Source: Haloarchaeobius amylolyticus
GTDB taxonomy: Archaea > Halobacteriota > Halobacteria > Halobacteriales > Natrialbaceae
Assembly (NCBI RefSeq): GCF_026616195.1
Contig: NZ_JANHDH010000002.1
Coordinates: 186,001-250,000 of the forward strand
Direction: 5' to 3'
Length of the DNA stretch: 64,000 bases
A model generated the notes under the pieces. It worked only from the letters and a program-made list of their open reading frames with translations, was not told where the DNA came from and ran no database searches. This document shows positions 1-64,000 of the stretch, piece by piece. How positions within the stretch are numbered: the stretch's first letter is position 1; each line of letters begins with the position of its first letter. A program made the translations under genes and the position numbers.

Positions 1-547
1 CACCGTCCCGCTCACCGACGACGACGGCAAGAGCGACACCGGCGTCGACCGCATCGCGAAACAGGAGATCGAGCGCGAGATCCGCTCCATCGCCCGCGGG
101 CACGTCTCGGTCGACCTGAAGGGCCAGAACAAGGCGGTCGTCTACGTCGAGGAGGACGACATCTCCGCGGTCATCGGGAAGGGCGGCGGCCGCATCAACG
201 ACGTGGAGAACCGCCTCGGCATCGACATCGACGTCCGGACCCACGACGAGAACCCGAACTACCGGACCGGCGGGTCGGGCGGTGGTGGCGGCGGTAGCAG
301 TTCACAATCAGGACAGCAGGACACCACCGGCCAGCTCGTCACGCCCGAGATCACCTCCCGGCACATCGTCATCCCGGTCGACGGCCACACCGGCGAGACG
401 GTCGAGGTCCGCGCCGACGGCGACTACCTGTTCACCGCGACGGTCGGCCGCGGCGGCGAGGTGCAGGTCTCGCGCGGTTCGGCCATCGCCGACGAACTGG
501 AGCGCGCCATCGACCGCAAGAACACCGTGACGGTCCACACGGCCTAA
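1..547 (+). CDS. PIN/KH-domain ATPase, C-terminal part
   Basis: The reading frame is open from base 2 and the gene starts upstream of the window, so only the last 181 residues are visible. They contain a KH-type RNA-binding motif (VIGKGGGRI, near bases 170-195). A glycine/serine-rich linker follows, then a short beta-rich tail. A KH domain followed by such a tail is the usual C-terminus of archaeal PIN-domain ATPases (PINA/COG1855 type), in which PIN and P-loop ATPase domains lie further upstream. Those domains are outside the window, so the family call rests on the C-terminus alone. Confidence 0.75.
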   Translation, partial: TVPLTDDDGKSDTGVDRIAKQEIEREIRSIARGHVSVDLKGQNKAVVYVEEDDISAVIGKGGGRINDVENRLGIDIDVRTHDENPNYRTGGSGGGGGGSSSQSGQQDTTGQLVTPEITSRHIVIPVDGHTGETVEVRADGDYLFTATVGRGGEVQVSRGSAIADELERAIDRKNTVTVHTA

Positions 548-574
548 ATCTGGGGCGTCACCACCTCGAGCCCG

Positions 575-781
575 TCACAGCAACTCACAGGCCACGAGCG
601 AGCCGACGCCGACGAGGGTCCAGACGACCCCGGCGTACCGCGTCAGCGCGACCTTCCACGCCGCCGGTTCGACGGCCCCACTGGGCCGTCGCCCGATGGC
701 GCCCAGCATCTCGTCCCACCGCGCCAGTCTCGTCGGCCAGAGGACCATGGGTGGCGCGAAGAGGATGCCCAGCAGGGCCAT
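575..781 (-). CDS. small two-TM membrane protein, unknown function
   Basis: A 68-residue product from the ATG at 781, which opens with a hydrophobic helix (MALLGILFAPPMVLWP). An ATG at residue 11 and an ORF start at 835 further upstream are possible, but add Cys/Arg-rich sequence that looks non-native. A second helix (YAGVVWTLVGVGSLVAC) ends the protein, and a basic/acidic stretch lies between. It is convergent with the PIN/KH ATPase. No recognised family and no function is claimed. Confidence 0.5.
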   Translation of the reverse strand: MALLGILFAPPMVLWPTRLARWDEMLGAIGRRPSGAVEPAAWKVALTRYAGVVWTLVGVGSLVACELL

Positions 782-907
782 GATGTAGTAGCTTCCAGAG
801 CACATGCGCTCGTACCAGATACAGAGAAGTGGCACATAGGGCTTCGGGGGCCCCGACCTGGTAGTTTCCCGTAAGGGCGACGAAACCGTGTCTATCCGCC
901 GTTTCGC

Positions 908-1453
908 TCACCCGCAAGCGACGAGTTCCCACGTGTACGTCGGCGGGTCGCCGGGGTTCTCCTCGCCGGGGGCTCGCGCGGCGTACCCCTCGGTCACGAA
1001 GTACCAGCCGTGGGACGGGGTACTGCCGAGCATCGTCCCGGTCCCGTAGCCTTCCTCCGAGAAGTCGACCGACACCGACGCCGCGACCAGCACGCCCGAT
1101 TCGAACCGCTCCATCACCCTCGCGTCCCAGCCGTCGAAGCCCGACACCCGCACGTCCTCGTCGGTCTCCAGCTCCGCGGTGGCGTAGGCCTTCTCGAACG
1201 CGATGGCGAACTCCGTCGCGGCGTCGTCGTCCAGCGTCCCCGGAAGGGACGGGTAGTCCCCGTCGGGGAGGTCTGCGACGGTACACTCGCCATCGGGGAC
1301 CGGGACGCCGTCAGGGGCATCGGCCTCGTCTCCAGCGGTGGTCGTCGCTGTCGGGTCGGTCGAGGTCGTCGCGGTGGTCCCCGCCGCTGTTCCGTCACCG
1401 AGGCAACCGCCGAGGAGCCCGGCCCCGGCCACGAGGAGGACGCGTCGTCGCAT
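908..1453 (-). CDS. haloarchaeal lipoprotein, unknown function
   Basis: A 181-residue protein starting with a short basic stretch and a lipobox (LLGGCLGDG), followed by a Thr/Ala-rich linker of about 30 residues. This is the usual layout of secreted, lipid-anchored haloarchaeal proteins. The twin arginines (MRRR) are compatible with Tat export. The C-terminal 130 residues form a domain with several Trp and Tyr residues and two Cys (one near the end, ELVACG). No family was recognised. It lies alone between two small membrane-protein genes on the same strand. Confidence 0.7.
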   Translation of the reverse strand: MRRRVLLVAGAGLLGGCLGDGTAAGTTATTSTDPTATTTAGDEADAPDGVPVPDGECTVADLPDGDYPSLPGTLDDDAATEFAIAFEKAYATAELETDEDVRVSGFDGWDARVMERFESGVLVAASVSVDFSEEGYGTGTMLGSTPSHGWYFVTEGYAARAPGEENPGDPPTYTWELVACG

Positions 1454-1514
1454 ACATGTGTTTTTTTAGACAATAGCAAGTACTTTGTGCCGGGTCGCCC
1501 CGCCGCGTCGCCGG

Positions 1515-1919
1515 CTACTCGTCCTCGTTCGGGTTCACGAGGTACTCGCTGGCCCGCCAGCTGAACGTGATGAAGGCCGCGAAGTAGCCGCCACCGGCGC
1601 CGATCCAGCCGGCCAGTCCGGGCAGTGCGCCTTCCAGCCCGGTCGACGCGCCGAGGGAGACGATGACCGCGGCCAGCTCCACGAAGACGAGGTCGCCGAA
1701 CATCGCGGCCCGCGAGCGCGACTCGAGGTAGTCGTCCACGTCGAAGTTCGAACTGATGAGGCCGAAGACGAGCAGCCCGGCGGGCGTCGAGAACGCGATG
1801 CCGAGGGCGGTCCGCTGAGCCTCCGAGAGCCCGGCGATGGGCGTCGCCTGTACCGTGCCGGCGACGATACTGGCGGCGAAGAGCGTCACCACCACCACGA
1901 CGATTCGTTTGACGTTCAT
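1515..1919 (-). CDS. multi-pass membrane protein, unknown function
   Basis: A 134-residue protein from the ATG at 1919; a GTG two codons upstream (1925) is an alternative start. There are about four hydrophobic segments: an N-terminal VVVVVVTLFAAS, a central LLVFGLISS, FVELAAVIVSL and WIGAGGGYFAAFITF. A charged loop (residues about 63-75, VDDYLESRSR) separates the first two from the last two. No catalytic motif is visible and no family was recognised. An integral membrane location is the only inference. Confidence 0.6.
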   Translation of the reverse strand: MNVKRIVVVVVTLFAASIVAGTVQATPIAGLSEAQRTALGIAFSTPAGLLVFGLISSNFDVDDYLESRSRAAMFGDLVFVELAAVIVSLGASTGLEGALPGLAGWIGAGGGYFAAFITFSWRASEYLVNPNEDE

Positions 1920-1988
1920 GGACACTGATTGGACAGCGCTGGAAGAAAGGCGGTTCGGTGTCGGGCGGGCGGTCGCTCTACCGGGACC

Positions 1989-2420
1989 TCAGCCACTCGT
2001 CTCGTTGGCTGGCAGGTCGTACTCGCCGACGACGTAGGTCCGCGAGCCCCGGTCGTAGATGAGCTGGACGGTCTGGCCGGGTCTGACGCCCGAGATGCTC
2101 GTCGAGTCGCCCTCGGCCACGTCGGCGTCCGCGTCGATGGCGAAGTCGGTCGCGTCCCACGTGGTCCGGGAGTCGTCGACGACGATCTGGAGGTTCCCGG
2201 CGGTCAGCGTCTCCCCGCCGGCGTGGGTGATGCGGAGCTGTGACTCGCCGGTCCGCTCGAAGGTGAACTCGGTGTCGGGTGGGTTCAGGGGCTCCTGGCC
2301 GCCCAAGACGTACGCCCCGGCGACGCCGAGGACGCTCGCGGCCAGCATCACGAACACCAGCGCGATGACCCACGTCCGCTTCTCCTGTGGGGCGCGCTGG
2401 AACTCCGCCTCGTCGGTCAT
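1989..2420 (-). CDS. type IV pilin-like protein (archaellin/type IV pilin N-terminal domain)
   Basis: A 143-residue protein. A charged N-terminus (QEKRTW) precedes a single hydrophobic helix of about 20 residues, and the rest is a beta-rich extracellular domain containing THAGGETL, a motif found repeatedly in haloarchaeal proteins with the DUF1628-type pilin N-terminal domain. Known members are surface or pilin-like proteins. The prepilin cleavage site is not of the classic form, so surface location is inferred from architecture only. Confidence 0.65.
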   Translation of the reverse strand: MTDEAEFQRAPQEKRTWVIALVFVMLAASVLGVAGAYVLGGQEPLNPPDTEFTFERTGESQLRITHAGGETLTAGNLQIVVDDSRTTWDATDFAIDADADVAEGDSTSISGVRPGQTVQLIYDRGSRTYVVGEYDLPANETSG

Positions 2421-2524
2421 ATCACCTGCGTCGCGGTCGACCTACAAGTACCATGTGGCTGTGGCAGCCGGCGGCCGTGGCGGCGTCGTCACTGGCCAGT
2501 GCTGTGGTCGAAAGGAGAGGGATT

Positions 2525-2806
2525 TCACTCCGCGCAGCAGGGTTCCGCGTCGCCGCCGTCGGCCGCGACCGCTTGCTCGTCTATCTCGTAGAGACTCTGT
2601 CTCGCGTCGGCGAAGTACACGTCCTGGTTCACGAGGTCGATGTCCTGCAGCCGTTCGAGGGCGTAGCGGACGGTTCGTGCGGAGAGCATGGACTCCTCGA
2701 CGATCTGTTTCTGTGTGAGTGGCCCGTCGTACTCGAGTACCTTGAAGACGAGCTTCGCGCTCGGCGGTAGCTCCTCGAGATCTTCCCCAGTTGTAGCGGC
2801 CATCAT
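2525..2806 (-). CDS. winged-helix transcriptional regulator
   Basis: The 93-residue protein starts at one of two tandem ATGs (2806 or 2803); a much longer open frame upstream is Arg/Pro-rich shadow sequence. Residues about 13-62 form a MarR/TrmB-type winged helix with the recognition region ESMLSARTVRYALERL. The C-terminus ends in adjacent cysteines (EPCCAE), which could sense redox or metals. It is divergent from the EMC6-like/ABCE1 pair, with which it probably shares the 2807-2917 control region. The target is unknown. Confidence 0.8.
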   Translation of the reverse strand: MMAATTGEDLEELPPSAKLVFKVLEYDGPLTQKQIVEESMLSARTVRYALERLQDIDLVNQDVYFADARQSLYEIDEQAVAADGGDAEPCCAE

Positions 2807-2917
2807 TACGATTCGAAAGCGTCCACGCTCATAAAGATTGACCCCAACGGGTACGGGGAACGCACGCGCGAATCGACAAGCGAACGCCTTTTTACCGGTC
2901 GTCACACACCAACGACC

Positions 2918-3247
2918 ATGGCTACCGAAACAGCTGACTCCGGCACCGACTCCGGCGGTCAGCACTTTGGGACGGTCACGCGCACGACGCTGTCGGCGGC
3001 GGCTGGCGTCGCCGCGGCGTTCGTCTCCGCGTGGCTCACGGGGGACATGGCTCCAGCAGCGGCCGCCCTCCACCAGCCCGCACAGGCGGTCGTCCTCGTC
3101 GCTATCGCCGTCCAGCCCGTACTCCAGCGGCTGCTCGGCGTCTACAAGGACGACTTCGGCGCGAAAGACTTCCTCTTCATCGCGTTCATGACGTTCTCCA
3201 TGTGGTTCGTCACGTGGGGCATCATGCTCAGCGCACAGGCGAACTGA
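2918..3247 (+). CDS. EMC6-like membrane protein
   Basis: A 109-residue protein with three hydrophobic segments (residues about 27-41, 55-70 and 85-105) after a polar N-terminus. The pattern matches the small haloarchaeal proteins annotated as EMC6-like, related to a subunit of the ER membrane complex that helps insert membrane proteins. It ends two bases before the ABCE1 start, so the two are probably co-transcribed. The EMC6 relation is remembered from family annotation and was not tested here. Confidence 0.65.
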   Translation: MATETADSGTDSGGQHFGTVTRTTLSAAAGVAAAFVSAWLTGDMAPAAAALHQPAQAVVLVAIAVQPVLQRLLGVYKDDFGAKDFLFIAFMTFSMWFVTWGIMLSAQAN

Positions 3248-3249
3248 CC

Positions 3250-5064
3250 ATGGCGGAGGACAGCATCGCGGTCGTCGACCTGGACCGGTGCCAGCCCGAC
3301 CGCTGTAACTACGAGTGCAAGAACTACTGCCCGCCCAACCGCACCGGCAAGGAGTGCATCACCCTGCGTGGCGAGGACGCCATGGAGGGCAAGCCGGACC
3401 AGGTGCGCATCTCCGAGGAGATCTGTCTGGGCGAGACGTGCGGTATCTGCGTCGAGAAGTGCCCGTTCGACGCCATCGAGATCATCAACCTGCCACAGGA
3501 GCTCTCCGAGGAGCCGGCCCACCGCTACGGCGAGAACGCCTTCTCGCTGTACGGCCTGCCGGCCCCGGAGGAGGGTCGCGTGACGGGTATCCTCGGCCCG
3601 AACGGTATCGGGAAGACGACGGCCGTCCGCATCCTCGCCGGCGAACTCGCGCCGAACCTCGGCGACTACGGCCACGAGCCCGAGTGGGAGGAGATCCTCG
3701 ACCGCTACCGCGGCACCGAGCTGCAGGACTTCCTGAAGTCGCTGCGCGACGGCGACGTGACCGTCGCCCGCAAGCCGCAGTACGTCGACCAGATTCCCAA
3801 GCAGTTCGACGGGGTCACCCGGACGCTGCTCGAATCCGCCGACGAGCGCGGCGTCCTCGACCAGCTCACCGAGCGTCTCTCCATCACGCCGGTCCTCGAC
3901 CAGGACATCGACAACCTCTCCGGCGGGGAACTCCAGCGCGTCGCGCTGGCGGCCACCCTCGCCCGGGACGCCGACTTCTACTTCCTGGACGAGATCACGC
4001 CGTACCTCGACATCGGCCAGCGCGTCACCGCGGCGCGGCTCATCCGCGACCTCGCCGAGGACGGCGACCGGTCGATGCTGGTGGTCGAACACGACCTGGC
4101 CATCCTCGACCTGCTCGCGGACAACCTCCACATCGCCTACGGTGAGCCGGGGGCCTACGGTGTCATCACGACGCCGAAGTCCGTCAGGAACGGCATCAAC
4201 GAGTACCTGAAGGGCTACCTCGACAACGAGAACATGCGCATCCGGCCGAACGCCATCAAGTTCGAGGAGCACGCCCCGCGGACCGTCAGCAAGGGCGAGG
4301 TCATCGCGGAGTACCCCGACCTCGCGATGAGCTACGGCGAGGGCGAGTTCGGCCTGGAGGTCGAGGGCGGCAAGATCCGCGAGAACGAGGTCCTGGGCAT
4401 CGTCGGCCCGAACGGTATCGGGAAGTCGACGTTCGCGAAGCTCCTGAACGGGAGCATCGAGCCCACGAAAGGCGAGCTGGACTTCCGGCTCGACATCTCC
4501 TACAAGCCCCAGTACATCGAGATCGACCAGCCGATGCGGGTCGACGTCTTCCTGCAGTCCATCACCGACCAGTTCGGCTCGTCGTACTGGGAGACGGAGA
4601 TCGCCAACCCGCTCCAGCTCGGCCGCATCATGGAGCAGAACCTGAACGACCTCTCCGGCGGTGAGCGCCAGCGCGTCGCCATCGCGGCGTGTCTCTCCGA
4701 GGACGCCGACCTCTACCTGCTGGACGAGCCATCCGCACACCTCGACGTCGAGCAGCGCGTGCAGGCGACCCGGGCCATCCGGCGCTACGCCGAGAGCCAG
4801 GACGCGACGGTCATGGTCATCGACCACGACATCTACATGATCGACCTGCTCGCGGACCGCCTGATGGTGTTCGACGGCGAGCCGGCCCACCACGGCCACG
4901 CCGGCACGCCCCAGGGCATGCGCTCGGGCATGAACGAGTTCCTCGCGAACCTCGACGTGACGTTCCGCCGTGACGAGCGCACCAAGCGCCCGCGGGTGAA
5001 CAAGCCGGACTCCCAGCTCGACCGCAAGCAGAAGTCCGAGGGCGAGTACTACTACGCGCCCTGA
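3250..5064 (+). CDS. rli: ribosome-recycling ATPase ABCE1/RLI
   Basis: A 604-residue ABC ATPase, the usual length for archaeal ABCE1, which splits post-termination ribosomes with aRF1/Pelota. The N-terminus carries two cysteine clusters for 4Fe-4S centres (CQPDRCNYECKNYC and CGICVEKC). There are two nucleotide-binding domains with Walker A motifs GPNGIGKTT and GPNGIGKST, signatures LSGGELQR and LSGGERQR, and Walker B regions ending in DEIT and DEPS. The hinge lies between. The ATG at 3250 gives the canonical start; the longer open frame is out of phase with the preceding gene. An essential core gene. Confidence 0.98.
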   Translation: MAEDSIAVVDLDRCQPDRCNYECKNYCPPNRTGKECITLRGEDAMEGKPDQVRISEEICLGETCGICVEKCPFDAIEIINLPQELSEEPAHRYGENAFSLYGLPAPEEGRVTGILGPNGIGKTTAVRILAGELAPNLGDYGHEPEWEEILDRYRGTELQDFLKSLRDGDVTVARKPQYVDQIPKQFDGVTRTLLESADERGVLDQLTERLSITPVLDQDIDNLSGGELQRVALAATLARDADFYFLDEITPYLDIGQRVTAARLIRDLAEDGDRSMLVVEHDLAILDLLADNLHIAYGEPGAYGVITTPKSVRNGINEYLKGYLDNENMRIRPNAIKFEEHAPRTVSKGEVIAEYPDLAMSYGEGEFGLEVEGGKIRENEVLGIVGPNGIGKSTFAKLLNGSIEPTKGELDFRLDISYKPQYIEIDQPMRVDVFLQSITDQFGSSYWETEIANPLQLGRIMEQNLNDLSGGERQRVAIAACLSEDADLYLLDEPSAHLDVEQRVQATRAIRRYAESQDATVMVIDHDIYMIDLLADRLMVFDGEPAHHGHAGTPQGMRSGMNEFLANLDVTFRRDERTKRPRVNKPDSQLDRKQKSEGEYYYAP

Positions 5065-5128
5065 CCGGTCGTCGAACCGTCGTATCGAACCGAAGGGGTA
5101 AGGTTCTCGCACCACGTTCTCCCAGCCC

Positions 5129-6445
5129 GTGACACGGTCCCCGTCCCACATCCGACAGCTCGCGGCCTCCCTCTCTTCGCTCCGCGAGCCCGGCGTTCGC
5201 GCCCGGCTGTTCCTCGTCGTGGCGCTGGTCCTGCTGGCCGTCGCGCTCGCCGGCTACGTCACCGCCCCCGACGACCCGCGGCTGACCGTCGCCGAGGAAC
5301 CGCCCGAACACAACACCCTCGTCGGCATCCAGGGCTACGCCGACGAGGGCCGCGTCGTCGAACTCTCGCCACAGGGCGAGGTCGTCTGGTCGTACGAGGG
5401 CCCCGGCGACGTCTTCGACGTGGAGGCGGTCGACGCCTCGACGGTGCAGGTCGCGACGGCCGACACCGTCCCCGACACCGAGTGTCCCGAGCCCTACGCC
5501 AGCGACGGGACCGACGGCTGCGTCCGCAACGCCCTCCAGCTGGTCGACCGCGACTCGACGGACGTGGTCTGGGAGTACGCCTGGTACGACGTCGAGAAGC
5601 ACGAGCACGAACTCCACGACGCCGACCGGTACGTGGTCGACGGCGAGCCGCGGTACGTCATGGTCGACCTCGGGAACGACCGCGTGTTCGCGGTCGACGC
5701 GTCCGGCGAGAAACTGTGGCAGTGGAACGCGACCGACACCTACGACCGACCCGCCGACATGGGCCCGGAGAGCGACTGGACGCACATGAACGACGTGGAC
5801 CGCATCGAACCGGGCGTCTTCCAGGTGAGTCTGCGGAACTTCGACACCGTGGTCGAACTCCACGTCGCCGATAACGGGTCGGTTCGCGTCGAGCCGGTCA
5901 TCGGCCCGAACCAGTTCGAAGGCGAGGCCGGCCCGCTGTACGAACAGCACAACCCCGACCGGCTCGGGGACGGCTCCCTGCTGGTGGCCGACAGCGAGCA
6001 CGACCGCGTGGTCGAGTTCGGTCCCGACGGCGAGAAGACGTGGGAGGCCGGCGGTAGCGGCCTGTTCGACTGGCCGCGCGACGCCGACCGATTGCCCAAC
6101 GGCCACACGCTCGTCACCGACTCCTACAACGACCGGGTCGTGGAACTCGACGAGGACGGCGAGGTCGTCTGGGCGGTCGAGACCGGCGACCTGCCCTACG
6201 AGGCCGACCGGGTGACCCCCGCCGAGCCCGCCAGGGCCGACGGGAGCGCCGACGGCCCGAGCGCCGTCGAGGAAGACCTCGCCTCGAACGTCGACGAGGG
6301 CTCGACGGTGACCACCTCGCTCGCGTTCGTCGTCTCGGTGTCGAAGTACGTCCTCCCGAACGGACTGGCAGAACAGCTCTACGCGTTGGTCGCGGCGACC
6401 CTGCTGCTGGCGGGGGCGGGCGTCGAGGGCTACCGCGCTCGCTAG
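5129..6445 (+). CDS. membrane-anchored arylsulfotransferase (ASST)-like beta-propeller protein
   Basis: A 438-residue protein starting at GTG 5129. An N-terminal helix (residues about 25-45) and a C-terminal helix (about 413-433) flank a large domain of repeated blades such as VVELSPQGEVVWSY, VFAVDASGEKLWQW and VVELDEDGEVVWAV. This repeat type and the His-containing segments (HMNDVDR, EQHNPDR) match the arylsulfotransferase family of haloarchaea. Sulfotransferase activity is not shown by the sequence; many archaeal members are of unknown role. The gene is monocistronic. Confidence 0.7.
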   Translation: MTRSPSHIRQLAASLSSLREPGVRARLFLVVALVLLAVALAGYVTAPDDPRLTVAEEPPEHNTLVGIQGYADEGRVVELSPQGEVVWSYEGPGDVFDVEAVDASTVQVATADTVPDTECPEPYASDGTDGCVRNALQLVDRDSTDVVWEYAWYDVEKHEHELHDADRYVVDGEPRYVMVDLGNDRVFAVDASGEKLWQWNATDTYDRPADMGPESDWTHMNDVDRIEPGVFQVSLRNFDTVVELHVADNGSVRVEPVIGPNQFEGEAGPLYEQHNPDRLGDGSLLVADSEHDRVVEFGPDGEKTWEAGGSGLFDWPRDADRLPNGHTLVTDSYNDRVVELDEDGEVVWAVETGDLPYEADRVTPAEPARADGSADGPSAVEEDLASNVDEGSTVTTSLAFVVSVSKYVLPNGLAEQLYALVAATLLLAGAGVEGYRAR

Positions 6446-6452
6446 GGCGCCG

Positions 6453-7163
6453 CTAGGGCGCTCGGCTGTCCACCCGTCCGCGGAGGATGTCGCTCGTGTC
6501 CTCGAAGAACGCCGGAACCGACAGCGGCGTGTCCGGGTCGAACAGGAACAGCGTCCCCGTCTCGGGGTCGCCCGTCGGCGTGAGCCAGACCACGGTCCCG
6601 GCGTCGGTCGTCGTCAGGGTGCCGACGGGGTGGTCCCGGCCGGCCGTCGCCGCGGTGCCGTCCCGGACCGCCTCGTACAGGCCGGTCGCCTCGGCCTCCG
6701 AGAGCGTCAGGTCGTCGTCGCGGAAGATCACCTCGACGCTGCCGGGGGCACAGTGGGCGATGCCCTGCAGGCCCCAGTCGGTCCGGGACTGGACGACGCT
6801 GACGAGCAGGTCGTCGGAGTACTCCGCGACGGCCGAGAGCGCCTCGATGGCGGCCGCGTCGTCGGGGCCGTCCCGGCGGACGAACTCGGCGGAGAACTGC
6901 TCCATGTACTTCGTCGCGAGCCCCTTCGCGCCGCCGAAGGTCCGCGCGGTGCCCACGGTCAGCGGGACCGCGAAGTCAGCGGAGAACAGGCGATGGACGC
7001 GGACGACGTAGGCCGAGGGCGTCATCGCGCTGGCGCGACCGCCCGGCGAGTCGTAGCGGGGGAGCACGCTCACGGTGAGGTTGCGACCTTCGTGGTAGAA
7101 TTCGGCACCGTGTCGGCCCTCGTACTCGCGAACCCAGCCGACCGGGAGCCCACCCCCCTGCAT
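6453..7163 (-). CDS. conserved haloarchaeal protein of unknown function
   Basis: A 236-residue soluble protein from the ATG at 7163, with a GTG immediately upstream as an alternative. No signal peptide, membrane segment or catalytic motif was recognised. It begins nine bases after the stop of amzA on the same strand, so it is the second gene of a likely two-gene operon with the archaemetzincin. Any functional link to the protease is only suggested by this spacing. Confidence 0.6.
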   Translation of the reverse strand: MQGGGLPVGWVREYEGRHGAEFYHEGRNLTVSVLPRYDSPGGRASAMTPSAYVVRVHRLFSADFAVPLTVGTARTFGGAKGLATKYMEQFSAEFVRRDGPDDAAAIEALSAVAEYSDDLLVSVVQSRTDWGLQGIAHCAPGSVEVIFRDDDLTLSEAEATGLYEAVRDGTAATAGRDHPVGTLTTTDAGTVVWLTPTGDPETGTLFLFDPDTPLSVPAFFEDTSDILRGRVDSRAP

Positions 7164-7172
7164 CACCGCACC

Positions 7173-7694
7173 TCAGAGCACCATGCGCTGGCAGGAGCCA
7201 CACAGCGTCTCCTCTTTCACGTCGACCTCGCGGACGGTGGGTGAGAAGTTCATCACGCAGCGGTTGTTGTCGCAGTGTTCGAGCCCGAGCGTGTGCCCGA
7301 TCTCGTGGACGATCTCCTTGCGGATGCGGTCCTCGAAGATCTCCTCGGAGCTCTTGTTCGAGAAGCCGCCGTCGCTGGAGGTCTGGAGCCGGTAGGTCGA
7401 GACGACGCTGCCGCTCCCGTCGAGATAGGCGAGCCCGAAGACGTAGTTGCGTCGCCGGTAGAAGAGGTCCTTGGGGGTGACGGCGATGTTCTTCTCCCCG
7501 TTGCCGACGCGCTCGGCCAGCTGGATGAACTCCTCGGCGGAGTACTGGTTGCGCTTGGGGTCGTACGCGCCACTGGGCAGCGACTGGGGCTCGTGGACGG
7601 TCACGTCGCAGCCGTAGACCGTCCGCAGCCCCTCGGACGCCGCGCGCTTCACGGGCGCGGATACGTCACCCACCGGAACGATATCAACGAGCAT
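7173..7694 (-). CDS. amzA: archaemetzincin family zinc metalloprotease
   Basis: A 173-residue protein starting at the ATG at 7694 (MLVDIVPVGD); an open frame 11 codons longer is less typical. It carries the metzincin zinc-binding motif HEIGHTLGLEHC, the nearby NNRCVMNFS (Met-turn), and a C-terminal CGSCQ. Together these make the four-cysteine second zinc site that defines archaemetzincins. The predicted role is an aminopeptidase-like zinc protease; the physiological substrate is unknown. It is divergent from the UPF0146 gene, with only 39 bases between the two starts. Confidence 0.95.
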   Translation of the reverse strand: MLVDIVPVGDVSAPVKRAASEGLRTVYGCDVTVHEPQSLPSGAYDPKRNQYSAEEFIQLAERVGNGEKNIAVTPKDLFYRRRNYVFGLAYLDGSGSVVSTYRLQTSSDGGFSNKSSEEIFEDRIRKEIVHEIGHTLGLEHCDNNRCVMNFSPTVREVDVKEETLCGSCQRMVL

Positions 7695-7733
7695 GAGAAA
7701 CGATAAGGCAGCTTCGGGCATAAACATCCCGCC

Positions 7734-8135
7734 GTGGCGACCGATTCGACACCCGCTCTCTGCGGGTGGTTAGCACGCTACGAGACCGTCGTCGAGGTCG
7801 GTGTCGGGCACCGGACGGACGTGGCCGCCGGCCTCGCAGAGCGCGGCGTCCGGGTCACCGCGACCGACGTGTACGACCGGCCCGTCCCCGACGGGGTCCG
7901 GTTCGTCCGCGACGACGTGACCGACCCCGACCTCGCTGTCTACCGCGACGCCGACGCCATCTACGCGCTGAACGTCCCGCCCGAGCTGCACCGGCCCGTC
8001 TGGGACGTCGCGAAACGGGTGGGTGCGGACTTCGTCTTCACGACGCTGGGCGGCGACCAGCCCGCGATTCCGGTCGAGCGAGAGACGATACCCGCCGATA
8101 CGCTGTACGTGGCCCGTGACGGCCCGGGGCGCTGA
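7734..8135 (+). CDS. UPF0146 family protein
   Basis: A 133-residue protein starting at GTG 7734. The N-terminal VVEVGVGHRTDVAAGLAERG looks like the glycine-rich SAM- or nucleotide-binding loop of a Rossmann fold, followed by TATDVYDR and FVRDDVTDPD. This pattern is characteristic of the archaeal UPF0146 family, an abbreviated methyltransferase-like fold of unknown function. It is divergent from amzA and followed by a HAD hydrolase. Confidence 0.85.
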   Translation: MATDSTPALCGWLARYETVVEVGVGHRTDVAAGLAERGVRVTATDVYDRPVPDGVRFVRDDVTDPDLAVYRDADAIYALNVPPELHRPVWDVAKRVGADFVFTTLGGDQPAIPVERETIPADTLYVARDGPGR

Positions 8136-8205
8136 CCGACGGTTCCGGTAGTCCTGCCTGTCCGGTCCGATAGGCCCATTACCCGTCGGACCAGTGTGCG
8201 TGAAC

Positions 8206-9081
8206 ATGGAGGCAGATACGGTCGTCCTCGACATCGATGGGGTGCTCGTGGACGTGGCGGACTCCTATCGCCGCGCCATCGTGGAGTCCGTCGAGCGCGT
8301 CTACGACCAGACCATCCGGAAGGAGGACATCCAGTCGTTCAAGGACGCGGGTGGGTTCAACAACGACTGGGAACTGACGTACGCGGCTGCACTGTACGTC
8401 CTGGCGCTTCGGGAGGGGCTGTCACTCTCGCTCGAGGAGTTCACCGGCGAGATCCGCGAGCACGGGGGCGGCCTCGACAGCGCCGAACTCGTGGTGGGGT
8501 CCGAGGTCGGCGCGAACGCGTTCGAGCGCATCAAGGAGGAGTGGGACACCGAGCGACTCCGCGACGTGTTCCAGCAGCTCTACCTCGGCAGCGACCTCTA
8601 TCGCACGCTGGAGGGCGGCGAGCCCGACATCGACTGCGAGGGGTTCATCCACGACGAACCGGTCATCATCGAGCCCGAGACCATCGAGGCGCTCCAGGCG
8701 AACTTCGACGTCGGCGTCGTCACGGGTCGCCCCGCGGCCGAGGCCGACATCGCGCTCTCGCGGGTCGGGCTTGACGTCCCCGACGAGCACCGCTTCACGA
8801 TGGACGACTGGGAGGAGGGCAAACCCCACCCCCGGGCGCTCATGACGCTCGCGGAGCGCTTCGACAGCGAGGACGTGGTGTTCGTCGGCGACACCATCGA
8901 CGACGTGACCACGGCCCGGCGGGCGAACGAGGAGGACGAGGACCGGAACTACACCGGCGTCGGCGTCCTCACCGGCGGCCTCACCGGCGTCGAGGGCAAG
9001 CAGAAGTTCGTCGCCTACGGCGCGAAGGCCATCCTCGACGACGTGAACCTGCTGCCGGGGCTGCTCGGCGTCGAGGAGTAG
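8206..9081 (+). CDS. HAD-superfamily hydrolase, TIGR01548-like
   Basis: The 291-residue protein begins at the ATG at 8206 ([13 protein letters not shown]); a GTG four codons upstream is unlikely. Motif I is DIDGVLVD, motif II lies in VGVVTGRP, and motif III/IV is in the region KPHP to [10 protein letters not shown] large cap insertion (residues about 20-150) fits subfamily IA and the archaeal TIGR01548 group. Members are phosphatases or phosphohydrolases with undefined substrates. It is probably monocistronic. Confidence 0.85.
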
Positions 9082-9118
9082 GAGAAGACTCTCGGTTCTG
9101 CCGCCGGAACACCCGTCT

Positions 9119-9505
9119 ATGTCTGCCGGGCCCTCCCTCCGCCGGTCGCTGTTCCCGCTGCTGTTCCTCGCGTGGCTGCTGCCCGCGTGGCTCTCCCCGC
9201 CGGACCCGTTCTCGCAACTGCTGTGGCTCGCGCCGAGCGTCGCGCTCGCGCTCGTCCTCGGCGTCTGGTTCGCCCGCCACGGCCACCAGGTGCTCGACGC
9301 GAGTGTCCGCGACCTCTGGGTGTTCGCCGTCACGACGCTCGGCGTGGTGATCCTCGGCGTCCTCCTGGTCCCGGACCCGACCCTCTCGGCCGTCGAGCTG
9401 GCGCTCCTGCTGGTCGCCGCGTTCCTGCTCGCCGGGTGGCTCGGGTTCGCCCCGAGTGCCGCCCCAGTTCGCCGACGGCTCGGTGAAAACAGTCCGAGTG
9501 AATAG
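9119..9505 (+). CDS. four-TM membrane protein, unknown function
   Basis: A 128-residue protein, mostly hydrophobic, with about four helices: FPLLFLAWLLPAWL, LLWLAPSVALALVLGVWF, LWVFAVTTLGVVILGVLLV and LALLLVAAFLLAGWLGF. A short basic C-terminus (VRRRLGE) should be cytosolic. It ends 34 bases before another small membrane protein on the same strand; the two may be co-expressed. No family was recognised. Confidence 0.6.
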   Translation: MSAGPSLRRSLFPLLFLAWLLPAWLSPPDPFSQLLWLAPSVALALVLGVWFARHGHQVLDASVRDLWVFAVTTLGVVILGVLLVPDPTLSAVELALLLVAAFLLAGWLGFAPSAAPVRRRLGENSPSE

Positions 9506-9539
9506 CAGTTTTATACGATACCGGGACAATCTTTCGCTG

Positions 9540-9941
9540 ATGAGTCTGATACTCCGCCGGCTCTCCTGGGCGGTCCCGCTCGGGGCCGCACCCGCGGTCG
9601 TCGGTGGCACCACGTTCAGTCCGCCCGACGTGTTCAGCACGATGGCGTACGTCGGCGCTGCGTTGCCCCTGACGCTCCTGCTCGGGTACCACGTCGCGAC
9701 GAAAGAGAACCCCGCCGAGGGCCGGAGTCCCAACCGGCTCTGGCTGTTCGCGGGCTGCCTGCTCGGCCTGCTGATACTCGCCGGCGCGGCGTTCAGCCGG
9801 CTCGACCCGGCGATGCTCTGGGACCTCAGACAGGAGTACCAGCTCGGGGCGGTCGCCGGCAGCGTCGGCGGCCTGTTCCTCCTCGCCGAGGTCATCATCT
9901 ACTACGGCGTCTTCGACCGGCTCCACGGCCTGTTCTCCTGA
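9540..9941 (+). CDS. small multi-pass membrane protein
   Basis: A 133-residue protein from the ATG at 9540. An open frame starting at 9456 exists, but it overlaps the previous gene and encodes non-membrane sequence. Hydrophobic segments include AVPLGAAPAVVGG, MAYVGAALPLTLLLGY, LWLFAGCLLGLLILAGAAF and LFLLAEVIIYYGVF. A charged loop (TKENPAEGRSPN) lies between the second and third. Unknown function. Confidence 0.6.
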   Translation: MSLILRRLSWAVPLGAAPAVVGGTTFSPPDVFSTMAYVGAALPLTLLLGYHVATKENPAEGRSPNRLWLFAGCLLGLLILAGAAFSRLDPAMLWDLRQEYQLGAVAGSVGGLFLLAEVIIYYGVFDRLHGLFS

Positions 9942-10016
9942 CGCCGCGCGCTTCTGACACCGGCCCGGGCTGCCGACTCCGAACCCTTATTTCCCGTCCG
10001 GGACCACGACACAGGT

Positions 10017-10685
10017 ATGCGAATCGCACTACTCGGCGGCACGGGTGACATCGGACAGGGGCTCGCCCTGCGCTGGGCCTACGACACGGACCACGAGGTA
10101 CTCATCGGGTCGCGCGACCCCGAGAAGGCGCGCACGATGGCCGAGGAGTACGAGACCGAACTCGACAGCCGCGGCGTCGACGTGAAGGTCAACGGCTTCG
10201 CCAACGAGATGGCGGCCGACCGCGCCGACGTCGTCGTCCTCGCGGTCCCGCCGTACCACGTCGCGGACACGGTCGAGAGCGTCGCGGACAAGCTCGACGA
10301 GGACACCATCCTCGTCTCGCCCGCAGTCGGCATGAAGGGCGACGAGGACGGCATGCACTACCACCGCCCCGGCGCGGGGTCGGTGACGGCCCTCGCCGCG
10401 AACGCCGCACCCGACGACGTCTCGACGGTCGGCGCGTTCCACAACCTCTCGGCGGACCGCCTCGCGAACCTCGACGCCGACCTCGACCTCGACACGCTCG
10501 TCATCGGCGACGACCCGGACGCCAAGGACATCGTGCGCCAGCTCGCCGACGAGATCGAGGGGCTGCGCTCGCTCGACGCCGGCCCGCTGGCCAACGCGGC
10601 AGAGGTAGAGAGCATCACGCCCCTCGTCATCAACATCGCCCGCTACAACGACGGGATGCACGACGTGGGTGTCAAGTTCGACTGA
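10017..10685 (+). CDS. npdG: F420-dependent NADP reductase (NADPH:F420 oxidoreductase)
   Basis: A 222-residue protein of the length expected for archaeal NpdG/Fno, which moves hydride between reduced F420 and NADP+. The N-terminus has the dinucleotide-binding fingerprint LLGGTGDIGQGLALRWA followed by the NADP-selecting segment GSRDPEKA. VLAVPPYHV, VSPAVGMK and GAFHNLSA are typical downstream segments. It starts at ATG 10017 and is a single gene. Cytosolic redox role. Confidence 0.92.
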   Translation: MRIALLGGTGDIGQGLALRWAYDTDHEVLIGSRDPEKARTMAEEYETELDSRGVDVKVNGFANEMAADRADVVVLAVPPYHVADTVESVADKLDEDTILVSPAVGMKGDEDGMHYHRPGAGSVTALAANAAPDDVSTVGAFHNLSADRLANLDADLDLDTLVIGDDPDAKDIVRQLADEIEGLRSLDAGPLANAAEVESITPLVINIARYNDGMHDVGVKFD

Positions 10686-11099
10686 GCGGGACCGACACCG
10701 ACTGTCGCCGGTCCGGGGACGGCCCCGTCGGTCACGACGACGCTGTCTTCTGGTAGAACGAAGCGGGAGACCAGCGCACCGTCTTCACGGTGACGGTGCT
10801 CGAAGCGTCGCGAAGCCGCCGGCGTCGTCCCCCCGGGACACCACCCCCTACGACGGCGTCCAGGAACACCACCCCCCTTCGACGGTGTTCTCGACACTGG
10901 CAGCCGCCGGTGCTTCTCCGCTCCCGCAGTCTGGTATTCGGTCGCACGGGTGACGGGCGTTTCCTTCGACATCGAAGTCACGGGACACACGGTCGGTCCT
11001 CCGCCGGGACCGGGGTTCCCGCGATGCCTGACGGCGGCGTACCCGGCGCGAGCAGGGGCCATCCTTCGGGGTCGAACCGATTCCGTCGTCGAACCGGTC
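10686..11099 (+). other. non-coding stretch of 414 bases
   Basis: Open frames here are G+C-bias shadows without a plausible start or domain. The sequence keeps core G+C. Short related phrases built around (c)gatatcga or (c)gacatcga recur at about 10,970, 11,560 and 11,575, on both sides of the degraded regulator gene. This fits a region undergoing duplication and decay. No RNA gene was recognised. Confidence 0.4.
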
Positions 11100-11551
11100 T
11101 CAGTGGTTCACCATCGTCTCGTAGGCGAGATTCGAGAGGCCCCGGCGGAGGCGCTGGGAGAAGGCATTGTCGCTGATTCCGACGACTTCGGCCAGTTCGT
11201 CGACGTTGCCGTTGCGAGGGACCTGGAAGTAGCCCGTTCGTAGACCAGCAGGATGGCCTCCTGCTGTTCGGTCGACATGGAGTTCCCGTCGCGGGGGAAG
11301 TGCGGGTTGTACAGCCGTCGGGGGACCTCCTGCCGGTCGCAGAGGCGACGGAACTCAGAGAGGTCGTCGTGGCTCGGGAACTGCAGCCGGAAGTCCCAGC
11401 CGTCGCCGATGTTCTCGCCCTCCAGCATCTTCGCCCTGGTCTCGAGGAGCGCCCTGATGAAGCCGTCGACGTCCGTGCTCCAGCGCACCTCGAACAGCAG
11501 CCGCTTGCCGTCCTCCGTGAGGGGGGCCACCTCCTCGGTGAGTGGCGCGAC
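11100..11551 (-). pseudogene. decayed bat-type (HTH_10) regulator
   Basis: Read on the minus strand, this resembles the intact neighbour at 11,596-12,273 (LLFEVRW, ALLETRAKMLEGENIGDGWD, RRLYNPH, QEAILLVYER). Near 11,236 one G appears missing after the YER codons, so the frame breaks. The HTH part continues in another frame (GYFQVPRNGNVDELAEVVG, then DNAFSQRLRRGLSNL) to a TGA at 11,100-11,102. The N-terminal half seen in the neighbour is absent, and a small tandem duplication (APLTEE/APLTED) lies at the broken edge. The 5' boundary is approximate. Confidence 0.75.
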
Positions 11552-11595
11552 CCCGGTTCGATATCGAGGCACGGGTTCGATATCGAAGGCCGTGT

Positions 11596-12273
11596 TTATC
11601 GGCCGACGAGCGTCGACTCGATCAGTGCCGAGAGGCCCCGGCGGAGACGCTGGGAGAAGGCATTGTCGCTGATGCCCAGCTCCTGCCCGAGTTCCCGCGC
11701 GCTCGTCCGTCGGGGCACCTCGAAGTAGCCGCGCTCGAACGCCAGGACGAGGGCCTCGCGCTGTTCGTCGGAGAGGAGCGCGGTGTCGCTGGGGAGGTGC
11801 GGGTTGTAGAGGCGCCGGAGCATGACCCTGATGTCCCGCTCGGAACACCTGTCGCGGAACTCCCGGAGGGCGCTCCGCTGGTCGAACTGGATGCGGAGGT
11901 CCCATCCCTCACCGATGCCGGTGCCCTCGAGCAACTTCGCGTTCGTCTCCTCGAGGACGGACACCAGCCCGTCGAGTTCGTCCGTCCAGCGGACCTCGAA
12001 CAGGGTCCGGTCGCCGTCGTCGGTTCGCTCGAACACCTCTGCGGTCGCGGGCGACGCCTCGAGGCTTGCCCTTGCCTCGGCGAGTTCCTCGTTCGAGACC
12101 CAGATGAGTGGCATCCGTCCCCCGTCGATGGGGACGATGCGCTCCAGTTCGACCCGGGCGTTGGGGACCGCCTCGAACACGCGTCCGAGTTCGAAGGCGT
12201 GGGCCGGAACGGTCACGTCGGCGATGACCATGTGTGACTCGTCCGGTCCGGTCGCTCCCCGGGAGGAATCCAT
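11596..12273 (-). CDS. bacterio-opsin activator-type HTH_10 transcriptional regulator
   Basis: A 225-residue protein starting at the ATG at 12,273. An N-terminal ligand-binding-like region (residues about 15-165) is followed by a C-terminal helix-turn-helix of the HTH_10 class (RRTSARELGQELGISDNAF, then SQRLRRGLSALI). Proteins of this class are haloarchaeal regulators related to Bat. A truncated, frameshifted paralogue lies directly downstream. It has no GAF or PAS domain of the full-length Bat kind. Targets are not identifiable. Confidence 0.85.
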   Translation of the reverse strand: MDSSRGATGPDESHMVIADVTVPAHAFELGRVFEAVPNARVELERIVPIDGGRMPLIWVSNEELAEARASLEASPATAEVFERTDDGDRTLFEVRWTDELDGLVSVLEETNAKLLEGTGIGEGWDLRIQFDQRSALREFRDRCSERDIRVMLRRLYNPHLPSDTALLSDEQREALVLAFERGYFEVPRRTSARELGQELGISDNAFSQRLRRGLSALIESTLVGR

Positions 12274-12368
12274 GCGGTATGCTATCTCGGGCGAGTGTGA
12301 AAAACGTACGCTTACCAGAGATGGGTCTGGCGGGTGGAGAGCGGGAAGAAACCTCGCGTGGTTGTCGA

Positions 12369-12638
12369 TTACGCGCCGGCCTTCTCGAGGGCGTCCTCGA
12401 GGTCGTCGCGCTGGGTGACGCCGACGAAGCGCTCGACGATACCGTCGTCGTTCTCGATGATGAGGGTGGGGAGCGACCGTACCTGGTACTCGTTCGCGAC
12501 GTCCTGCTCCTCGTCGACGTTCACCTTCTCGACGGTGAAGCGGCCCTCCCAGTCCTCCTCGAGTTCCTCGAGGATGGGGTCTTGCGTCTTGCACGGGCCA
12601 CACCAGTCCGCATAGAAGTCCTTGAGCGTGACTGCCAT
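12369..12638 (-). CDS. trxA: thioredoxin
   Basis: An 89-residue protein with the redox motif DWCGPCKTQ at residues about 11-19 and the cis-proline segment RSLPTLII. It lacks the N-terminal extension of bacterial thioredoxins, like many archaeal short thioredoxins and glutaredoxin-like proteins. It reduces protein disulfides in the cytosol. It is a single gene on the minus strand. Confidence 0.92.
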   Translation of the reverse strand: MAVTLKDFYADWCGPCKTQDPILEELEEDWEGRFTVEKVNVDEEQDVANEYQVRSLPTLIIENDDGIVERFVGVTQRDDLEDALEKAGA

Positions 12639-12781
12639 AACGAGTCGAAAATTCCCTCGCGCCGCGCATAAGGGTTTGGTTCGCGGGCGCTCCGGTGGGC
12701 AGCCTGCACGACCGCGACCCCCTCGCCGACCCCCGGAACCGTGTCGAAAGACTTAGAGGCACGCGGACGGGAGGGACGGAC

Positions 12782-12943
12782 ATGAGCAAGGGACAGAACT
12801 CCGGCGGCCTCATGTCGAGTGCCGGACTCGTCCGGTACTTCGACGCCGAGGACCGCAACGCCATCCGAGTCGACCCGAAGACCATCGTCGCCTTCGGCAT
12901 CTTCTTCGGGGCGCTCGTGATGGTCATGCGCGTCGCGCTGTAA
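12782..12943 (+). CDS. secG: preprotein translocase subunit Sec61-beta
   Basis: A 53-residue protein with the conserved [13 protein letters not shown] segment and a single C-terminal transmembrane helix ([16 protein letters not shown]). This is the typical size and layout of archaeal Sec61-beta, the small non-essential subunit of the SecYEG channel. The start is the ATG at 12,782; the 29 codons upstream in the same frame are not conserved-looking. Confidence 0.95.
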
Positions 12944-13004
12944 GGGCGCGGCCGACCCGCCGCCGAACACGACGCTTTTCTTCGACCGGTCGTTACCTCG
13001 GGGT

Positions 13005-13622
13005 ATGACGCTGACAGCTGGTGTCGTCGCCGTCCAGGGCGACGTCTCCGAACACGCCGACGCCATCCGGCGTGCTGGCGAGGCCCACGGCGAGGACGTG
13101 ACGGTCCACGAGATACGGGACGCGGGCATCGTCCCCGACTGCGACCTGTTGTTGCTCCCCGGCGGCGAATCGACGACCATCTCCCGGCTCCTCCACGAGG
13201 AGGGCATCGCGGAGGAGATAATCGACCACGTCGAGGCCGGCAAGCCGCTGCTCGCGACCTGTGCCGGGCTCATCGTCGCCTCGACCGACGCGAAGGACGA
13301 CCGCGTCGACACGCTCGACCTCCTCGACGTGACCGTCGACCGGAACGCCTTCGGCCGCCAGAAGGACAGTTTCGAGGCCCCGCTCGACGTCGACGGCCTC
13401 GACGAACCCTTCCCGGCGGTGTTCATCCGTGCCCCCCTCATCGACGAGGTCGGCGCGGACGTCGAGGTGCTCGCGGAGTGGGACGGCAAGCCGGTCGCGG
13501 TCCGGGACGGCCCGGTCGTCGGCACCTCGTTCCACCCCGAACTCACGCCGGACGTGCGCATCCACCGGCTGGCGTTCTTCGCGGACGCGGCCGACGAGGC
13601 CGAGCAGCTGGCGCGCCAGTAG
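13005..13622 (+). CDS. pdxT: pyridoxal 5'-phosphate synthase glutaminase subunit
   Basis: A 205-residue class I glutamine amidotransferase that supplies ammonia to PdxS for PLP synthesis. Visible motifs are LLLPGGESTTI, the catalytic cysteine in LLATCAGL, and the His/Glu pair in FHPELTPD near the C-terminus. The length is normal. PdxS is not in the window. Secreted or membrane features are absent. Confidence 0.95.
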   Translation: MTLTAGVVAVQGDVSEHADAIRRAGEAHGEDVTVHEIRDAGIVPDCDLLLLPGGESTTISRLLHEEGIAEEIIDHVEAGKPLLATCAGLIVASTDAKDDRVDTLDLLDVTVDRNAFGRQKDSFEAPLDVDGLDEPFPAVFIRAPLIDEVGADVEVLAEWDGKPVAVRDGPVVGTSFHPELTPDVRIHRLAFFADAADEAEQLARQ

Positions 13623-13755
13623 CACACCGCGTCGTCGGTCGGATGGGCGAGCCGTCCGTCCGGCGACTGGCCACGGGTCCGCCGGCGGGGTCGGGTCCCG
13701 ACGAGGCGAAGGCCGAGAACGCAGACTTTTCTTTCTGGCTCCCTTCCGTCGGGCT

Positions 13756-14205
13756 ATGAAGGCATCCATCGACACGGTCCGTGTCGCCGGGACGCAGGAC
13801 GGTCCCGTCCCTGTCGTCGTCCTCGAGGTCGAGGAGGACGACGACGTGTTACCCATCTTCATCGGGTTCGACGAGGCCATCGCCATCGTCCGCGGACTGG
13901 ACGCCACCGACATCGGCCGCCCGCTCACGCACGACCTCCTGCTGGACGTGATGGAGGAACTCGGCGGCCGCGTGACCCGGGTGGTCGTGAGCCGTGTCGA
14001 GTCGGGCACCTACATCGCCGACCTGCACATCAACACCCCGCGGGGCGACGTGGTCATCGACGCCCGGCCGAGCGACTCGCTCGCGCTGGCCGCCCGGACC
14101 AACGCGCCCCTCGAGGTCGAGGAGGACGTGTACGAGGACGGCAAGCGTGACCCGTCCGAGTTCGAGATGCTCGACGACATCCGCGAGGTAGCCGACTACG
14201 CATGA
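13756..14205 (+). CDS. DUF151 (bifunctional nuclease-like) protein
   Basis: A 149-residue protein from the ATG at 13,756. It contains the DUF151 signature stretches LPIFIGFDEA, ARPSDSLALAARTNAPL and VEEDVYEDG. The family includes plant proteins described as bifunctional nucleases, and is widespread in bacteria and archaea with an unclear role. Its stop overlaps the hisE start by four bases (ATGA), so the two are translationally coupled. Confidence 0.88.
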   Translation: MKASIDTVRVAGTQDGPVPVVVLEVEEDDDVLPIFIGFDEAIAIVRGLDATDIGRPLTHDLLLDVMEELGGRVTRVVVSRVESGTYIADLHINTPRGDVVIDARPSDSLALAARTNAPLEVEEDVYEDGKRDPSEFEMLDDIREVADYA

Positions 14206-14498
14206 CAGAGGACACAGACGCGATTCTCGACGACCTGTTCGCGGTCATCGAAGACCGCAAGGCAACGCTCCCCGAGGACTCCTACACCGCCAGCCTGTTC
14301 ACCCACGAGAAGGGCGAGAACGCGGTGCTGGAGAAACTGGGCGAAGAGGCGACCGAACTCATCCTCGCCGCGAAGGACGACGACCACGAGGAGATCGCCC
14401 ACGAGGGCGCCGACATCGTCTACCACCTGCTCGTCCTGCTCTCGATGAAGGACATGGACGTGAGCGACCTGCGTGAGGAACTGGCGGAGCGGCGGTGA
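14202..14498 (+). CDS. hisE: phosphoribosyl-ATP diphosphatase
   Basis: A 98-residue MazG-like all-alpha pyrophosphatase for the second step of histidine biosynthesis. Typical features are FAVIEDRKA, SYTASLF, GENAVLEKLGEEATELILAAK, and the metal-binding E-x2-H plus ADIVYHLLVLL helix. It overlaps the DUF151 gene by four bases. No other his gene is in the window, as is usual for dispersed haloarchaeal his genes. Confidence 0.95.
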   Translation: MTEDTDAILDDLFAVIEDRKATLPEDSYTASLFTHEKGENAVLEKLGEEATELILAAKDDDHEEIAHEGADIVYHLLVLLSMKDMDVSDLREELAERR

Positions 14499-14593
14499 CT
14501 CCCTCCCCGAGCCGAATTTCTAATAGCAATTACCAGAACAAACAGCCATGAACTAGGGGGAAGTTTGGAACCGCTTTTCCGCGAGCCCCTGTC

Positions 14594-15484
14594 ATGGCTT
14601 CCCACGCCATGCGACACGACAGGCGTTCCTTCCTGAAGGCGACGGGCGCATCACTCGGCGCGGTCGGCGTCGTCGGTGCGACGGCCTCCACGGCTGCCGC
14701 GGCGGTCGCGGACCGCTGGGAGCCGGCCGACTCGAGCAACTACACCAACGCGAGCCGGACCGCGAGCGACATGCGCTGGCTCGTGATGCACACCATCGAG
14801 GGCTCCTACGAGGGCTGTATCAGCTGGTTCCAGAACCCCGACGCGAACGTGAGTTCGCACTACGTGGTCGGGGAGTCCGCCGACCAGATAACGAAGATGG
14901 TCCGGCTGGAGGACATCGCGTGGACCCAGGGCAACTGGGAGTACAACGAGACGGGCGTCTCCATCGAACTCGAGGGCTACGCGGACGAGACGAACTTCGG
15001 CGACACCATCTACCAGCAGGCCGCCGAGGTCGCCCGCTACGTCTGTGACACCTTCGACATCCCCAAACAGCATCCGACGTACGACCTCGCACCCTGCTCG
15101 GCCTACTCGGGCGAGGGCGGCATCATCGGCCACAGCCAGGTGCCCGACCCCAACGACTGCTCGCAGGTCACCGGCGGCAAGTACGACCCCGGCGACACCT
15201 GGGACTGGGACTACTTCATGTCGCTCGTGACCGACGGCTCCGGCGGTGGCGGCGACACCGGCTGGTCCGACGGCGACATCGTCCACTGCACCGCCGACCT
15301 GAACACCCGCGAACAGCCCGGTACCGACTCCCCCATCGTCGCGACGATGCCGACCGGCTCGAACGCCGAGATCGTCAACGGGCCGACCGACGAGGACGGC
15401 TACACCTGGTGGGGGCTGCACTGGCTCGAGGACGACATCTGGGGCTGGTCGGTCGAGGCGTACCTCGACGCGGGCTACGCCTGA
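14594..15484 (+). CDS. Tat-exported N-acetylmuramoyl-L-alanine amidase-like protein with SH3 domain
   Basis: A 296-residue protein. The N-terminus has a twin-arginine signal (RRSFLK, then an Ala-rich region ending around TAAAAV), from either ATG 14,594 or ATG 14,609. An Amidase_2 (PGRP-type) domain follows with zinc-ligand candidates in VMHTIEGSYEG, IIGHSQVPDPNDC and the later GGKYDPGDTW. A Gly-rich linker leads to a C-terminal bacterial SH3 domain (LNTREQPGTDSPIVATM, then WGWSVEAYL). Haloarchaea have no peptidoglycan, so the likely substrate is the wall of bacteria or their debris. The enzyme should act outside the cell. Confidence 0.85.
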   Translation: MASHAMRHDRRSFLKATGASLGAVGVVGATASTAAAAVADRWEPADSSNYTNASRTASDMRWLVMHTIEGSYEGCISWFQNPDANVSSHYVVGESADQITKMVRLEDIAWTQGNWEYNETGVSIELEGYADETNFGDTIYQQAAEVARYVCDTFDIPKQHPTYDLAPCSAYSGEGGIIGHSQVPDPNDCSQVTGGKYDPGDTWDWDYFMSLVTDGSGGGGDTGWSDGDIVHCTADLNTREQPGTDSPIVATMPTGSNAEIVNGPTDEDGYTWWGLHWLEDDIWGWSVEAYLDAGYA

Positions 15485-15584
15485 CGGGCGCCGACCCCCG
15501 GGAGAGACGACCTTCCGCGTGTCGCTCTCGCACGCGGAACACACGATAAACGCGCTTTTATGCGCGACTGTCGTAGCACCGTGC

Positions 15585-16547
15585 ATGATTTTCGAGAACC
15601 TTCCGACGACACCACGGTCGGAGGAACTCATCGACAAGGCGTTCTCCCGCGCCGCCCGGACAGGCCGGGCCAAGTCGGGACACGACGCCCAGACGTCGAT
15701 GCTCCAGACGGCGTCGAACATCCTCTCGGACAACCTGGAGAACGTCGTCACCGCCTGGCCGGACTTCGACGAGGTCGACCCGTTCTACTACGAACTCGCC
15801 GACGCGCTGGTCGACGTCGACGAACTCCGGCAGTCGCTCTCGGAGGTCACCTGGGCCTCCCGCAAGACCGCCGAGATCCGCCAGGAGTACGAGGGCAAGA
15901 TCCGTCGCAACGACCTCGAGACCGCCCGAAAGTTCCGAAAGCAGGCGTTCGCCCGCCTCGCGGACGTGGTCGAGGAGGTCGAAGACGACCTGCTCCGCAT
16001 CGGGGCGGCCCGTGACGAGTTGAAGATCCTGCCCGACATCGACCCGGACGAGCCGGCCATCGTCGTCGCCGGCTACCCGAACGTCGGCAAGTCCTCGTTC
16101 GTGAACGCGGTCACCCGCGCCCGCCACGAGACCGCGACCTACCCGTTCACGACGAAAGGTATCGGCGTCGGCCACTTCGAGCGCCAGCACATCCGCTACC
16201 AGATCGTCGACACGCCGGGACTGCTCGACCGGCCCCCGCAGGAGCGCAACGACATCGAGGCCCAGGCGGTCTCCGCGCTCACGCACCTCGCGGACTGCGT
16301 GCTGTTCGTCCTCGACGCCAGCGCGAACTGCGGCTACCCCATCGAGGCACAGCTGGAGCTGCTGGCGGCGGTCGAGGACCAGTTCGACGACGTGCCGGTC
16401 ATCACGGTCTGCAACAAGAGCGACGTCTCACGCGACGTCGAGGCGGACTACTACATGAGCGTCACCGAGGACGAGAACCTCGACACCGTGCTCGATGCCG
16501 CGGTCGAGGCGGTCGGGTACGAGCCCGAACTGCCCTTCGACGGCTGA
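15585..16547 (+). CDS. Nog1-type GTPase
   Basis: A 320-residue protein from the ATG at 15,585 (MIFENLPTTP). An N-terminal helical domain (residues about 1-150) precedes a TRAFAC GTPase domain with G1 GYPNVGKSS, G3 VDTPGLLD and G4 CNKSD. This is the archaeal Nog1/Obg-HflX-related family, thought to act in large-subunit ribosome assembly. It is shorter than eukaryotic Nog1, as expected. Single gene. Confidence 0.93.
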   Translation: MIFENLPTTPRSEELIDKAFSRAARTGRAKSGHDAQTSMLQTASNILSDNLENVVTAWPDFDEVDPFYYELADALVDVDELRQSLSEVTWASRKTAEIRQEYEGKIRRNDLETARKFRKQAFARLADVVEEVEDDLLRIGAARDELKILPDIDPDEPAIVVAGYPNVGKSSFVNAVTRARHETATYPFTTKGIGVGHFERQHIRYQIVDTPGLLDRPPQERNDIEAQAVSALTHLADCVLFVLDASANCGYPIEAQLELLAAVEDQFDDVPVITVCNKSDVSRDVEADYYMSVTEDENLDTVLDAAVEAVGYEPELPFDG

Positions 16548-16553
16548 GTCGAC

Positions 16554-17288
16554 TCAGGCGACCTCGTAGACGACGCTGACGGTCACCTCGACGTCGATGG
16601 GGCCGGGTTCGAGCGTCGTCGCGGCGTCGGCCTCCGCGCTCCGGTACACCGGGTACGGCGGCTGGTAGCCGCCACCGGAGACGCTGATGCTCTTGACCTT
16701 CGTGATGGAGACGCCAGCCGCAGCCGCGGCAGCGTTCGCGTCCCCTTCGGCGGCGGTCACGGCCTTCGCGATGGCGTCGGTCCGCAACTCGGCGATGCGC
16801 TCGTCGCTCAGCCTGAACGAGACGCTGTCGACGCGGGCCGCGCCGTTGGCGACGGCGACGTCGATGATGCGCCCGGCGTCGCTCACGTTCTTGCTCGACA
16901 CCTCGTAGGCGTGGACGGCGGTGTAGCCGACGAGTTGCCGGCCGTCCTTGTAGTCGTACTGCGGGACGAGCCGGTAGCTCGTCGTCTCGACGTCCTCGTC
17001 GGGGATGCCGGCCGCGCGGAGCGCGTCACGCATCTTCGTCGCGTCCTGGGCGGCGAACGTGCGGGCGCTGTCGGCGGTCTTGCCCTCGCGTTCGACCGCG
17101 ATGGAGACGACCACGAGGTCGGCGGGCGCGGAGACGGTCCCGGTGCCCGAGACGGAGACGGTGCTCGCCGCGTCACCGTCGTCGGTACTGGCGACGGTCG
17201 TTCCGTCGCCGATGGGGCCGGCCATACCGAGGCAGCCGGCGGTCGTGACCAGCAGGGCCACGAGCGCGACCGCGAGTTTCAGGTTCAT
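16554..17288 (-). CDS. SIMPL-domain (DUF541) lipoprotein
   Basis: A 244-residue protein from the ATG at 17,288 (MNLKLAVALV). It has a hydrophobic signal and lipobox (TTAGCLGMAG), then a SIMPL/DUF541 domain: VSGTGTVSAPADLVVVSIAV near the start, a YKDGRQLVGYTAVHAYEV segment, and SISVSGGGYQPPY near the end. Homologues are periplasmic or outer-surface proteins linked to oxidative stress tolerance, but the biochemical role is unknown. It ends 6 bases after the Nog1 gene on the other strand. Confidence 0.88.
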   Translation of the reverse strand: MNLKLAVALVALLVTTAGCLGMAGPIGDGTTVASTDDGDAASTVSVSGTGTVSAPADLVVVSIAVEREGKTADSARTFAAQDATKMRDALRAAGIPDEDVETTSYRLVPQYDYKDGRQLVGYTAVHAYEVSSKNVSDAGRIIDVAVANGAARVDSVSFRLSDERIAELRTDAIAKAVTAAEGDANAAAAAAGVSITKVKSISVSGGGYQPPYPVYRSAEADAATTLEPGPIDVEVTVSVVYEVA

Positions 17289-17339
17289 GCTACGCTCTGG
17301 TAGGCGGGCAACCGAGAAGAACTGTCGAGCACCCACGGG

Positions 17340-18650
17340 TTACGCGGTTTCGGTCGCGTTCCCCGCCGACTGGTACTCCATGTACCGGACCTCGACCACC
17401 ACGTCGTCGCCGTTCACTACTGTCTCGCGGAGTCGTTCCGGCAGTCCGGGGTAGGTCTCGCCGGGTGGCCTGGCGAGGGTGACGATGACCCGCTCCGGGC
17501 GCGGGTCGAAGACGCGCTCGTAGAGGTTCTCGTCGTGGACGAGGTCGACGTCGACCAGCCGGAGCTCGGGGTTGTCGGCGACGGTCGTCTCGACCCCGGC
17601 GACCATGTCGTCCTCGATGGCGGCCGTGGTGTAGGACATGTAGGTGACGCCGCCGAGGAACACCGAGAGGACCGCGATGGAGGCGACGAGGATGGTCGCG
17701 CGCTTGATGGTCGCGGTCCGGGCGTCGTCGAGCCGGAGCCAGCGCTCGGGGCGGTAGCCGGAGTACCAGAGCGTGGCCGTCGCGGCGAGGTTGATGGAGA
17801 GGACGTTGACCAGCACGAGCACGGTCGCGCCGAGGACGACCAGTGGCTTCCCGTAGGCGATGCCGATGCCGACGACGGCGAGCGGCGGGACGAGCGCCAC
17901 CGCGATCATGACGCCGACCAGTGAGGCCGACACGCCCGAGCGCATCGACATCGCGCCGGCGATACCGGCGCCGAGTGCCACCGCCAGCGAGAGGATGTCC
18001 GGGCGCAGTCGCTCCTGAACCTGTCCGACGATCAGGATGTCCATCGGGGGGATGAGGTGGAACGTCTTGAGCATCGCGGTGAAGACCGCGGCCGCGACGA
18101 TGCCGATCCCCAGCCCGAGCAGCTGGAGGCGCGCACCGCGGGCGAACAGGTCGGCGTCGTCGAGGACGGTCCCGACGCTCGCCGCCATCGCGGGCCCGAT
18201 GAGTGGCGCGATGACCATCGAGCCGACGACGACGGCGGCCGAGTCGAGCAACACGCCGGCGGTCGCGATGACGACGCTCACGACCGTCAACAGGACGTAC
18301 GCCGGCAGCTCCGGGGCCATCTCCCTTGCCTGTGACTTGAGCTCCTCGCGGGAGATGCGCTTGGTCGTCTCCTCCTCCTCGGCGTAGCGCTCCTGGAGGC
18401 GCTCGAACTTCTGGGAGACGACCGTCTCGGCGTCGACGACGACGGTGTAGGACTGGCGCTCGATACCGGCCTCGCGGAGCTCCTGGAGGATGGGTTCGAC
18501 GGCCTCGGAGGGGAGCGGGAAGGAGACGACGCCGGTGTACTTCCGGCCACTCGTCTCGTCGGTGAGCACGTAGTCGATGCCCTCGTCGTCGAGGACGTCG
18601 AGGACGGCCTCGCGCTTGCCCGCCGGGATCATGACCTGGACGAGTCGCAC
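17340..18650 (-). CDS. TIGR00341 family membrane protein (DUF389)
   Basis: A 436-residue protein; the GTG at 18,650 (VRLVQVMIP) is preferred, since upstream codons run into the intergenic region. The N-terminal cytosolic domain (residues 1-110) has ferredoxin-like features and a charged linker. About six TM helices follow, starting with LPAYVLLTVVSVVIATAGVLL, and including VVVGSMVIAPLIGPAMAASV, the hallmark of DUF389 proteins. A C-terminal soluble domain (about 380-436) ends the protein. Function unknown, widespread in haloarchaea. Confidence 0.88.
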   Translation of the reverse strand: MRLVQVMIPAGKREAVLDVLDDEGIDYVLTDETSGRKYTGVVSFPLPSEAVEPILQELREAGIERQSYTVVVDAETVVSQKFERLQERYAEEEETTKRISREELKSQAREMAPELPAYVLLTVVSVVIATAGVLLDSAAVVVGSMVIAPLIGPAMAASVGTVLDDADLFARGARLQLLGLGIGIVAAAVFTAMLKTFHLIPPMDILIVGQVQERLRPDILSLAVALGAGIAGAMSMRSGVSASLVGVMIAVALVPPLAVVGIGIAYGKPLVVLGATVLVLVNVLSINLAATATLWYSGYRPERWLRLDDARTATIKRATILVASIAVLSVFLGGVTYMSYTTAAIEDDMVAGVETTVADNPELRLVDVDLVHDENLYERVFDPRPERVIVTLARPPGETYPGLPERLRETVVNGDDVVVEVRYMEYQSAGNATETA

Positions 18651-18843
18651 GTCAGTGCCGACGGAAGGCTGATAGAAATAGCTCCCGCTCGGCGGGGTCG
18701 CTCGTGGGTGGCGAACAGGCGACGCGAACTGCATGCTGCCAGGGAGGGCGTCGCACACCCGCGGACCCCCCGGCAGCGACGGTCAGTGCATACCGGGGAT
18801 GGCTGCGGCATGGGATAAGAAGGGTCGGCTGGTCCTGTCCGGT

Positions 18844-19104
18844 TCAGGGCTTGAGCCCGCGGACGGCCCCGACCAGCCACTTCGTCGCCGGGAAGAGCCA
18901 GCGCCGGTGCCGGAACTGGTTGTAGCCGTGGACGGTCAGGCCGACGAAGACGATACCGGTGAGGAGGGCGGTGAACATGAGCGCGGTGTCGGTCGGGAGG
19001 GCGTAGGCTGCGAACAGGTAGCCGAGCAGTGCCGCGAGCGTCGCGGGCAACAGGGCGTCGACGACGCCGACCGACAGCGCCGCGAGCGATTCACCGGGAG
19101 CCAT
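18844..19104 (-). CDS. small membrane protein, unknown function
   Basis: An 86-residue protein from the ATG at 19,104, with two hydrophobic helices (LLPATLAALLGYLFAAYAL and ALMFTALLTGIVFVGLTV) and a basic C-terminal tail (RHRRWLFPATKW). No family recognised. It lies between a DUF389 protein and engB, on the opposite strand to engB. Confidence 0.6.
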   Translation of the reverse strand: MAPGESLAALSVGVVDALLPATLAALLGYLFAAYALPTDTALMFTALLTGIVFVGLTVHGYNQFRHRRWLFPATKWLVGAVRGLKP

Positions 19105-19232
19105 ATGCCACCCGAAGGGCGTGGGGGCCATAGTCCCAGCGTTCGACCGCGGCTGGTGGGGAGTCAGGGATGGGTGGCGACCCCGCGACCGAACCAGACA
19201 CGTTTTTGCCCGTGCTCGGGCTACGACCGTGC

Positions 19233-19850
19233 ATGTTCGAGAACCGCCCGAACCGCGAAGCCGAGGTCGTCCTGGTAGGGCGGTCGAACGTCGGCAAGTC
19301 GACGCTGATGCGCGAGCTCACCGGGCACCGCTTCGATACGGGTGGCAAGCCCGGCGTGACGCGCTCGCCCAACCACTACGACTGGGCCGCGGAGGACTTC
19401 ATGGTCACCGACCTGCCGGGGTTCGGCTTCATGTCCGGGGTCGAGGAGGAGCGCCGCGAGGCCATCAAGGACGACATCGTCCACTACCTCGAGGAGTACG
19501 CCGACCACTTCCTCGTCGGCGTCGTCGTCGTCGACGGCAAGAGCGTCATCGACATCATCGACCGCCACTCCGGCCCGGACTCCATCCCCTACGACGTGGA
19601 GATGTTCCACTTCCTGCAGGAACTCGGCGTCCCGACGGTCGTCGCGGTGAACAAGATGGACAAGGTCGACGACCGGGACGAGCGCCTGAACGACCTCTGT
19701 GACCGCCTCGGACTCTACCCACCGTGGAAGCAGTGGCAGGACACCATCGCGCCCATCTCGGCGAAGCAGGGCCGCATCACCGCCTTCGAGGAGGCCGTCC
19801 GAGACATCCTCCACGACCAGAAGCGCGACGACCTGCTGAAGTTCTTCTGA
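19233..19850 (+). CDS. engB: GTP-binding protein EngB
   Basis: A 205-residue GTPase from the ATG at 19,233. G1 is [12 protein letters not shown], the switch region contains PGVTRSPN, G3 is [10 protein letters not shown], and G4 is AVNKMDK. EngB-type proteins are thought to assist large-subunit ribosome assembly. The second TRAFAC GTPase in this stretch after the Nog1-type one. Confidence 0.93.
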
Positions 19851-19945
19851 GCCTGCCGGACCGCTGCCCGACGATCTCCGGGTCGCCGGGTCGCCCTCTC
19901 CGGATGGCCGATGGTGATAAGTACCTCGCCAGAGACGACAAGACG

Positions 19946-20392
19946 ATGACATCTGCCGGACGCTACGTCGTGAACGTCGAGGCCGCCATCTACCGCGACG
20001 GGGAGTACCTGCTCGCCGAGCGTGCTGTCGAGGAGGACCACGCCGCAGGCACCCTCGCCCTCGTCGGCGGCAAGGTCGAACGCACCGACCACGACACCAG
20101 CGCGCTCGAGAGCACCGTCCACCGGGAGGTCCGGGAGGAGGTCGGCCTCGCCGTCACGGACCTGCGGTACGTCCAGAGCAACGCCTTCGTCACCGACGGC
20201 GGCGACCCCTGCCTCAACGTCGTCTTCCTCGCGCGCCACGAGGACGGCGAGGCACACGTCGCGGCCCCCGACGAGGTCGCCGACCTGCACTGGCTCACGC
20301 CCACCGCGGTCGAGGGCCATCCCGACGTCCCGGAGTGGACCGCCGCCTTCGTCGCCCTGAGCGACGAGCGTCGGCGCACCCTCGGGTGGTGA
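19946..20392 (+). CDS. Nudix hydrolase
   Basis: A 148-residue protein. The ATG at 19,946 is preferred over one 14 codons upstream, because a promoter-like A/T-richer stretch (gataagtacc) lies between. The Nudix box is recognised by LVGGKVE and HREVREEVGL, but the spacing differs from the classic form by extra residues (DHDTSALEST). It probably hydrolyses a nucleoside-diphosphate-linked compound; substrate unknown. It is convergent with a GNAT gene across a long inverted repeat. Confidence 0.88.
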   Translation: MTSAGRYVVNVEAAIYRDGEYLLAERAVEEDHAAGTLALVGGKVERTDHDTSALESTVHREVREEVGLAVTDLRYVQSNAFVTDGGDPCLNVVFLARHEDGEAHVAAPDEVADLHWLTPTAVEGHPDVPEWTAAFVALSDERRRTLGW

Positions 20393-20471
20393 TACTGTCG
20401 ACTGTCCCTGACTCAGGCGATTCGTCACCCCGGAGTGGCGACATGCGTGAAAGACGGACAGTCGACAGTAT
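20392..20471. repeat. 16-bp perfect inverted repeat between convergent genes
   Basis: The arms atactgtcgactgtcc (20,392-20,407) and its exact reverse complement (20,456-20,471) are separated by 48 bases. The left arm overlaps the Nudix stop codon, and the right arm ends two bases before the GNAT stop on the opposite strand. Haloarchaeal transcription does not need such hairpins, so a role as bidirectional terminator or mRNA-end stabiliser is only an inference. A small element scar is an alternative. Confidence 0.7.
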
Positions 20472-20473
20472 GG

Positions 20474-20953
20474 CTACGCGAACTCCTTCTCCATCAGTTT
20501 GACCGGCAACTCGGCGGTGACGCCGTTCCCCGACGTCTCGACCACGTCCGACTCCACGACCGTCCAGCCCGCCTGCCGGTAGAACGCCACCGCGTTCAGC
20601 GACGCCCAGAGGTAGCAGTCGTCGTGGCCGGCGTCGCGGGCGGTCGCCTCGAGGTGGGCGAGCAGCGCGGACCCGACGCCACACCTCGCGGCGTCCGGGC
20701 TGACGTACACCGCCCGGACCTCCCCGTCCTCGACCGCGAGGTGGCCGAACCCGACGACCTCGCCGTCGAGTTCCGCGACCACGAAGTGCTCGCCCGGCTC
20801 GTCGTAGGGGTACTTCTCGGGGTCCTTCCGCCCGGACCAGGCGAGCACCTGCTGCTCGTCGTAGTGCGTGCGACCGAGTTCACGTGCCGAGGCCTCGTGG
20901 AGGCTGGCGACCGCGGGCATGTCCTCGCGGCTTGCCGGGCGGAGGGTGACCAT
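20474..20953 (-). CDS. GNAT family N-acetyltransferase
   Basis: A 159-residue protein from the ATG at 20,953. The GNAT fold is recognised by AELDGEVVGFGHLAV, EVRAVYVSPDAARCGVGSALLAHLEATARDAG (the V..ExxxxG/A acetyl-CoA loop) and the C-terminal NAVAFYRQAGW. It transfers an acetyl group from acetyl-CoA; the substrate is unknown. It is convergent with the Nudix gene. Confidence 0.92.
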   Translation of the reverse strand: MVTLRPASREDMPAVASLHEASARELGRTHYDEQQVLAWSGRKDPEKYPYDEPGEHFVVAELDGEVVGFGHLAVEDGEVRAVYVSPDAARCGVGSALLAHLEATARDAGHDDCYLWASLNAVAFYRQAGWTVVESDVVETSGNGVTAELPVKLMEKEFA

Positions 20954-21063
20954 ACGACTGGAGACGTGGCTGTGGGCCAAGAGTGCAGCGACCGTGCAGG
21001 TCGAGGCTGTCGGTCGAACAGGCCGCAGTTCGTCGGTCGGTCGCAGACGAGCGAGGGCGCCGG

Positions 21064-21984
21064 TCAGACGAACGAGGGCCCCTCGACGGACGCGTCCTCG
21101 GCCTCGCGCCAGGTGTGCTGGGGTTCCCAGCCGAGTTCGTCGCGCGCCTTCTGCGTCGTGAAAGCGCACTGCTCCCCGGAGAGCGCGGCCAGGTCGGGGG
21201 CTGGCTCCGCCCGGACCGACTCGATGAGTCGCGTGGTCTCGACGCCCATGTAGTTCTCCGCGGCGTGACAGAGGTACGGCTCGTGCCCGTCGACATCCGC
21301 CTCGACGGCCCGGACCAGCAGGTCGACCAGGTCCCGCACGTCGACGTAGGACCAGAAGTTCCCGCTCCCGGGCGGCTTCGTTCCCGGCTCGACGTCGGCC
21401 ACGTCGATGGCTTCGCGAAGCCCACTCGCCTCGTACTCGCCGGGATACTGCACCCACGACGGCCGGACCGATGCGACCTGGATACCGAACCGTCGCACGA
21501 CCATCTCGGCGACCTCCTCGCCCGCGACCTTGGAGGTCCCGTAGGGGTCCTCGGGCCGCATCGGGTGCGACTCGTCGACGGGGACGTAGTCCGGGAGCAC
21601 CAGCGACTCCGAGAACGGGAACCCGTACGCCGACTCGCTGGAGGTCCACGCCACGTCCGCCCCCAGGCGCCCGGCCGCGACCAGGACGTTGTACGTCGAG
21701 AGCGTGTTGGTCTCGAACACCCGCGTCCCGGCGTGTCCCGTCGGGTCCGGAATCCCCGCGAGGTGGACGACCCCGTCCGGGTCGAACTCGTACAGCAGGT
21801 CGAACGTCTCCCCGGCGTCGGTGAGGTCACCCGCGACGAACTGGACCCCCTCGACGTGGTGGTCCGGTGTCTCCACGTCGATGGAGAGCACGTCGTATCC
21901 CTCGCCCGCCAGCCGGTCGACGACCCAGCTACCGACGCCGCCGAGGCCGCCCGTCACCGCGATTCTCGTGGAGCCTTCGCTCAT
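21064..21984 (-). CDS. NAD-dependent epimerase/dehydratase
   Basis: A 306-residue extended short-chain dehydrogenase from the ATG at 21,984. The N-terminus has TGGLGGVGSWV (NAD(P)-binding), the catalytic motif is TSSESAYGFP to PYGTSK (S/Y-x3-K), and DIDVETP follows strand 2. It probably modifies a nucleotide sugar. This is the last core gene before the island; the first att-like repeat starts 81 bases upstream of its start codon. Confidence 0.92.
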   Translation of the reverse strand: MSEGSTRIAVTGGLGGVGSWVVDRLAGEGYDVLSIDVETPDHHVEGVQFVAGDLTDAGETFDLLYEFDPDGVVHLAGIPDPTGHAGTRVFETNTLSTYNVLVAAGRLGADVAWTSSESAYGFPFSESLVLPDYVPVDESHPMRPEDPYGTSKVAGEEVAEMVVRRFGIQVASVRPSWVQYPGEYEASGLREAIDVADVEPGTKPPGSGNFWSYVDVRDLVDLLVRAVEADVDGHEPYLCHAAENYMGVETTRLIESVRAEPAPDLAALSGEQCAFTTQKARDELGWEPQHTWREAEDASVEGPSFV

Positions 21985-22064
21985 GGGTAGTGCGTCCACA
22001 GCACGCCGCTTCAAGACACGGGCCGCGGCAACAGCCCCTCTCCGGTCACAGGCCGCGAAAGGTC

Positions 22065-22120
22065 GGTGGCTCGGTGGAAGTCCTCGTCACAAGGGGCTCG
22101 GAGGGGGCAAGCCGATTTCT
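22065..22120. repeat. att-like repeat, copy 1 (left island boundary)
   Basis: Left half, starting ggtggctcgg and including cacaaggggct, matches copies 2 and 3. The middle cggagggggcaa matches copy 4, and the right part gccgatttct matches copy 2. It sits at the junction between high-G+C core and lower-G+C island. It therefore looks like an attL: chromosomal left arm, shared core, element left end. The neighbouring integrase that made it is not identified. Confidence 0.7.
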
Positions 22121-22193
22121 ATTAGTACACTCCGGCGGGCGGGTGTGTCGTCAGCAGAAATCATTATCGGGTGGCGTGAGAGAGAGACGAAGT

Positions 22194-22592
22194 GTGGCTG
22201 ACGACCTCACGTATCCCTCCGTCCAGTTGGTCCTCGACCTGCACGAACAGATAGTCGAGGAGGGTGAGAAGACGGAACCAGGGGTCCGGTCATCGGACCC
22301 AATCGAATCTGCTATCCAGTACGTTTCCGAGGGATTCTTCGGTGAGGTTCCAGAGACGATTCACGAGAAGGCAGTTCATCTGATGCGGCTGCTCGTTGCG
22401 GACCATCCGTTCGTCGATGGGAACAAGCGAACCGCTCTCCGAACCGTGGTCGTCTTCTACATGATGAACGGGTACACGTTCGACTACGGTGACGAGATAC
22501 GAGCCTTGCTGCATCGCTTCGCGACCGACGAAGCGACCGTCGACACCGAGACCACGGTCATCTACTTCCGGGCGTGTGCTCGCCGCAATTGA
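22194..22592 (+). CDS. Fic/Doc family toxin (death-on-curing type)
   Basis: A 132-residue protein starting at GTG 22,194. The Fic/Doc catalytic motif HPFVDGNKRTA is intact at residues about 71-81 (His and the GNxR end are conserved). The length and the N-terminal LTYPSVQLVLDLHEQI match archaeal Doc-like toxins. These modify EF-Tu or other targets by phosphorylation or AMPylation. The classic antitoxin is usually upstream; here only a small acidic protein lies downstream. First gene inside module A. Confidence 0.85.
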   Translation: MADDLTYPSVQLVLDLHEQIVEEGEKTEPGVRSSDPIESAIQYVSEGFFGEVPETIHEKAVHLMRLLVADHPFVDGNKRTALRTVVVFYMMNGYTFDYGDEIRALLHRFATDEATVDTETTVIYFRACARRN

Positions 22593-22624
22593 TAAAGGGG
22601 CACGACGAGTACCCTAAATCAACA

Positions 22625-22795
22625 ATGGCGTCCAGCACCGATTCCTCGTCGTCGGTCGACGAAGAAGCCCGCCGACTGTACGAGCGGTACCAGACAGCCG
22701 AGAGCGACGAGGAACGGCATGCGATTCTCCTCGAGATGGGGAAACTCGATGGACGTCGCCATGAAGAGATCTACGAGGCGCTCGAAGACGAGTAA
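22625..22795 (+). CDS. small acidic protein downstream of the Fic/Doc toxin
   Basis: A 56-residue protein starting at ATG 22,625, 32 bases after the toxin stop. It is acidic and predicted helical (EEARRLYERYQTAESDEERH), with a Ser-rich N-terminus. Its own promoter-like sequence is unclear. It could be an antitoxin in reversed order, but no DNA-binding or Fic-inhibitory motif is visible, so this is only a guess from position. Confidence 0.5.
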   Translation: MASSTDSSSSVDEEARRLYERYQTAESDEERHAILLEMGKLDGRRHEEIYEALEDE

Positions 22796-23044
22796 GTCTC
22801 TCCCGAGTTCAGGTGCTCTTTTTGAAGAACACAGCCCAGCGACTGCGTCGGTGAAACAGCTGGCTATAGAAGACCCCCATTCCGTAGGTGACAAATATCG
22901 GACATTTAGACGCTAGTGAAAGTGAAAACGTCAATACAGACCTCTTTACCTGTCTATAGTGGATTGAGAGCGCTGGTGCCACCCTCCAGATAATTGGCGA
23001 CCCTGATGGCCAAGTTGTATCCAACTAGCCTACTGACAGCCGAA

Positions 23045-24886
23045 TCACTCGTGTTTCGTTACACAGTCAGGTAGGCCAATAACTTCAACTGATTCAACGT
23101 CAGGCGCTTTGACGACGGCCTGTCCTTTGCCGAATTTCGGAATATCGCGCTTGAACCCACGCGGTATCGAGGGCACTTTCTCAACGACTTCCTCGCGCAG
23201 ACCGAGGAAGATGTTCGTATTGATTTGCTTCAAGATGTCATCGTCGATATCTTCGGGGTTCTGCGTGATCATCATCAGTCCTAACTTGTCCTTGCGGCCC
23301 TGCTTGACGGCTTCTCGTGCACGCCGCACGATGTACTGTTCACGCAGGGAATCCGGCGACGAGAAGTAATTGTGCGCCTCGTCGACGGCAACCAGCATGG
23401 GCGTGTTCTTGATCTGGTCGACCACGTGGTGGTCGTCGATTTTGTTCTCGATGATGTACGAGAGGATCGAGAGCACGGTCAGGTGTTCTTTCGCACCGCG
23501 AAGATGGCTCGTGGGTATCACAGTTACCTGGCCCTCGCGGAACATGTCATTAGCGAGGTCGGTGAGTGACGACATTCCGTGGTCGAAAACGTTCTCGAAC
23601 GTCGGTTCCTTGATGCGGCGAATCATTGCAGACCAAGTCTGACTCGCGATCTCGCTGTCGTCTTGGAGTTCCTCGTTCGTTTGAACGTAGGAGCGGAAGT
23701 CGGTGTACGTCGGCGTCTCCCCCTCGGCGTCAGCATGGTCGAAGTACGAGTCGAGGGCCATCTCCAGAGCGCTACGGATGGTCTCACGCGGCTGGTACGG
23801 CATCAGCAACTGCGGACGCGACCGAACGAGCTCGAAGGGGATGCCAAAGGGCTGCTGCGTACCGGTTCCTGGGTTCGGCACGTTTCCGATGCTTGGGACG
23901 AACACTTCGAGATCGTCGACGCCACCGACCTTGATCCCCTGCCGACGTAGTTTCTGTTTGGTTTCGTCGTCAAGCTCGGGCTCTTCGCCCATCTGCCAGT
24001 ATTCGTTCTCAGGGTCGAGGATCACGATGTTCAGCCGGCCCTGTAATTGCTCGCCCGTTTCATGGTGCTCAATCGGGTAGCGCTTCCCGTCGACGAACTG
24101 CCGCAGCAGATTCTTCGTGAAGTGCGTCTTGCCCTTCCCAGTGGAGCCGGCGACGAGCAAGTGTCTGAAAATCGCTGGTTCACCAGGCTCTGGTTCTCCT
24201 GTCTCAGGATCGATTCCTGGGTTCGACAGGTAGTATGGGAATTTGTCGCCGTTGATGACCATCTCTTCGCCGCCGACCGAGAGGTAGCCACAGAACGGGC
24301 CCTCGTCGGGAATACTCAGGCCAGTTCGAAGATACTCGTCGTCGCGCGAGAGGCTCACCGGCGTGTTCGGTTTCGGAATCCGGTTCACGATTCCCCTGTC
24401 TAGACTTCCGTTTTGCGTCGGGCTCAGGATCGCAATCGGATCGAGGGCCGCAACCAGGACGAACTCTGACTCGTCGAGATCCTGGTGGCGGCTAATGTGG
24501 TTGTGCGTGTCTGATTTATCGTCGAGGTCGGTGTAGGGTTCGTAGCGCAGCTTGTCCGTGACCGCGAAGAGTTCGTCGTTGCTGTTCGGATACGGGATTT
24601 GGACGTAGTCTCCAACCCGAATCTCGTTACGCTCAGTGGTAGTGATGAACGCGTTGACGTTGTATTCGTCGCGGCCGACCATGATCTCCTCGCTCGCGAG
24701 GACGTGGCCGATTTCGCCCTCGGCGAGGTCGCCGTCGGCGCTCGGAACCGACGTCTCAGGAACGACACTGGTGGTGTTGGACGTGTCCGTTTCACTCGTC
24801 TCCTCGTTGGTAGTCGTGGTCGAACTGTCCGCGTCGTCTTCGAGGGTCGGGTCTTCGTTCAGGAGGTCGTCGATTTCGTCAGTCAT
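23045..24886 (-). CDS. herA: HerA-type DNA-translocating ATPase
   Basis: A 613-residue ATPase. Residues 1-60 are an acidic disordered tail; about 60-200 form the HAS-type beta-barrel region. Walker A is AGSTGKGKTHF and Walker B is MLVAVDEAHNYF, with LMMITQNPEDI downstream (sensor-like). HerA works with NurA and with Mre11-Rad50 in archaeal end resection. The gene overlaps nurA by four bases, and is last in the mre11-rad50-nurA-herA operon. Confidence 0.9.
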   Translation of the reverse strand: MTDEIDDLLNEDPTLEDDADSSTTTTNEETSETDTSNTTSVVPETSVPSADGDLAEGEIGHVLASEEIMVGRDEYNVNAFITTTERNEIRVGDYVQIPYPNSNDELFAVTDKLRYEPYTDLDDKSDTHNHISRHQDLDESEFVLVAALDPIAILSPTQNGSLDRGIVNRIPKPNTPVSLSRDDEYLRTGLSIPDEGPFCGYLSVGGEEMVINGDKFPYYLSNPGIDPETGEPEPGEPAIFRHLLVAGSTGKGKTHFTKNLLRQFVDGKRYPIEHHETGEQLQGRLNIVILDPENEYWQMGEEPELDDETKQKLRRQGIKVGGVDDLEVFVPSIGNVPNPGTGTQQPFGIPFELVRSRPQLLMPYQPRETIRSALEMALDSYFDHADAEGETPTYTDFRSYVQTNEELQDDSEIASQTWSAMIRRIKEPTFENVFDHGMSSLTDLANDMFREGQVTVIPTSHLRGAKEHLTVLSILSYIIENKIDDHHVVDQIKNTPMLVAVDEAHNYFSSPDSLREQYIVRRAREAVKQGRKDKLGLMMITQNPEDIDDDILKQINTNIFLGLREEVVEKVPSIPRGFKRDIPKFGKGQAVVKAPDVESVEVIGLPDCVTKHE

Positions 24887-26163
24887 GGTTCGAGGTCAAC
24901 GTCTTCGATGTCGCTCCAGCGGCCGTCCCAATTGTGGTCGAAGGACGCTTCGCTCGAGCGAATCATGTTCCGAATTGTTTCGCGGTTTTTGCTGGTGATG
25001 CGGGCGATACGATCGGCGCGGCCGACGGCACCGGGGACGTCTTGCTTCTTCGCAATCTCCTTGAGGGTCTTGTACTGGACGGCCCTCCGTCGATCCTCGT
25101 CGCGGACCATCAGATACGGGGCCTCGACACGCAGGACGTCGCCCGTCTTCGGGAGTCGGACGTAAAAGAACGCCCGTCGGTAATCGCTCGCAGCGCCATG
25201 TGAGAGTCTGGACTCGATACTGCCGAGCAGGTCGAACGACTTGTTCCGAAGCGGGAGTTCTTCCTGTACGAACCAGGAGGTGTAGGTCAAGTGGTCGAGG
25301 CTGCTGTCGCGAAGAACCTCACCCATGAACTGGTGGTCGCGCGTCCAAGGTACGTCCATGCGGACTCCGTCGTCGTCGGTGAGGTTGTGGCGCGAGATTT
25401 TCTCATCGAGGGCCGTCAGGACTTCGTCCATCGTCGACGTCTTTACCACGCCGACGACGGGTAGGTCTTTCTCGAACTGTTCATCGACGAAGTCGGCGTA
25501 GTTCCCGAGGATTCGCCGTGGGACCTCCCACGCTCCTGCGGGCGTTGACCGGCCGATTTCGTCGAGCAACAGCCAGTAGACGACGCCTAGGGGATAGACG
25601 GCCCCATCGATGAAGCAGACGCCGTCGATACTGTCCACGTTCTCGATGAGATGCTCGCTCTCGGCCAAGTGTTGCGCCGCAGTCGCAACGTCTTTCGACA
25701 GGTTTCGGGATCGACCAACGTCCGGGAACCGGACGACTTCGCCCTCGACGTTCCCCTCAGTAGCGTCCGTATCGTGGAGCGTGCTATCGCTGTCGGCGAA
25801 GTGCACGACGGTCTTGACGGTCCCGCATTCCTCGATTGTGTGGTCAGCGTCTTGCCCCACGACCCCAATCTTCGCGTAGGCGGTGTCGACGATGAGGCCG
25901 TTGTTGAACTCGATCGGCTGTGTGGTACTCGCGTCGAGACCGTAGGTTGGCTGAGCCCACGGGTCTTCAGTCCACGTGCCTAGTTCGCTGAGCCGCGTCT
26001 TCTGATAACTGGGTTCACCGAGCGCTTCTATTGACCCACCAGAGTGACTGAGGAGGTCAAACAGCTCCCGGGCGTATGCGGCCTGCTCGTCCTGTTCACG
26101 CGGTACGTTCGCGTCGATGTGGTCGAACAGGTTGCGGACGACAGAGAGGGCGTTCGAGTCCAT
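24883..26163 (-). CDS. nurA: NurA-type 5'-3' nuclease
   Basis: A 426-residue protein. Metal-binding acidic positions of the NurA fold are seen in TYGLDASTTQPIEFNNG (D) and DGVCFIDGAVYPLG (D), with a later VVGVVKTS (K). NurA resects DNA ends together with the HerA motor. It overlaps herA by 4 bases and rad50 by 1 base (TGATG), so translation is coupled. Its G+C is clearly lower than the core flanks. Confidence 0.85.
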   Translation of the reverse strand: MDSNALSVVRNLFDHIDANVPREQDEQAAYARELFDLLSHSGGSIEALGEPSYQKTRLSELGTWTEDPWAQPTYGLDASTTQPIEFNNGLIVDTAYAKIGVVGQDADHTIEECGTVKTVVHFADSDSTLHDTDATEGNVEGEVVRFPDVGRSRNLSKDVATAAQHLAESEHLIENVDSIDGVCFIDGAVYPLGVVYWLLLDEIGRSTPAGAWEVPRRILGNYADFVDEQFEKDLPVVGVVKTSTMDEVLTALDEKISRHNLTDDDGVRMDVPWTRDHQFMGEVLRDSSLDHLTYTSWFVQEELPLRNKSFDLLGSIESRLSHGAASDYRRAFFYVRLPKTGDVLRVEAPYLMVRDEDRRRAVQYKTLKEIAKKQDVPGAVGRADRIARITSKNRETIRNMIRSSEASFDHNWDGRWSDIEDVDLEP

Positions 26164-29100
26164 CAGTCGTCCCCTATCGCGGTTTCGTCACCACCAGCGG
26201 CTCGCATCTCAACTTGGCTGGTGTTGGTTTCCTCATCGATAGTGATTCTGCACTCGTGGTCGGCGCCGTGAATCAGGCTTTCGTCGTGGCTGACGACGAT
26301 GACCTGTGGGACATCCCAGCTTCTGATTGTATTGAGCATTTCCTCGAGTTGGCCGACGTGGCCCTCGTCGAGGAAGGTGGTCGGTTCGTCGAGGATGAAG
26401 GGCGGGAGTTTGCCGCGGTCGCCGCCCTCGAGTTCGGCAATCAACCGGTAGATGCCGGCGCGGAGGGCGAGATTGACGATCGCTCTCTCGCCGCCGCTGG
26501 CGTTGCTCGGGTCCTCCAATTCGCCGTCATTGCGCAGGAGCTTCAGGTCGTACTGGAGGTCGCTCTTGTTCTCTACCTCGCGGATGACGACTTGCTGGTA
26601 GCTGCTGTTCTTGTAGACCTCGTCGAAGATTTCGTTCGTGTACTCACGCAGGTACCCGAGGTATTGCTCGCGAAGTTCCGACTTGGAACTGCGATAGGCA
26701 GCGAGCATCGTGTCGATCTCGCCGATGACTGCGTCTGCCCACTGGTACTGGCGTTCGTAGCGATCAATATCCGCCTTCAGGTCGCGCAGGCTCTCCAGGT
26801 CTTTCTCCAGCGATATCCGCTGGTCGCGAAGCTCCTGGATTTCCGATTCGTAGATTTCGACTTTCCCTTCCAGTTCCTCGATGCGTTCATCGAGTTTGTC
26901 GCGGTCGTCGCGCAGACTGTCGACATCGGTGTCGCCCAGTTCTTCCTCGAGAGCCTCTTTCTCACTCTCCAGGGTACTGATGCGCTGGTTCAGGTCCTGT
27001 ATTCGCTCATCACAGTGGGCGACTGTTTGCTCGTGGCGATCGATGTCGTTCTGTAGGGCGTCGATCTCGTCGTACTTGTCTTGGGCGTCACCGACGCGTG
27101 ACCGGATTTCCTCAATCTCATCGACGCGTTCCTCGGCCTCCTCGAGTGCCGCCTCTTTTTCCGCAACCGTCTCCTCCTGTGCTTCAATCTCGGCCTCCAG
27201 TTCGTCAATCGTCTCATGGACGTCCTCGATCTCGTCTTCGAGATCACCGATGTCCTCTTCCAGGTCTTCGACCTCGTCTTGGAGCGTATCGACCGTGTCC
27301 CGTTGCTCTTCGACGTCGTCGAACGCATCGAGAACCGTTTCGCCAGCGTCAACCTCTGCTTCGAGTTCTTCGACCTGCTCACTCAGTTCAGACTCCTCTT
27401 CTTCAAGCGACTCAATCTCGTCTTCCAGCTCAGAAATGAGGTCCTCCAGCTCGCTGATGTCGGACTCTAATTCGTCAACACGGTCCTTAGCGTCGTCTAC
27501 CTCGCCCTGTTTGTCGTCACGGGCGCTTCGCTTCTCCTCGAGTACCTCGTCGCGATAGTTGATTGCGTCACGAACGTCGTCGAGGAGGTCGTCGAGAGCC
27601 GTGCGTTCGTTCTCGAGGTCGGTCTTTCGATTGCGCTTCTCGTCAAGTTCCTCCCGAACGTGAGCCAGTTCGTCCTCATAGTCCTCGATTTCGTCTTCGA
27701 CATGGGACTCGTCCACGTCCTGGCCACATTTGGGACACTTGTCCTGGTCGCTGAGATTCTGTACTTCCTCGATGTCTTCTTGGAGCTGCTCTTCCCGGGT
27801 TTCCAACCCGGCAATCGATTCACTAACCAACTCGATTTCAGACGTCAGTTCATCCTGTTTCCCAGGGATACGTTCATCTCGAACCTCGGCCAGACTATCT
27901 GCGGTAATCTCCACCGCGAGAGAGTCGCCCTCCTGCTGAAGGCCCTCAACGCGACTGTGGAACTCTTCCTTTGCGGTCTCAACCTCGGACTCCAACTCCT
28001 CTAGCGCCTGCTCACGCGAATCCCGCTCATCACGCGCCGTTTCGAGGTCAGACTCGGTCTCCTGAAGTTCCTCCTCTTTGTCCTTCAGGTCGTCTCGCGT
28101 TTGTTTGAGCTCTGTCCGGACTCTGGTGAGTTCTTTGTCGGCTTCCTCGCGTTCGTCATCGAGTTCGTCGACGCGTGCTTCAACCTCTTCGCGAACGCTC
28201 TCGTCAACCGCGTCGGCCGGTGTTTCGGGGAGGAACTCTGCTGCTTTTTCGTTGCGTGCAGTAACGCGGCGCTGCAACTCGTCTTCCTCGCGAGACAGCT
28301 CCTCCTGCCTGTCCTCAAGCGTTGTCTCCTCTTCAGCGAGTTCGCTTTCAATCGACTCTAACTCGCCTTCTTCATCATCGAGGTCGCTCTCGAGACCCTG
28401 GAGGTTGTCATGGGCCGTCTCTAATTCACCGTCCCGCTTCGTGCGCTCCTGTTGCGCGTCAGTATACTCCTCTTGGACGGACTCGGCAGCGTCCTCAGCT
28501 GCAGCTGGCGTACTCAGGTCGTACTCGACGGCTTCGTCCAACTCGGTGATTCCATCTTCCAGTTCCTCGATTTCGGCGCGTTTGGCTTCGATGGCGTCTT
28601 GGGCATCTTGTTTCTCCTGCCGTTTCTCAGCCCGGGAACTCTCATCGTCCTCGATCTGGGACTTCTTCTCTTCCTTCTTTTCCAGCGTTTCCTCGTACGA
28701 CTCGATTTTCCCCTCCAGGTCGCTTCGTCGGTCATCCAGCTTGTCGATGAATTCCTCAACCTCCTCTTTCTCGCCCTCCTTCTCCTGAATCTCGTCAGTG
28801 AGATCGCTAATGTCGGCCTCGAACTGGGGCTCGTCTCGGTCGTACTTTTCTTCGAGTTGCTGTTCGGCCTTTTCTCGATAGTTCTCGTTATCGCGTCGAA
28901 TGCGCTTCGCGCCCCGTTTCGCGCCCTCCATCTTCGTGATGTACTCGTCGATTACGTCGAGGTTGAGGAGGCTGTCAATCAGCTCAGTCCGAGTGTCCGC
29001 ATCGATGAGCCGGTTGATCTCTCCCTGGCGGACGTAGACGCTGGCCGAGAAGTCGTCCTTGTCCATGCCGAGAATCTTCTGGATCTCGTCTTTGACGTTG

Positions 29101-29447
29101 CTGACTTGACTCACCGGTTCGGAAAGCGCAGGAGAGGTGAGCGTCGCGTCGGGGCCCGTACTCGTCGTATAGAACGTCCACTCAACGGTGTAGTCAACCC
29201 CGTCGATCTCGAACACCAGTTCGACGTGGGCTTTGTCTTCGCCGCGGCGGACCAAGTCATCGAGGTTGAAACTCTGATTGCCGGCGCTGGTAATATCAGA
29301 CAAGAAGAGCCCGCCGAAGATCCCCATCAGGAGGGACGTTTTCCCTGCGCCGTTGTCGCCGTGAACGAGGATCGTTCCTTCCGGGAACTCGACTGTCTGG
29401 TTCTCGTAACTGCGGATGTTCTGGAGGGTCAGTTTCTTGATTCTCAT
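26163..29447 (-). CDS. rad50: Rad50 ATPase with zinc hook
   Basis: A 1094-residue SMC-like protein. Walker A is HGDNGAGKTSLLMGI at residue about 30. A coiled coil of about 750 residues, rich in Glu/Asp/Lys/Arg, is broken at its centre by the zinc hook CPKCGQDV. The C-terminal lobe has the signature NASGGERAIVNLALR and Walker B PPFILDEPTTFLDEG. With Mre11 it forms the DNA-end-processing complex. It overlaps mre11 by 4 bases and nurA by 1. Confidence 0.95.
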   Translation of the reverse strand: MRIKKLTLQNIRSYENQTVEFPEGTILVHGDNGAGKTSLLMGIFGGLFLSDITSAGNQSFNLDDLVRRGEDKAHVELVFEIDGVDYTVEWTFYTTSTGPDATLTSPALSEPVSQVSNVKDEIQKILGMDKDDFSASVYVRQGEINRLIDADTRTELIDSLLNLDVIDEYITKMEGAKRGAKRIRRDNENYREKAEQQLEEKYDRDEPQFEADISDLTDEIQEKEGEKEEVEEFIDKLDDRRSDLEGKIESYEETLEKKEEKKSQIEDDESSRAEKRQEKQDAQDAIEAKRAEIEELEDGITELDEAVEYDLSTPAAAEDAAESVQEEYTDAQQERTKRDGELETAHDNLQGLESDLDDEEGELESIESELAEEETTLEDRQEELSREEDELQRRVTARNEKAAEFLPETPADAVDESVREEVEARVDELDDEREEADKELTRVRTELKQTRDDLKDKEEELQETESDLETARDERDSREQALEELESEVETAKEEFHSRVEGLQQEGDSLAVEITADSLAEVRDERIPGKQDELTSEIELVSESIAGLETREEQLQEDIEEVQNLSDQDKCPKCGQDVDESHVEDEIEDYEDELAHVREELDEKRNRKTDLENERTALDDLLDDVRDAINYRDEVLEEKRSARDDKQGEVDDAKDRVDELESDISELEDLISELEDEIESLEEEESELSEQVEELEAEVDAGETVLDAFDDVEEQRDTVDTLQDEVEDLEEDIGDLEDEIEDVHETIDELEAEIEAQEETVAEKEAALEEAEERVDEIEEIRSRVGDAQDKYDEIDALQNDIDRHEQTVAHCDERIQDLNQRISTLESEKEALEEELGDTDVDSLRDDRDKLDERIEELEGKVEIYESEIQELRDQRISLEKDLESLRDLKADIDRYERQYQWADAVIGEIDTMLAAYRSSKSELREQYLGYLREYTNEIFDEVYKNSSYQQVVIREVENKSDLQYDLKLLRNDGELEDPSNASGGERAIVNLALRAGIYRLIAELEGGDRGKLPPFILDEPTTFLDEGHVGQLEEMLNTIRSWDVPQVIVVSHDESLIHGADHECRITIDEETNTSQVEMRAAGGDETAIGDD

Positions 29448-30625
29448 TCTGCCACCTCCTCGGTAGTGTCGCTTTCGTCGTCGCTGAACGCTTCGTTCTG
29501 GGCCTGTTTGATGTCTTGCTCTATCTCGTCGGCAACATCGTTCTTGTTGTTCGGCAGGCCCTCGTCGCCACGAACCCGTTTGTCGATTGAGAGGGCGGTC
29601 TCGCTCAGGTCCTTGCCGGCGATCTGTTCGTCGATGATTTCGTCTGGGTTCTGAACGTCACCCTCGGGACCACCACCGAGGTCGAGTTCCTGCCGACCGC
29701 GGTCGTCCTTGACTTTGGCGACGGCGGCGCCACGGTCCATCACGGCGCTGTAGACGTCGCTAGACGTCAGGGCGGTGCGTTCGCCGCGAAGGGTCACGTG
29801 TGCGACTTTGTCCCCAAGGTCGTACTGGTCGAGCACATCGTTGAGACGACTGTGCGCGTCGCCCTCGCTAAACTCGATTGAGATTGGGGCGAACTCGCGC
29901 GTGTCCAACTCGCGCTTCCGTCGCCGAATGGAACCGTCTTCGATTTCGAGCAGACTCACGCTCCGCGGTTCTTCTTCGCTGAGACTACAGCGTTCGGTTG
30001 AACCAGCGTACCAGACCGGAACGTCGTCGACTATGTCCTCTTCCGGCTTGTGGTAGTCGCCGAGAGCAAGCGCGTCCAAGCCGATCCCGACGCGGTCGAG
30101 CACTTCCTCGGTCGAGTGGTCAGCCATGAAGTCTTCTGACCCGGGAATCGGCGGTGCGAGCAGTTGATGCATACAGAGGAGCGTGAACGCATCTGAGTCC
30201 TCGGGTGGCTCAAGGGTGAAGTCCTTCGAGTGCCAAGACGGTTTGGTGACGGAATCGATACCGTAGACGGCAACGTCGCCGCCAACTATCGTCGGTTCCC
30301 GAGAGAGGCGTTCAGCAGTCCCTGTCTCGCGAATGAGGTCGAGCCACTGTTCGTCCATCTTGCGGTCGTGATTCCCGACGATACCATAGAACGGAATGTC
30401 TGCCTCGTCGAGCTTCCGCAGCGTCTGAATGCAGCGAGTGACTTCGGGCAGCGAAGGTGTTCGACTATCGAACAAATCACCCGTATGAATGACGGCATCG
30501 ACGTTCTCGTCCACAGCGACGTCGATTGCCTGATCAAAGGCCTCTGCCATATCGTCTTTCCGTACGTCACTTCCGTACTGGCGATTCCCAAGGTGTGTGT
30601 CGCTGACATGGAGGAGCGTCGTCAT
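29444..30625 (-). CDS. mre11: Mre11 nuclease
   Basis: A 393-residue protein from the ATG at 30,625 (MTTLLHVSDTHLG). Phosphoesterase motifs are HVSDTHLGNRQYG, IHTGDLFDSR, GIVGNHDRKMDE, MHQLLAP and LALGDYHKPE, so all metal ligands look intact. It forms the nuclease subunit of the Mre11-Rad50 complex. First gene of the operon, and its promoter lies between it and the att-like repeat at 30,724. Whether the host also has a core mre11-rad50 cannot be seen from here. Confidence 0.95.
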   Translation of the reverse strand: MTTLLHVSDTHLGNRQYGSDVRKDDMAEAFDQAIDVAVDENVDAVIHTGDLFDSRTPSLPEVTRCIQTLRKLDEADIPFYGIVGNHDRKMDEQWLDLIRETGTAERLSREPTIVGGDVAVYGIDSVTKPSWHSKDFTLEPPEDSDAFTLLCMHQLLAPPIPGSEDFMADHSTEEVLDRVGIGLDALALGDYHKPEEDIVDDVPVWYAGSTERCSLSEEEPRSVSLLEIEDGSIRRRKRELDTREFAPISIEFSEGDAHSRLNDVLDQYDLGDKVAHVTLRGERTALTSSDVYSAVMDRGAAVAKVKDDRGRQELDLGGGPEGDVQNPDEIIDEQIAGKDLSETALSIDKRVRGDEGLPNNKNDVADEIEQDIKQAQNEAFSDDESDTTEEVAE

Positions 30626-30723
30626 TGATTTTGTATCAGACACAAATACATTCGCACGTGATAAGGGTTCGCGAACCAAGGCGAAAGTAAAGTTAGGATT
30701 ACGGCTCCTCCCTGAACAGGATT

Positions 30724-30780
30724 GGTGGCTCAGTATTAATCCTTCATCACAAGGGGCTGAGTGGGGGCAAGACGATTTCT
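30724..30780. repeat. att-like repeat, copy 2
   Basis: The left half (ggtggctcag, then cttcatcacaagg) is nearly identical to copy 3 and related to copy 1. The right end gacgatttct matches copy 1 (gccgatttct). It therefore has the same left-junction layout as copy 1 and separates module A from module B. It lies about 100 bases upstream of the mre11 start. Confidence 0.75.
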
Positions 30781-31261
30781 GATAATAGATTGGACAGTAT
30801 TTTGATCGTTCATCGCGGAATGAGGCCTCCGCAAACCTGTGTAAAATGTGCCGTCCCCAGCACCAAGCGGGGGCAGCTCAATGAAACCAACCGCAGTATT
30901 GCGATCCCGGATGCGCATGACGTTCCATCATTAGAGAGCAGCGCAACGTTGTTGACCTTCTGACCTCATTTGTCAAGTGATGTTTCGCGAGTACGCTCGC
31001 GCGACTAATTAGAGAAACGCTCTTTGAATCTGACCCACGACCACCAGATTTGGTAGCGAGTAAGTCACATTTCCTACGGGGTTCCTCAGTCGGGTAGTTG
31101 CGACGATATCGAATCAACAGATAGCGGTTGGTCGGATCGTTAAACTAGAATATATGAACGGCAGTTGTACCCTGGTTTCACTTTCACTCCGAATGGGTCG
31201 GCTTTTTGCTCGTGTGAAGTGAATAGCACAGAAGAGAGACAACGTTGAGAGGAGAAAAACG
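30781..31261 (+). other. mostly non-coding stretch of 481 bases
   Basis: No convincing gene. A 60-codon minus-strand frame at 30,736-30,918 (GFIELPPLGAGDGTF) might be a remnant but has no partner. A short hairpin (cgcgag, tacg loop, ctcgcg) lies at 30,986-31,001. A T-rich patch and TATA-like sequence occur before the small genes at 31,262. Base composition is low in G+C. Confidence 0.4.
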
Positions 31262-31431
31262 ATGCCCAGCTTCGACATTGAAACGGAGGAAATAACAGCA
31301 TACGACATTGGAGAGAACTATATCCTCAAGACGTACTTTGACGAGAACCAGCTGTTCAAACAACTGGAACCTACTACAACGAAGATAAATACAGATTCGA
31401 AATAACAGACGACAACCCCAAACAGGTATGA
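31262..31431 (+). pseudogene. small island gene with apparent frameshift
   Basis: The ATG at 31,262 opens MPSFDIETEEITAYDIGENY, then LFKQLEPTTT and a stop at 31,403-31,405. Shifting the frame near 31,367 gives a more protein-like continuation, GTYYNEDKYRFEITDDNPK, that ends in a TGA at 31,429-31,431. That stop overlaps the next gene's ATG (ATGA), as in genuine coupled pairs. So one base has probably been gained or lost. Family not recognised. Confidence 0.5.
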
Positions 31432-31679
31432 AAATCCTAGAAGAGTACTACTACGGACTGACAGTGGAGGATGGTGTGGAGGACTACTGCGTAGTCGTAG
31501 AGAAAAAAGCAGATTCAAACGACATACGAAGAAACTCGCTTATGAGAAAACGTAGGAGACAACACGAGACTCTCGTCATGAAAAATAAATTATTGAAAAA
31601 GAAGGCGATGGAGAAGGGCGCTATCAACTTAGAAGAATCTGGAGTCCGTGGAGAGGAATTAGTATGGAAACCTCGGTGA
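31428..31679 (+). CDS. small basic protein, unknown function
   Basis: An 83-residue protein from ATG 31,428, coupled (ATGA) to the frameshifted gene upstream. N-terminus EEYYYGLTVEDGVEDYC is followed by a very basic helical region (LMRKRRRQHETLVMKNKLLKKK). The basic part may bind nucleic acid. No family recognised. It ends 87 bases before dndC and could be part of its control, though this is only positional. Confidence 0.5.
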   Translation: MKILEEYYYGLTVEDGVEDYCVVVEKKADSNDIRRNSLMRKRRRQHETLVMKNKLLKKKAMEKGAINLEESGVRGEELVWKPR

Positions 31680-31766
31680 CCGAGGCGGGGGCATCGGTTA
31701 AAACATCGGTGCGTACAAATACCTTCAAGTGGTTTCCGCTTGGGAACACTAATAAGAGACTATAGA

Positions 31767-33251
31767 ATGAGTACCGATAATCTAGAAGTTGCGAAAACTG
31801 GACAAGAGAAAGGAGAGTCCGTTTTCGACAACCGCTCACTTGCAGATATCTACGGAGAAATACAGGACACTTACCTAGCGGATGACCGTCCTTGGGTCAT
31901 TGGGTACAGTGGCGGCAAGGACTCAACCACTGCCCTCCAGCTAATTTGGTACGCTATCGAAGATCTCCCAGAGAATAAAAGAGACAAGCCAATCCATGTT
32001 ATCTCAAGTGATACCTTAGTCGAAACTCCGAAGATTGTCAACCACATCATCTCCACTCTCGAAAATATCAACGAATATGCAGAAAAGAAAAATCTACCTT
32101 TCACGGCTCACAAGGTCACTCCCAAGGTCGACGACTCATTCTGGGTTAACCTGATTGGCCGAGGCTACCCAGCACCGAACCAGAACTTCCGCTGGTGTAC
32201 CGAACGCCTCAAAATCGACCCTGCTGACCGCTTCATCGAGAACAAAGTCTCCGAACACGGTGAAGTCATAGTCGTCTTGGGAGCACGCAAAGCAGAATCA
32301 GCCACCCGCGAGCAGGTGATGGAGATGCACAGCATCGAAAGCAGCGTGCTCTCCCGCCACAACAAGTTCGCTAACGCCTTCGTCTACACCCCCATTGAGG
32401 ATTGGATCGTCGATGACGTTTGGACGTACCTCATCCAGGCTGTCGAAAACCCGTGGGGCAAGAACAATAGAGACCTTGCAGCCCTCTATCAGGAAGCCGA
32501 CGACGAGTGCCCTATGGTGATCGATACGAAGACCCCGTCCTGCGGGAACAGCCGGTTCGGTTGCTGGACATGCACCGTCGTCTCAGAGGACAAGGCTATG
32601 CAAAACATGATCGACGAGGGCGAGGACTGGATGGAACCCTTGCTGGAGTTCCGTGACTTTCTCAAAGAAACCCAAGACCCGGAGAAGAAGCCGAAATTCC
32701 GGCAAGTAAAGGGCCGTCAACACGGCTACGTCAAGGAGAAAAACAACGGCAGCGATGGCATCATCCCCCGTGCCCACAAGTTCGAGTTCTGCAAAGATCT
32801 GCTGCGCAAGCTTCTGGAAACGCAGAAAGAAGTCAACGAGGGTCTCCCTGGAGACGAAGAGATGGAGCTGATTCGAGAGGAAGAACTCAGAGAGATTCGC
32901 CGTCTGTGGCGTGAAGAACGTGCAGACTGGGCCGACTCCGTGCCACGGATCTACAACGAGGTCATGGACAACAACCTCAACTGGGTACACGACGACCTCG
33001 GCTCCTTCGGAGAGATGGAAGCAGAAGTTCTGAAAGACATCTGTGAGGATCACGATGTACAACCAGAACTTATCAAACGCCTGCTCGACACCGAGTTCCA
33101 GCACTACGGAATGAAACGCCGGGCCTCCATTTACAGCGAGATAGACAAAGTCATGAGAGAGGACTGGCGCGATCTGGAAGAAATCGTTGCAGAGATCGAA
33201 GGAGAGGACCGGATAGAAGCCTGGCAGTACGACGGTATCGGAGGAAGCTGA
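31767..33251 (+). CDS. dndC: DNA phosphorothioation sulfurtransferase DndC
   Basis: A 494-residue protein from the ATG at 31,767. It has an ATP-pyrophosphatase PP-loop (GYSGGKDSTTALQL at about residue 50), WCTERLK, and a later CGNSRFGCWTC. The last group and the WCTERLK cysteine make the 4Fe-4S site expected in DndC. DndC activates the DNA backbone with ATP and supplies sulfur to replace a non-bridging oxygen. It heads the dndC-dndD-dndE-dndA operon, with a 9-base gap to dndD. A TATA-like stretch lies upstream. Confidence 0.95.
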   Translation: MSTDNLEVAKTGQEKGESVFDNRSLADIYGEIQDTYLADDRPWVIGYSGGKDSTTALQLIWYAIEDLPENKRDKPIHVISSDTLVETPKIVNHIISTLENINEYAEKKNLPFTAHKVTPKVDDSFWVNLIGRGYPAPNQNFRWCTERLKIDPADRFIENKVSEHGEVIVVLGARKAESATREQVMEMHSIESSVLSRHNKFANAFVYTPIEDWIVDDVWTYLIQAVENPWGKNNRDLAALYQEADDECPMVIDTKTPSCGNSRFGCWTCTVVSEDKAMQNMIDEGEDWMEPLLEFRDFLKETQDPEKKPKFRQVKGRQHGYVKEKNNGSDGIIPRAHKFEFCKDLLRKLLETQKEVNEGLPGDEEMELIREEELREIRRLWREERADWADSVPRIYNEVMDNNLNWVHDDLGSFGEMEAEVLKDICEDHDVQPELIKRLLDTEFQHYGMKRRASIYSEIDKVMREDWRDLEEIVAEIEGEDRIEAWQYDGIGGS

Positions 33252-33260
33252 AGGTACTTT

Positions 33261-35288
33261 ATGAGAATAAATAAACTGGAAATCACGGACTTTGGACCCT
33301 ATCGTGGTCCCAACGAGATCACTCTCTCATCAAGTGACGACTCTCCTATTGTCCTGTTCGGCGGGAAAAATGGGGCGGGGAAAACCACTCTGTTTGAGGC
33401 CATAGGATTCTGCCTACACGGGAAATCTTCACTCGGCCGCCGCACCGCCAGAAAGGACTACGAACAGACTATCCGAAGTAAACTCCACGAATATCCTGAC
33501 GGAAAAGCAGACGAAGCCTCAGTTCGTCTGGAGTTCGAGTACGCCCACATGGGCGAAGTTGACCACTACTCGGTCGAACGCTCTTGGCGAGACAGAGGTA
33601 AGAGCATCGTCGAGAACCTGGAGGTTCGGAGAAACGGGCAGATACCCTCTGAGCTGAACGAAGACCAGTGGCAGGACTTTCTCAAGGAACTTGTCCCGCC
33701 CGGCGTCTCACAGCTGTTCTTTTTCGATGGCGAGAAAATTCAGGAACTCGCATCCGCAGTTGAATCTGACGCCGACTTCGAGGACTCGATGTACTCCCTC
33801 TTAGGTTTGGACCTAGTCGAACGGCTGGACACTGACCTCTCCATCTACATCTCCCGCAAGTTGGATGAAAGCGGGGTCGAAGGTATCAAAAACGAACTCG
33901 AAGAACTCAGAGAAGAACGAGTCGAGTTTGAGCAGGAACTCAAAGACCTCCAGCAGGAGAAGGAGGAGAAAAAAGAGAGGCTGCAGGAACTGGATTCAAA
34001 GATCGAAAACAAAGAAGCCAAAATCGCTCAGGAAGGTGGATCATATGCCGAAAAGCGGGGAGAGCTGAAAGAACGTCGGGCAGAACTCAAAGCCAGTATT
34101 GAACAACGCGAGGACCAGATCCGGGAAATCGCCATGGGTGCATACCCGTTTACCCTGGCACCCGATCTGTGTGAGGCCGTAGTTGACCGGCTCAAGACTG
34201 AGACAGAACGGCAGAACAAGGTAACTGCCAGAGACGAACTCACTGACGAACTCAACGATGTTCTCGGAGATAATGATGTCTGGCAGGAAACCGATGTTCC
34301 TGAAAACCAGATCGGGGAAGTCGCTGAACGTATCAAGCGAAAGCTCCAGGGACGTCTTGAGATCGATGACGAAGAGCCAGAACTTGCACACCAGTTCTCC
34401 GAAGCACAACGCCAGGAAATCTACTCTCTGGTGGACAAGGCCCTACACAATGTTCCGCAGCAGCTGTCAGAGGCAACTGAAGAACTGGAAGAAGAAACCC
34501 GAGAACTTCAGGAAGTAGAAACTGGCTTAGGCAAAGCACCTGATGAAGAACTCATCTCCCCGCTTATCGATGACCTCAACGAGCTGACGGAAGAGAGAGG
34601 TGCGATCAAGTCTCAGCTGGAAGAACTCGAAGAAGAGACCAGTAAGACACAGACAAAGCTCGAACGGAAAGAAAACGAGATCGAGAACAAACTGGAGAAG
34701 AAAGCCCGTGTCGAAGATGTCTCCGAACGGGCAAACCTAGCTACAGACGTACGTGACGCAGTTCAAGACTTCCGAGAACAACTTGCCAAGGAAAAACTCC
34801 GGAAACTGGAGAGCAAACTCAGTGACCGGTACATCACTCTCTCCAACAAGGGCGATTTCTACGACGAGATTGAGATAGACGAAGACACCCTTGACATCTC
34901 CATCAAGACCATCCACGGCAACAAAAAGCCGCACACCGAGCTTTCCGCGGGTGAACGACAGATATTCGCCACCTCTCTACTCTGGGCGCTAGCAGATATC
35001 TCCGACCGCCCACTTCCGTTCATCGTCGACACGCCCCTTGGACGCCTCGACAACGACCACCGGGACAACCTCATCACGCACTTCTTCCCCGAAGCAGCTC
35101 ACCAAGTCATCATTTTTTCTACCGACACGGAAATCGACGACAGCCAGTACCAGAAACTAGAGGGATACATCTCCAATGCCTACCACCTCGAATACGACGA
35201 AACAGAAGGCCGGACCATTCCCTCGAAGGGCTACTTCTGGGGCGACGATGACGAAAACCAGCAGTCCCTGGAGGAGATCACCTCATGA
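33261..35288 (+). CDS. dndD: DNA phosphorothioation ATPase DndD
   Basis: A 675-residue SMC-like ATPase. Walker A is GGKNGAGKTTLFEAI near residue 40. A coiled coil of about 350 residues lies in the middle without a zinc-hook CxxC. The C-terminal lobe has LSAGERQIFATSLLWAL and the DndD-type Walker B FIVDTPLGRLD. DndD works with DndC and DndE on target DNA. It overlaps dndE by four bases (ATGA). Confidence 0.95.
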   Translation: MRINKLEITDFGPYRGPNEITLSSSDDSPIVLFGGKNGAGKTTLFEAIGFCLHGKSSLGRRTARKDYEQTIRSKLHEYPDGKADEASVRLEFEYAHMGEVDHYSVERSWRDRGKSIVENLEVRRNGQIPSELNEDQWQDFLKELVPPGVSQLFFFDGEKIQELASAVESDADFEDSMYSLLGLDLVERLDTDLSIYISRKLDESGVEGIKNELEELREERVEFEQELKDLQQEKEEKKERLQELDSKIENKEAKIAQEGGSYAEKRGELKERRAELKASIEQREDQIREIAMGAYPFTLAPDLCEAVVDRLKTETERQNKVTARDELTDELNDVLGDNDVWQETDVPENQIGEVAERIKRKLQGRLEIDDEEPELAHQFSEAQRQEIYSLVDKALHNVPQQLSEATEELEEETRELQEVETGLGKAPDEELISPLIDDLNELTEERGAIKSQLEELEEETSKTQTKLERKENEIENKLEKKARVEDVSERANLATDVRDAVQDFREQLAKEKLRKLESKLSDRYITLSNKGDFYDEIEIDEDTLDISIKTIHGNKKPHTELSAGERQIFATSLLWALADISDRPLPFIVDTPLGRLDNDHRDNLITHFFPEAAHQVIIFSTDTEIDDSQYQKLEGYISNAYHLEYDETEGRTIPSKGYFWGDDDENQQSLEEITS

Positions 35289-35686
35289 GCCAGAAGTTCA
35301 ACCGCATCACGATAGGTAACGACGCCACCAATCGGTTGAAAATGTTGAAAGCCAACACCGGCATGACGCCGAACTACCTGTGCCGGATCGGGTTCTGCTA
35401 CTCCCTGAACGAACCACGGCCACCAAATCCGGAAGAATACGACAACGAGGGCCAGACGTTCAACCGGTACACCCTCCTCGGAGAACACGACGCACTCTAC
35501 ATGGCCCTCCTGAAGGAGCGGCTAATCCAGGAAAACAAAGATCCTGAAGAGGATTTGTACGATGAGTTCGTCGCACACCTCAACCGAGGAGTGATCAGAG
35601 TCCACGGCAACGTCAGAGACCTAACCGATCTCGAAGATTTGGTACCCGGTGAAGTGAAAGGGAAGCACGCACAACAGGAAGGATAA
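35285..35686 (+). CDS. dndE: DNA phosphorothioation protein DndE
   Basis: A 133-residue protein, as expected for DndE, with the family-like N-terminus RITIGNDATNRLKMLKANTG followed by TPNYLCRIGFCYSL. DndE binds nicked DNA and supports the sulfur transfer complex. It is coupled to dndD by a four-base overlap, and to dndA with a one-base gap. Confidence 0.92.
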   Translation: MSQKFNRITIGNDATNRLKMLKANTGMTPNYLCRIGFCYSLNEPRPPNPEEYDNEGQTFNRYTLLGEHDALYMALLKERLIQENKDPEEDLYDEFVAHLNRGVIRVHGNVRDLTDLEDLVPGEVKGKHAQQEG

Positions 35687-35687
35687 C

Positions 35688-36866
35688 ATGACTTCTGACG
35701 TGGAAACTCCCATCTACCTCGACCACCATGCCACCACCCCTGTAGACGAAGACGTCATTGAGGAGATGAAGCCCTACTTCATAGAACATTACGGGAACCC
35801 TGCGAGCGAAGACCACATCTACGGGGCCAACGCCAAAAGAGCGGTCAACGAAGCCAGAGAACGCATCTCAGAAGTGGTGAACTCCCGCCCCGAGGAAATC
35901 ATCTTCACCAGCGGAGCTACCGAATCCGACAACTTAGCTATCAAGGGAGCAGCCGAGTACGCGGCCAAACACGACAAGGGGAACCACGTCATCACAGCTG
36001 TCACCGAGCATGAAGCTGTACTCGAAGCCTGCGAAGCAATGGAAGAGAAAGGGTTCGCTGTTACATACCTTCCTGTCGACGAACACGGCCAGGTCGATCC
36101 CAGCGACGTAGAAACCGCGATCCGTGACGACACCGTGCTAATCTCGATTATGGCCGCAAACAACGAGATCGGTACCACCGCACCTCTCAACACAATCGGT
36201 GACATCGCCAAAAAGAAAGAGGTCTTCTTCCACACTGATGCAGTCCAGGCAATCGGATACCTCCCCATCGATGTTGAGGAAATGGGGATCGACCTGATGT
36301 CTATCTCCGGTCACAAGATCTACGGGCCGAAAGGCGTCGGAGCACTCTATGTCCGCCGCAGAAATCCAAAGGTGAAACTCGAACCTTTGCTTCACGGCGG
36401 CGGGCACGAACGAGGCTGGAGATCTGGTACGCTCAATGTACCGTCTATCGTCGGGTTTTCAAAGGCAGTTGAGATGGCCGACAAGAACATGAAGGAACGT
36501 ACTAACCACGTGAATGCGCTCACCACCTATATGTGGGAACGATTCAACGACGAGCTGGACAATATCGTCCTGAACGGTCATCCGGAGAAACGGATACCCA
36601 ACAACCTGAACATTAGTTTCGCAAGCGTAGAGAACAAGGCCCTCGTCAAGAACCTGCAACCTGATATAGCAGTCTCAGCAGGTTCGGCGTGCACCACGGG
36701 CCAGGTAGAAGCCTCACACGTCCTTCAGGCCATCACCGAGAACGAAGCCAGGTGGCACAACGCAATACGATTCGGCTTCGGGAAAGACAACACCAAAGAA
36801 GAGATTGAGTACGCCACCGACGAAGTAATCAAGATAGTTAACAGACTCCGCAACCTGTCCTTCTAG
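35688..36866 (+). CDS. dndA: cysteine desulfurase DndA
   Basis: A 392-residue class V aminotransferase-fold desulfurase. PLP lysine lies in MSISGHKIYGPKG, and the substrate His in FHTDAVQAIGY. The persulfide cysteine loop is SAGSACTTGQ. It feeds sulfur from cysteine to DndC. Its position in the dnd operon separates it from housekeeping IscS-like enzymes. Final gene of the plus-strand modification operon. Confidence 0.95.
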   Translation: MTSDVETPIYLDHHATTPVDEDVIEEMKPYFIEHYGNPASEDHIYGANAKRAVNEARERISEVVNSRPEEIIFTSGATESDNLAIKGAAEYAAKHDKGNHVITAVTEHEAVLEACEAMEEKGFAVTYLPVDEHGQVDPSDVETAIRDDTVLISIMAANNEIGTTAPLNTIGDIAKKKEVFFHTDAVQAIGYLPIDVEEMGIDLMSISGHKIYGPKGVGALYVRRRNPKVKLEPLLHGGGHERGWRSGTLNVPSIVGFSKAVEMADKNMKERTNHVNALTTYMWERFNDELDNIVLNGHPEKRIPNNLNISFASVENKALVKNLQPDIAVSAGSACTTGQVEASHVLQAITENEARWHNAIRFGFGKDNTKEEIEYATDEVIKIVNRLRNLSF

Positions 36867-36933
36867 AACTGTAGCGTGGCAAAAACAAGTCTTTGTATGT
36901 ATCGATGGCGGTGGAGATTCAATCCATCAATTA

Positions 36934-37075
36934 CTATCTCTCTTTTACTTGAAATTCGCTGCTGCATTCCTTGCACCGATATTTCTCGGGATGCTCAACT
37001 AGCTTCGATTTTCGATATCTCGTAATTTAAGACTCACAACTCCTGCAGACGACCAACCATCTCGCCTCTGTAAAC
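36934..37075 (-). pseudogene. zinc-ribbon remnant with in-frame stop
   Basis: On the minus strand, WLVVCRSCES is followed by a TAA, then the same frame continues as LVEHPEKYRCKECSSEFQVK to a TAG at 36,934-36,936. Two CxxC pairs spaced about 25 residues apart look like a zinc ribbon broken by one nonsense codon. No start codon was found in frame. The reading is tentative. Confidence 0.35.
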
Positions 37076-37089
37076 ACCTCACAATATAA

Positions 37090-37359
37090 TTAAGTATTCA
37101 GTCTCTCCGCCCACTCCTTGAATCTCGAGCCGTGACTCGTATCGTTCTCCGTATTCAACAGATGGACGTTGATTAGTTCGTGACGAACAGTTGAGACTGT
37201 ATCAACCCCACTGTTTTGCTTGAAGTAATTTCCGGTGACACTTTTCACGGTCGGATCTCCATCGACATACTTGACAACACCAATGCGGCCTTTTGATCTC
37301 AAGGTAACCTCACATGTTAAGGAACCAATATCCACATGTAACCCGTACTCACGCACCAC
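37090..37359 (-). CDS. small hypothetical protein with operator-like palindrome upstream
   Basis: An 89-residue product from the ATG at 37,359. It is beta-rich near the N-terminus (HVDIGSLTCEVTLRSKGRIG) and ends with RHELINVHLLNTENDT and a charged helix. No family was recognised. A perfect 8-bp palindrome lies 13 bases upstream of its start. It may be regulatory, but this is not shown. Confidence 0.45.
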   Translation of the reverse strand: MVREYGLHVDIGSLTCEVTLRSKGRIGVVKYVDGDPTVKSVTGNYFKQNSGVDTVSTVRHELINVHLLNTENDTSHGSRFKEWAERLNT

Positions 37360-37372
37360 ATTGGGTCTAAAC

Positions 37373-37389
37373 TTTTATCACTGATAAAA
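37373..37389. promoter_or_regulatory. 8-bp palindrome (operator candidate)
   Basis: The arms ttttatca and tgataaaa are separated by a single c. It sits just upstream of the small minus-strand gene at 37,359, and 87 bases downstream of the stop of the next minus-strand gene. A/T-rich palindromes at this distance are often repressor operators in archaea. A TATA box with chance symmetry is the alternative. Confidence 0.45.
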
Positions 37390-37475
37390 ACTCTCCTCAG
37401 AGCAATCCGGAGATATCTCAAAGCACTCCAGGTAAAGGTTGGACGAGGCTGTGTTCCGGATCTCCTCACTAACAG

Positions 37476-38429
37476 TCATAGCTCGGTTTCTACAAACGAT
37501 GGGTAATAGCGATAGACTTTCTCGTACATTTCCTTTTTTTCATCAGAGATCGGTACTTCGTTACTGATCGGGTCACCAGGAAGTGCCTCGTCGAGAGACC
37601 TCGCTTCAACAAGGGTCAGGTTTGGATTCTCGATCTGGAAGAGGTCTGAACCCTTTTCAACGAACTCGAATTCCTCAAAATTCGCTTTTTCTATGGAATC
37701 CACCATGCTCTCGGAATATACCACACCGCCAAACGTCATCATTTTCGCATTATCCTCATATTCGAAATTTACTAATTGTTGGAATTTTATTTGCTCGTCT
37801 TCCGCCACACCTTTATTCCTGGGTCTGAGGTAATATGATTCGATAACATTAGATAGGATCTTCTGGTAAGTCTTCGCTTTTCCGTTGCCGAATAAATCAG
37901 AGTCACTGATAGTATCAGGGATGTTATCGGCACCAACCTCTTTTTTCAATCGGTCAAGGCGGGATTCATCTTCTTCTAACCCACTGTCCTTATCTGGCAC
38001 AGCGTTCAAAGTGGTGAAAAAGAAGCTGCCCGGTGGAGCCTCAGAAAAGAACACCTGGAATTCGTTGTCTATCATAGACTCTTGTAGACAGGTCTCGTAG
38101 TCCAACCAAAGTATCGTAGGCTTGTCCCAGTCAATTTCTGAGAGCGCATCCTTCGAATCTTTCAGTATGAGATCGATACAACTGTATGGTGTATTAAACT
38201 CAAACCGTTCCTTGTCTTGGAAAACACGCTCTATACTCACCATATCATCGATCCCATATTCTTTATGCAGTATCCTGAATTCACTGAAAAAGATTGACCC
38301 AAAACCGATGTACCGGTAGTCCCGATGTGGATGAAGATGAACTGCTCTCTGTAAAAGTTCAGCCAACATTTTCCTTTCAATACTCTTCGCAGGCCTCAGC
38401 CTGAAATTGATATCATCATAGGACGGCAT
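37476..38429 (-). CDS. partner of GHKL ATPase, possible methyltransferase-like fold
   Basis: A 317-residue protein. N-terminal FRLRPAKSIERKML is followed by RYIGFGSIFFSEFRIL and DMVSIERVFQ, a glycine-containing loop and acidic strand end that could be a SAM-binding Rossmann fold. PTILWLDYETCL may be the active-site strand. No firm family call can be made from sequence. It starts 3 bases after the GHKL gene stop on the same strand, so the two form an operon embedded, in reverse, in the dnd-pbe cluster. Confidence 0.6.
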   Translation of the reverse strand: MPSYDDINFRLRPAKSIERKMLAELLQRAVHLHPHRDYRYIGFGSIFFSEFRILHKEYGIDDMVSIERVFQDKERFEFNTPYSCIDLILKDSKDALSEIDWDKPTILWLDYETCLQESMIDNEFQVFFSEAPPGSFFFTTLNAVPDKDSGLEEDESRLDRLKKEVGADNIPDTISDSDLFGNGKAKTYQKILSNVIESYYLRPRNKGVAEDEQIKFQQLVNFEYEDNAKMMTFGGVVYSESMVDSIEKANFEEFEFVEKGSDLFQIENPNLTLVEARSLDEALPGDPISNEVPISDEKKEMYEKVYRYYPSFVETEL

Positions 38430-38432
38430 GCT

Positions 38433-39779
38433 TTATCTCTCTACCTGATCTGAATAGAAGTATTCAAACGTCTCAACGCCTACCTCCTTGTACGTTCCAA
38501 CCCCCAACACATCTTTGATGTCCTCAATCTTGTCCTTGGGCCTGCTATAGTTGATATACCCAACTTCATCCTCCTCTTCAACTTCTTCAGGATTTGGGGC
38601 TGTGAAATCTCGTTCCTCACTGGTATCCATTTGATTAACATCAACGTACTCCCCGGAGTCGATTCTTTGTTCAATTGGAGAACTCTCACCCTGCCCCAAA
38701 TTCATATCTGATTTCTGATTACTAACTTCTCGTAAGAAATTGAACACAGATCGAGTTACTGAAATCATTCTCTGTTTTCCTCTCTGATACACACCTGAAT
38801 CAGGGTTTATGTCTGTTTTCGTTGTATTCCATGGTAGCGCGCCCGGATCAGAGCTCTTGAAATTTACCATGCCTCGAAAACGGGCAAAGTCGTTGTGATA
38901 TTTCGGTAGGGGGTCCCCCCAACCGGTCATTTCTGATTGATCCGCTTCAAGCACCAGCCGACCATTACAAAAGACGTACCAACCAGCCTTGTTTGGGTCA
39001 GCTTCTCCTAAACCTGCTCGGATATCAACTTCAACTTCTTCTTCTTCGCGCTCGAAAATAAAGTTTTGAAAAGCGGGTTTGAAGTCATCATCCTCCAGCA
39101 TCTCCAAAGGAGAGTAACCAAGTCCCTCGTTGTTCAGAATGATTTCTAAGCTTCGGTTGAGAAACATACTAAATTCGGATGTCAAATGGCTTCGCAGCTT
39201 GGAGATGAAAAGATTGTCTCCAAAATTCTCTCTTGGGGACTCGTGTAAGTCTGTGATCTGGATCCTTGTCCCCGTCTCGTCCAGAGTGCAACGGGGATCA
39301 TCTTCATCGATAGATTCCCCAGTGAAATTCCAACCATCGTGTTGTTTCCACTCTTCCGAATCAATCTCTATAACATATCTTTCGTTATTTCCGTGGTAGT
39401 AAGTTTCCAGGAGGAAGTTTTTTCCGAGCCGGAAAAATGAGCGTTTCATTCCGACACCAAATTTCCCTATCTTGGATGGCAGATCTCCCCCCTCCATATC
39501 AGGTCTGCCAAATCGGAATGCATAGTCCTCAGCGAGATCTCTTGGAATGCCGCCACAATTGTCCTTAATGGTGATTTCATCAGAATCCGCATCAATCCGC
39601 ACATAGAGGCCAGATAGATCCTCTTCATCATCTGCAATTCTTGTAGCCCCGTCAATGCTGTTATCCACGAACTCTGGAATGGTGTCGATCAACTTCACGT
39701 CCCGAGTGATGATTTCGATAAAAAACTCTTTGACCGGATGGGCGTCGATATCAAATGTCCCTGAGTCTGAATCGCTCAT
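38433..39779 (-). CDS. GHKL (MORC/Hsp90-like) ATPase
   Basis: A 448-residue protein. The Bergerat-fold boxes are all visible: N box EFVDNSIDGA (about residue 40), G1 box DNCGGIPRDLAEDYAFRFG, and G2 box GKFGVGMKRSFFRLG. A later TGTRIQITDLHE completes the pocket. The C-terminal third is acidic and of unknown fold. MORC-like GHKL ATPases linked to restriction-modification loci are known from comparative genomics (Iyer, Abhiman and Aravind 2008). It precedes the unknown 317-residue partner. Confidence 0.8.
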   Translation of the reverse strand: MSDSDSGTFDIDAHPVKEFFIEIITRDVKLIDTIPEFVDNSIDGATRIADDEEDLSGLYVRIDADSDEITIKDNCGGIPRDLAEDYAFRFGRPDMEGGDLPSKIGKFGVGMKRSFFRLGKNFLLETYYHGNNERYVIEIDSEEWKQHDGWNFTGESIDEDDPRCTLDETGTRIQITDLHESPRENFGDNLFISKLRSHLTSEFSMFLNRSLEIILNNEGLGYSPLEMLEDDDFKPAFQNFIFEREEEEVEVDIRAGLGEADPNKAGWYVFCNGRLVLEADQSEMTGWGDPLPKYHNDFARFRGMVNFKSSDPGALPWNTTKTDINPDSGVYQRGKQRMISVTRSVFNFLREVSNQKSDMNLGQGESSPIEQRIDSGEYVDVNQMDTSEERDFTAPNPEEVEEEDEVGYINYSRPKDKIEDIKDVLGVGTYKEVGVETFEYFYSDQVER

Positions 39780-40100
39780 GCTTTCTTCTTAAATAGGGTC
39801 TCTCCGTGCTACTGTAAAAATACTTTGCCAGTTATAGACAATCAAACGAAGTCGATTGGATTCCGTTTGCGTTCCTCTTTTAGGGTGAGATTCCCTAACC
39901 GTGATCTACGAGCTGTTCTTCCTGATCATCTCTATGGCAAGAGGTGTTCTGGATTCCAGTGGAGTCATCAATTACCCTCTCCAGATCTGTTTCAATAGGA
40001 CCATCTGAGTTTGAGGTTTTGCCTCACGATAGTTAAGATCAGCCGCACTTGGGGCCTGTGGGAAAAATTCAAATACCTACTAGCTATTGCTAGATTTCAG
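39780..40100 (+). other. divergent promoter region between GHKL gene and pbeA
   Basis: No ORF with start and domain features was seen; the longest frame runs into pbeA in phase (from 40,011) but lacks conserved-looking sequence. A TATA-like caaatacct lies near 40,070, about 25-30 bases before the pbeA ATG. A T/A-rich stretch near 39,815 may serve the minus-strand GHKL gene. Both promoters are inferences from spacing. Confidence 0.5.
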
Positions 40101-42074
40101 ATGGTAAGTTCTGACAAGGGGCTAAGAGACTTGGATCTCCCCGACGTCATCGAAACCTCTGACGTAGACTTTGCTGAGGAATTTTACAACCCTGCCCTTA
40201 GTGTCTCGGTAGAGTACAAGCGAGGTGTCGGCTACTTTACCAGCAATTGGTTTAAGCACGCTTCAAGAGGGCTGAAGGGTCTCGCGGAGAACGAAGGCAC
40301 CGCCAAGTGGATAATCAGTCCAATACTGGAGGAAGAGGACTGGGAAGCCCTTCAGAAAGGGGAGGAAGCTAAACGAAGCCAGGAACTATACGACCGCCTC
40401 AAAAACTTGGTCTCCGACATTGAGGAGGGACTCGAAAAAGAGACCCAGAATACCATTGCGTGGATGATCGCTGACGGTCTTCTTGACATCAAGCTCGCAA
40501 TCACCGGGGAAAACCTCTCCGGCGACTTCCACGACAAATGGGGAATCATGCGAGACGCCAACGACGACAAAATTGCCTTTCACGGCTCCCAAAACGACAG
40601 CAGCAAAGGATTCTCAAACTACGAATCCTACACTGTCTTCATTTCCTGGGACTCCGAACGCGAAGCAAACAAATTGGCAAAGCACGAGAGACGGTTCGAC
40701 GATATCTGGGACAACGCCAAACGAGGGGTGTACAGCCTCTCACTGCCTGACAGTATCTCCCTCAACATAGCTGAACTACGGGATGACGACCGTCCCTACG
40801 ACAACCCCTCTGAATCAAGGAAACTGACCAGCGCCTACCGCTGGCGTCACCAAGAAGTAGCAGTGAACAAGTTCCTGGAAAACGGTCACGGCATCCTCGA
40901 CATGGCCACCGGAACCGGGAAAACCCGGACCTCCCTCAAAATCCTGAACCGCCTGCTAAGACAGGACGCCGTAGAGAACATCGTCGTCGCCACCCGAGGA
41001 AACGACCTCCTTGACCAATGGTACGACACCCTATCAGAGAGCTTCAGCGCAGACGAAATGTGGATCTACCAGGAATACGACGGCGACCACGACCTCAGCC
41101 AGTTCTTGACCAAGAACCGTGACAAGTTGGAAGCCCTGATCATCTCCTATGATAACCTACACGAAGTAATCGAAAACGATGTCAACAACAAAATCCCTCG
41201 AAGCCTGTTGATCGCGGACGAAGTCCACAACATCGGTAGCGACACACGACAAGCCAACTTGACCGGAAAACTCGAAGCCTTCAAACACCGGCTCGGCCTC
41301 AGCGCCACACCCTTCGACCCCTACGACCCGGACAGGAACGACTTCATACGAGACGAAGTAGGGCCCGTCGTCTACGAGTTCTCCGCCGAAGACGCAATCA
41401 AAAGAGGAATCCTCACCGAACTCGACTACACACCGCTCTTCTACGAACTCTCAGAAGAGGACAAGGAAGAGCAAAAAGCAGCGTTCGGCAAATACAGCGG
41501 CTTGAAACAGCAGAATCCGAACATCCCGAAAAGCCAGCTGTACATCATGCTGGCTAAGGTCCGGAAAACCTCCGAGGAGAAACTACCTGTCTTCCGAGAA
41601 TACCTGGAGAACAACCCTGAAATCCTCGAGGGCTGCCTCATCTTCGTCGAGACAAAGGAGTACGGGCACAAGGTCCAGAAAATCATCCACAACCACACCA
41701 AGAGCTACCGGACCTACTACGGGGAAGACCCGGAGGAAACACTCGAAGCCTTCTCAAACGGCGATATCTCCACCCTTGTCAGCAGCAAGGCAATCTCCGA
41801 AGGCATCGACATCAAATCCGTGAAGAACATCATCCTGTTCACATCCAACCGTTCCAAAGGAACCACCATCCAGCGCATCGGCAGAGCACTCAGAACGGAT
41901 CCTGATAACCCTGGGAAAACAGCTAACATAGTTGACTTTGTTGTCAGGAGTGACATCGAAGAAGAACCTGAGGACAACGAAGACGATGAGGATGACGAGG
42001 TCGACATACCCCCGGACAAGATTCGGTACGACTGGCTCAACGACCTCAGCAAAGTTTCAAAGGAGGAAAACTGA
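40101..42074 (+). CDS. pbeA: PbeA-like PLD-domain superfamily II helicase
   Basis: A 657-residue protein from the ATG at 40,101. N-terminal 230 residues form a phospholipase-D-like nuclease domain (FHDKWGIM, then GSQNDSSKG). The helicase follows: Walker A DMATGTGKTRTS, DEVH box LLIADEVHN, GLSATPFDP and motif VI IQRIGRALR. Archaeal phosphorothioation defence of the DndCDEA-PbeABCD type pairs modification genes with four restriction-like genes; position and content fit PbeA. The name is assigned by order and domain, not by alignment. Confidence 0.8.
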   Translation: MVSSDKGLRDLDLPDVIETSDVDFAEEFYNPALSVSVEYKRGVGYFTSNWFKHASRGLKGLAENEGTAKWIISPILEEEDWEALQKGEEAKRSQELYDRLKNLVSDIEEGLEKETQNTIAWMIADGLLDIKLAITGENLSGDFHDKWGIMRDANDDKIAFHGSQNDSSKGFSNYESYTVFISWDSEREANKLAKHERRFDDIWDNAKRGVYSLSLPDSISLNIAELRDDDRPYDNPSESRKLTSAYRWRHQEVAVNKFLENGHGILDMATGTGKTRTSLKILNRLLRQDAVENIVVATRGNDLLDQWYDTLSESFSADEMWIYQEYDGDHDLSQFLTKNRDKLEALIISYDNLHEVIENDVNNKIPRSLLIADEVHNIGSDTRQANLTGKLEAFKHRLGLSATPFDPYDPDRNDFIRDEVGPVVYEFSAEDAIKRGILTELDYTPLFYELSEEDKEEQKAAFGKYSGLKQQNPNIPKSQLYIMLAKVRKTSEEKLPVFREYLENNPEILEGCLIFVETKEYGHKVQKIIHNHTKSYRTYYGEDPEETLEAFSNGDISTLVSSKAISEGIDIKSVKNIILFTSNRSKGTTIQRIGRALRTDPDNPGKTANIVDFVVRSDIEEEPEDNEDDEDDEVDIPPDKIRYDWLNDLSKVSKEEN

Positions 42075-42077
42075 CCC

Positions 42078-42266
42078 ATGGCAAAACCAGAAGTCGAAGA
42101 AATCGTTGAAGAGGTAATGGAAAAACACGGTCAATCAGACGTGGTCAAGGAGAGATTCCTGAACTTCTACGAAAACGCGATAGAGGAAAACTTCGGCGGC
42201 AACGACCTGCAAGGACTGATTAACACAGTAGAACTCACCGAAGAGGAGAGACTCGATGGATCTTAG
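42078..42266 (+). CDS. pbeB: PbeB-like small protein
   Basis: A 62-residue, acidic, helical product (KPEVEEIVEEVMEKHGQSD). It starts 3 bases after pbeA and overlaps pbeC by 11 bases, so it is part of the same tight operon. Its identity as PbeB rests on order alone. It might be a connector between the PLD helicase and the ATPase. Confidence 0.6.
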   Translation: MAKPEVEEIVEEVMEKHGQSDVVKERFLNFYENAIEENFGGNDLQGLINTVELTEEERLDGS

Positions 42267-44214
42267 AATCACAGGCTTCCGGTACCACAACATCCGGGAG
42301 TTCAAAGACCTGGAAATCGACTTGACGCGAGACGGCGAGGACGCCCACCACATCTCGCTCGTCCAGATGCCTAACGGCACCGGAAAAACCACTACTATGG
42401 ACCTGATCCGGACTGTCCTCGTAGGTAAGGATTTGAGTAAAAACAAGGAAGGAGAGCTCACCGTCTCAAACCTGGAACCCGAGGACTTCGACGCAATAGA
42501 AGGCTGGTTCGAAGCTGACTTCAAATCCAACGACACCCCGTTCACCTTCCGTCTGGAACTTGACTACGAAACCTACGACCACCAGTACCGGACCATCACC
42601 CCCAGCGAAACTGGCGGCGGGGATATGCTCGGCCACTCCCTACCCAACCACGAACTGAACACGATCATCAACGAGTCCTTCGCCAACTTATTCGTCTTCA
42701 ACGGCGAGCTCACCCAAGACTTCATCCAAACCGGGAAAGACGAAGCCGAGAACGCCCTTAAAATCGTCAACTACCTCAACCGGATCGAGGATCAGAGGAA
42801 CAAGATCCCCCAAGAAGTAGAAGAAAAACAGAACGAGGAAGAGGTCACAAGCGTCAAAAGCGAATCCGGTTACCGCAACCTCAAGGGTCGACTAGATACC
42901 GCCCAGAAGAAACTGGAAAAACTGGAAGCGCGGGAAGAAACCCTTGAAACAGAAATCAGTGACCACGAAGACGCTATCCAGGACTTAGGTACAGAACGCA
43001 GCGAACTCTTAGCCGAGAACCAGGAGCAACTAGAGAAGGACCAGCGCCTGGAACGAGAAATCAACGAAGTCCGAGGCGAAATAGAAGACGCGACGGACGA
43101 ACTCCTAGAGCGGATGCGCTCTCCCAGTCAACTTCACAGAGACTTCCACGACGACATGGGAAAACTGGTGAAGAACATGAACATCATGGAGCTGCCGAAA
43201 CCCACCTCCCAAGAGTTCTTCACCGAGCTATCCAAACGCCCGAAATGCATCTGCGGCAGGGAAATCGACGAAGAACACGCCAAAACCATTCTGACCAACG
43301 CCGACCACTACCTTTCAGAAGAAGATATCGGCGTCCTCAATCTGCTCAAAGAAAACCTGCGAGGAGTACCCGACTTCGAGGACTATGAAGACAAGTTCGA
43401 GGAGTTAGATGATAAACGGGAGAAGTTGGAGCAGAAAAAGCAGGAGAAAGGCAGAGTCGACCTTGACGATCCGGACCTCAGCGAACGACTTGAGAAGATC
43501 ACCGAGCAGAAAGAAGAGGAGAAACGGCAGAAAAGACAGAAAGAAGAAGAGCTTCGTAAACTCACCAGCACCGACAAAAATGAGAGAGAAGAACTCGGTC
43601 TCGACTGGAAGAACAACATCCACCTCTGCCGCCAAAAAGTCCAGGAGCGGAAAAAAGAGGTTCGAGAAGCCAGTAACACCGTCAACTTCGGGAAGAAAGC
43701 AGACAAACTCGAAAGTATCTTCGACGAGTTTATCGACCGATACCTTAACGAACTCAAACATAATCAGATCGACGAAACCAACCAACGCCTGAAGAAAATC
43801 CTCGGCCTCTCACAAGTACAAATCGAGGCCATAGACAACTCCATCAGGATCAAAGGGAAAGAGGACGTCTCCGAAGGCCAAAGCCTCTCAATCGCCTACG
43901 CCTACCTCTCCACCCTGTTCGAGGACTCCGCAATCGATGTACCGTTCGTCATCGACAGCCCGGCGGTCAGCATCGACTACGAGAAACGAGCAGAAGTCGC
44001 ACCGATCATCTCCAACCTGTTCGATCAACTGGTGATCTTCGTAATCTCCTCCGAACGCGAACGCTTCGTCAGCGAACTCGATTCAGGCGACATCAAATAC
44101 TGTACCATCCACAAAACCGAGCAACCAGGCGAAGTCGAGAAAAGCCTGGACAAGGACTACTTCATGGACTTCCAATCCGAAACCGAAGAAGAACAACTGG
44201 AAGAGGTGGCCTGA
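42256..44214 (+). CDS. pbeC: PbeC-like SMC/Rad50 ATPase
   Basis: A 652-residue protein. Walker A is MPNGTGKTTTMDLI, then a coiled coil. A zinc-hook-like CICG lies at the apex (RPKCICGREI). The C-terminal lobe has VSEGQSLSIAYAYLS and Walker B VPFVIDSPAVSID, in which the usual acidic residue after Asp is Ser, as in related DndD/Rad50 variants. It ends directly before pbeD (TGA then ATG). Function as part of the Pbe restriction complex is inferred from the operon. Confidence 0.8.
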   Translation: MDLRITGFRYHNIREFKDLEIDLTRDGEDAHHISLVQMPNGTGKTTTMDLIRTVLVGKDLSKNKEGELTVSNLEPEDFDAIEGWFEADFKSNDTPFTFRLELDYETYDHQYRTITPSETGGGDMLGHSLPNHELNTIINESFANLFVFNGELTQDFIQTGKDEAENALKIVNYLNRIEDQRNKIPQEVEEKQNEEEVTSVKSESGYRNLKGRLDTAQKKLEKLEAREETLETEISDHEDAIQDLGTERSELLAENQEQLEKDQRLEREINEVRGEIEDATDELLERMRSPSQLHRDFHDDMGKLVKNMNIMELPKPTSQEFFTELSKRPKCICGREIDEEHAKTILTNADHYLSEEDIGVLNLLKENLRGVPDFEDYEDKFEELDDKREKLEQKKQEKGRVDLDDPDLSERLEKITEQKEEEKRQKRQKEEELRKLTSTDKNEREELGLDWKNNIHLCRQKVQERKKEVREASNTVNFGKKADKLESIFDEFIDRYLNELKHNQIDETNQRLKKILGLSQVQIEAIDNSIRIKGKEDVSEGQSLSIAYAYLSTLFEDSAIDVPFVIDSPAVSIDYEKRAEVAPIISNLFDQLVIFVISSERERFVSELDSGDIKYCTIHKTEQPGEVEKSLDKDYFMDFQSETEEEQLEEVA

Positions 44215-44685
44215 ATGTCATTCCGACTCAGCAAAGAGGCCAGAAGTTATTACGGCAACATAAACAAGAACAGCACCATCAACAAACTGGATACGGACTG
44301 GGACAAATACTACCTCTCCGCAATGGCTGGGATCAAAGCTCGGAGCCGGGTCCCTGACGACGAAGAACCTCCTGCAGAACAGGAGTTCGTCGACTATGTC
44401 ATCCAAAGCTACGAAGACCAGAAATACGAGATCTACGGGGCACTGATCGTGGCTGAGATTGAGCGCGAAGGGATTCCCTGGGGACAGAAAGAGGAAATCA
44501 AGCAGCTGATGCTCACCCTTCTGGACTCTAACACCAATACCCGACTCTCCAATGAAGGAACCCAGGCTCTCAACTGTTACGCGGAGAAAGGCTCCCGCCT
44601 AATCAGAAGCGAGATCATGCCTCCGCCGAAGCTGGACACTTTCCTTGAACGCTACTACGAACTCCTCGACGACCTCGGAGACTGA
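44215..44685 (+). CDS. pbeD: PbeD-like protein
   Basis: A 156-residue soluble protein, predicted mainly helical, with no catalytic motif recognised. It follows pbeC directly and ends the operon. Name assigned by gene order in the dndCDEA-pbeABCD arrangement. No further domain can be read. Confidence 0.65.
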   Translation: MSFRLSKEARSYYGNINKNSTINKLDTDWDKYYLSAMAGIKARSRVPDDEEPPAEQEFVDYVIQSYEDQKYEIYGALIVAEIEREGIPWGQKEEIKQLMLTLLDSNTNTRLSNEGTQALNCYAEKGSRLIRSEIMPPPKLDTFLERYYELLDDLGD

Positions 44686-44785
44686 AACACGGCTTCAGTA
44701 GTGGTCGTCCGCCCCCGGGTAATATAACTCGGTATCCGGTAACTCCCCCTCAAAAAAGCAATAGCATCTCTGAAATTCCCTGACT

Positions 44786-44801
44786 GGGAAAATACTTTAA
44801 C
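44786..44801 (+). promoter_or_regulatory. BRE/TATA-like promoter before the 44.8-kb operon
   Basis: The stretch gggaaaatactttaac has a purine-rich (BRE-like) part followed by a TATA-like aatacttta, centred about 28 bases upstream of the ATG at 44,823. This matches the near-leaderless layout common in haloarchaea. The gap after pbeD indicates a separate transcription unit. Confidence 0.5.
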
Positions 44802-44822
44802 CGCATTATGAGACAGTCCTGT

Positions 44823-45341
44823 ATGCCTGGTGACGCCGATGGAATAGTCGACACCGTGACCGACATCAGCAACGATCATCGGATAACCCAAGACCGTATC
44901 TCCGACCTGATCCAGGATCTCGGCTTCAACCCCGACAATGCAGAATTCAACGTCGTCATGGAAGACATGGTTCCGCCAACCTCCGGCGAAGCCATGATGG
45001 AGAAAAGAGCAGAGGCACATGAACGCAGCCTCGTCATCGACGCCCTTGTACAGGAAACCCTGTCGTATCCACCGGTCGCAATCTACTCGCCAAAAGAAGC
45101 AGACAGGGAACGAATGGCAATTATGCCAGGCGAGGAAGCCGACGAAATCGGAAGAGAATCTTCCTCCAAACTCTGGCTACACACAGCTTCAGAAGTCTCC
45201 AAAGCCGAGTCAACAGTCCTCGTCTCACCGGTGATCATCTCGGTAAGCGACTCCGACGACGTAACCCAGCACTTCCACACTCACAGCTTCGACAAAAAAG
45301 ACGCACAGGAACTCATCGAGCTCATCCACGACAAAACATGA
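44823..45341 (+). CDS. hypothetical island protein
   Basis: A 172-residue protein from the ATG at 44,823. N-terminal 60 residues are helical and acidic; a middle part contains SYPPVAIYSPKEADRER, and the C-terminus is rich in His/Asp (VTQHFHTHSFDKKD). No family recognised. It overlaps the following zinc-finger gene by four bases (ATGA), so the two are probably functionally linked. Confidence 0.55.
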   Translation: MPGDADGIVDTVTDISNDHRITQDRISDLIQDLGFNPDNAEFNVVMEDMVPPTSGEAMMEKRAEAHERSLVIDALVQETLSYPPVAIYSPKEADRERMAIMPGEEADEIGRESSSKLWLHTASEVSKAESTVLVSPVIISVSDSDDVTQHFHTHSFDKKDAQELIELIHDKT

Positions 45342-45544
45342 CCGATACGAAATACGCTCCCAGTCCCATCAAGTGTCGAGAATGCGGAACAGAACTCGAA
45401 ACCATCGAGAAAGGCCACCTGCAAAGCCAGAACTGCACCGGAGAAATAGACGATGTGGAGGATTACCGAAAGAAGTACCCGGACGCACCTACCCGTACTA
45501 CCGAGATGCGCGACAAGATCGTGGACAACCTGACGGAGAACTAA
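45338..45544 (+). CDS. small zinc-finger protein (MucR/Ros-like)
   Basis: A 68-residue protein. IKCRECGTELETIEKGHLQS followed by a Cys and VEDYRKKYPDAPT resembles MucR/Ros-type fingers, where a CxxC and His/Cys pair precede a Y-x-x-K/R-(Y/F)-P segment. Such proteins bind DNA or replace HNH linkers in phage proteins. It is coupled to the preceding gene. DNA binding is inferred. Confidence 0.6.
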   Translation: MTDTKYAPSPIKCRECGTELETIEKGHLQSQNCTGEIDDVEDYRKKYPDAPTRTTEMRDKIVDNLTEN

Positions 45545-45580
45545 GGAAGTGGATACTGAGCAGGGCGAACTCAGTGATGT

Positions 45581-45796
45581 CTAAACGTACGCTGCCGTTC
45601 CCTTGATCTCGAAGGAGACGATACCGCTCTTGTCCTCGTGCTACTGGCACGAGACCCTGTCTGTGAACTGCTTCTCCTTCAAGTAATCCGCTACCCTCCA
45701 TCCGACCAAAGCGTTCGTACCACAGATCTGGTACTGGACATGACTCGGCAATTCAGATTCGTCGGGCCCCTTGTAATCAACACGGTCGTTACCCAT
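45581..45796 (-). pseudogene. small minus-strand gene interrupted by TAG
   Basis: From ATG 45,796 the frame reads MGNDRVDYKGPDE, a Trp- and Tyr-rich middle and TDRVSCQ, then TAG (45,641-45,643). It continues in frame as HEDKSGIVSFEIKGTAAYV to a second TAG at 45,581. The protein-like sequence on both sides suggests a TGG-to-TAG nonsense change in an original 71-residue gene, or a genuine 51-residue product. Its start overlaps the preceding small ORF's stop. Family unknown. Confidence 0.45.
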
Positions 45797-45899
45797 CTTC
45801 GTCATCTACCTTTACGTCCAACGACTTCAGATCCGGATACTCATCTGAAACCGAGTCAACCTTCCCTGACGAGAAAGTTGTCTGGAAATCATCCGACAT
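45789..45899 (-). CDS. 36-residue acidic ORF
   Basis: A short ORF from ATG 45,899 (MSDDFQTTFSSGKVDS, acidic C-terminus ending DEDG). It overlaps the start of the following minus-strand gene by 8 bases (ATGGGTAA), the same coupling style seen at 56.3-56.8 kb. It is very small; only its composition and overlap support it. Confidence 0.35.
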   Translation of the reverse strand: MSDDFQTTFSSGKVDSVSDEYPDLKSLDVKVDDEDG

Positions 45900-46009
45900 A
45901 TATTGATACCACACAACACCGGAATTTAGACTTAATTTCAGAACGAGAAGTGAACGGAGTACTTGGCCTCGGCGGAAAATACTTCTCATTCAACACTTAA
46001 ACAAGCAGT

Positions 46010-46435
46010 ATGAACGGAATTGAATACTTCGCTGCCAAGATCCTCGGAGGCGCAGCAAAGGGAACCGCTAGCACACTACTCAACCACCAACTCAAAGACA
46101 ATAGCAGCCATAAATCACCTGTTTCAAAGCCCGAAGACTGCTTCTGGGGCGCAGACAACCAACTCTACTGCCCGGTGAACAAGCTGTCCACTCAGCAGAA
46201 CTGTGGCCGAAGACAGGGATACAACGTCGACCCACAGCTTGATATCTCCTCCACGGAGTTCGAGCCAATCGAGGACCGGCCCTGGGAACGAGAAACCTAT
46301 ACCCGCGAACTCGATGGCGGAGAACTCGATCTCAGCCTGACCTCCGAAGACTCAACGGCTTCTCCACCACCTCGAACCCGATATCCTTCTCAGCTAAGAC
46401 AGCACGACGATCACCCTAACCCAAGTCACCACTAG
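46010..46435 (+). CDS. hypothetical protein
   Basis: A 141-residue protein starting with a hydrophobic/amphipathic segment (YFAAKILGGAAKGTASTLL). A middle part with three Cys residues (EDCFWGADNQLYCPVN, then QNCGRR) follows, with an acidic, Pro/Ser-rich tail. Possible metal binding through the cysteines. No family recognised; it lies 253 bases before the CARF-like/PIN gene. Confidence 0.5.
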   Translation: MNGIEYFAAKILGGAAKGTASTLLNHQLKDNSSHKSPVSKPEDCFWGADNQLYCPVNKLSTQQNCGRRQGYNVDPQLDISSTEFEPIEDRPWERETYTRELDGGELDLSLTSEDSTASPPPRTRYPSQLRQHDDHPNPSHH

Positions 46436-46688
46436 CCTCGCCGTCCACTCTTATCACCAACTTATCCGGACGAACACTACGCCTACTCTTCGATTCCCGG
46501 AAGTGTGGTCAGATCTCTCCGACAGATTCTATATCGGTAACCACCTCCGTAGTTGCCCGGTTTTATTCACAGCAATAGTACGTATTTGAAACTAAAAAAG
46601 GGGGCCCGACCCTCTCCTGGATAGAGGACCTGGGTCTCGTTGTCCAACTCAAATAGATATTTCTGGGATGGTCTCTTCTCACGTCATA

Positions 46689-48233
46689 ATGGCTGATACT
46701 TGGATCGGCGTCACAGATAGCCGACCCACACCACTCCTGAACTCGCTAATAGCGTCGATTGAAAGCGGCGATAACCCTGACGACATTCTCGTCTTCGTAC
46801 CGGAGAACGACAAAGATGTACTGCCCTCCATCCGCCGACTCATCGAGAACGTCTGCCGCGAATATAATGTGGACGCCAGGATCAAACTCTCCATAACACC
46901 CAGCGTCAATAAACCTAAAAAGCTCTCACAGCACGTCTTAGAGACTCTTCAAGAACAAGGGGATGGAAACGCTGTCAGCATCTCCAGCGGATCACGGCTT
47001 CTTAACGCCTGCCTTATCGGAGCCAGCAACCAACTCGACCAGTTCAAACTCGACCATCTCTACACCTTAGAAGGCTCCAACCCAGCTAACCTGGAGTCCA
47101 CTATCTACCCGATGATTCCACGGCCCGAGATGAATCTCATAGACTATCAAAAGAACTCTGCTCTGGAACTAACCGGTCCAGGAGATCACGGTAGCACCGA
47201 CGACATCTACAAGATTACCAGAGAGCAGCTTCCCCTTCTCTTCAACGCACTCTACAGCACCGGGAACCCGATTATCTCCGTAGACCACAAATCCAGTATC
47301 CTCTCTACCCTCTATAAAATTGAGCTGGATCGAGGAACTCCCGCCTCTATCCGGTTCACAAACGGTGTCAGTCAATACCAGAAAGAAAGATCCGAAGTAG
47401 GACGCCGTCACGGAGAACAAGCAGAATCAGAAATCCCAGACCACAGGGCCTTCATTGGCGCATTTACTTCCAGCGTGCTAGAGTTCGAAAACCAAGACGA
47501 GATTTCGGACTTCATCGACCCATACAGAAACCGGCGTCTAGAACATGGGAACACTGAATCCCTCGCAGTCTTCGACACTAACCTGATACAGTACTGGCCT
47601 GCTCGCCAACTGGGGGTAGCCCCTGAGCAAGAGCGAGGTTTGAACGGATATGCCGTCGTCACCGGGGTTCGGGACGAATTGATGAACTACGATGGTGATG
47701 AAAAAATCAATAACACCCGGCAACTCGAAGACGCCTTCGGCCAAGAATATAGAGAACTTCGTAACCAATTGAAGAAGACACCGCGGCAGCTCCGGCTTGG
47801 ACGACAGTATTTCAGCCGACTACAACGTGAACTATACACCGAGAAGATTCAGTCTGGTATGGAGGATAACAATATCACCGTTGCCTGTGAAGGAGTCCAC
47901 CAAACCGGGGGGTTCGATCTCCTGCTATTCAGCAACGACTCCGGGTTCATCTCCACGGCTAGAGATCGTGGCCTACCCTCGGTACTCGTTGATTTCCCTC
48001 AAAAACTTCCACGGAAAAAGGGTGTCACATGGGAAGACGCATCTACCGCTCTCTACCTCCACGCCGTCCAATTCGGCATTCTGGAACTTCCGAAAATCGA
48101 CCTGTACGGCGTATGGCCGCGAAAACGTCCTGAAGACTGGGATGCTGAAAAGATTGCAGTCAGATGCCGCAGCCCGGTCGTGGCCAAACAGCTCAACCGG
48201 TACCAGAATATCCTCGACGAATCCCCCCGGTAG
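46689..48233 (+). CDS. CARF-like sensor fused to PIN ribonuclease domain
   Basis: A 514-residue protein from ATG 46,689. The N-terminal 150 residues look like a Rossmann-type CARF domain: WIGVTDSRPTPLLNSLIAS, DDILVFVPENDKD, and SISSGSRLLNACLIGAS at the position where CARF proteins have their conserved ligand loop. The C-terminal third is a PIN domain: SLAVFDTNLIQYWP, TGVRDELMN, and LLFSNDSGFISTARDRGL with the expected acidic residues. CARF-PIN fusions are known in archaea. Here it would be a ligand-controlled RNase without any CRISPR genes in the window. The CARF call is tentative, the PIN call good. Confidence 0.65.
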   Translation: MADTWIGVTDSRPTPLLNSLIASIESGDNPDDILVFVPENDKDVLPSIRRLIENVCREYNVDARIKLSITPSVNKPKKLSQHVLETLQEQGDGNAVSISSGSRLLNACLIGASNQLDQFKLDHLYTLEGSNPANLESTIYPMIPRPEMNLIDYQKNSALELTGPGDHGSTDDIYKITREQLPLLFNALYSTGNPIISVDHKSSILSTLYKIELDRGTPASIRFTNGVSQYQKERSEVGRRHGEQAESEIPDHRAFIGAFTSSVLEFENQDEISDFIDPYRNRRLEHGNTESLAVFDTNLIQYWPARQLGVAPEQERGLNGYAVVTGVRDELMNYDGDEKINNTRQLEDAFGQEYRELRNQLKKTPRQLRLGRQYFSRLQRELYTEKIQSGMEDNNITVACEGVHQTGGFDLLLFSNDSGFISTARDRGLPSVLVDFPQKLPRKKGVTWEDASTALYLHAVQFGILELPKIDLYGVWPRKRPEDWDAEKIAVRCRSPVVAKQLNRYQNILDESPR

Positions 48234-48321
48234 ATATCCAGTGAATACGCCGAGAAGCTCTGTGGATTGGTGTAACATAGGCCAGTAACATTGATTACAC
48301 CCTACCCCGAAATTTACAGCA

Positions 48322-49329
48322 GTGGTTATTCGTATTGAGTCTCTCACTGTAGAGAACCTGCGATGCTTCCGTGGCGAGCACCGGCTGGATCTCGACCGAA
48401 GCGACGAACCCAGTATCGACGTGGTGCTAGGCTCCAACGGCCTGGGCAAAACCACGTTAGCCGATTCGATACATCTCTGTCTCACCGGGGAGTTCGACGA
48501 CGAAGCTCCTTTAGTCACCTACGAACTGGTCGACGAGCTCTCTCCTGGTGAAGAAATCTCTGCCAAGGTCTCGACCGTAATCGCTGACAGCGAAATCAGT
48601 CGACGGTTCCGTTTCACCCGTAAGTTCCAGACGTCCGAGACACGCCGGGGGCCGGTCAACTCCGTGGACTCGCTACAGGTCAAAGAGGAGCAGAATGGTG
48701 AATGGGTCAGCACCAGCTCGTCAGAGGCGATAAACACAATGTTCCCGCTTCCTGCCTTCACGTTTTCTAAGCTGGACGCGGAATCCTCGGTTGGGATTGA
48801 TGACCCTTGGGGCGGCACCAGTTGGAGCGAACTTGTCGAAGCCGTAGGCGAAGCAGCAGCCCGACAGTCAGCAGCACGCGGCACAGATCTCCCCGAATAC
48901 TTCGCCAACGACTACGACCTCGGAGACGAGATGATCAGTCGGATCAACGACCTGCTCCCAGAACTTGATCAACGTGACTTGTACCACGTTGAGGAGAGGC
49001 AGGATGGTCTCGTCGCTCGCAGAAAAGAAAATGGCTCCCCGAAAGAGATGGCCGCCCTCTCTGCGGGGGGTCAGATGATCATCTCAAATGCCGCCGCTTT
49101 GGTTGCTGGCGAGGTCATGCCTGCGATCCCTCCGCTGATCGGAGATACGATGTTCGGTCGCGTGGATCATGCTACCAGAGAACGGATGTTCGAGGCCATT
49201 AACCAGGCAGACCGGCAGGTCCTGTTGTTCTGCACCAACGCTGAACTGGATGGGTTCGATCTTTCTCCCATGTTCAAACTCAAACAGCGTGAGAAAGGTA
49301 GAGAGAGTAAGATTGTTGCCGCTGATTAG
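48322..49329 (+). CDS. compact DndD/Rad50-like ATPase without coiled coil
   Basis: A 335-residue protein starting at GTG 48,322. N-terminal RIESLTVENLRCFRGEHRLDL and Walker A VLGSNGLGKTTL are typical of SMC/Rad50/DndD heads. After about 170 residues without a coiled coil, the C-terminal lobe has LSAGGQMIISNAAAL and PPLIGDTMFGRVD. That last motif closely parallels DndD (VDTPLGRLD), with Thr after the Asp. It lies 88 bases behind the CARF-like/PIN gene on the same strand. It may regulate or power that effector; this is inference. Confidence 0.75.
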   Translation: MVIRIESLTVENLRCFRGEHRLDLDRSDEPSIDVVLGSNGLGKTTLADSIHLCLTGEFDDEAPLVTYELVDELSPGEEISAKVSTVIADSEISRRFRFTRKFQTSETRRGPVNSVDSLQVKEEQNGEWVSTSSSEAINTMFPLPAFTFSKLDAESSVGIDDPWGGTSWSELVEAVGEAAARQSAARGTDLPEYFANDYDLGDEMISRINDLLPELDQRDLYHVEERQDGLVARRKENGSPKEMAALSAGGQMIISNAAALVAGEVMPAIPPLIGDTMFGRVDHATRERMFEAINQADRQVLLFCTNAELDGFDLSPMFKLKQREKGRESKIVAAD

Positions 49330-49604
49330 GCAGAAAGACGTCTTGCCTCCAAGTTCGAGCTTACGTGGACAACGGGTCTGATTCGGGTCGAGCTAAAAAC
49401 GGATTCTCTGATGTGGGTATTCGACGAGGTCCTCTCTGGTAGGCTCACTGAAACCCGTTAAAATCTTTCTTCTTAGACTATATTTGTCCTTGGAAATAGT
49501 CTTAGCCTGACTGATTCACTCTGGATCCAGTTTCTTGAGATGGTCACTGATTGACCGTTGTGACAGAGGTTCTTCCTCTATTCTGGACAATGATTTGTGA
49601 AGGT
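49330..49604 (+). other. non-coding stretch before att-like repeat 3
   Basis: No open frame with a credible start. The sequence is A/T-richer than module B genes and carries no clear promoter or hairpin. It is followed directly by repeat copy 3. Confidence 0.4.
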
Positions 49605-49668
49605 GGTGGCTCAGTTTTAATCCTTCATCACAAGGGGCTGAGTGGGGGTAACCGTCATCATAGCCACC
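49605..49668. repeat. att-like repeat, copy 3 (complete site)
   Basis: A 64-base unit with the left half of copies 1 and 2 (ggtggctcag, then cacaaggggct) and a right half (gggggtaacc, then agccacc) matching copy 4. It is thus the only copy joining the two chromosomal-type arms, and looks like an undisturbed attB. Its ends ggtggct and agccacc are perfect inverted 7-mers. It separates modules B and C. Confidence 0.75.
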
Positions 49669-49715
49669 ATCTGTTCTTCTTCACCCGAGGTGTATAAACG
49701 CTCTTTTTCGGGGCT

Positions 49716-49973
49716 TCATTCCAATTCTACGTCTTCCTTTTCTAACTCTCCAGCAAGATATTGCTCACCGAGTTCAGTAACTTTGTAATTTTTAGGATCA
49801 ACTCGCTGTAGAAGTCCTCCATCAGATAATCGCTTACATCTCCGTGAAATATATTCACTGGTATAATTAATATTGGCAGCAATCACCGGGGGAGACGCGA
49901 CGATGTCTTTCTCGTGGAGAAACTCTAGAACCCGCTCATCAGCTTGTGTCATCCACTCAATTCGGGGCCGCAT
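49716..49973 (-). CDS. PhiH1-repressor-like winged-helix protein
   Basis: An 85-residue protein. The motif MTQADERVLEFLHEKDIVAS followed by NINYTSEYISRRCKRLSDGGLLQRVDPKNYKVTELGEQYLAGEL is the standard layout of the haloarchaeal family related to the phage PhiH1 repressor. It probably binds element DNA as a small repressor. It is the first gene after copy 3 and divergent from the 50.2-kb gene. Confidence 0.82.
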   Translation of the reverse strand: MRPRIEWMTQADERVLEFLHEKDIVASPPVIAANINYTSEYISRRCKRLSDGGLLQRVDPKNYKVTELGEQYLAGELEKEDVELE

Positions 49974-50155
49974 CTATCTATATTCCTGCTTGAGACGACC
50001 TAAGACCCGTACAAAACCGGTCTACAGACCGGTTAGAGCAACCTATAGACACAACTTTTTGTGGTTATAGGTAAAATTCCTTATCTGACGGACGACTGTG
50101 GCGGACAGTACTGACGACAAACGCTGTCCATCATGGGCCAGTCCGAAATCAATCC

Positions 50156-50536
50156 ATGCCGGCCCCCGAGACTGAACAAATAATCTCGACCCTCTATCAT
50201 GCTTTTCGAGCTACAAGACGGCGTCTTGTCGTTCAGATTTTGGGAGACTCCGATCGAAACACGATACCAACCCGGGAACTTGCTCGAAGAATTGCCAGTA
50301 TTGAGCAAAATACTCCGACTAATCACGCGACAGGGGAACCGTATCGAAATGTGTACAACGCACTCTCTCAGACGCATTTACCTACCCTTGCTGACGCTGG
50401 TATCGTAATCTATGACCCCAAGCGACAGACCGTCTCACGCGGCCCACGATACCCTCTTGCTGCAATCCTCTTGGCTATCAATGAGCCAGCTATCAAGCTT
50501 CTCACCGACTTATCGATTGGATACCACAGCTTGTGA
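50156..50536 (+). CDS. DUF7344-like winged-helix protein
   Basis: A 126-residue protein. ATRRRLVVQILGDSD, PTRELARRIASIE and YRNVYNALSQTHLPTLADAGIVIYD form the winged helix characteristic of the large haloarchaeal DUF7344 regulator group. The role is probably transcriptional. A second element regulator close to the repressor-like gene. Confidence 0.75.
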   Translation: MPAPETEQIISTLYHAFRATRRRLVVQILGDSDRNTIPTRELARRIASIEQNTPTNHATGEPYRNVYNALSQTHLPTLADAGIVIYDPKRQTVSRGPRYPLAAILLAINEPAIKLLTDLSIGYHSL

Positions 50537-50660
50537 TTCAGGCCGTGCTAAGTCTCTTGGAAGTCCAACCCCCTATTGAATTGAGACACAATCAGATGCG
50601 GACCAATCACGAACAGCGCAATCGGCCGTTGAACAAGTAGCACCGGACCCTGCTTATGAC

Positions 50661-51779
50661 ATGGTCCCCGATCCTTCGGGTGGAACTGAATCGTTCGATT
50701 GTTCGGCAGATGAATCAGCGGGTGTCCTTTCGAACGTTCTTGCTAATGAACTCAATTCTTGGTACAAAAGCCAACAACACAAGAGAAACGTCGAGAGGGG
50801 GAAACCCTATTTCAACGGACCCTCTCCGGTACCAGACCCACGACGACACAGTCCAAGCCAGCTGCTCAAATGCCACCGTCGGGTATACTACCAGCTCCAC
50901 AATGCTCCAGCGGAGAAAGGAGAGCCGACTGGAATCTTCTGGTTCGGTTCGCGTTTCGAAACCGAGGTCGCTGTTCCCTTTCTTCAGAGCCTGACCAGAG
51001 ATGGCGAGTACATCCGAAATTCGATGTGGGTGGATTTCACCGTCGATAGTACAGACCAGTCAATTCGAATTCGCGGTGAGACGGATTCAGTGTTCGTCGA
51101 CGCCGATAGCGAGCCGCTCCTGTTGACTGAGATTAAAACGACCACCTCTCTCAGCAATCTCGAGGCCCCGAAACCACAGCACCTTGCCCAGGTTCACGCC
51201 TATCTCTACGGTCTTTCGGAGCAATTCGAGCGTAGACTCTCGGACGCAGTCATCCTATACGCGAAGCGTGATGACTTCTCGACCAGAGTATTCCACGTTC
51301 AGTTCGAGCAAGAGTTCTGGGAAGATCGAGTTCTAACTTGGGCCAGCCAGAACTCAGAATATCGGCGAAGTCAATCACTCCCACCACCGACTCCAGAATT
51401 CGAGTGGGAGTGCGACTACTGCCCGTACCGAAGACGCTGTGGTCGGGCAGGAAGCCAGTTCTCGGACGAGGACGTCACTGGTCTGCTACCGTTCACTGAT
51501 GACTATCCAAGAGCGCAACTGGAGAACTACCTCGAGGCCTATCCTGACGCGAAGCTAACGCCGACTCTGGCACTGCGGTATCCTGAACTAGCTGAGGAGT
51601 GGGGTACATACGACTGGCAGTGCCCAGCTTGTAGCTCCTCGTACTCGTTCGAGAGCGTGGATTGGGACGGCGACCTAGAGCAACTGCCGTACTGCAAACC
51701 ATGTGCTGAGAGTGGTCTATTGGCCACCCTCGAGGAACCGAAGCCAGATGTACAACCTGCGACCCGGAGAGAGGAATAA
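50661..51779 (+). CDS. Cas4-like PD-(D/E)XK exonuclease
   Basis: A 372-residue protein. A first cysteine (LLKCHRRVYY), RGETDSVFVD, LLLTEIKTTTSL, QVHAYLYGL and CDYCPYRRRCGRA make a RecB/Cas4-type nuclease with four Fe-S cysteines. A C-terminal zinc ribbon (CPACSSSY and CKPC) is extra. It is directly followed by TFB (stop then ATG). Such Cas4-like genes are common on haloarchaeal mobile elements outside CRISPR loci. No cas1 or cas2 is in the window. Confidence 0.85.
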   Translation: MVPDPSGGTESFDCSADESAGVLSNVLANELNSWYKSQQHKRNVERGKPYFNGPSPVPDPRRHSPSQLLKCHRRVYYQLHNAPAEKGEPTGIFWFGSRFETEVAVPFLQSLTRDGEYIRNSMWVDFTVDSTDQSIRIRGETDSVFVDADSEPLLLTEIKTTTSLSNLEAPKPQHLAQVHAYLYGLSEQFERRLSDAVILYAKRDDFSTRVFHVQFEQEFWEDRVLTWASQNSEYRRSQSLPPPTPEFEWECDYCPYRRRCGRAGSQFSDEDVTGLLPFTDDYPRAQLENYLEAYPDAKLTPTLALRYPELAEEWGTYDWQCPACSSSYSFESVDWDGDLEQLPYCKPCAESGLLATLEEPKPDVQPATRREE

Positions 51780-52577
51780 ATGCCAACCAAAACTCCAGTA
51801 TCGAATGAATCAGACCGACTTTCGAACAAATTCGGTCAGTGTCCGGCCTGCGGATCTCGTCGACTCCGCGAGCTGGTCTCGTCGCTTGAACCTATCTGCG
51901 ACGACTGTGGGGCTGTTGCCTCTGATACGATTGAACACCCGACAATCTTGGAGAATTCAGATGATGAAGCCTCGATGGAACTCTCGTGGTCAGACTACTA
52001 CACGATAACGAACAGCACCGAGCAGCAGGTAGCCACTGCAATGGGGGTCCTAGATACCCTTGCTGATGAACTGAACCTCGACACGAACGTCCGAGAGCGA
52101 GCGGCAGCCATCTATGCCGAGGCAGCTATCGAAAATCTCACTGATGGTCGTCCCACTGAACTCTTGATTGGTTCGGTCATTGCTGTGGCTGCACGCGAAC
52201 TACAGGACCCACGTCCCACGGGTCGTATTGCATCTGCGGCCACTGTCCGGGCTGGTTCACTTGGGCGTCTCATTCGACGACTCACGAGGGAACTCGCCCG
52301 CCCGAGCCCTGTCTGTCGTCCAAATGACTACCTGCCGTACCTTCGTCAGGAGCTCAGTCTCGATGCCCAGTACGAAGATGCTGCGCTGGAACTGCTAGAG
52401 TCTCTTGACGAGACTACCATTTCAGGGAAATGCCCAGTAGGGTTTGCTGGTGCTGCACTCTACCTCGCGTCTGATGGACTCGTTACCCAACGACAAATTG
52501 CGCAGACAGCCGCGATCACTGGAGAGACTCTGCGTGTGAGAGTAAGAGATATCCGTTCAAATGAGGTGAAAAAATGA
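51780..52577 (+). CDS. tfb: transcription initiation factor IIB (TFB)-like protein
   Basis: A 265-residue protein. N-terminal zinc ribbon CPACGSRRL plus CDDCG, and two cyclin-like repeats (TAMGVLDTLADELNL, and FAGAALYLASDGL). Haloarchaea carry several TFBs for alternative promoter use; element-borne copies are known. It follows the Cas4-like gene without spacing and overlaps the recombinase gene by four bases (ATGA). Confidence 0.88.
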   Translation: MPTKTPVSNESDRLSNKFGQCPACGSRRLRELVSSLEPICDDCGAVASDTIEHPTILENSDDEASMELSWSDYYTITNSTEQQVATAMGVLDTLADELNLDTNVRERAAAIYAEAAIENLTDGRPTELLIGSVIAVAARELQDPRPTGRIASAATVRAGSLGRLIRRLTRELARPSPVCRPNDYLPYLRQELSLDAQYEDAALELLESLDETTISGKCPVGFAGAALYLASDGLVTQRQIAQTAAITGETLRVRVRDIRSNEVKK

Positions 52578-53512
52578 CCAGTCAAGATACCGCCTTAGTT
52601 GGGGCTCTCCAGCCTTCAAATGAATCCAATTCAATTCTCAGGGCAGCCGTCTACGCACGAACATCGACCACCAGCCAAAAATATGGATACTCGATTGGTG
52701 AACAGGTCCGCCTGTGTGTTGACCGATGCCATCTACTCGGCTGGGAGGTTCACTACATCTTCCAGGACGAAGCCGAGAGTGGGAGTGATACGGACCGGCC
52801 AATGTTCCAACGGATGATTTCGATGGCTGAAGCCGATGCATTCGATGTCCTCGTCTTCTGGAAGCTGGATCGGTTTTCGAGATCGATCATGCACGCAGTC
52901 CAGCTTGAGAAACAATTCTCCGATATGGGACTCGCACTCCATAGCGTGACTGAGCAACTGGATACGACGAGCCCAGCCGGTAGATTCAATTTCAGGAATA
53001 TAGCCAACGCAGCCGAATTTGAGAGAGAACTAATCAAGCAACGAACGAAGATGGGTCACCTCGCCAGGGCGATGGAACACAAATGGCCGAATTCATCGCC
53101 ACCGCTCGGGTACGAGGTGCGCGAGGACGGATATCTAGAGGTCGTTCCCAGTGAAGCCACCCTTGTGAGACGGATATTCAGGGAGTACATAGAGCAAGAG
53201 TCCATGCCCGCTGTAGCGGAGGTATTAAACCAGGACCAGAGGTTCGGGAAAGGGAATATGCAGTGGACACCAAACTCGGTTGGTGCTATTCTCAGGAACC
53301 CCATTTACACTGGTGAATACTCGGTTCGGTCGGTCAGTGCAAGAGTAGATGAATATCGAATCTTGAGTGACGAACTTTTCCAGAAAGCAACGGATGTTCG
53401 GACTCGGTTTCAGACTTCGAACAACGCTCCCAAGCCTGCAATGGCAAAGCAGAGAAAACGAAGACTCGTGACCGAAGTTCTGGATAAATATCTTGAGTAC
53501 TTGGAGGACTGA
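52574..53512 (+). CDS. serine recombinase 1
   Basis: A 312-residue serine recombinase. The catalytic domain has AAVYARTSTTSQ (nucleophilic Ser in the YARxS region), SGSDTDRPMFQRMI, VLVFWKLDRFSRS. A recombinase domain (GYEVREDGYLEVVPSEATLVRRIF, then WTPNSVGAILRNPIY) follows. The length is shorter than large serine integrases because the C-terminal coiled-coil/zinc region is reduced. Overlaps TFB by four bases. Confidence 0.9.
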   Translation: MTSQDTALVGALQPSNESNSILRAAVYARTSTTSQKYGYSIGEQVRLCVDRCHLLGWEVHYIFQDEAESGSDTDRPMFQRMISMAEADAFDVLVFWKLDRFSRSIMHAVQLEKQFSDMGLALHSVTEQLDTTSPAGRFNFRNIANAAEFERELIKQRTKMGHLARAMEHKWPNSSPPLGYEVREDGYLEVVPSEATLVRRIFREYIEQESMPAVAEVLNQDQRFGKGNMQWTPNSVGAILRNPIYTGEYSVRSVSARVDEYRILSDELFQKATDVRTRFQTSNNAPKPAMAKQRKRRLVTEVLDKYLEYLED

Positions 53513-53541
53513 CCCTTGGTGGAATCAGTTTTGTATACTAC

Positions 53542-54393
53542 CTACATAGCAAACCAGTTTATTCTGCCCGATGGGAGAGGTTGAACCACAATTCTATTCG
53601 GTTCTGGCCACATCTTCACGCTGGTCTTTCTATCAGTAGGAGAAGACAAATCTAAGCCGTGGGCGAATGGTTTTGAGAATGTCCCGACAATTCTACTGTA
53701 GTTCTCGGATTCCGTGTTCTCGAGATAGCTCATGTCCTTCTCGAAGAAGACCCTGACATTACTCCTGTCACTGCTTAGTTGTTCGCCGCTCAAATCGAGA
53801 ACCACTACCAACTGTCCACCACGGGCAGCGAGCCGGGTTGCATACTTCTCCCCACCATTTAGGTTCAGGAGATCTTCGTCAGACCACGCCTGAGGAACTC
53901 CGATACGCAGTTGGTGAGAGTACCGGTTGGTGTTCTTCGCCAGTCGAGTATAGAATGGCTTGGCAAGTTTTCGTACATCATCGTAGCACACTGGTCTTAC
54001 CGGGGGATTCAATGATAGGGTGAGCTCTTTCTGTAGATGAGTCTTGAATTTTACTTCAGCTCCACCTGTCTCCACAAGGTCAAAGAGCCCAGATTCAACG
54101 GCGAACTCCTTAGGGAAGCGTAATAGCGTTGTATTACACTTCCCAGTTTGTGAAAGGTTCCGCTCATTCGCCCAACCACCTAATCCTGGGTAGAGGTCGA
54201 ACACTATTTCACCATCCTGTAGGGTCGGCCTGAATGCGATTGGATCACCACCTTCCAACTCGTGGAACTCAACCAGATCGGAGGGTACGGTTACCTCAAC
54301 GCGCTCACCGCTAGCGCGGAGTTTCATCTCGTAATCCGGCATGGTGACCCTCTCGGCTGGGTTCATGCTCTCTATGTCAGTCACCATTCCCAC
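53542..54393 (-). CDS. AbrB/SpoVT-like hypothetical protein
   Basis: A 283-residue protein. MKLRASGERVEVTVPSDLVEFHELEGGDPIAF near the N-terminus resembles an AbrB/SpoVT-type swapped-hairpin domain. The rest is beta-rich without a recognised domain. The start is either ATG 54,393 or the next ATG at 54,387; both overlap the upstream recombinase gene by a few codons, so they are coupled. The role may be a cofactor or regulator of recombination. Confidence 0.5.
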   Translation of the reverse strand: MGMVTDIESMNPAERVTMPDYEMKLRASGERVEVTVPSDLVEFHELEGGDPIAFRPTLQDGEIVFDLYPGLGGWANERNLSQTGKCNTTLLRFPKEFAVESGLFDLVETGGAEVKFKTHLQKELTLSLNPPVRPVCYDDVRKLAKPFYTRLAKNTNRYSHQLRIGVPQAWSDEDLLNLNGGEKYATRLAARGGQLVVVLDLSGEQLSSDRSNVRVFFEKDMSYLENTESENYSRIVGTFSKPFAHGLDLSSPTDRKTSVKMWPEPNRIVVQPLPSGRINWFAM

Positions 54394-55576
54394 CGTAATG
54401 TTTGAAATCAGATAGCTCTGATTCTAGCCGCCTGAGTTCCCTCTTTTTCGGGAATAGCCGCTCGTTCCCGCAGTCGCTACAGCGGTAGTAGTGACTGAGC
54501 CGTTCGGGGTCTTCCGGAGTCCCGTTTTTAGTCATCGGTTGACCACAATTGGGACACCGCAGGGTCATCTCTGGAAAGGTAATCAGCGCCGGAACTGATT
54601 CCATAGTACCTTCCAGTTTCTCTAACCCTCTCTGAGTGTCGTCAACTCCGTTCAGTTCGTCCAGCCTCTCAATTTTTCGCTGTGCCATCTCGAAGAGGTC
54701 ATCACTGACAATCACGAGCTCACGCTCGTACTTCGTTTCCGCGAACAAATTGGTAGATAGGCCACAGGTGTCCATGATCACCGCAATCGCCCATCCGACG
54801 TAGATCTCATTGGAGACAATCTCCTTAACTTGGGACGTCGTGAAATCCTGTCTTGGGAATGCCTCAGCGGTTTCTGTGTAAGCTCTGGAAGGAGTTGCAC
54901 TGACGAAGGTGCCGAATATCTTCCTCACATTGGCCGCGGCAGACATCTTCGGACGGATCCAGCCTTGATTCGTAGATTCGTAGCCGTAGGGTGGTTTGTC
55001 GTAGACTGCGTTCCAGTTTTTGTTCTTGAAGCTCTGGATAACTCCCCTTTGAGCGGATTCGCTGCGAGACTCGTTCGTGCGCTGTGCTTCTCCGGCCTGA
55101 GTGATGATTATCGGTCTGTGTTCGTGTTTCGCGAAATCCAGCTCCTTGAATCGATTCGTGACCAGTTTAACTCCGAATTCTGTTCGCAGCCTACCGATGA
55201 GGTTTATGGTCTTCAGAGCGTCTCGTCCGAGGCGGTTTATTCTAGTTACAACCAGATAGTCGACTTCGTACTCATCCACGAGCTTGAGTATCTCTTTGAT
55301 ACCTGGTCTGTCGAAGTCACTCCCCGATAGACCTGCGTCTGTGATTAGTTCTTCCTTCAAGGAGATGTTCATCTCGTTGCAGAGACGTTCAATTTGGTCT
55401 TGCTGTGAATCAAGACTCCGCCCCTCTTTTGCCTGTTCCTCGCTGCTGACTCTCCTGTAGGCGATTCCTTGCCTATCATCCCAATCTTTGTGGTGCGAGT
55501 CTTCGAAGCGTTCTGGGTCTATATTTCGATACTTCTGAATCGGATTTTCGACTGGCTGATCGGTGTTAGAACTCAT
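54377..55576 (-). CDS. serine recombinase 2
   Basis: A 399-residue recombinase: AYRRVSSEEQAKEGRSLDSQ (catalytic Ser), GLSGSDFDRPGIKEIL, LVVTRINRLGRDAL. A recombinase domain follows (PPYGYESTNQGW, then FTTSQVKEIVSNEIYVG), and a zinc-ribbon pair (CPNCGQPM and CSDCGNERL). It is more complete than recombinase 1. The hairpin at 55,709-55,792 lies upstream of its operon and may be a binding site. Confidence 0.9.
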   Translation of the reverse strand: MSSNTDQPVENPIQKYRNIDPERFEDSHHKDWDDRQGIAYRRVSSEEQAKEGRSLDSQQDQIERLCNEMNISLKEELITDAGLSGSDFDRPGIKEILKLVDEYEVDYLVVTRINRLGRDALKTINLIGRLRTEFGVKLVTNRFKELDFAKHEHRPIIITQAGEAQRTNESRSESAQRGVIQSFKNKNWNAVYDKPPYGYESTNQGWIRPKMSAAANVRKIFGTFVSATPSRAYTETAEAFPRQDFTTSQVKEIVSNEIYVGWAIAVIMDTCGLSTNLFAETKYERELVIVSDDLFEMAQRKIERLDELNGVDDTQRGLEKLEGTMESVPALITFPEMTLRCPNCGQPMTKNGTPEDPERLSHYYRCSDCGNERLFPKKRELRRLESELSDFKHYGGNGD

Positions 55577-55751
55577 GATTGTTCTCTATCTGCCGCAAGA
55601 TTTTCTGATCGCTCTGTTCCACTGTTTGGGGGTCTGATTGAGCAACCCTCCAGAAACGCCGCGATATTTCGGCTGTAATCAGTGAGTTTCCAGACCCCCA
55701 CTTAAATTCTCTTCGCAGAATGGCCGTTCCACCTCTGGTTGACACGGCCAT
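55566..55751 (-). CDS. small basic protein before serine recombinase 2
   Basis: A 61-residue product from ATG 55,751. It is basic (STRGGTAILRREFKW, then ISRRFWRVAQ) and overlaps the recombinase start by 11 bases. A longer upstream frame (to 55,847) is less likely. It could be a recombination directionality or DNA-binding factor, but no motif proves this. Confidence 0.45.
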   Translation of the reverse strand: MAVSTRGGTAILRREFKWGSGNSLITAEISRRFWRVAQSDPQTVEQSDQKILRQIENNHEF

Positions 55752-55792
55752 GGCTTTGTCCACCAGAGCTCGGGTATTTCCTCTGCGAAGAG
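55709..55792. repeat. nested inverted repeats at the recombinase promoter
   Basis: Outer arms ctcttcgcaga (55,709-55,719) and tctgcgaagag (55,782-55,792) are perfect. Inner arms ctctggt (55,733-55,739) and accagag (55,762-55,768) are also perfect, around a central ccatgg. The structure covers the start of the small basic gene. It may be a recombination (res or att) site, an autoregulatory operator, or an RNA hairpin; sequence alone cannot decide. Confidence 0.65.
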
Positions 55793-56041
55793 ACGGTACT
55801 CGAGGTTGGTCAACCGAACCGAATCGACTGTGGAGTATAGCAACCATCCCCGTGGGAACATATCCACCACAGAGAACACTTCAACCTTGCTACAACTGTT
55901 GGGTTATTCAGTCAATTATTGGAAAATATATTCCTATACCTGGTATAAGTGGAAGGACTCGAAAGAACTTTTTCAGATGGGGCCGCATTGAGAGCAGATT
56001 CTCCGATTTCTCAAGTATACCTCAAACGGTGGTGTCATTCA

Positions 56042-56272
56042 TTGAATAAAAACCTCCCCGATGGAGATGTCGGAGGGTCTAGCAGACGGATAGAACTTCC
56101 CTCCGGTGAAAATGGAACCACCCTCGGTGTATGTCTCTACCTGACTCTCGATGAGCTCCGAGAACTTGGCGTCGAAGTTGATGGAGCAGATTATCTTAAA
56201 CTCTCTGTCGATGGTGAGACTCAACGAATAGAGCTGTCAAGGTGTTCAGAGGAGGTGGAGGCGAATGAGTAA
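56042..56272 (+). CDS. small hypothetical protein, first of a coupled chain
   Basis: Taken from a TTG at 56,042, giving about 76 residues; the ATG at 55,949 is an alternative with a less convincing N-terminus. The region SSRRIELPSGENGTTLGVCLYLTLDELRELG may be a small beta-helix DNA-binding or antitoxin-like domain. The stop overlaps the next ATG by 8 bases (ATGAGTAA). No family recognised. Confidence 0.4.
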   Translation: MNKNLPDGDVGGSSRRIELPSGENGTTLGVCLYLTLDELRELGVEVDGADYLKLSVDGETQRIELSRCSEEVEANE

Positions 56273-56390
56273 ATACTCATTTGGAAGAGAGCAACAATCG
56301 GTGCTTGATTTTGTCCTCCAACTTCTTCTTGAACCTCGAACTCTGATGGGGCATATCTGCTACAGAACTTTGGGTGAACGCCATGACTAA
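56265..56390 (+). CDS. 41-residue ORF in a coupled chain
   Basis: The ATG is inside the preceding stop region (ATGAGTAA) and its stop overlaps the next gene's ATG by 8 bases (ATGACTAA). It reads MSKYSFGREQQSVLDFVLQL and a short basic end. It is supported mainly by this repeated overlap geometry. Confidence 0.4.
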   Translation: MSKYSFGREQQSVLDFVLQLLLEPRTLMGHICYRTLGERHD

Positions 56391-56835
56391 CGTGGGTGAG
56401 GATACCCAGCCGACGATGTGTTATCCTCAGAAGGCTCAGCACGCAAAATGGAAGCAGTTAGCGGATGAAAGAGGATACAAGAGCCTATCCCGCTTTATAA
56501 TCCAGAATGTAGAGCGAGGCTACAAGAATCTCAATTTGAACTTGAGAAATGGTTCAGACGAACTTCGCAAGCAGCGAAACGACCTGAAACGGGAACTGGA
56601 CCAGACTCGATTACGACTCCAAGAAGTCGAAGAGCAACTCTATCGTGGAGAGCGTGAGTCGGTGCTTGAATTCTTGGAACACCAATCAGGAGGTGCAACC
56701 TTCCCTGAGCTAGTACAGCACATCATCGACGATGCTCCAGTCCGCGTCGCTGAACTGGTTGACCAACTTGATGGAGACGAGATCGAGTATGTCGACGGTG
56801 AATACAGGCTCGTTGGGGGTACTGGCGATGACTGA
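56383..56835 (+). CDS. coiled-coil/winged-helix element protein
   Basis: A 150-residue protein from ATG 56,383. N-terminal KWKQLADERGYKSLSRFIIQNVERG may be ribbon-helix-helix-like. A coiled coil (DDLK-type, about residues 70-95) and a winged-helix-like C-terminus (EFLEHQSGGATFPELVQHII) follow. It probably belongs to plasmid or integrase accessory factors. Its stop overlaps the next ATG by 8 bases. Confidence 0.55.
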   Translation: MTNVGEDTQPTMCYPQKAQHAKWKQLADERGYKSLSRFIIQNVERGYKNLNLNLRNGSDELRKQRNDLKRELDQTRLRLQEVEEQLYRGERESVLEFLEHQSGGATFPELVQHIIDDAPVRVAELVDQLDGDEIEYVDGEYRLVGGTGDD

Positions 56836-57301
56836 AACTGGTCGGTGGATCCCAGTCGATCCGACAATTCGCGCTGGAATGTACAAATTAATCGACCAAG
56901 TGCCTGACCACCACCGACTACGTGTCTATCAAAATGAGTTCGAAAACCGGGATACGTGGCGGGCGTATCTGGCGACTCGTTCTTGGAATGAATCTGCCAC
57001 CCCCGGGCGGAGAAGATATCTGGCTCGTGCTGAGGAGCGGTGGAAGTCGTTCATGCAGTCGAGAGAACGCCACCATGCACTCTGCACACCTGCTGACGCA
57101 GACGCGTACGCGCAGAAACTCATCGAAGAATTTGACGTAACCCTCGAGACTGCAGCGAGGTACTGGGGAGACGTCGAGAAGTTCTACCGGTGGATGTTCC
57201 ATCACACGGACTATCCTCATCGGTACCACCCGTTCGTCATGGCTGCAGCCGCCTACGAACCGAGTCGAGCATTGTGGGAAGAGAAGGTGACACGAGGATG
57301 A
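56828..57301 (+). CDS. SAM-like N-terminal integrase protein
   Basis: A 157-residue protein from ATG 56,828. TWRAYLATRSWNESATPGRR, WKSFMQSRERHH and TAARYWGDVEKFYRWMFHHT have the character of the integrase core-binding (SAM-like) domain. The catalytic domain is missing, and the gene overlaps the tyrosine recombinase by four bases. It may act as an accessory DNA-binding subunit of that enzyme. Confidence 0.6.
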   Translation: MTETGRWIPVDPTIRAGMYKLIDQVPDHHRLRVYQNEFENRDTWRAYLATRSWNESATPGRRRYLARAEERWKSFMQSRERHHALCTPADADAYAQKLIEEFDVTLETAARYWGDVEKFYRWMFHHTDYPHRYHPFVMAAAAYEPSRALWEEKVTRG

Positions 57302-58398
57302 CTCTCCCCAATACCGACGACGAGATCTCGCGAATAGCAACAGCATTCGGTCGAGACCCGGACCCCCTCACGAAGTACGAGGGACAGTTCGAACAGCTGG
57401 CGGTCGACCCATTGGACGCGTACTTCGACCGCGTCCTCATGGCGAAGGACCCAACTGAGTCTACCCAGAAGAACTACCAGTACTCGTTCGACCAGTGGCG
57501 GGAGTTCATGCAAGAGGTTGACCGCCATTTCGCCTGTCCGAGCAATACCCACGTGAGAGGGTTCATCGAGTACCTTCTCCAGGACCGAGAAAACAGCATC
57601 TCGACGACCAAGCGCAAGGTTGGGAACGTCAATCGTGCGTACGAGTGGTGGCAGGAACACCACGCCTTTCCTCACCCGGGCGACTACAACCCGTTCCGAA
57701 TCGCACTTCGTGAAGCTGACTTGGGGAGGAAGAATGAGGAGCTGAAGCACCCTCCGATATCGATATCTGAACTTCGCTCCGTTATTGCTGACTGTACCAA
57801 CGTTCGCGAACGGCTGTTCCTGGTCTGGCAGCTGAAGTTCGGCCTTCGCGTGGGTGAGTTACTGAACATCCGGCTCGAGGACATCGCGATTGCACACTCC
57901 GGGCTCAAAGAGTGGTACCCAGAAATCGGGACCGCGGATGCGCTTGCGGGATACGAGAACGCGCTCTATATCCCGTCGAAATACGAGCGTGAAGGCAACA
58001 AGTCGTCCCGACCTCGGATTCTACCGATCGACGACGAAGCGAAGCGCGTGTTGATGCAGTACCTTCCTACCCGTCCAACTGTGGAAGAGCCGTGGCTGAT
58101 ACTGAGCAAGCGGACGTACGAGAAAATCGAGCGAGGAGATGCTGTGAACACAGTGTGGAAAGAGCACTTCTCGGAATTCAATGATCTGGAGGGCTATCGG
58201 AACATTACATCGCACTACGGACGGCACTACTTCACGAGCTACTGGAAACTGAAAGAGAATATTCCGCGGGAGCTAGTCCAGTATATGCGTGGGGACAAGC
58301 TAGGTGCTGGAGAAGGTGAGTCGATTGACGAGTATCTCACCGCTCACTATCAGGACATCCGCAGTCTCTACCGAGATAAGATATTCCACCTGCTCTGA
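57298..58398 (+). CDS. tyrosine recombinase/integrase
   Basis: A 366-residue protein. A SAM-like domain (STQKNYQYSFDQWREFMQEV) precedes the catalytic domain: the first Arg in QLKFGLRVGELLNIR, the HxxR box HYGRHYF, and a candidate nucleophilic Tyr in DEYLTAHYQ. It is the only tyrosine integrase in the window, and the best candidate for the att-like repeats. It is coupled to the SAM-like protein upstream. Confidence 0.88.
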   Translation: MTLPNTDDEISRIATAFGRDPDPLTKYEGQFEQLAVDPLDAYFDRVLMAKDPTESTQKNYQYSFDQWREFMQEVDRHFACPSNTHVRGFIEYLLQDRENSISTTKRKVGNVNRAYEWWQEHHAFPHPGDYNPFRIALREADLGRKNEELKHPPISISELRSVIADCTNVRERLFLVWQLKFGLRVGELLNIRLEDIAIAHSGLKEWYPEIGTADALAGYENALYIPSKYEREGNKSSRPRILPIDDEAKRVLMQYLPTRPTVEEPWLILSKRTYEKIERGDAVNTVWKEHFSEFNDLEGYRNITSHYGRHYFTSYWKLKENIPRELVQYMRGDKLGAGEGESIDEYLTAHYQDIRSLYRDKIFHLL

Positions 58399-58599
58399 TC
58401 AAAATCAGGTGTGAGTATCTACTCGGGGTCGGGACTGAAGTAAGGGGCCAGGGAAGAACGGCGTGGATTGTTCATTTTTGGCACAACAAACGCACCGACG
58501 ACGCTCCTGACCCGTATAGAACGTTGACAGAACTGCAAATATGACTTTTGGATTGGAATTACCGGTAGAACCACTCTGCTCTCGTTTCTCCCAAATTCA

Positions 58600-59921
58600 T
58601 TAATCTTTGATATTCACCCGAGCTTCATCCAGAATTTCATCGACGATGTCTGCGATCTCGAGGTATTCCTTAAACGCGACTACGAGTGTTTTGAAATAGC
58701 TCTCAGGAAGCCCCGACTGGTCGACATCATACGTTTTCTGCATATAATCGCGCTTGTTCCCTTTGTTCGTGATTCCCTTCTCGTCCAACAGTGGCTCAAG
58801 CTTGGACTGCCATTGTTCGCTATTGTAGAGCTGATGGAATTCGTCCCGTAGCGGGACGTTGGTTGGACAACGGAGTCTGTACGTAAGCTGCCCCTGACTG
58901 AACGATTGCTCGCTTCGAATGAGGTGGTTGAAATGGAGTCTGAGGCCGGAGTAACCATTCGTTTCTTCGGCGACGTTAGTCGGCTCTAAATTCTCATCGT
59001 TGAGGTACCAGCCATGTTTGAATATACACCCATATTCGCGTGGCTCACAACGGATCATCCACTCTTCGCTCCACAGATCGTCGCTCAGCTGTTTCTGGAA
59101 CTGTTCGGGCCACTCTTCGACTGAGCGCTGGCGGAGCTTTTCTGCGGCTTCTAGAAGCTCGTCGAAGTCGCTCCTGTATTCGCTGAGAAGTCGCACCTTC
59201 TCCTTCTGAGTTTGTGTAAAATCGTTGTCTTCCATGCTGGTCACCGTGATTATCGTCGACAGAAAGTCGTTGAGCTGGCTGACGCTCCGCTCTGGGTACT
59301 GACCGTGGGATCGATGCAGTTCCTCGTGAAAGGCATCCACAACGTGTCGCCAGTACAGTCTTCGAACCGTTCCGCAGCCGAGTCAGATGCGTGTGCCTTC
59401 GACAGAAACACGTAGTGGTGTCCATCTTGGGGGTACTCGCTCTTCTCTTCGTTACCGATATGCTTGTCTTGGATGTAGCGTTGAGTCTGCCTCTCTCCTT
59501 CTGAGGCATCCACCTTCGACTCGATGCAGACGAACCACTTCTCGGGTGCACGAATTACGATGTCGAGTCGATTATTCTGAGGTGAGGTGACTTCCGTGTC
59601 GACCCGAACCCTCTCAATGTCTCTGTGGATATAGTCTATTGAACTTCCAGTTTCTTCGCTCACTGTATCCAAGAAGCGCTTGAGTAGGTCGGCATCGAAC
59701 CCATGTGGTTCAGACGGGTCGAGGAAGTACGCCAGAAGTGTATTCCATTGCTGTTCCGCTCTCATCGAGCCAAGGATTCGAAGCGTTGATTTCGGTGGTT
59801 CTGATACCTCGGGTATTGCCTCGAGTGATGCTCGGAATTCGCGTAACCGGTCATCCAGTTTGTCACCCGCTGGCATGACCCTACGAAGATAGCGGAAGGT
59901 CATAAAATCATCCCCCTGCAC
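58600..59921 (-). pseudogene. PD-(D/E)XK nuclease-like gene with frameshift
   Basis: Minus-strand ATGs at 59,921, 59,903 or 59,876 open a frame with LDIVIRAPEKWFVCIESKVDASEGE, a D/ExK nuclease core. Near 59,358 the frame breaks: GDTLWMPF in the first frame versus WRHVVDAFHEELHRSHGQ in the second, which then runs to a stop at 58,600. The joined protein would be about 440 residues, as in PD-(D/E)XK_9-type proteins. It is either a broken gene, a sequencing slip or a programmed shift. Confidence 0.65.
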
Positions 59922-60151
59922 GTCCTGAGGGGGGCTGTACTCGGGCTTTCATCGATTTGATTTCCACCTTTTTAGTGCAGCCACTGAAACCCACTCAGAG
60001 TCTGCCAGAAGCGGCGTGCTGATTAGAGAGGATGTAGTCAGCAATGGAAGCTCGGTTGTTCCGGCTTCGAGTCGCTGAATGCGCCGACAGACCTGGAATG
60101 CAAATCCCTCGACACGGAGGCTTTTTTACACAGGAATAAAATCCGCTACAC

Positions 60152-60346
60152 ATGACGTTTCAATCCGAGTCGGTGTCCGGGTTCGTCTCCCGATTCGGGC
60201 TGCAACTTCCGGTGGTTATCGTCGTCGTTGGGGCAGTCACGGCCTCGTCACTGTACTTTTCGGTGATTGTGGCTGCGGCCGTCGGCCTCTTCGTCGGGAC
60301 TTTCGTCGCCTTACTCGTCGCTGTTCTTGCAACGTTTGTCGGATAA
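60152..60346 (+). CDS. small two-TM membrane protein
   Basis: A 64-residue protein with helices LPVVIVVVGAVTASSLYFSV and VGLFVGTFVALLVAVLA. It is a common type on haloarchaeal elements, but no family or role was recognised. Confidence 0.5.
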   Translation: MTFQSESVSGFVSRFGLQLPVVIVVVGAVTASSLYFSVIVAAAVGLFVGTFVALLVAVLATFVG

Positions 60347-60446
60347 TCCGACCAACACACGCGAGTTATCCCTGCCACGTTGATGCGCTGTATCTACCAA
60401 CTCGGATGATCGAAGGCGCAGAGATCTCTCATGGCCGATTCGCGCG

Positions 60447-60461
60447 CTGTATTCAGCACGG
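60447..60461. repeat. 15-base direct repeat, left copy
   Basis: The phrase ctgtattcagcacgg occurs here and again at 61,162-61,176, on both sides of the 60.6-kb nuclease-like gene, each preceded by a gcgc-containing stretch. It may mark insertion of a short cassette. The right copy belongs to a hairpin. Confidence 0.5.
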
Positions 60462-60605
60462 CCCGTTCGAACTACTCGGGTTGTGTCATGAACCTCGTGA
60501 CCGACTTAGAGGATGGATTCTGAAAAAGGGTTCTGCTAGTTCATACTATTCTCCTCTTTGTCATGATGGGTCAGAACTTATTACCACCCTGTTAGATTAT
60601 TGGAT

Positions 60606-61130
60606 ATGCCACCGACATCGAGCGCTGTGGAAAGCGCTGTTGCAAGGTCTCTCAATAAATTGTTGGACGGAGATGGGGATAGGAAGCTACTAGTTAACGA
60701 TGCTAATGAGCGAAGTATCAGCCATAGGCTTGCGATGTACTTAGAACAAGAAGTTGAAGCCTTTGAGATGGATTATGACGTTGATGTAGAATACAATAGA
60801 GTCACCAAAGAAAACGGAGCGACGGTGGATTCGAAGAAACGAGTTCGTTATGACAAACTACCTGATGAGTGCCAAGGGAGAAAAATAGAGGTTGATGATA
60901 CGAATGCCCAGACAGTTTTTCCAGACATTGTCGTTCATAAGAGAGGTTCCAGCGACCACAACCTTCTGGTTATAGAAATTAAGAAAACGTCCTCCTCTGA
61001 TTCGGGGAAGTGCGACAAGGAGAAAATTAAGCGCTTCCGTGCCGATATCGGGTATGAGAATGGGCTTTTCCTACGGCTGAAAGTTGGTGATGACCCTGAT
61101 ATTGACGATTGCGATTGGTTTACCGAATAG
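60606..61130 (+). CDS. PD-(D/E)XK-like nuclease protein
   Basis: A 174-residue protein from ATG 60,606. FPDIVVHKRGSSDHN followed by LLVIEIKKTSSS is the D..ExK core of PD-(D/E)XK enzymes. N-terminal half is helical. It may be a small restriction-type nuclease of module C. It lies between two copies of a short direct repeat and ends just before a hairpin. Confidence 0.65.
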   Translation: MPPTSSAVESAVARSLNKLLDGDGDRKLLVNDANERSISHRLAMYLEQEVEAFEMDYDVDVEYNRVTKENGATVDSKKRVRYDKLPDECQGRKIEVDDTNAQTVFPDIVVHKRGSSDHNLLVIEIKKTSSSDSGKCDKEKIKRFRADIGYENGLFLRLKVGDDPDIDDCDWFTE

Positions 61131-61146
61131 AATATCCGTTGAATCT

Positions 61147-61173
61147 TGCTGAATATGCGCTCTGTATTCAGCA
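61147..61173. terminator. 9-bp hairpin after the 60.6-kb nuclease gene
   Basis: Arms tgctgaata (61,147-61,155) and tattcagca (61,165-61,173) are perfect, with a 9-base loop. It starts 16 bases after the stop of the nuclease-like gene. Its right arm contains the 15-base direct repeat. Termination or mRNA-end formation is possible; an element-associated motif is equally possible. Confidence 0.45.
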
Positions 61174-61271
61174 CGGACCACGGAATTTGTTACCTTCTAC
61201 AGAATTGAACAGAGCACTAATCCCTACCAGAAAGATACCCGAAATCAGTCCTCTGCTAATAGAAACAGTCC

Positions 61272-61302
61272 CTCGGAGGGGGTAACTGTCGTCACTGCCA
61301 CC
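61272..61302. repeat. att-like repeat, copy 4 (right island boundary)
   Basis: The core ctcggaggggg matches copy 1, and the right part taactgtcgtcactgccacc matches copy 3 (taaccgtcatcatagccacc). The left arm found in copies 1-3 is absent, as expected of an attR. Core G+C resumes directly to the right. Confidence 0.7.
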
Positions 61303-61392
61303 GACTAGCCGTCGGAGACCGAGCGTCAAGAATCCACCTTTCTGGCATCGACCGAACGACCGCAGGGACAGCGAGAGGAGAGGACAGACGGC

Positions 61393-62475
61393 TCAGCCTT
61401 CGACGCCGCCGAACGACAGCCCGCCCTCGATGTACCGCTGTGCGAAGAGGTACACGAGGCCGAGGGGCGTCGCGAACAGCAGCGCGAACGAGGAGAACCG
61501 CGCCCACGGGATGGAGTACTCGCCGATGATGGAGTACAGCCCGACCGGGAGCGTGTAGTTCTCGGTGCCGAGCAGCGTCTGGGCGACGATGAACTCCGTC
61601 CACCCCGTGAGGAAGGTGAAGATGAACACCGTCGCGAGGCCGGCCTTCGAGAGCGGCAGGATGATCTCGGTGACGACGCGCCACGGGGGTGCGCCGTCGA
61701 CGATGGCGGCTTCCTCGTAGGAGACGGGGATGCCGTCCATGTAGGTCTTGAGCAGCCAGGTGTTGAACGGCACGGCGGTGGCTGCGTAGTAGACCGAGAG
61801 CGCGAGCTTGTTGTCGTTCACGCCGAGCTGGACGAAGACGGTGTACAGCCCGATGAGCAGCGCGATGCCGAGGCCGCCGCCGACCTGGGTCAGCAGGACG
61901 TACCCGAACAGGATCTTCTCGCGGCCGATGAACTCGCGCCGGGAGAGCGCGTACGCGCCCGGCACGATGAGCGACATCGCGATGAGGACCGTCGGGATGG
62001 CGACGGTGAGGCTGTTGACGAAGAACTTCTTGAACCCGGACGGGTTCTCGATGCCGTAGGCTGAGGCGTCGAGGAACGTGATCGACGGGGTGTTGACCAC
62101 GATGGCGGAGTTCGTCAGGGGGACGTTGAGGCTGATGGCGTACCCCGGGATGATGAGGTCGCCGATGACCCAGACGAAGTTCTTCATCGTGGGGTTCTGG
62201 GGGTAGAGGACGAGCCCGCTGGTCGAGTAGATGGAGCCACCGGAGCTCGACAGCGCAGAGATGAGGATCCAGTACAGCGGGAACAGCAGGGCGAGCACGA
62301 CGACGAGTGCGCCGAGCGTGATGCCCGCGGTCTTCAGCGGTTTCGTGGCGGGGATCTTCCCCGACCGGACCGCGTGGACCGTGTACCGGGCCTCCCGGAC
62401 GAGTTCGACCGGCGTCAGCAGGACGTTCTTGACGTCCTCCTTGATGCTGCGGCCGACGGCACGGAGCAGGCTCAT
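61393..62475 (-). CDS. sugar ABC transporter permease, MalG-like
   Basis: A 360-residue permease from ATG 62,475; 16 Arg/Glu-rich codons upstream are rejected. Six or more helices are present, and the permease EAA loop is YEEAAIVDGAPPWRVVTEIILPLSKAG. It should pair with the upstream MalF-like permease, with which it overlaps by four bases (ATGA). An oligosaccharide importer of the maltose type is likely. The ATPase is not in the window. Confidence 0.92.
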   Translation of the reverse strand: MSLLRAVGRSIKEDVKNVLLTPVELVREARYTVHAVRSGKIPATKPLKTAGITLGALVVVLALLFPLYWILISALSSSGGSIYSTSGLVLYPQNPTMKNFVWVIGDLIIPGYAISLNVPLTNSAIVVNTPSITFLDASAYGIENPSGFKKFFVNSLTVAIPTVLIAMSLIVPGAYALSRREFIGREKILFGYVLLTQVGGGLGIALLIGLYTVFVQLGVNDNKLALSVYYAATAVPFNTWLLKTYMDGIPVSYEEAAIVDGAPPWRVVTEIILPLSKAGLATVFIFTFLTGWTEFIVAQTLLGTENYTLPVGLYSIIGEYSIPWARFSSFALLFATPLGLVYLFAQRYIEGGLSFGGVEG

Positions 62476-63437
62476 GCCTCGTTCACCCCGTCGGCGAGTT
62501 TGCCCTTCTTGACGTTCAGCCACATGAACGCGCCGATGATGACGACGGCGACGAGGCTGATGGCGGCACCCTCACCGTACTGGGAGAACGAGAACGCCTC
62601 CTTGTACGCGTAGAGGATGATGAGTTCGTTGGCGCGCGCGGGGCCGCCGTTGTTGAACACGAAGGGGATGAGCAGTTGCTGGAACGATGCCGCGGCGGTC
62701 AGGATGGACGCGAACAGCACGGGGCGCTTGATGGACGGGAGCGTCACGTGCAGGAAGCGCGAGAAGTAGCCCGCGCCGTCGACCATCGCCGCCTCGTGGA
62801 GTTCGTCGGGCACGTTCTGGAGCGCGCTCACGGTGATGATGACCATGAACGGGTAGGCGAGCCACGCCTCGGTGATGTTGTAGGCCATGAACGCCATCCA
62901 GCGCTTGCTCATCCACGCGATGGAGTCCATGCCGAGGGTGCCAAGCACCTGGTTGGCCAGCCCGAACTCGGCGGAGCTGAAGATGCCACGCCAGACGGTG
63001 ATGGTGAAGATGGCCGGCAGGCCCATCGGGACGATGATGAGCGAGCGCATCCACCGCTTGCCGCGCACGCGGTCACCGGTCACGACGAGGGCGATGCCGA
63101 GGCTCAGGCAGATCTTCAGGATGACGCTCGTGGCGACGAACAGCCACGTGATGCCGAAGGAGTTCCAGAACGCGGGGTCAGTGAGGACGGAGATGTAGTT
63201 CTCCAGTCCGATGAACGTCGCCTCACCGAACGTCAGGAGCGACAGCGCGCCCTCGCCGGCGAACAGGTTCGACGGCTTCGCGTTCGTGAAGGACACCCCG
63301 ATGAGGTACAGGATGGGGAACAGCATGAACGCCGAGAACATGAACAGTCCCGGCAGGACGAGGAGGAGCGATGCGTCTTCGCGCTCCAGGAACGGGATGT
63401 CTTCGACCCGCTGTGCGACGCCAGATTCGGTGCTCAT
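62472..63437 (-). CDS. sugar ABC transporter permease, MalF-like
   Basis: A 321-residue permease with about six helices (LLLVLPGLFMFSAFMLFPIL at the start). The EAA loop is LHEAAMVDGAGYFSRFLHVTLPSIKRP. It overlaps the MalG-like gene by four bases, and is preceded one base away by the binding protein. Together they import a sugar or oligosaccharide; the substrate is unknown. Confidence 0.92.
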   Translation of the reverse strand: MSTESGVAQRVEDIPFLEREDASLLLVLPGLFMFSAFMLFPILYLIGVSFTNAKPSNLFAGEGALSLLTFGEATFIGLENYISVLTDPAFWNSFGITWLFVATSVILKICLSLGIALVVTGDRVRGKRWMRSLIIVPMGLPAIFTITVWRGIFSSAEFGLANQVLGTLGMDSIAWMSKRWMAFMAYNITEAWLAYPFMVIITVSALQNVPDELHEAAMVDGAGYFSRFLHVTLPSIKRPVLFASILTAAASFQQLLIPFVFNNGGPARANELIILYAYKEAFSFSQYGEGAAISLVAVVIIGAFMWLNVKKGKLADGVNEA

Positions 63438-63438
63438 C

Positions 63439-64000
63439 TTACTCCCAGTTGGACCGGATCTTCTTCGCGGCCTGTGCGAGGGCCGATTCGGGGTCCGCGT
63501 CGCCGTTGAACGCCTTGGTGAGGGCGTCGCCGACCGGGCCCCACACCTTGTTCATTTTCGGGTGCGTCGGCATCGGGTAGCCCTGTGCGACGGCCTCGGA
63601 GAAGCCACGGACGCGCGGCGGGAGTTCGTCGCTGCCGGCGAGGCTGTCGAGGACCGGGATGGCGCCCTGGTCCTTCGCGGCCTGCAGTGCGCGGTCCTCG
63701 TTCGTGACGTGCCACTCGGCGAACGACCGGGCGGCGGACGCGCTGGCGCCGCCCTCGGCCATCGCCTTCGAGAAGTACCACATCGTGATGCCCGTGTAGG
63801 GGTTGGGCTCGCCGCCCTCGGGCTTGGGGAGCTTCGTGACGCCGAAGTTCACGCCCTTCTCGTTGAGCGTCGAGAGGTACCACGGGCCGTTGATGGCGAA
63901 GGCGGCGTTGCCCTCGGCGAAGACGGCTGCCTGGGCCTCGTAGCCGGGGTCCTTCGGCATGTACGGCTTGAAGTTGTCGAGTGCGAACTTGAGCCCCTTG
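63439..64000 (-). CDS. extracellular sugar-binding protein, C-terminal part
   Basis: The frame is open to the right edge, so the N-terminus with its signal lies outside. The visible 186 residues carry features of family 1 solute-binding proteins: FAEGNAAFAINGPWYLSTL, PYTGITMWYFSKAM, and HPKMNKVWGPVGDALTKAF at the end. It would deliver ligand to the two permeases that follow. Confidence 0.88.
   Translation of the reverse strand, partial: KGLKFALDNFKPYMPKDPGYEAQAAVFAEGNAAFAINGPWYLSTLNEKGVNFGVTKLPKPEGGEPNPYTGITMWYFSKAMAEGGASASAARSFAEWHVTNEDRALQAAKDQGAIPVLDSLAGSDELPPRVRGFSEAVAQGYPMPTHPKMNKVWGPVGDALTKAFNGDADPESALAQAAKKIRSNWE

Follow-up and report, generated by a model that had tools for sequence, protein, structure and literature searches.

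Prokaryotic MORC ATPases were placed near cytosine methyltransferases, Vsr and helicases by a 2008 survey (Iyer, Abhiman and Aravind, PMC2292703), the text of which mentions neither dnd genes nor O-methyltransferases. The MORC ATPases of restriction-modification systems described there share with the gene pair analyzed here a GHKL plus S5 module, the MORC motif and cytosine methyltransferase neighbors, but the present MORC ATPase has a fixed partner, MT35 (the name used here for the PF20553, Methyltransf_35, partner protein), and switches between methylation and phosphorothioation. MORC-containing, modification-linked defense is already known, and the elements that appear new are the fixed MT35 partner and the interchangeable marking systems. 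A literature search with subscription papers, preprints and supplements outside its scope returned no description of the pair with interchangeable partners, and the terms MORC, GHKL, HATPase and O-methyltransferase are all absent from the main text of a 2024 reappraisal of phosphorothioation systems. GHKL ATPases also serve anti-phage defense in VcSduA, a Shedu protein with GHKL (PMC12137116), and in MzaB of the MZA system; VcSduA, unlike the pair, carries its own nuclease domain. Assignment of the ATPase studied here to MzaB was rejected, its score with the MzaB profile being 14.8 bits where 850 are required.

Two further systems resemble the locus in part. In class-1 DISARM, 16 deduplicated relatives of the pair lie between drmMI and drmA, within drmD-drmMI-pair-drmA-drmB-drmC operons, although the DISARM core as described does not include the pair, which only a minority of DISARM systems have added; DrmA occurs in 53 plasmid records but MT35 in just two, and in one of these two the pair is broken and lies outside DISARM. 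The DndCDEA-PbeABCD system (Xiong et al. 2019, PMC6459918) is complete in the window, the 64,000-nt stretch of Haloarchaeobius amylolyticus DNA under analysis, and the pair occupies its dndA–pbeA gap, yet the pair is not among the described parts of that system and is absent from six of eight haloarchaeal loci. A DISARM identity for the window pair was discarded, as no drm genes (drmA and drmB included) occur in the 41 kb examined.

The DNA-marking system adjoining the pair comprises dndC (31740–33251; TIGR03183, 567 bits; PADLOC DndC), dndD (33261–35288; TIGR03185, 498 bits), dndE (35285–35686; PF08870, E 1.4e-24; TIGR03184 above cut-off) and the cysteine desulfurase gene dndA (35688–36866; PADLOC DndA, 560 bits), all on the plus strand. 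The same strand carries pbeA, encoding an HKD nuclease-helicase (ORF 40011–42074, probable start ATG at 40101; PADLOC PbeA, 584 bits), a candidate pbeB of 62 aa placed by position only (42078–42266), the ABC ATPase gene pbeC (42256–44214; PADLOC PbeC, 92 bits) and pbeD (156 aa; 44215–44685), which has no profile match of its own in the window and is assigned by position and by homologues at the same place in other haloarchaeal loci. Specifically, dndC, dndD, dndE, dndA, pbeA and pbeC are confirmed with PADLOC or NCBIfam profiles. Between dndA and pbeA, on the strand opposite to both dndCDEA and pbeABCD, lie the gene for a GHKL (MORC-type) ATPase of 448 aa (38433–39779, minus strand; HATPase_c_3, E 3.6e-11), which is the first gene of the pair, and that for MT35 (317 aa; 37476–38429, minus strand). 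Both ORFs are intact and are separated by 3 nt (38430–38432), confirming the arrangement given in the preliminary description, an intact Bergerat-fold ATPase with a partner 3 bases downstream, oriented against dnd and pbe. PADLOC is without a model for either protein. The dnd-pbe locus lies in a low-GC stretch (about 50% versus 66–70% in the left flank), and other cytosine methyltransferase genes of this genome are on another contig.

Several recombinase-like genes, recognized by reading the sequence by eye, are located to the right of the dnd-pbe locus. Weak direct repeats at 36925–36940 and 39966–39981 (about 14 of 16 positions) were considered as insertion marks and set aside as likely chance. 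Between dndA and MT35, an 89-aa ORF (37090–37359, minus strand) resembles the end of an SprT-like protein (PF10263, E 4e-5, just under the cut-off) and is probably a remnant, and Rad50-like and Mre11-like genes (26163–30679, minus strand) are the near neighbors of dndC to the left and run opposite to it.

The ATPase displays the GHKL motifs common to its relatives, namely the N-box, DNCGGI, GxFGVGMKR and GT. Its MORC S5 motif, GWYVFCNGRLV, fits the published pattern GhXhhpXXRhl (PMC2292703), which bears out the earlier designation of a MORC-like GHKL ATPase; the pattern is met in 43 of 44 ATPase relatives and, by chance, in 0.25% of shuffled copies. When compared with solved structures, the ATPase profile retrieves human MORC4 first (E 5e-5), and in Foldseek the ATPase model (pLDDT 88.5) has Hsp90-type GHKL proteins as its top matches. 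Neither protein of the pair showed a nuclease domain. As the GHKL general base, the haloarchaeal copies have Glu (E36 in the window ATPase) and most bacterial relatives Asp.

The 317-residue partner, described earlier as lacking a firm family, matches PF20553 Methyltransf_35 end to end (residues 3–316; 310.9 bits against a curated cut-off of 27; E 1.3e-92), and that part of the description was wrong. The structure prediction that had been suggested for it, built on 43 relatives with one row from a plasmid record left out of the alignment, yields a model of mean pLDDT 90.6 whose strands are ordered as in class I SAM-methyltransferases. The proposed SAM-binding loop, YIGFGSIFFSEF, proves to be in the right place, directly after strand 1 of the predicted fold; the glycine-rich cofactor loop characteristic of class I SAM-methyltransferases is present as YIGFGS, and the residues invariant among MT35 relatives, E67, W108, D110 and Y111 among others, occupy the usual cofactor and substrate places. 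The top Foldseek matches of the model are mostly SAM-methyltransferases (best E 8e-6, probability 1.00), and their low TM-scores point to a distant branch of these enzymes; a sequence search against solved structures gave no match. No target-recognition domain is apparent, which makes sequence-specific DNA methylation an improbable role for MT35.

Relatives were collected from 84,980 species genomes, viral contigs, haloarchaeal genomes and plasmid records in a sample drawn from one conserved-motif scan, giving 57 loci, 56 of which contain an ATPase relative. After removal of near-copies and a split Sinorhizobium locus, all 51 deduplicated pairs are adjacent on one strand with the ATPase first (gaps of -55 to +98 nt), and the ATPase and MT35 protein trees correlate closely (Mantel r 0.94, a value to which shared ancestry alone adds). 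The pair is one co-inherited module with obligate pairing, and its arrangement goes beyond chance, since the GHKL and MORC S5 motifs are present and dozens of distantly related genomes keep the two genes together. Its carriers include bacteria, archaea, phages, prophages and plasmids. PF20553 is rare, occurring in 5 of 392 haloarchaeal genomes (one copy a fragment) and in 3 of 369 and 2 of 395 genomes of two bacterial classes, where sampling added almost nothing new.

Outside DISARM, the pair engages two kinds of marking partner. A C5-cytosine methyltransferase gene lies beside it in 22 deduplicated loci, within 40 nt in 17, and these enzymes keep the PCQ and ENV motifs except for one truncated at a contig edge. 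Another 12 deduplicated loci are of Dnd type, nine showing DndC or DndD and three only a DndA or PbeA gene at the contig edge. The pair is embedded in co-directional bacterial dnd operons with gaps of 3–15 nt, in the order dndC-dndD-dndE-pair in Allomuricauda (3-nt gap), dndC-dndD-dndE/HerA-Mrr-pair in Xylanibacter and dndCDEA-pair in Clostridium. Cytosine methyltransferase and Dnd occur together in none of the loci outside DISARM (P 4e-6 assuming independent loci, which these are not). The distribution requires six partner changes on the ATPase tree and eight on the MT35 tree, among them several gains or losses of the Dnd context, whose loci form partial clusters on the tree; even the four haloarchaeal copies divide into two with Dnd and two with a cytosine methyltransferase. 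The pair is tied to DNA-marking systems of unrelated chemistry and has switched repeatedly between them. The earlier view of a defense-associated pair is supported, in that nearly all relatives adjoin DNA-modification genes, and neither random positions nor a housekeeping partner was found, the single copy among metabolic genes being a broken, apparently degenerate MT35 (L024).

The haloarchaeal loci define how the pair relates to the Dnd–Pbe system itself. The same PbeA subfamily occurs in 8 of the 392 haloarchaeal genomes, and the pair is present in two of these dnd-pbe loci at different positions: in the dndA–pbeA gap of the window, which spans about 3.2 kb versus about 150 nt in one pair-less locus, and after pbeD in Halorubrum salsamenti. 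In the latter, the dndA–pbeA gap holds a TFIIB-like gene (L010, 3923–5143), and with different genes in the two genomes this gap looks like a site where genes are acquired. Presence in two of eight loci, at different positions, therefore identifies the pair as an acquired accessory and not as a core Dnd–Pbe part; it is no random passenger, nor does it belong to the system as a fixed third part. The suggestion in the preliminary description of a third functional part of the phosphorothioation system thus holds as far as repeated linkage to phosphorothioation genes is concerned, co-directional bacterial dnd operons included, but not as to specificity, most relatives being with a C5-cytosine methyltransferase or in DISARM. 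A survey of the kind that it had proposed, over the haloarchaeal dndCDEA-pbeABCD loci, finds the pair in only this minority.

That the pair is an independent defense unit merely gathering in defense islands, its linkage to marking enzymes functionally meaningless, appears distinctly unlikely. Its rarity, its mobility on phages, prophages and plasmids, and the two locations and divergent orientation of the haloarchaeal copies relative to dnd and pbe would all be expected of such a unit. However, the linkage is specifically to marking enzymes, at 0–40 nt, inside operons and in distant phyla; Dnd and cytosine methyltransferase exclude each other; and random island neighbors should be more varied.

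The smallest arrangement is exemplified by the Pseudomonas filamentous phage (inovirus) PfAC20, in which ATPase, MT35 and a cytosine methyltransferase lie in this order at one end of the 13.6-kb genome (L104, 280–3711), the methyltransferase being the sole marking enzyme carried with the pair. The paper describing PfAC20 reports only the methyltransferase, as an incomplete restriction-modification system (PMC11878078), and when the PfAC20 unit was searched against E. coli, matches were confined to a part of the cytosine methyltransferase. From such arrangements we infer, with about an even chance of being right, that the pair is a portable module that serves DNA-marking systems (C5-cytosine methyltransferase, Dnd or DISARM) as effector or partner and acts on DNA that lacks the self mark. 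Since the smallest units consist only of marker, MORC ATPase and MT35, any activity against unmarked DNA should lie in the pair; similarly, the PfAC20 marking enzyme makes sense only if another component targets unmarked DNA, and the pair is left for that role. In such a mechanism, a MORC dimer would load on or clamp DNA using ATP, MT35 would serve as its SAM-binding partner, either catalyst or sensor, and host DNA bearing 5-methylcytosine or phosphorothioate would be spared. Because the minimal three-gene units encode no nuclease, restriction would proceed without one of their own, through clamping or silencing, catalysis by MT35, or recruitment of a nuclease. Clamping is suggested over cutting by the behavior of eukaryotic MORC proteins, which entrap DNA, compact it and silence foreign elements (PMC8277788, PMC12216690). 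In the window, the mark read by the pair would be the phosphorothioate introduced by DndCDEA, and the pair would form a second arm beside PbeABCD. A more specific version, possible but doubtful, is a nuclease-free restriction-modification system in which a MORC clamp and an MT35 methyltransferase plug onto unrelated self marks (5-methylcytosine or phosphorothioate) and inactivate unmarked DNA, which would parallel, in prokaryotes, the silencing of foreign DNA by MORC proteins.

The phage-carried unit adjoining a methyltransferase, together with the absence of a nuclease, would also suit a guard-type arrangement, in which a toxic MT35 or ATPase is held back while host DNA is marked and is released by mark loss or by phage attack on the marking enzyme. 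Such an arrangement is highly improbable, given that no antitoxin-like gene is present and that the haloarchaeal pair could be gained beside Dnd without a dedicated inhibitor.

The close contact with marking enzymes admits a further, unlikely explanation, namely that the pair helps to mark self DNA fully, the MORC ATPase by remodeling or exposing DNA and MT35 by introducing a second modification or regulating the marking enzyme. The 17 loci in which the pair directly adjoins a marking enzyme and not a nuclease, the predicted methyltransferase fold of MT35, and the presence of the pair in Dnd loci that have their own effectors (PbeA, Mrr, HerA) are all in keeping with such assistance. It would, however, leave the three-gene phage unit and the haloarchaeal cytosine methyltransferase units without any effector; cytosine methyltransferases do not normally require helpers, and MT35 is without a target-recognition domain. 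The effector reading meets objections of its own: to handle marks differing in sequence specificity, the reader would have to be blind to sequence or make contact with the marking enzyme, the haloarchaeal pair is opposed to dnd and pbe and missing from most dnd-pbe loci, and the family is rare, sampled by one motif scan and, in its Dnd loci, partly clustered on the tree.

If the pair does sense that a self mark is missing, a single module would work with two unrelated DNA marks, and self/non-self discrimination would be separable from mark chemistry. It would moreover offer a simple prokaryotic test case for eukaryotic MORC proteins, the silencers of transposons and other foreign DNA, and would suggest a function for the Pfam family PF20553. 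Either the window locus or the short three-gene cytosine methyltransferase unit makes this reading directly testable.

Several individual loci depart from the common arrangements. Locus L060 is without the ATPase and looks degenerate, and L021, which stops at a contig edge, has no clear marking partner. Among Bacteroidota Dnd loci, a DndE-HerA/FtsK fusion is encoded at 3894–5474 of L036, and an Mrr-type nuclease lies directly upstream of the ATPase in L029 (7832–8623). In Nitrosospira, a diverged pair (L054, 8538–11848) has as its neighbor an N6/N4 DNA methyltransferase encoded on the other strand, possibly a fourth kind of marking partner.

Follow-up and report, generated by a model that had tools for sequence, protein, structure and literature searches.

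A gene for a fused CARF-PIN protein (gene A) is followed by one for a short ABC-type ATPase head (gene B) in three genomes that span three families (f1, f5 and f4) of one haloarchaeal order, with order, strand and spacing kept, and A and B are both under purifying selection (dN/dS of about 0.10 and 0.13, respectively). Judged by its sequence, A is a member of an already described CARF-PIN family and not of a new one; the unusual part is fused A together with B. We tentatively read the pair, at somewhat short of an even chance, as a two-gene accessory module in which a suicidal nuclease, gated by a signal and served by an ATPase of its own, would back up the Dnd-Pbe phosphorothioation system.

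The locus and the fused CARF-PIN protein

Both open reading frames of the original prediction were recovered from the ORF listing where it had placed them, collinear and separated by 88 bases, in the window (the whole 64,000-nucleotide stretch analysed; Table 1). The pair lies downstream of dndCDEA and pbeABCD, inside a stretch of about 44–60% GC (22–62 kb) flanked by DNA of 65–70% GC; no tRNA marking an insertion site was found in the window. Position 46689 is likely the start codon of A, since nucleotide similarity of the A region begins at 46688 in genome G353 and at 46680 in G415; it begins at 46638 in G228. The G415 frame is open slightly further upstream. Of the two small proteins encoded upstream, that of 177 aa, which had no match in Pfam and PADLOC searches, is possibly in one unit with A, and the 68-aa Cys/His-containing protein is possibly a regulator. 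The alignment of the region preceding A was too loose for a conserved non-coding element to be claimed there.

Table 1. Positions of genes, domains and motifs at the locus, counted from the first letter of the window
Feature	Position	Strand	Basis and observations
dndC, dndD, 133-aa gene in dndE place, dndA (phosphorothioation)	31740..36866	+	presumed names, from gene order; 90–98% identical and in the same order in G353
pbeA, pbeB, pbeC, pbeD	40011..44685	+	PADLOC: PbeA E=7e-176, PbeC E=7.6e-27; pbeB and pbeD named by position
177-aa protein upstream of A	44808..45341	+	homologue (61%) in the corresponding position of G353
68-aa small Cys/His-containing protein upstream of A	45338..45544	+	homologues (85–86%) precede A in G353 and G228
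Gene A, fused CARF-PIN protein	46689..48233	+	ORF; 514 aa, or 521 aa with ATG at 46668
CARF region of A	46689..47153	+	aligns with separate CARF proteins of about 157 aa; VIA-align Z about 9–12.8 to many CARF structures
CARF motif V-S-I-S-S-G-S-R of A	46974..46997	+	alignment; identical in all four fused-type sequences
PIN-protein part of A	47205..48221	+	separate gene of about 345 aa elsewhere; 32–37% identity to 23 split PIN proteins
PIN nuclease domain of A	47553..48026	+	acidic D303, E337, D400, D424; PIN-type structures 3i8o (Z 10.4), 1o4w (Z 9.0)
Gene B, short ABC-type ATPase head	48322..49329	+	ORF; GTG start; 335 aa
Walker A of B, GSNGLGKTT	48430..48456	+	sequence; GxxxxGKTT kept in 4/4 B sequences
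ABC signature of B, LSAGGQ	49057..49074	+	sequence; looser in G415 (APMGQQ) and G270 (LPAGQQ)
Walker B of B, PLIGDTMFGRVD	49132..49168	+	sequence; final D replaced by I in G415

The CARF_m1 CARF-PIN model of PADLOC (PDLC01973), which has the same domain order as A, matches it along its full length (residues 11–500, E=1.1e-28). The AlphaFold2 model of A (mean pLDDT 80.6) was computed with PIN rows only, mixed CARF and PIN alignments having misplaced one or other half; the CARF half was thus modelled without aligned relatives and is of low confidence from about residue 91. With the PADLOC profile, the predicted structure bears out the expected CARF-like N-terminus and PIN C-terminus, and the structural check proposed for A returned a CARF fold: the predicted CARF half superimposes on CARF structures mostly with an rmsd of 2.4–3.7 over 110–137 residues (VIA-align). 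Since the ATP pyrophosphatase-type structures 3rk1 and 2d13 also match this half (Z 8.5–8.8), the margin of CARF over the general Rossmann fold is modest. Split relatives mostly read V-D-x-T-P-G-R-K at the CARF motif, and T-P-G-R-K, a ligand-motif pattern seen in the split relatives here rather than a published criterion, is replaced by S-S-G-S-R in the four fused-clade sequences. Because the motif is altered, the ligand of the fused clade may differ or be lost.

In the PIN half, D303, E337, D400 and D424 (521-aa numbering) are invariant in 38 aligned rows, so the acidic residues are indeed intact; PIN_4 matches among relatives exceed the cut-off in one of three. The best full-length structural match is SiRe_0806 of Sulfolobus islandicus (PDB 9jxw/9jxx), solved with cA4 (Foldseek E=2e-10, Z 16.2), which like A carries CARF and PIN along its full length, but shows 11–14% identity to A in structural alignments and an rmsd above 10 across the whole chain; no paper on it was found in the open-access literature. 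Neither A nor a PIN-row profile matched any solved structure in a sequence search. The same structures searched with a CARF profile yielded ring nucleases, other CARF entries and, weakly, 9jxw, its TAL-effector and methyltransferase matches being taken as artefacts.

The 2020 CARF classification of Makarova and colleagues reportedly covers the CARF_m1 CARF-PIN family. The original prediction had presented A as part of a candidate new system, and for A this does not stand: PADLOC already has models for CARF-PIN and its CARF_m1 subgroup, a 2014 paper described two PIN-bearing CARF families (PMC4012209), and PIN endoRNases at Dnd boundaries have been proposed as suicidal back-ups (PMC10853773). 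What sets the window clade apart from the haloarchaeal relatives seen, which are split, is the fusion, the changed CARF motif and the adjoining ATPase.

The reduced ATPase head

Sequence motifs and profiles place B among DndD/PbeC-type ABC heads, with which it shares Walker A, the signature and a Walker B of the form DTxxGRxD. Matches were obtained to AAA_23 (E=2.2e-10), DndD (E=1.1e-14, below that model's cut-off) and PbeC (E=2.2e-17, PADLOC), and the Walker B of B, PLIGDTMFGRVD, has as its counterpart PFIVDTPLGRLD in the window DndD. DndD and PbeC are about 650 aa long and possess a long coiled coil, with a CxC hook in PbeC; at 335 aa, and with profile matches falling in two pieces, B would have no room for either, in agreement with the DndD-like head lacking a coiled coil that had been proposed. 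Three B orthologues measure 331–335 aa, and the shortness is therefore not a local truncation. The fold assignment comes from sequence because the structure model of B, predicted without an alignment, failed (mean pLDDT 34.7). B falls on the DndD/PbeC side of the tree with weak support (70/77), a sequence search of solved structures gave one weak SbcC match, and no AriA-type model is among the 25 of 111 PADLOC matches listed for B.

Distribution and genomic neighbourhood

Across 392 genomes of the order, the CARF-nuclease family of A is present in 51. Intact fused A occurs in three (the window's genome, G353 and G415), and B adjoins it in all three; a close B occurs in four, the fourth, G270, having B without A. 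The pair keeps its order and strand in G353 (A 89%, B 86% identical) and G415 (A 73%, B 58%), which answers positively the question of co-occurrence elsewhere. The hypergeometric value for fused A lying beside B, 4e-7, is not a strict probability, as the three intact pairs are related by descent or transfer. The block alignable with G353, the genome used for dN/dS, extends from 46688 to 49307, that is, from the A start to near the B end. An orphan B or an unconserved pair, as 199 relatives had suggested, was overturned by this order-wide sample. In G228, A ends after about residue 238 and B is absent, with DndC, PbeC and PbeD kept; this fits joint loss of A and B.

Haloarchaeal CARF-PIN proteins are otherwise encoded by two adjoining genes, at 40 of 42 named loci and in 48 of 50 further genomes, the remainder of the latter being partial and none fused. 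The fused clade is monophyletic (100/100). Long open frames at some A matches (such as G379 and G297), considered as hidden fusions, were found to be split. The 42 loci came from a PIN-half alignment search whose patterns misfit the window's own letters and would miss window-like fused members, which the order-wide search recovered; a search of genome contigs for close relatives with the single A protein gave no match. No B label was found near CARF-PIN genes in the stretches fetched for the 42 loci, in another set of A loci or in 30 further loci.

The noted position beside a phosphorothioation system holds for most fused-A genomes: DndC is encoded in 3 of 4 (the window's genome, G353 and G228, within about 12–15 kb of A), against 3 of the 50 whose A is split or partial (Fisher p=0.003), none of 25 without A and not in the single genome with B only. 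G415 has the pair without DndC. In G001, with split A, DndC lies about 19 kb from the CARF-PIN genes, and the Dnd linkage is thus not exclusive to the fused form. Single split-A loci adjoin other modification-based systems (BREX, DISARM and Dpd), and split CARF-PIN genes stand beside AddA-like genes at 10 of 42 loci and near Mre11/Rad50 genes at some. An AddAB-like helicase-nuclease was rejected as an obligate partner, AddA-like matches being present in 119 of 199 genomes and the window's own genome having none at that cut-off. The B gene of G270 adjoins HerA-NurA-Rad50.

The best-known role of CARF proteins is to sense cyclic oligoadenylates made by Cas10. No Cas10 was matched in 199 relatives (PF22335), in 26 A-positive genomes (TIGR02577) or in the window's own genome, the models having matched 5 of 14 and 4 of 14 reference genomes as positive controls; a type III CRISPR signal for A is unlikely, given the lack of Cas10 matches in the 199 relatives. 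A single Cas1 is encoded in the own genome, outside the contig of the window. mCpol gave no match above cut-off in the 199 relatives and none in the own genome, and SMODS-type nucleotidyltransferase matches occur in 8 of the 26 A-positive genomes (5 above cut-off) and weakly in the own genome. With the family in 51 of 392 genomes and no Cas10 match in 199 relatives, the source of the signal becomes a testable question.

Proposed function and rival explanations

In the module that we tentatively propose, housed usually beside Dnd-Pbe in some haloarchaea, the CARF half of A would sense a small oligonucleotide-like ligand and switch on the PIN half, which would cut cellular RNA and halt growth of the infected cell. 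RNA is the presumed substrate; DNA can also be a target of PIN domains. B, an ATP-driven relative of DndD/PbeC reduced to the head, would gate A through a putative contact, for example by silencing A as long as Dnd-Pbe is intact, or as a reporter of DNA state, and the pair would thereby serve as a back-up to Dnd-Pbe. This reading is based on the CARF-PIN profile match and the full-length structural match to SiRe_0806, the kept adjacency, purifying selection, the Dnd linkage, the absence of Cas10 matches, the state of G228, the split-A loci beside other modification-based systems and published logic for PIN nucleases, ABC-ATPase/PIN pairs and PrrC. Against it stand the mere three intact pairs, B alone in G270, the lack of DndC in G415, the DndC near split A in G001 and the usual occurrence of CARF-PIN without B, as well as the altered CARF motif of the fused clade and the loose signature and Walker B in G415. 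A more specific version, in which a CARF-gated suicidal nuclease departed from type III CRISPR and came under a DndD/PbeC-derived ATPase, so that the intact or subverted state of phosphorothioation defence decides self-killing, we regard as unlikely.

It is also possible, if rather less probable than the module, that A belongs to the ordinary CARF-PIN defence nucleases and that the small ATPase B is unrelated to it, the two co-riding one defence island. Gene shuffling is typical of such islands, and both the solitary B of G270 and the lack of B labels near split CARF-PIN genes would fit; co-riding sits less easily with an arrangement kept in three families at identities as low as 73% for A and 58% for B, with both genes under purifying selection, and with a G353 block spanning the two. 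That A is a cA4-type effector fed by a cyclase elsewhere in the cell, like type III CRISPR effectors, seems quite improbable: its top structural match was solved with cA4, and the own genome has weak SMODS-type matches and a Cas1, but Cas10 gave no match in the relatives and A-positive genomes searched, mCpol gave none above cut-off in the relatives and none in the own genome, SMODS is confined to a minority of A-positive genomes and the fused-clade CARF motif is changed. We give very little credence to a DNA-damage-responsive switch independent of Dnd-Pbe, in which a Rad50-like ATPase would sense broken DNA as in RloC. Such a switch would agree with the DndD/Rad50 class of B, with the AddA-like and Mre11/Rad50 neighbours of split CARF-PIN genes, with HerA-NurA-Rad50 beside the G270 B and with the RloC/PrrC precedent (PMC3874168), but RloC and PrrC combine the ATPase with a different nuclease on one chain, and DndC accompanies three of the four fused-A genes.

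We found no description of the A-B pair in print, a weak absence given that the open-access literature covered does not include the 2020 classification. Known systems offer partial parallels. PARIS-like OLD-ABC and nuclease pairs, including OLD-ABC with PIN, also set an ABC-ATPase beside a nuclease near modification-based defence, and ABC-ATPase/PIN pairs are described as back-ups in BREX (PMC12839542); a difference of A-B is the CARF sensor fused to its PIN. In PrrC/RloC an ABC-ATPase controls a nuclease tied to, or replacing, a restriction system, and PrrC is kept silent by the linked restriction enzyme (PMC3874168); the ATPase and a HEPN anticodon nuclease share one chain, in contrast to the two genes, with PIN and CARF, of A-B. 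The haloarchaeal Dnd-Pbe system adjoins A-B in the window and G353, but its components as published, dndCDEA-pbeABCD, do not include A or B, and these genes protected another strain when transferred on a plasmid (PMC6459918). Fused A-B, tied to Dnd-Pbe, is a compact unit for studying the possible gating of a CARF nuclease by an ABC-ATPase and a possible suicidal back-up to archaeal modification-based defence. Viral contigs and phage records contained no relatives of A or B, and viral contigs none of DndD; among plasmid records, 12 had A-type matches, at 33% identity or less, and B had one distant match.

Domain structure of the two proteins

Genes A and B lie 88 bases apart (window ORFs) within a stretch of roughly 44–60% GC (22–62 kb), surrounded by DNA of 65–70% GC. 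They are preceded by the gene sets of the phosphorothioation-based antiviral system Dnd-Pbe, pbeABCD and, before it, genes that we take from their order to be dndCDEA. No tRNA gene was found in the window. The features of the locus, together with features of relatives' loci discussed below, are collected in the table.

Positions of features in the window and in loci of relatives (L-handles, loci with matches to gene A)
Feature	Sequence	Position	Strand	Remarks
Gene A	window	46668 (521 aa) or ATG 46689 (514 aa) to 48233	+	ORF
Gene B	window	48322–49329	+, same as A	ORF, 335 aa
Two serine recombinases and a tyrosine integrase	window	52574–58398		downstream of A-B, near right side of low-GC stretch
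177-aa gene and 68-aa Cys/His-containing gene	window	44808–45544		upstream of A
Methyltransf_35 gene and GHKL ATPase gene	window	37476–39779	−	in the dndA–pbeA interval; no match among PADLOC models at E up to 0.1
HerA-NurA-Rad50-Mre11 genes	window	23045–30679		inside low-GC stretch; HerA by Pfam, others presumed from order
Cas4-like PD-(D/E)XK nuclease, then TFB-type transcription factor	window	50661–52577
Csa3-like CARF-HTH regulator	L118	5810–6457		directly upstream of split CARF-PIN; scanned
Csa3-like CARF-HTH regulator	L122	5819–6466		directly upstream of split CARF-PIN; by cluster
Diverged split CARF-PIN pair	L134	1212–2743		26%; Hydrothermarchaeota bin

The product of gene A is a CARF-PIN protein. 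No family was named by Pfam or NCBIfam, and the PADLOC models CARF_m1 CARF-PIN (E=1.1e-28, residues 11–500) and general CARF-PIN (1.4e-18) both match. The AlphaFold2 model has a mean pLDDT of 80.6, mostly above 90 in the PIN part; in the CARF half, where the alignment held no CARF relatives, it averages 71–89 at residues 21–90 and is low at about 91–177. The top three Foldseek matches, and the only ones with E <0.001, are SiRe_0806 chains with cA4. VIA-align superposes the model on the SiRe_0806 entry with Z 16.2 over 355 residues at an rmsd of 11.4, so that the domains match but are placed differently. CARF domains of Cdn1, Card1, Csm6, Can2, Csa3 and ring nucleases score Z of about 9–12.8 and the PIN-type domains 1o4w and 3i8o 9.0–10.4, with two non-CARF Rossmann rows also reaching 8.5–8.8. 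The CARF-like N-terminus and PIN C-terminus of the original prediction are borne out by profile and by predicted fold, and the acidic PIN residues that it described as intact (D303, E337, D400 and D424) are invariant in 38 aligned rows.

Gene B, judged from its sequence, is a reduced DndD/PbeC-type ATPase head, in agreement with the predicted DndD-like head without a coiled coil. It matches AAA_23 in Pfam, DndD at 1.1e-14 (below that model's cut-off) and PADLOC PbeC at 2.2e-17, with the best-matching pieces at either end of the protein. The Walker A, signature and Walker B motifs are all present, whereas the length of B leaves no room for a coiled coil. The signature is not strictly conserved in two relatives' genomes, G415 and G270. 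In a tree of heads, the four B sequences form a clade of their own (100/100) that falls to the DndD/PbeC side of Rad50, but the deep fork is weak (70/77).

Conservation of the pair and its association with Dnd-Pbe

The A-B pair is conserved, but rare. Our survey of 392 genomes from the order, themselves a draw from a larger group, found A-type matches (E at most 1e-5) in 51 and a close B in four, overturning the picture from a narrower search of 199 relatives, which had found no other close B. Intact fused A occurs in three of the 392 (the window, G353 and G415) and B adjoins it in all three; the pair recurs in other genomes, a check that the original prediction called for. The order in G353 is that of the window: dndCDEA come first, followed by a different Pbe set, by homologues of the genes of 177 and 68 aa, and by A and B. 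In G415 the pair lies on a 256-kb contig, and the genome lacks DndC. G228 has DndC, PbeC and PbeD, but its A, with a homologue of only the 68-aa gene upstream, breaks off after about residue 238, and B is absent; G270 has B without A, adjoining homologues of the window's HerA, NurA and Rad50. Comparing the window with G353 gives dN/dS values of 0.10 (A) and 0.13 (B); against G415, synonymous sites are near saturation and pN is 0.15 and 0.27, respectively.

DndC, counted at E at most 1e-40, is present in three of four fused-A genomes (truncated G228 included) versus 3/50 with split or partial A (Fisher's test, p=0.003, the genomes being few and not independent), in none of 25 genomes without A, and is absent from G270. 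It lies about 12–15 kb from A in the window, G353 and G228, and about 19 kb from CARF-PIN in G001, a genome with split A.

The best-supported picture, which we hold tentatively, is that A would be a nuclease gated by a signal through its putative CARF sensor, that B would be its ATPase partner, and that together they would serve Dnd-Pbe as a back-up. Type III signalling is an unlikely source of that signal, because Cas10 palm2 (PF22335) was found in none of 199 relatives and Cmr2 (TIGR02577) in none of 26 A-positive genomes. Cas1 occurs in seven of the 26, including the window's own genome, on another contig; mCpol gave no match over cut-off among the 199 and four weak ones, none in the listed A-carrying genomes; and SMODS matches occur in 8/26, the own genome's being weak. 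Published work bears on this reading: PIN endoRNases at Dnd borders were proposed as suicidal back-ups by Rakesh and colleagues (PMC10853773), OLD-ABC ATPases paired with PIN endoRNases are described as back-up modules in a 2026 BREX survey (PMC12839542), and a linked restriction enzyme silences PrrC (PMC3874168). Within the scope of our searches, the new elements are a PIN domain with a fused CARF sensor, a DndD/PbeC-like ATPase in reduced form, and the conservation of their pairing.

Split relatives and their neighbours

Among 42 loci of named genomes the fused form is absent, and 40 have an ORF for CARF (about 157 aa) immediately followed by one for PIN (about 345 aa); of the other two, L119 is interrupted by the end of its contig and L133 carries a shortened PIN. 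In 36 of these 40 loci the CARF stop codon overlaps the PIN start codon by 1 or 4 bases, and one of the four exceptions, L095, is a start-choice artefact. The ORFs are also separate in 48 of 50 further genomes with non-fused A matches (the set used for the DndC counts, sharing species with the 42 loci), in one of them, G329, at opposite ends of one contig; in G022 and G162 only a piece of A is visible. A PIN tree was built from 35 sequences, the three fused ones and 32 of the 42 loci, leaving out ten with an odd ORF or apparently close to another. The fused sequences come out as a single clade (100/100), whose long branch lies within the haloarchaeal rows, so the fusion looks, on this phylogeny, like one derived event, with the caveat that trees may place long branches wrongly. 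The CARF motif is S-I-S-S-G-S-R in the fused clade versus mostly D-x-T-P-G-R-K in split forms. The L134 pair suggests that the family extends outside haloarchaea.

Neighbours of the 42 loci, labelled by BLAST from a subset with fragments included, comprise ADP-ribosylglycohydrolase (13 loci), AddA-like (10), HEAT (10), VWA (9), AAA_14/DUF4143 (8), AddB-like (5) and AbiEi (4). Individual loci also contain DISARM DrmE (L126; L127 by cluster), PglZ (L132), Mre11 with Rad50 (L109, L119) and DpdA (L118; L100 by cluster), the DpdA-like gene of L118 lying also near its Csa3-like regulator; BREX pglX lies in a plasmid locus. A cassette of AAA_14/DUF4143, VWA, HEAT repeat, ADP-ribosylglycohydrolase, CARF and PIN, with Mre11- or AddAB-like genes behind it, recurs in L105, L109, L110 and L113 and may be a multi-gene defence system; L123, L125 and L130 carry it in part.
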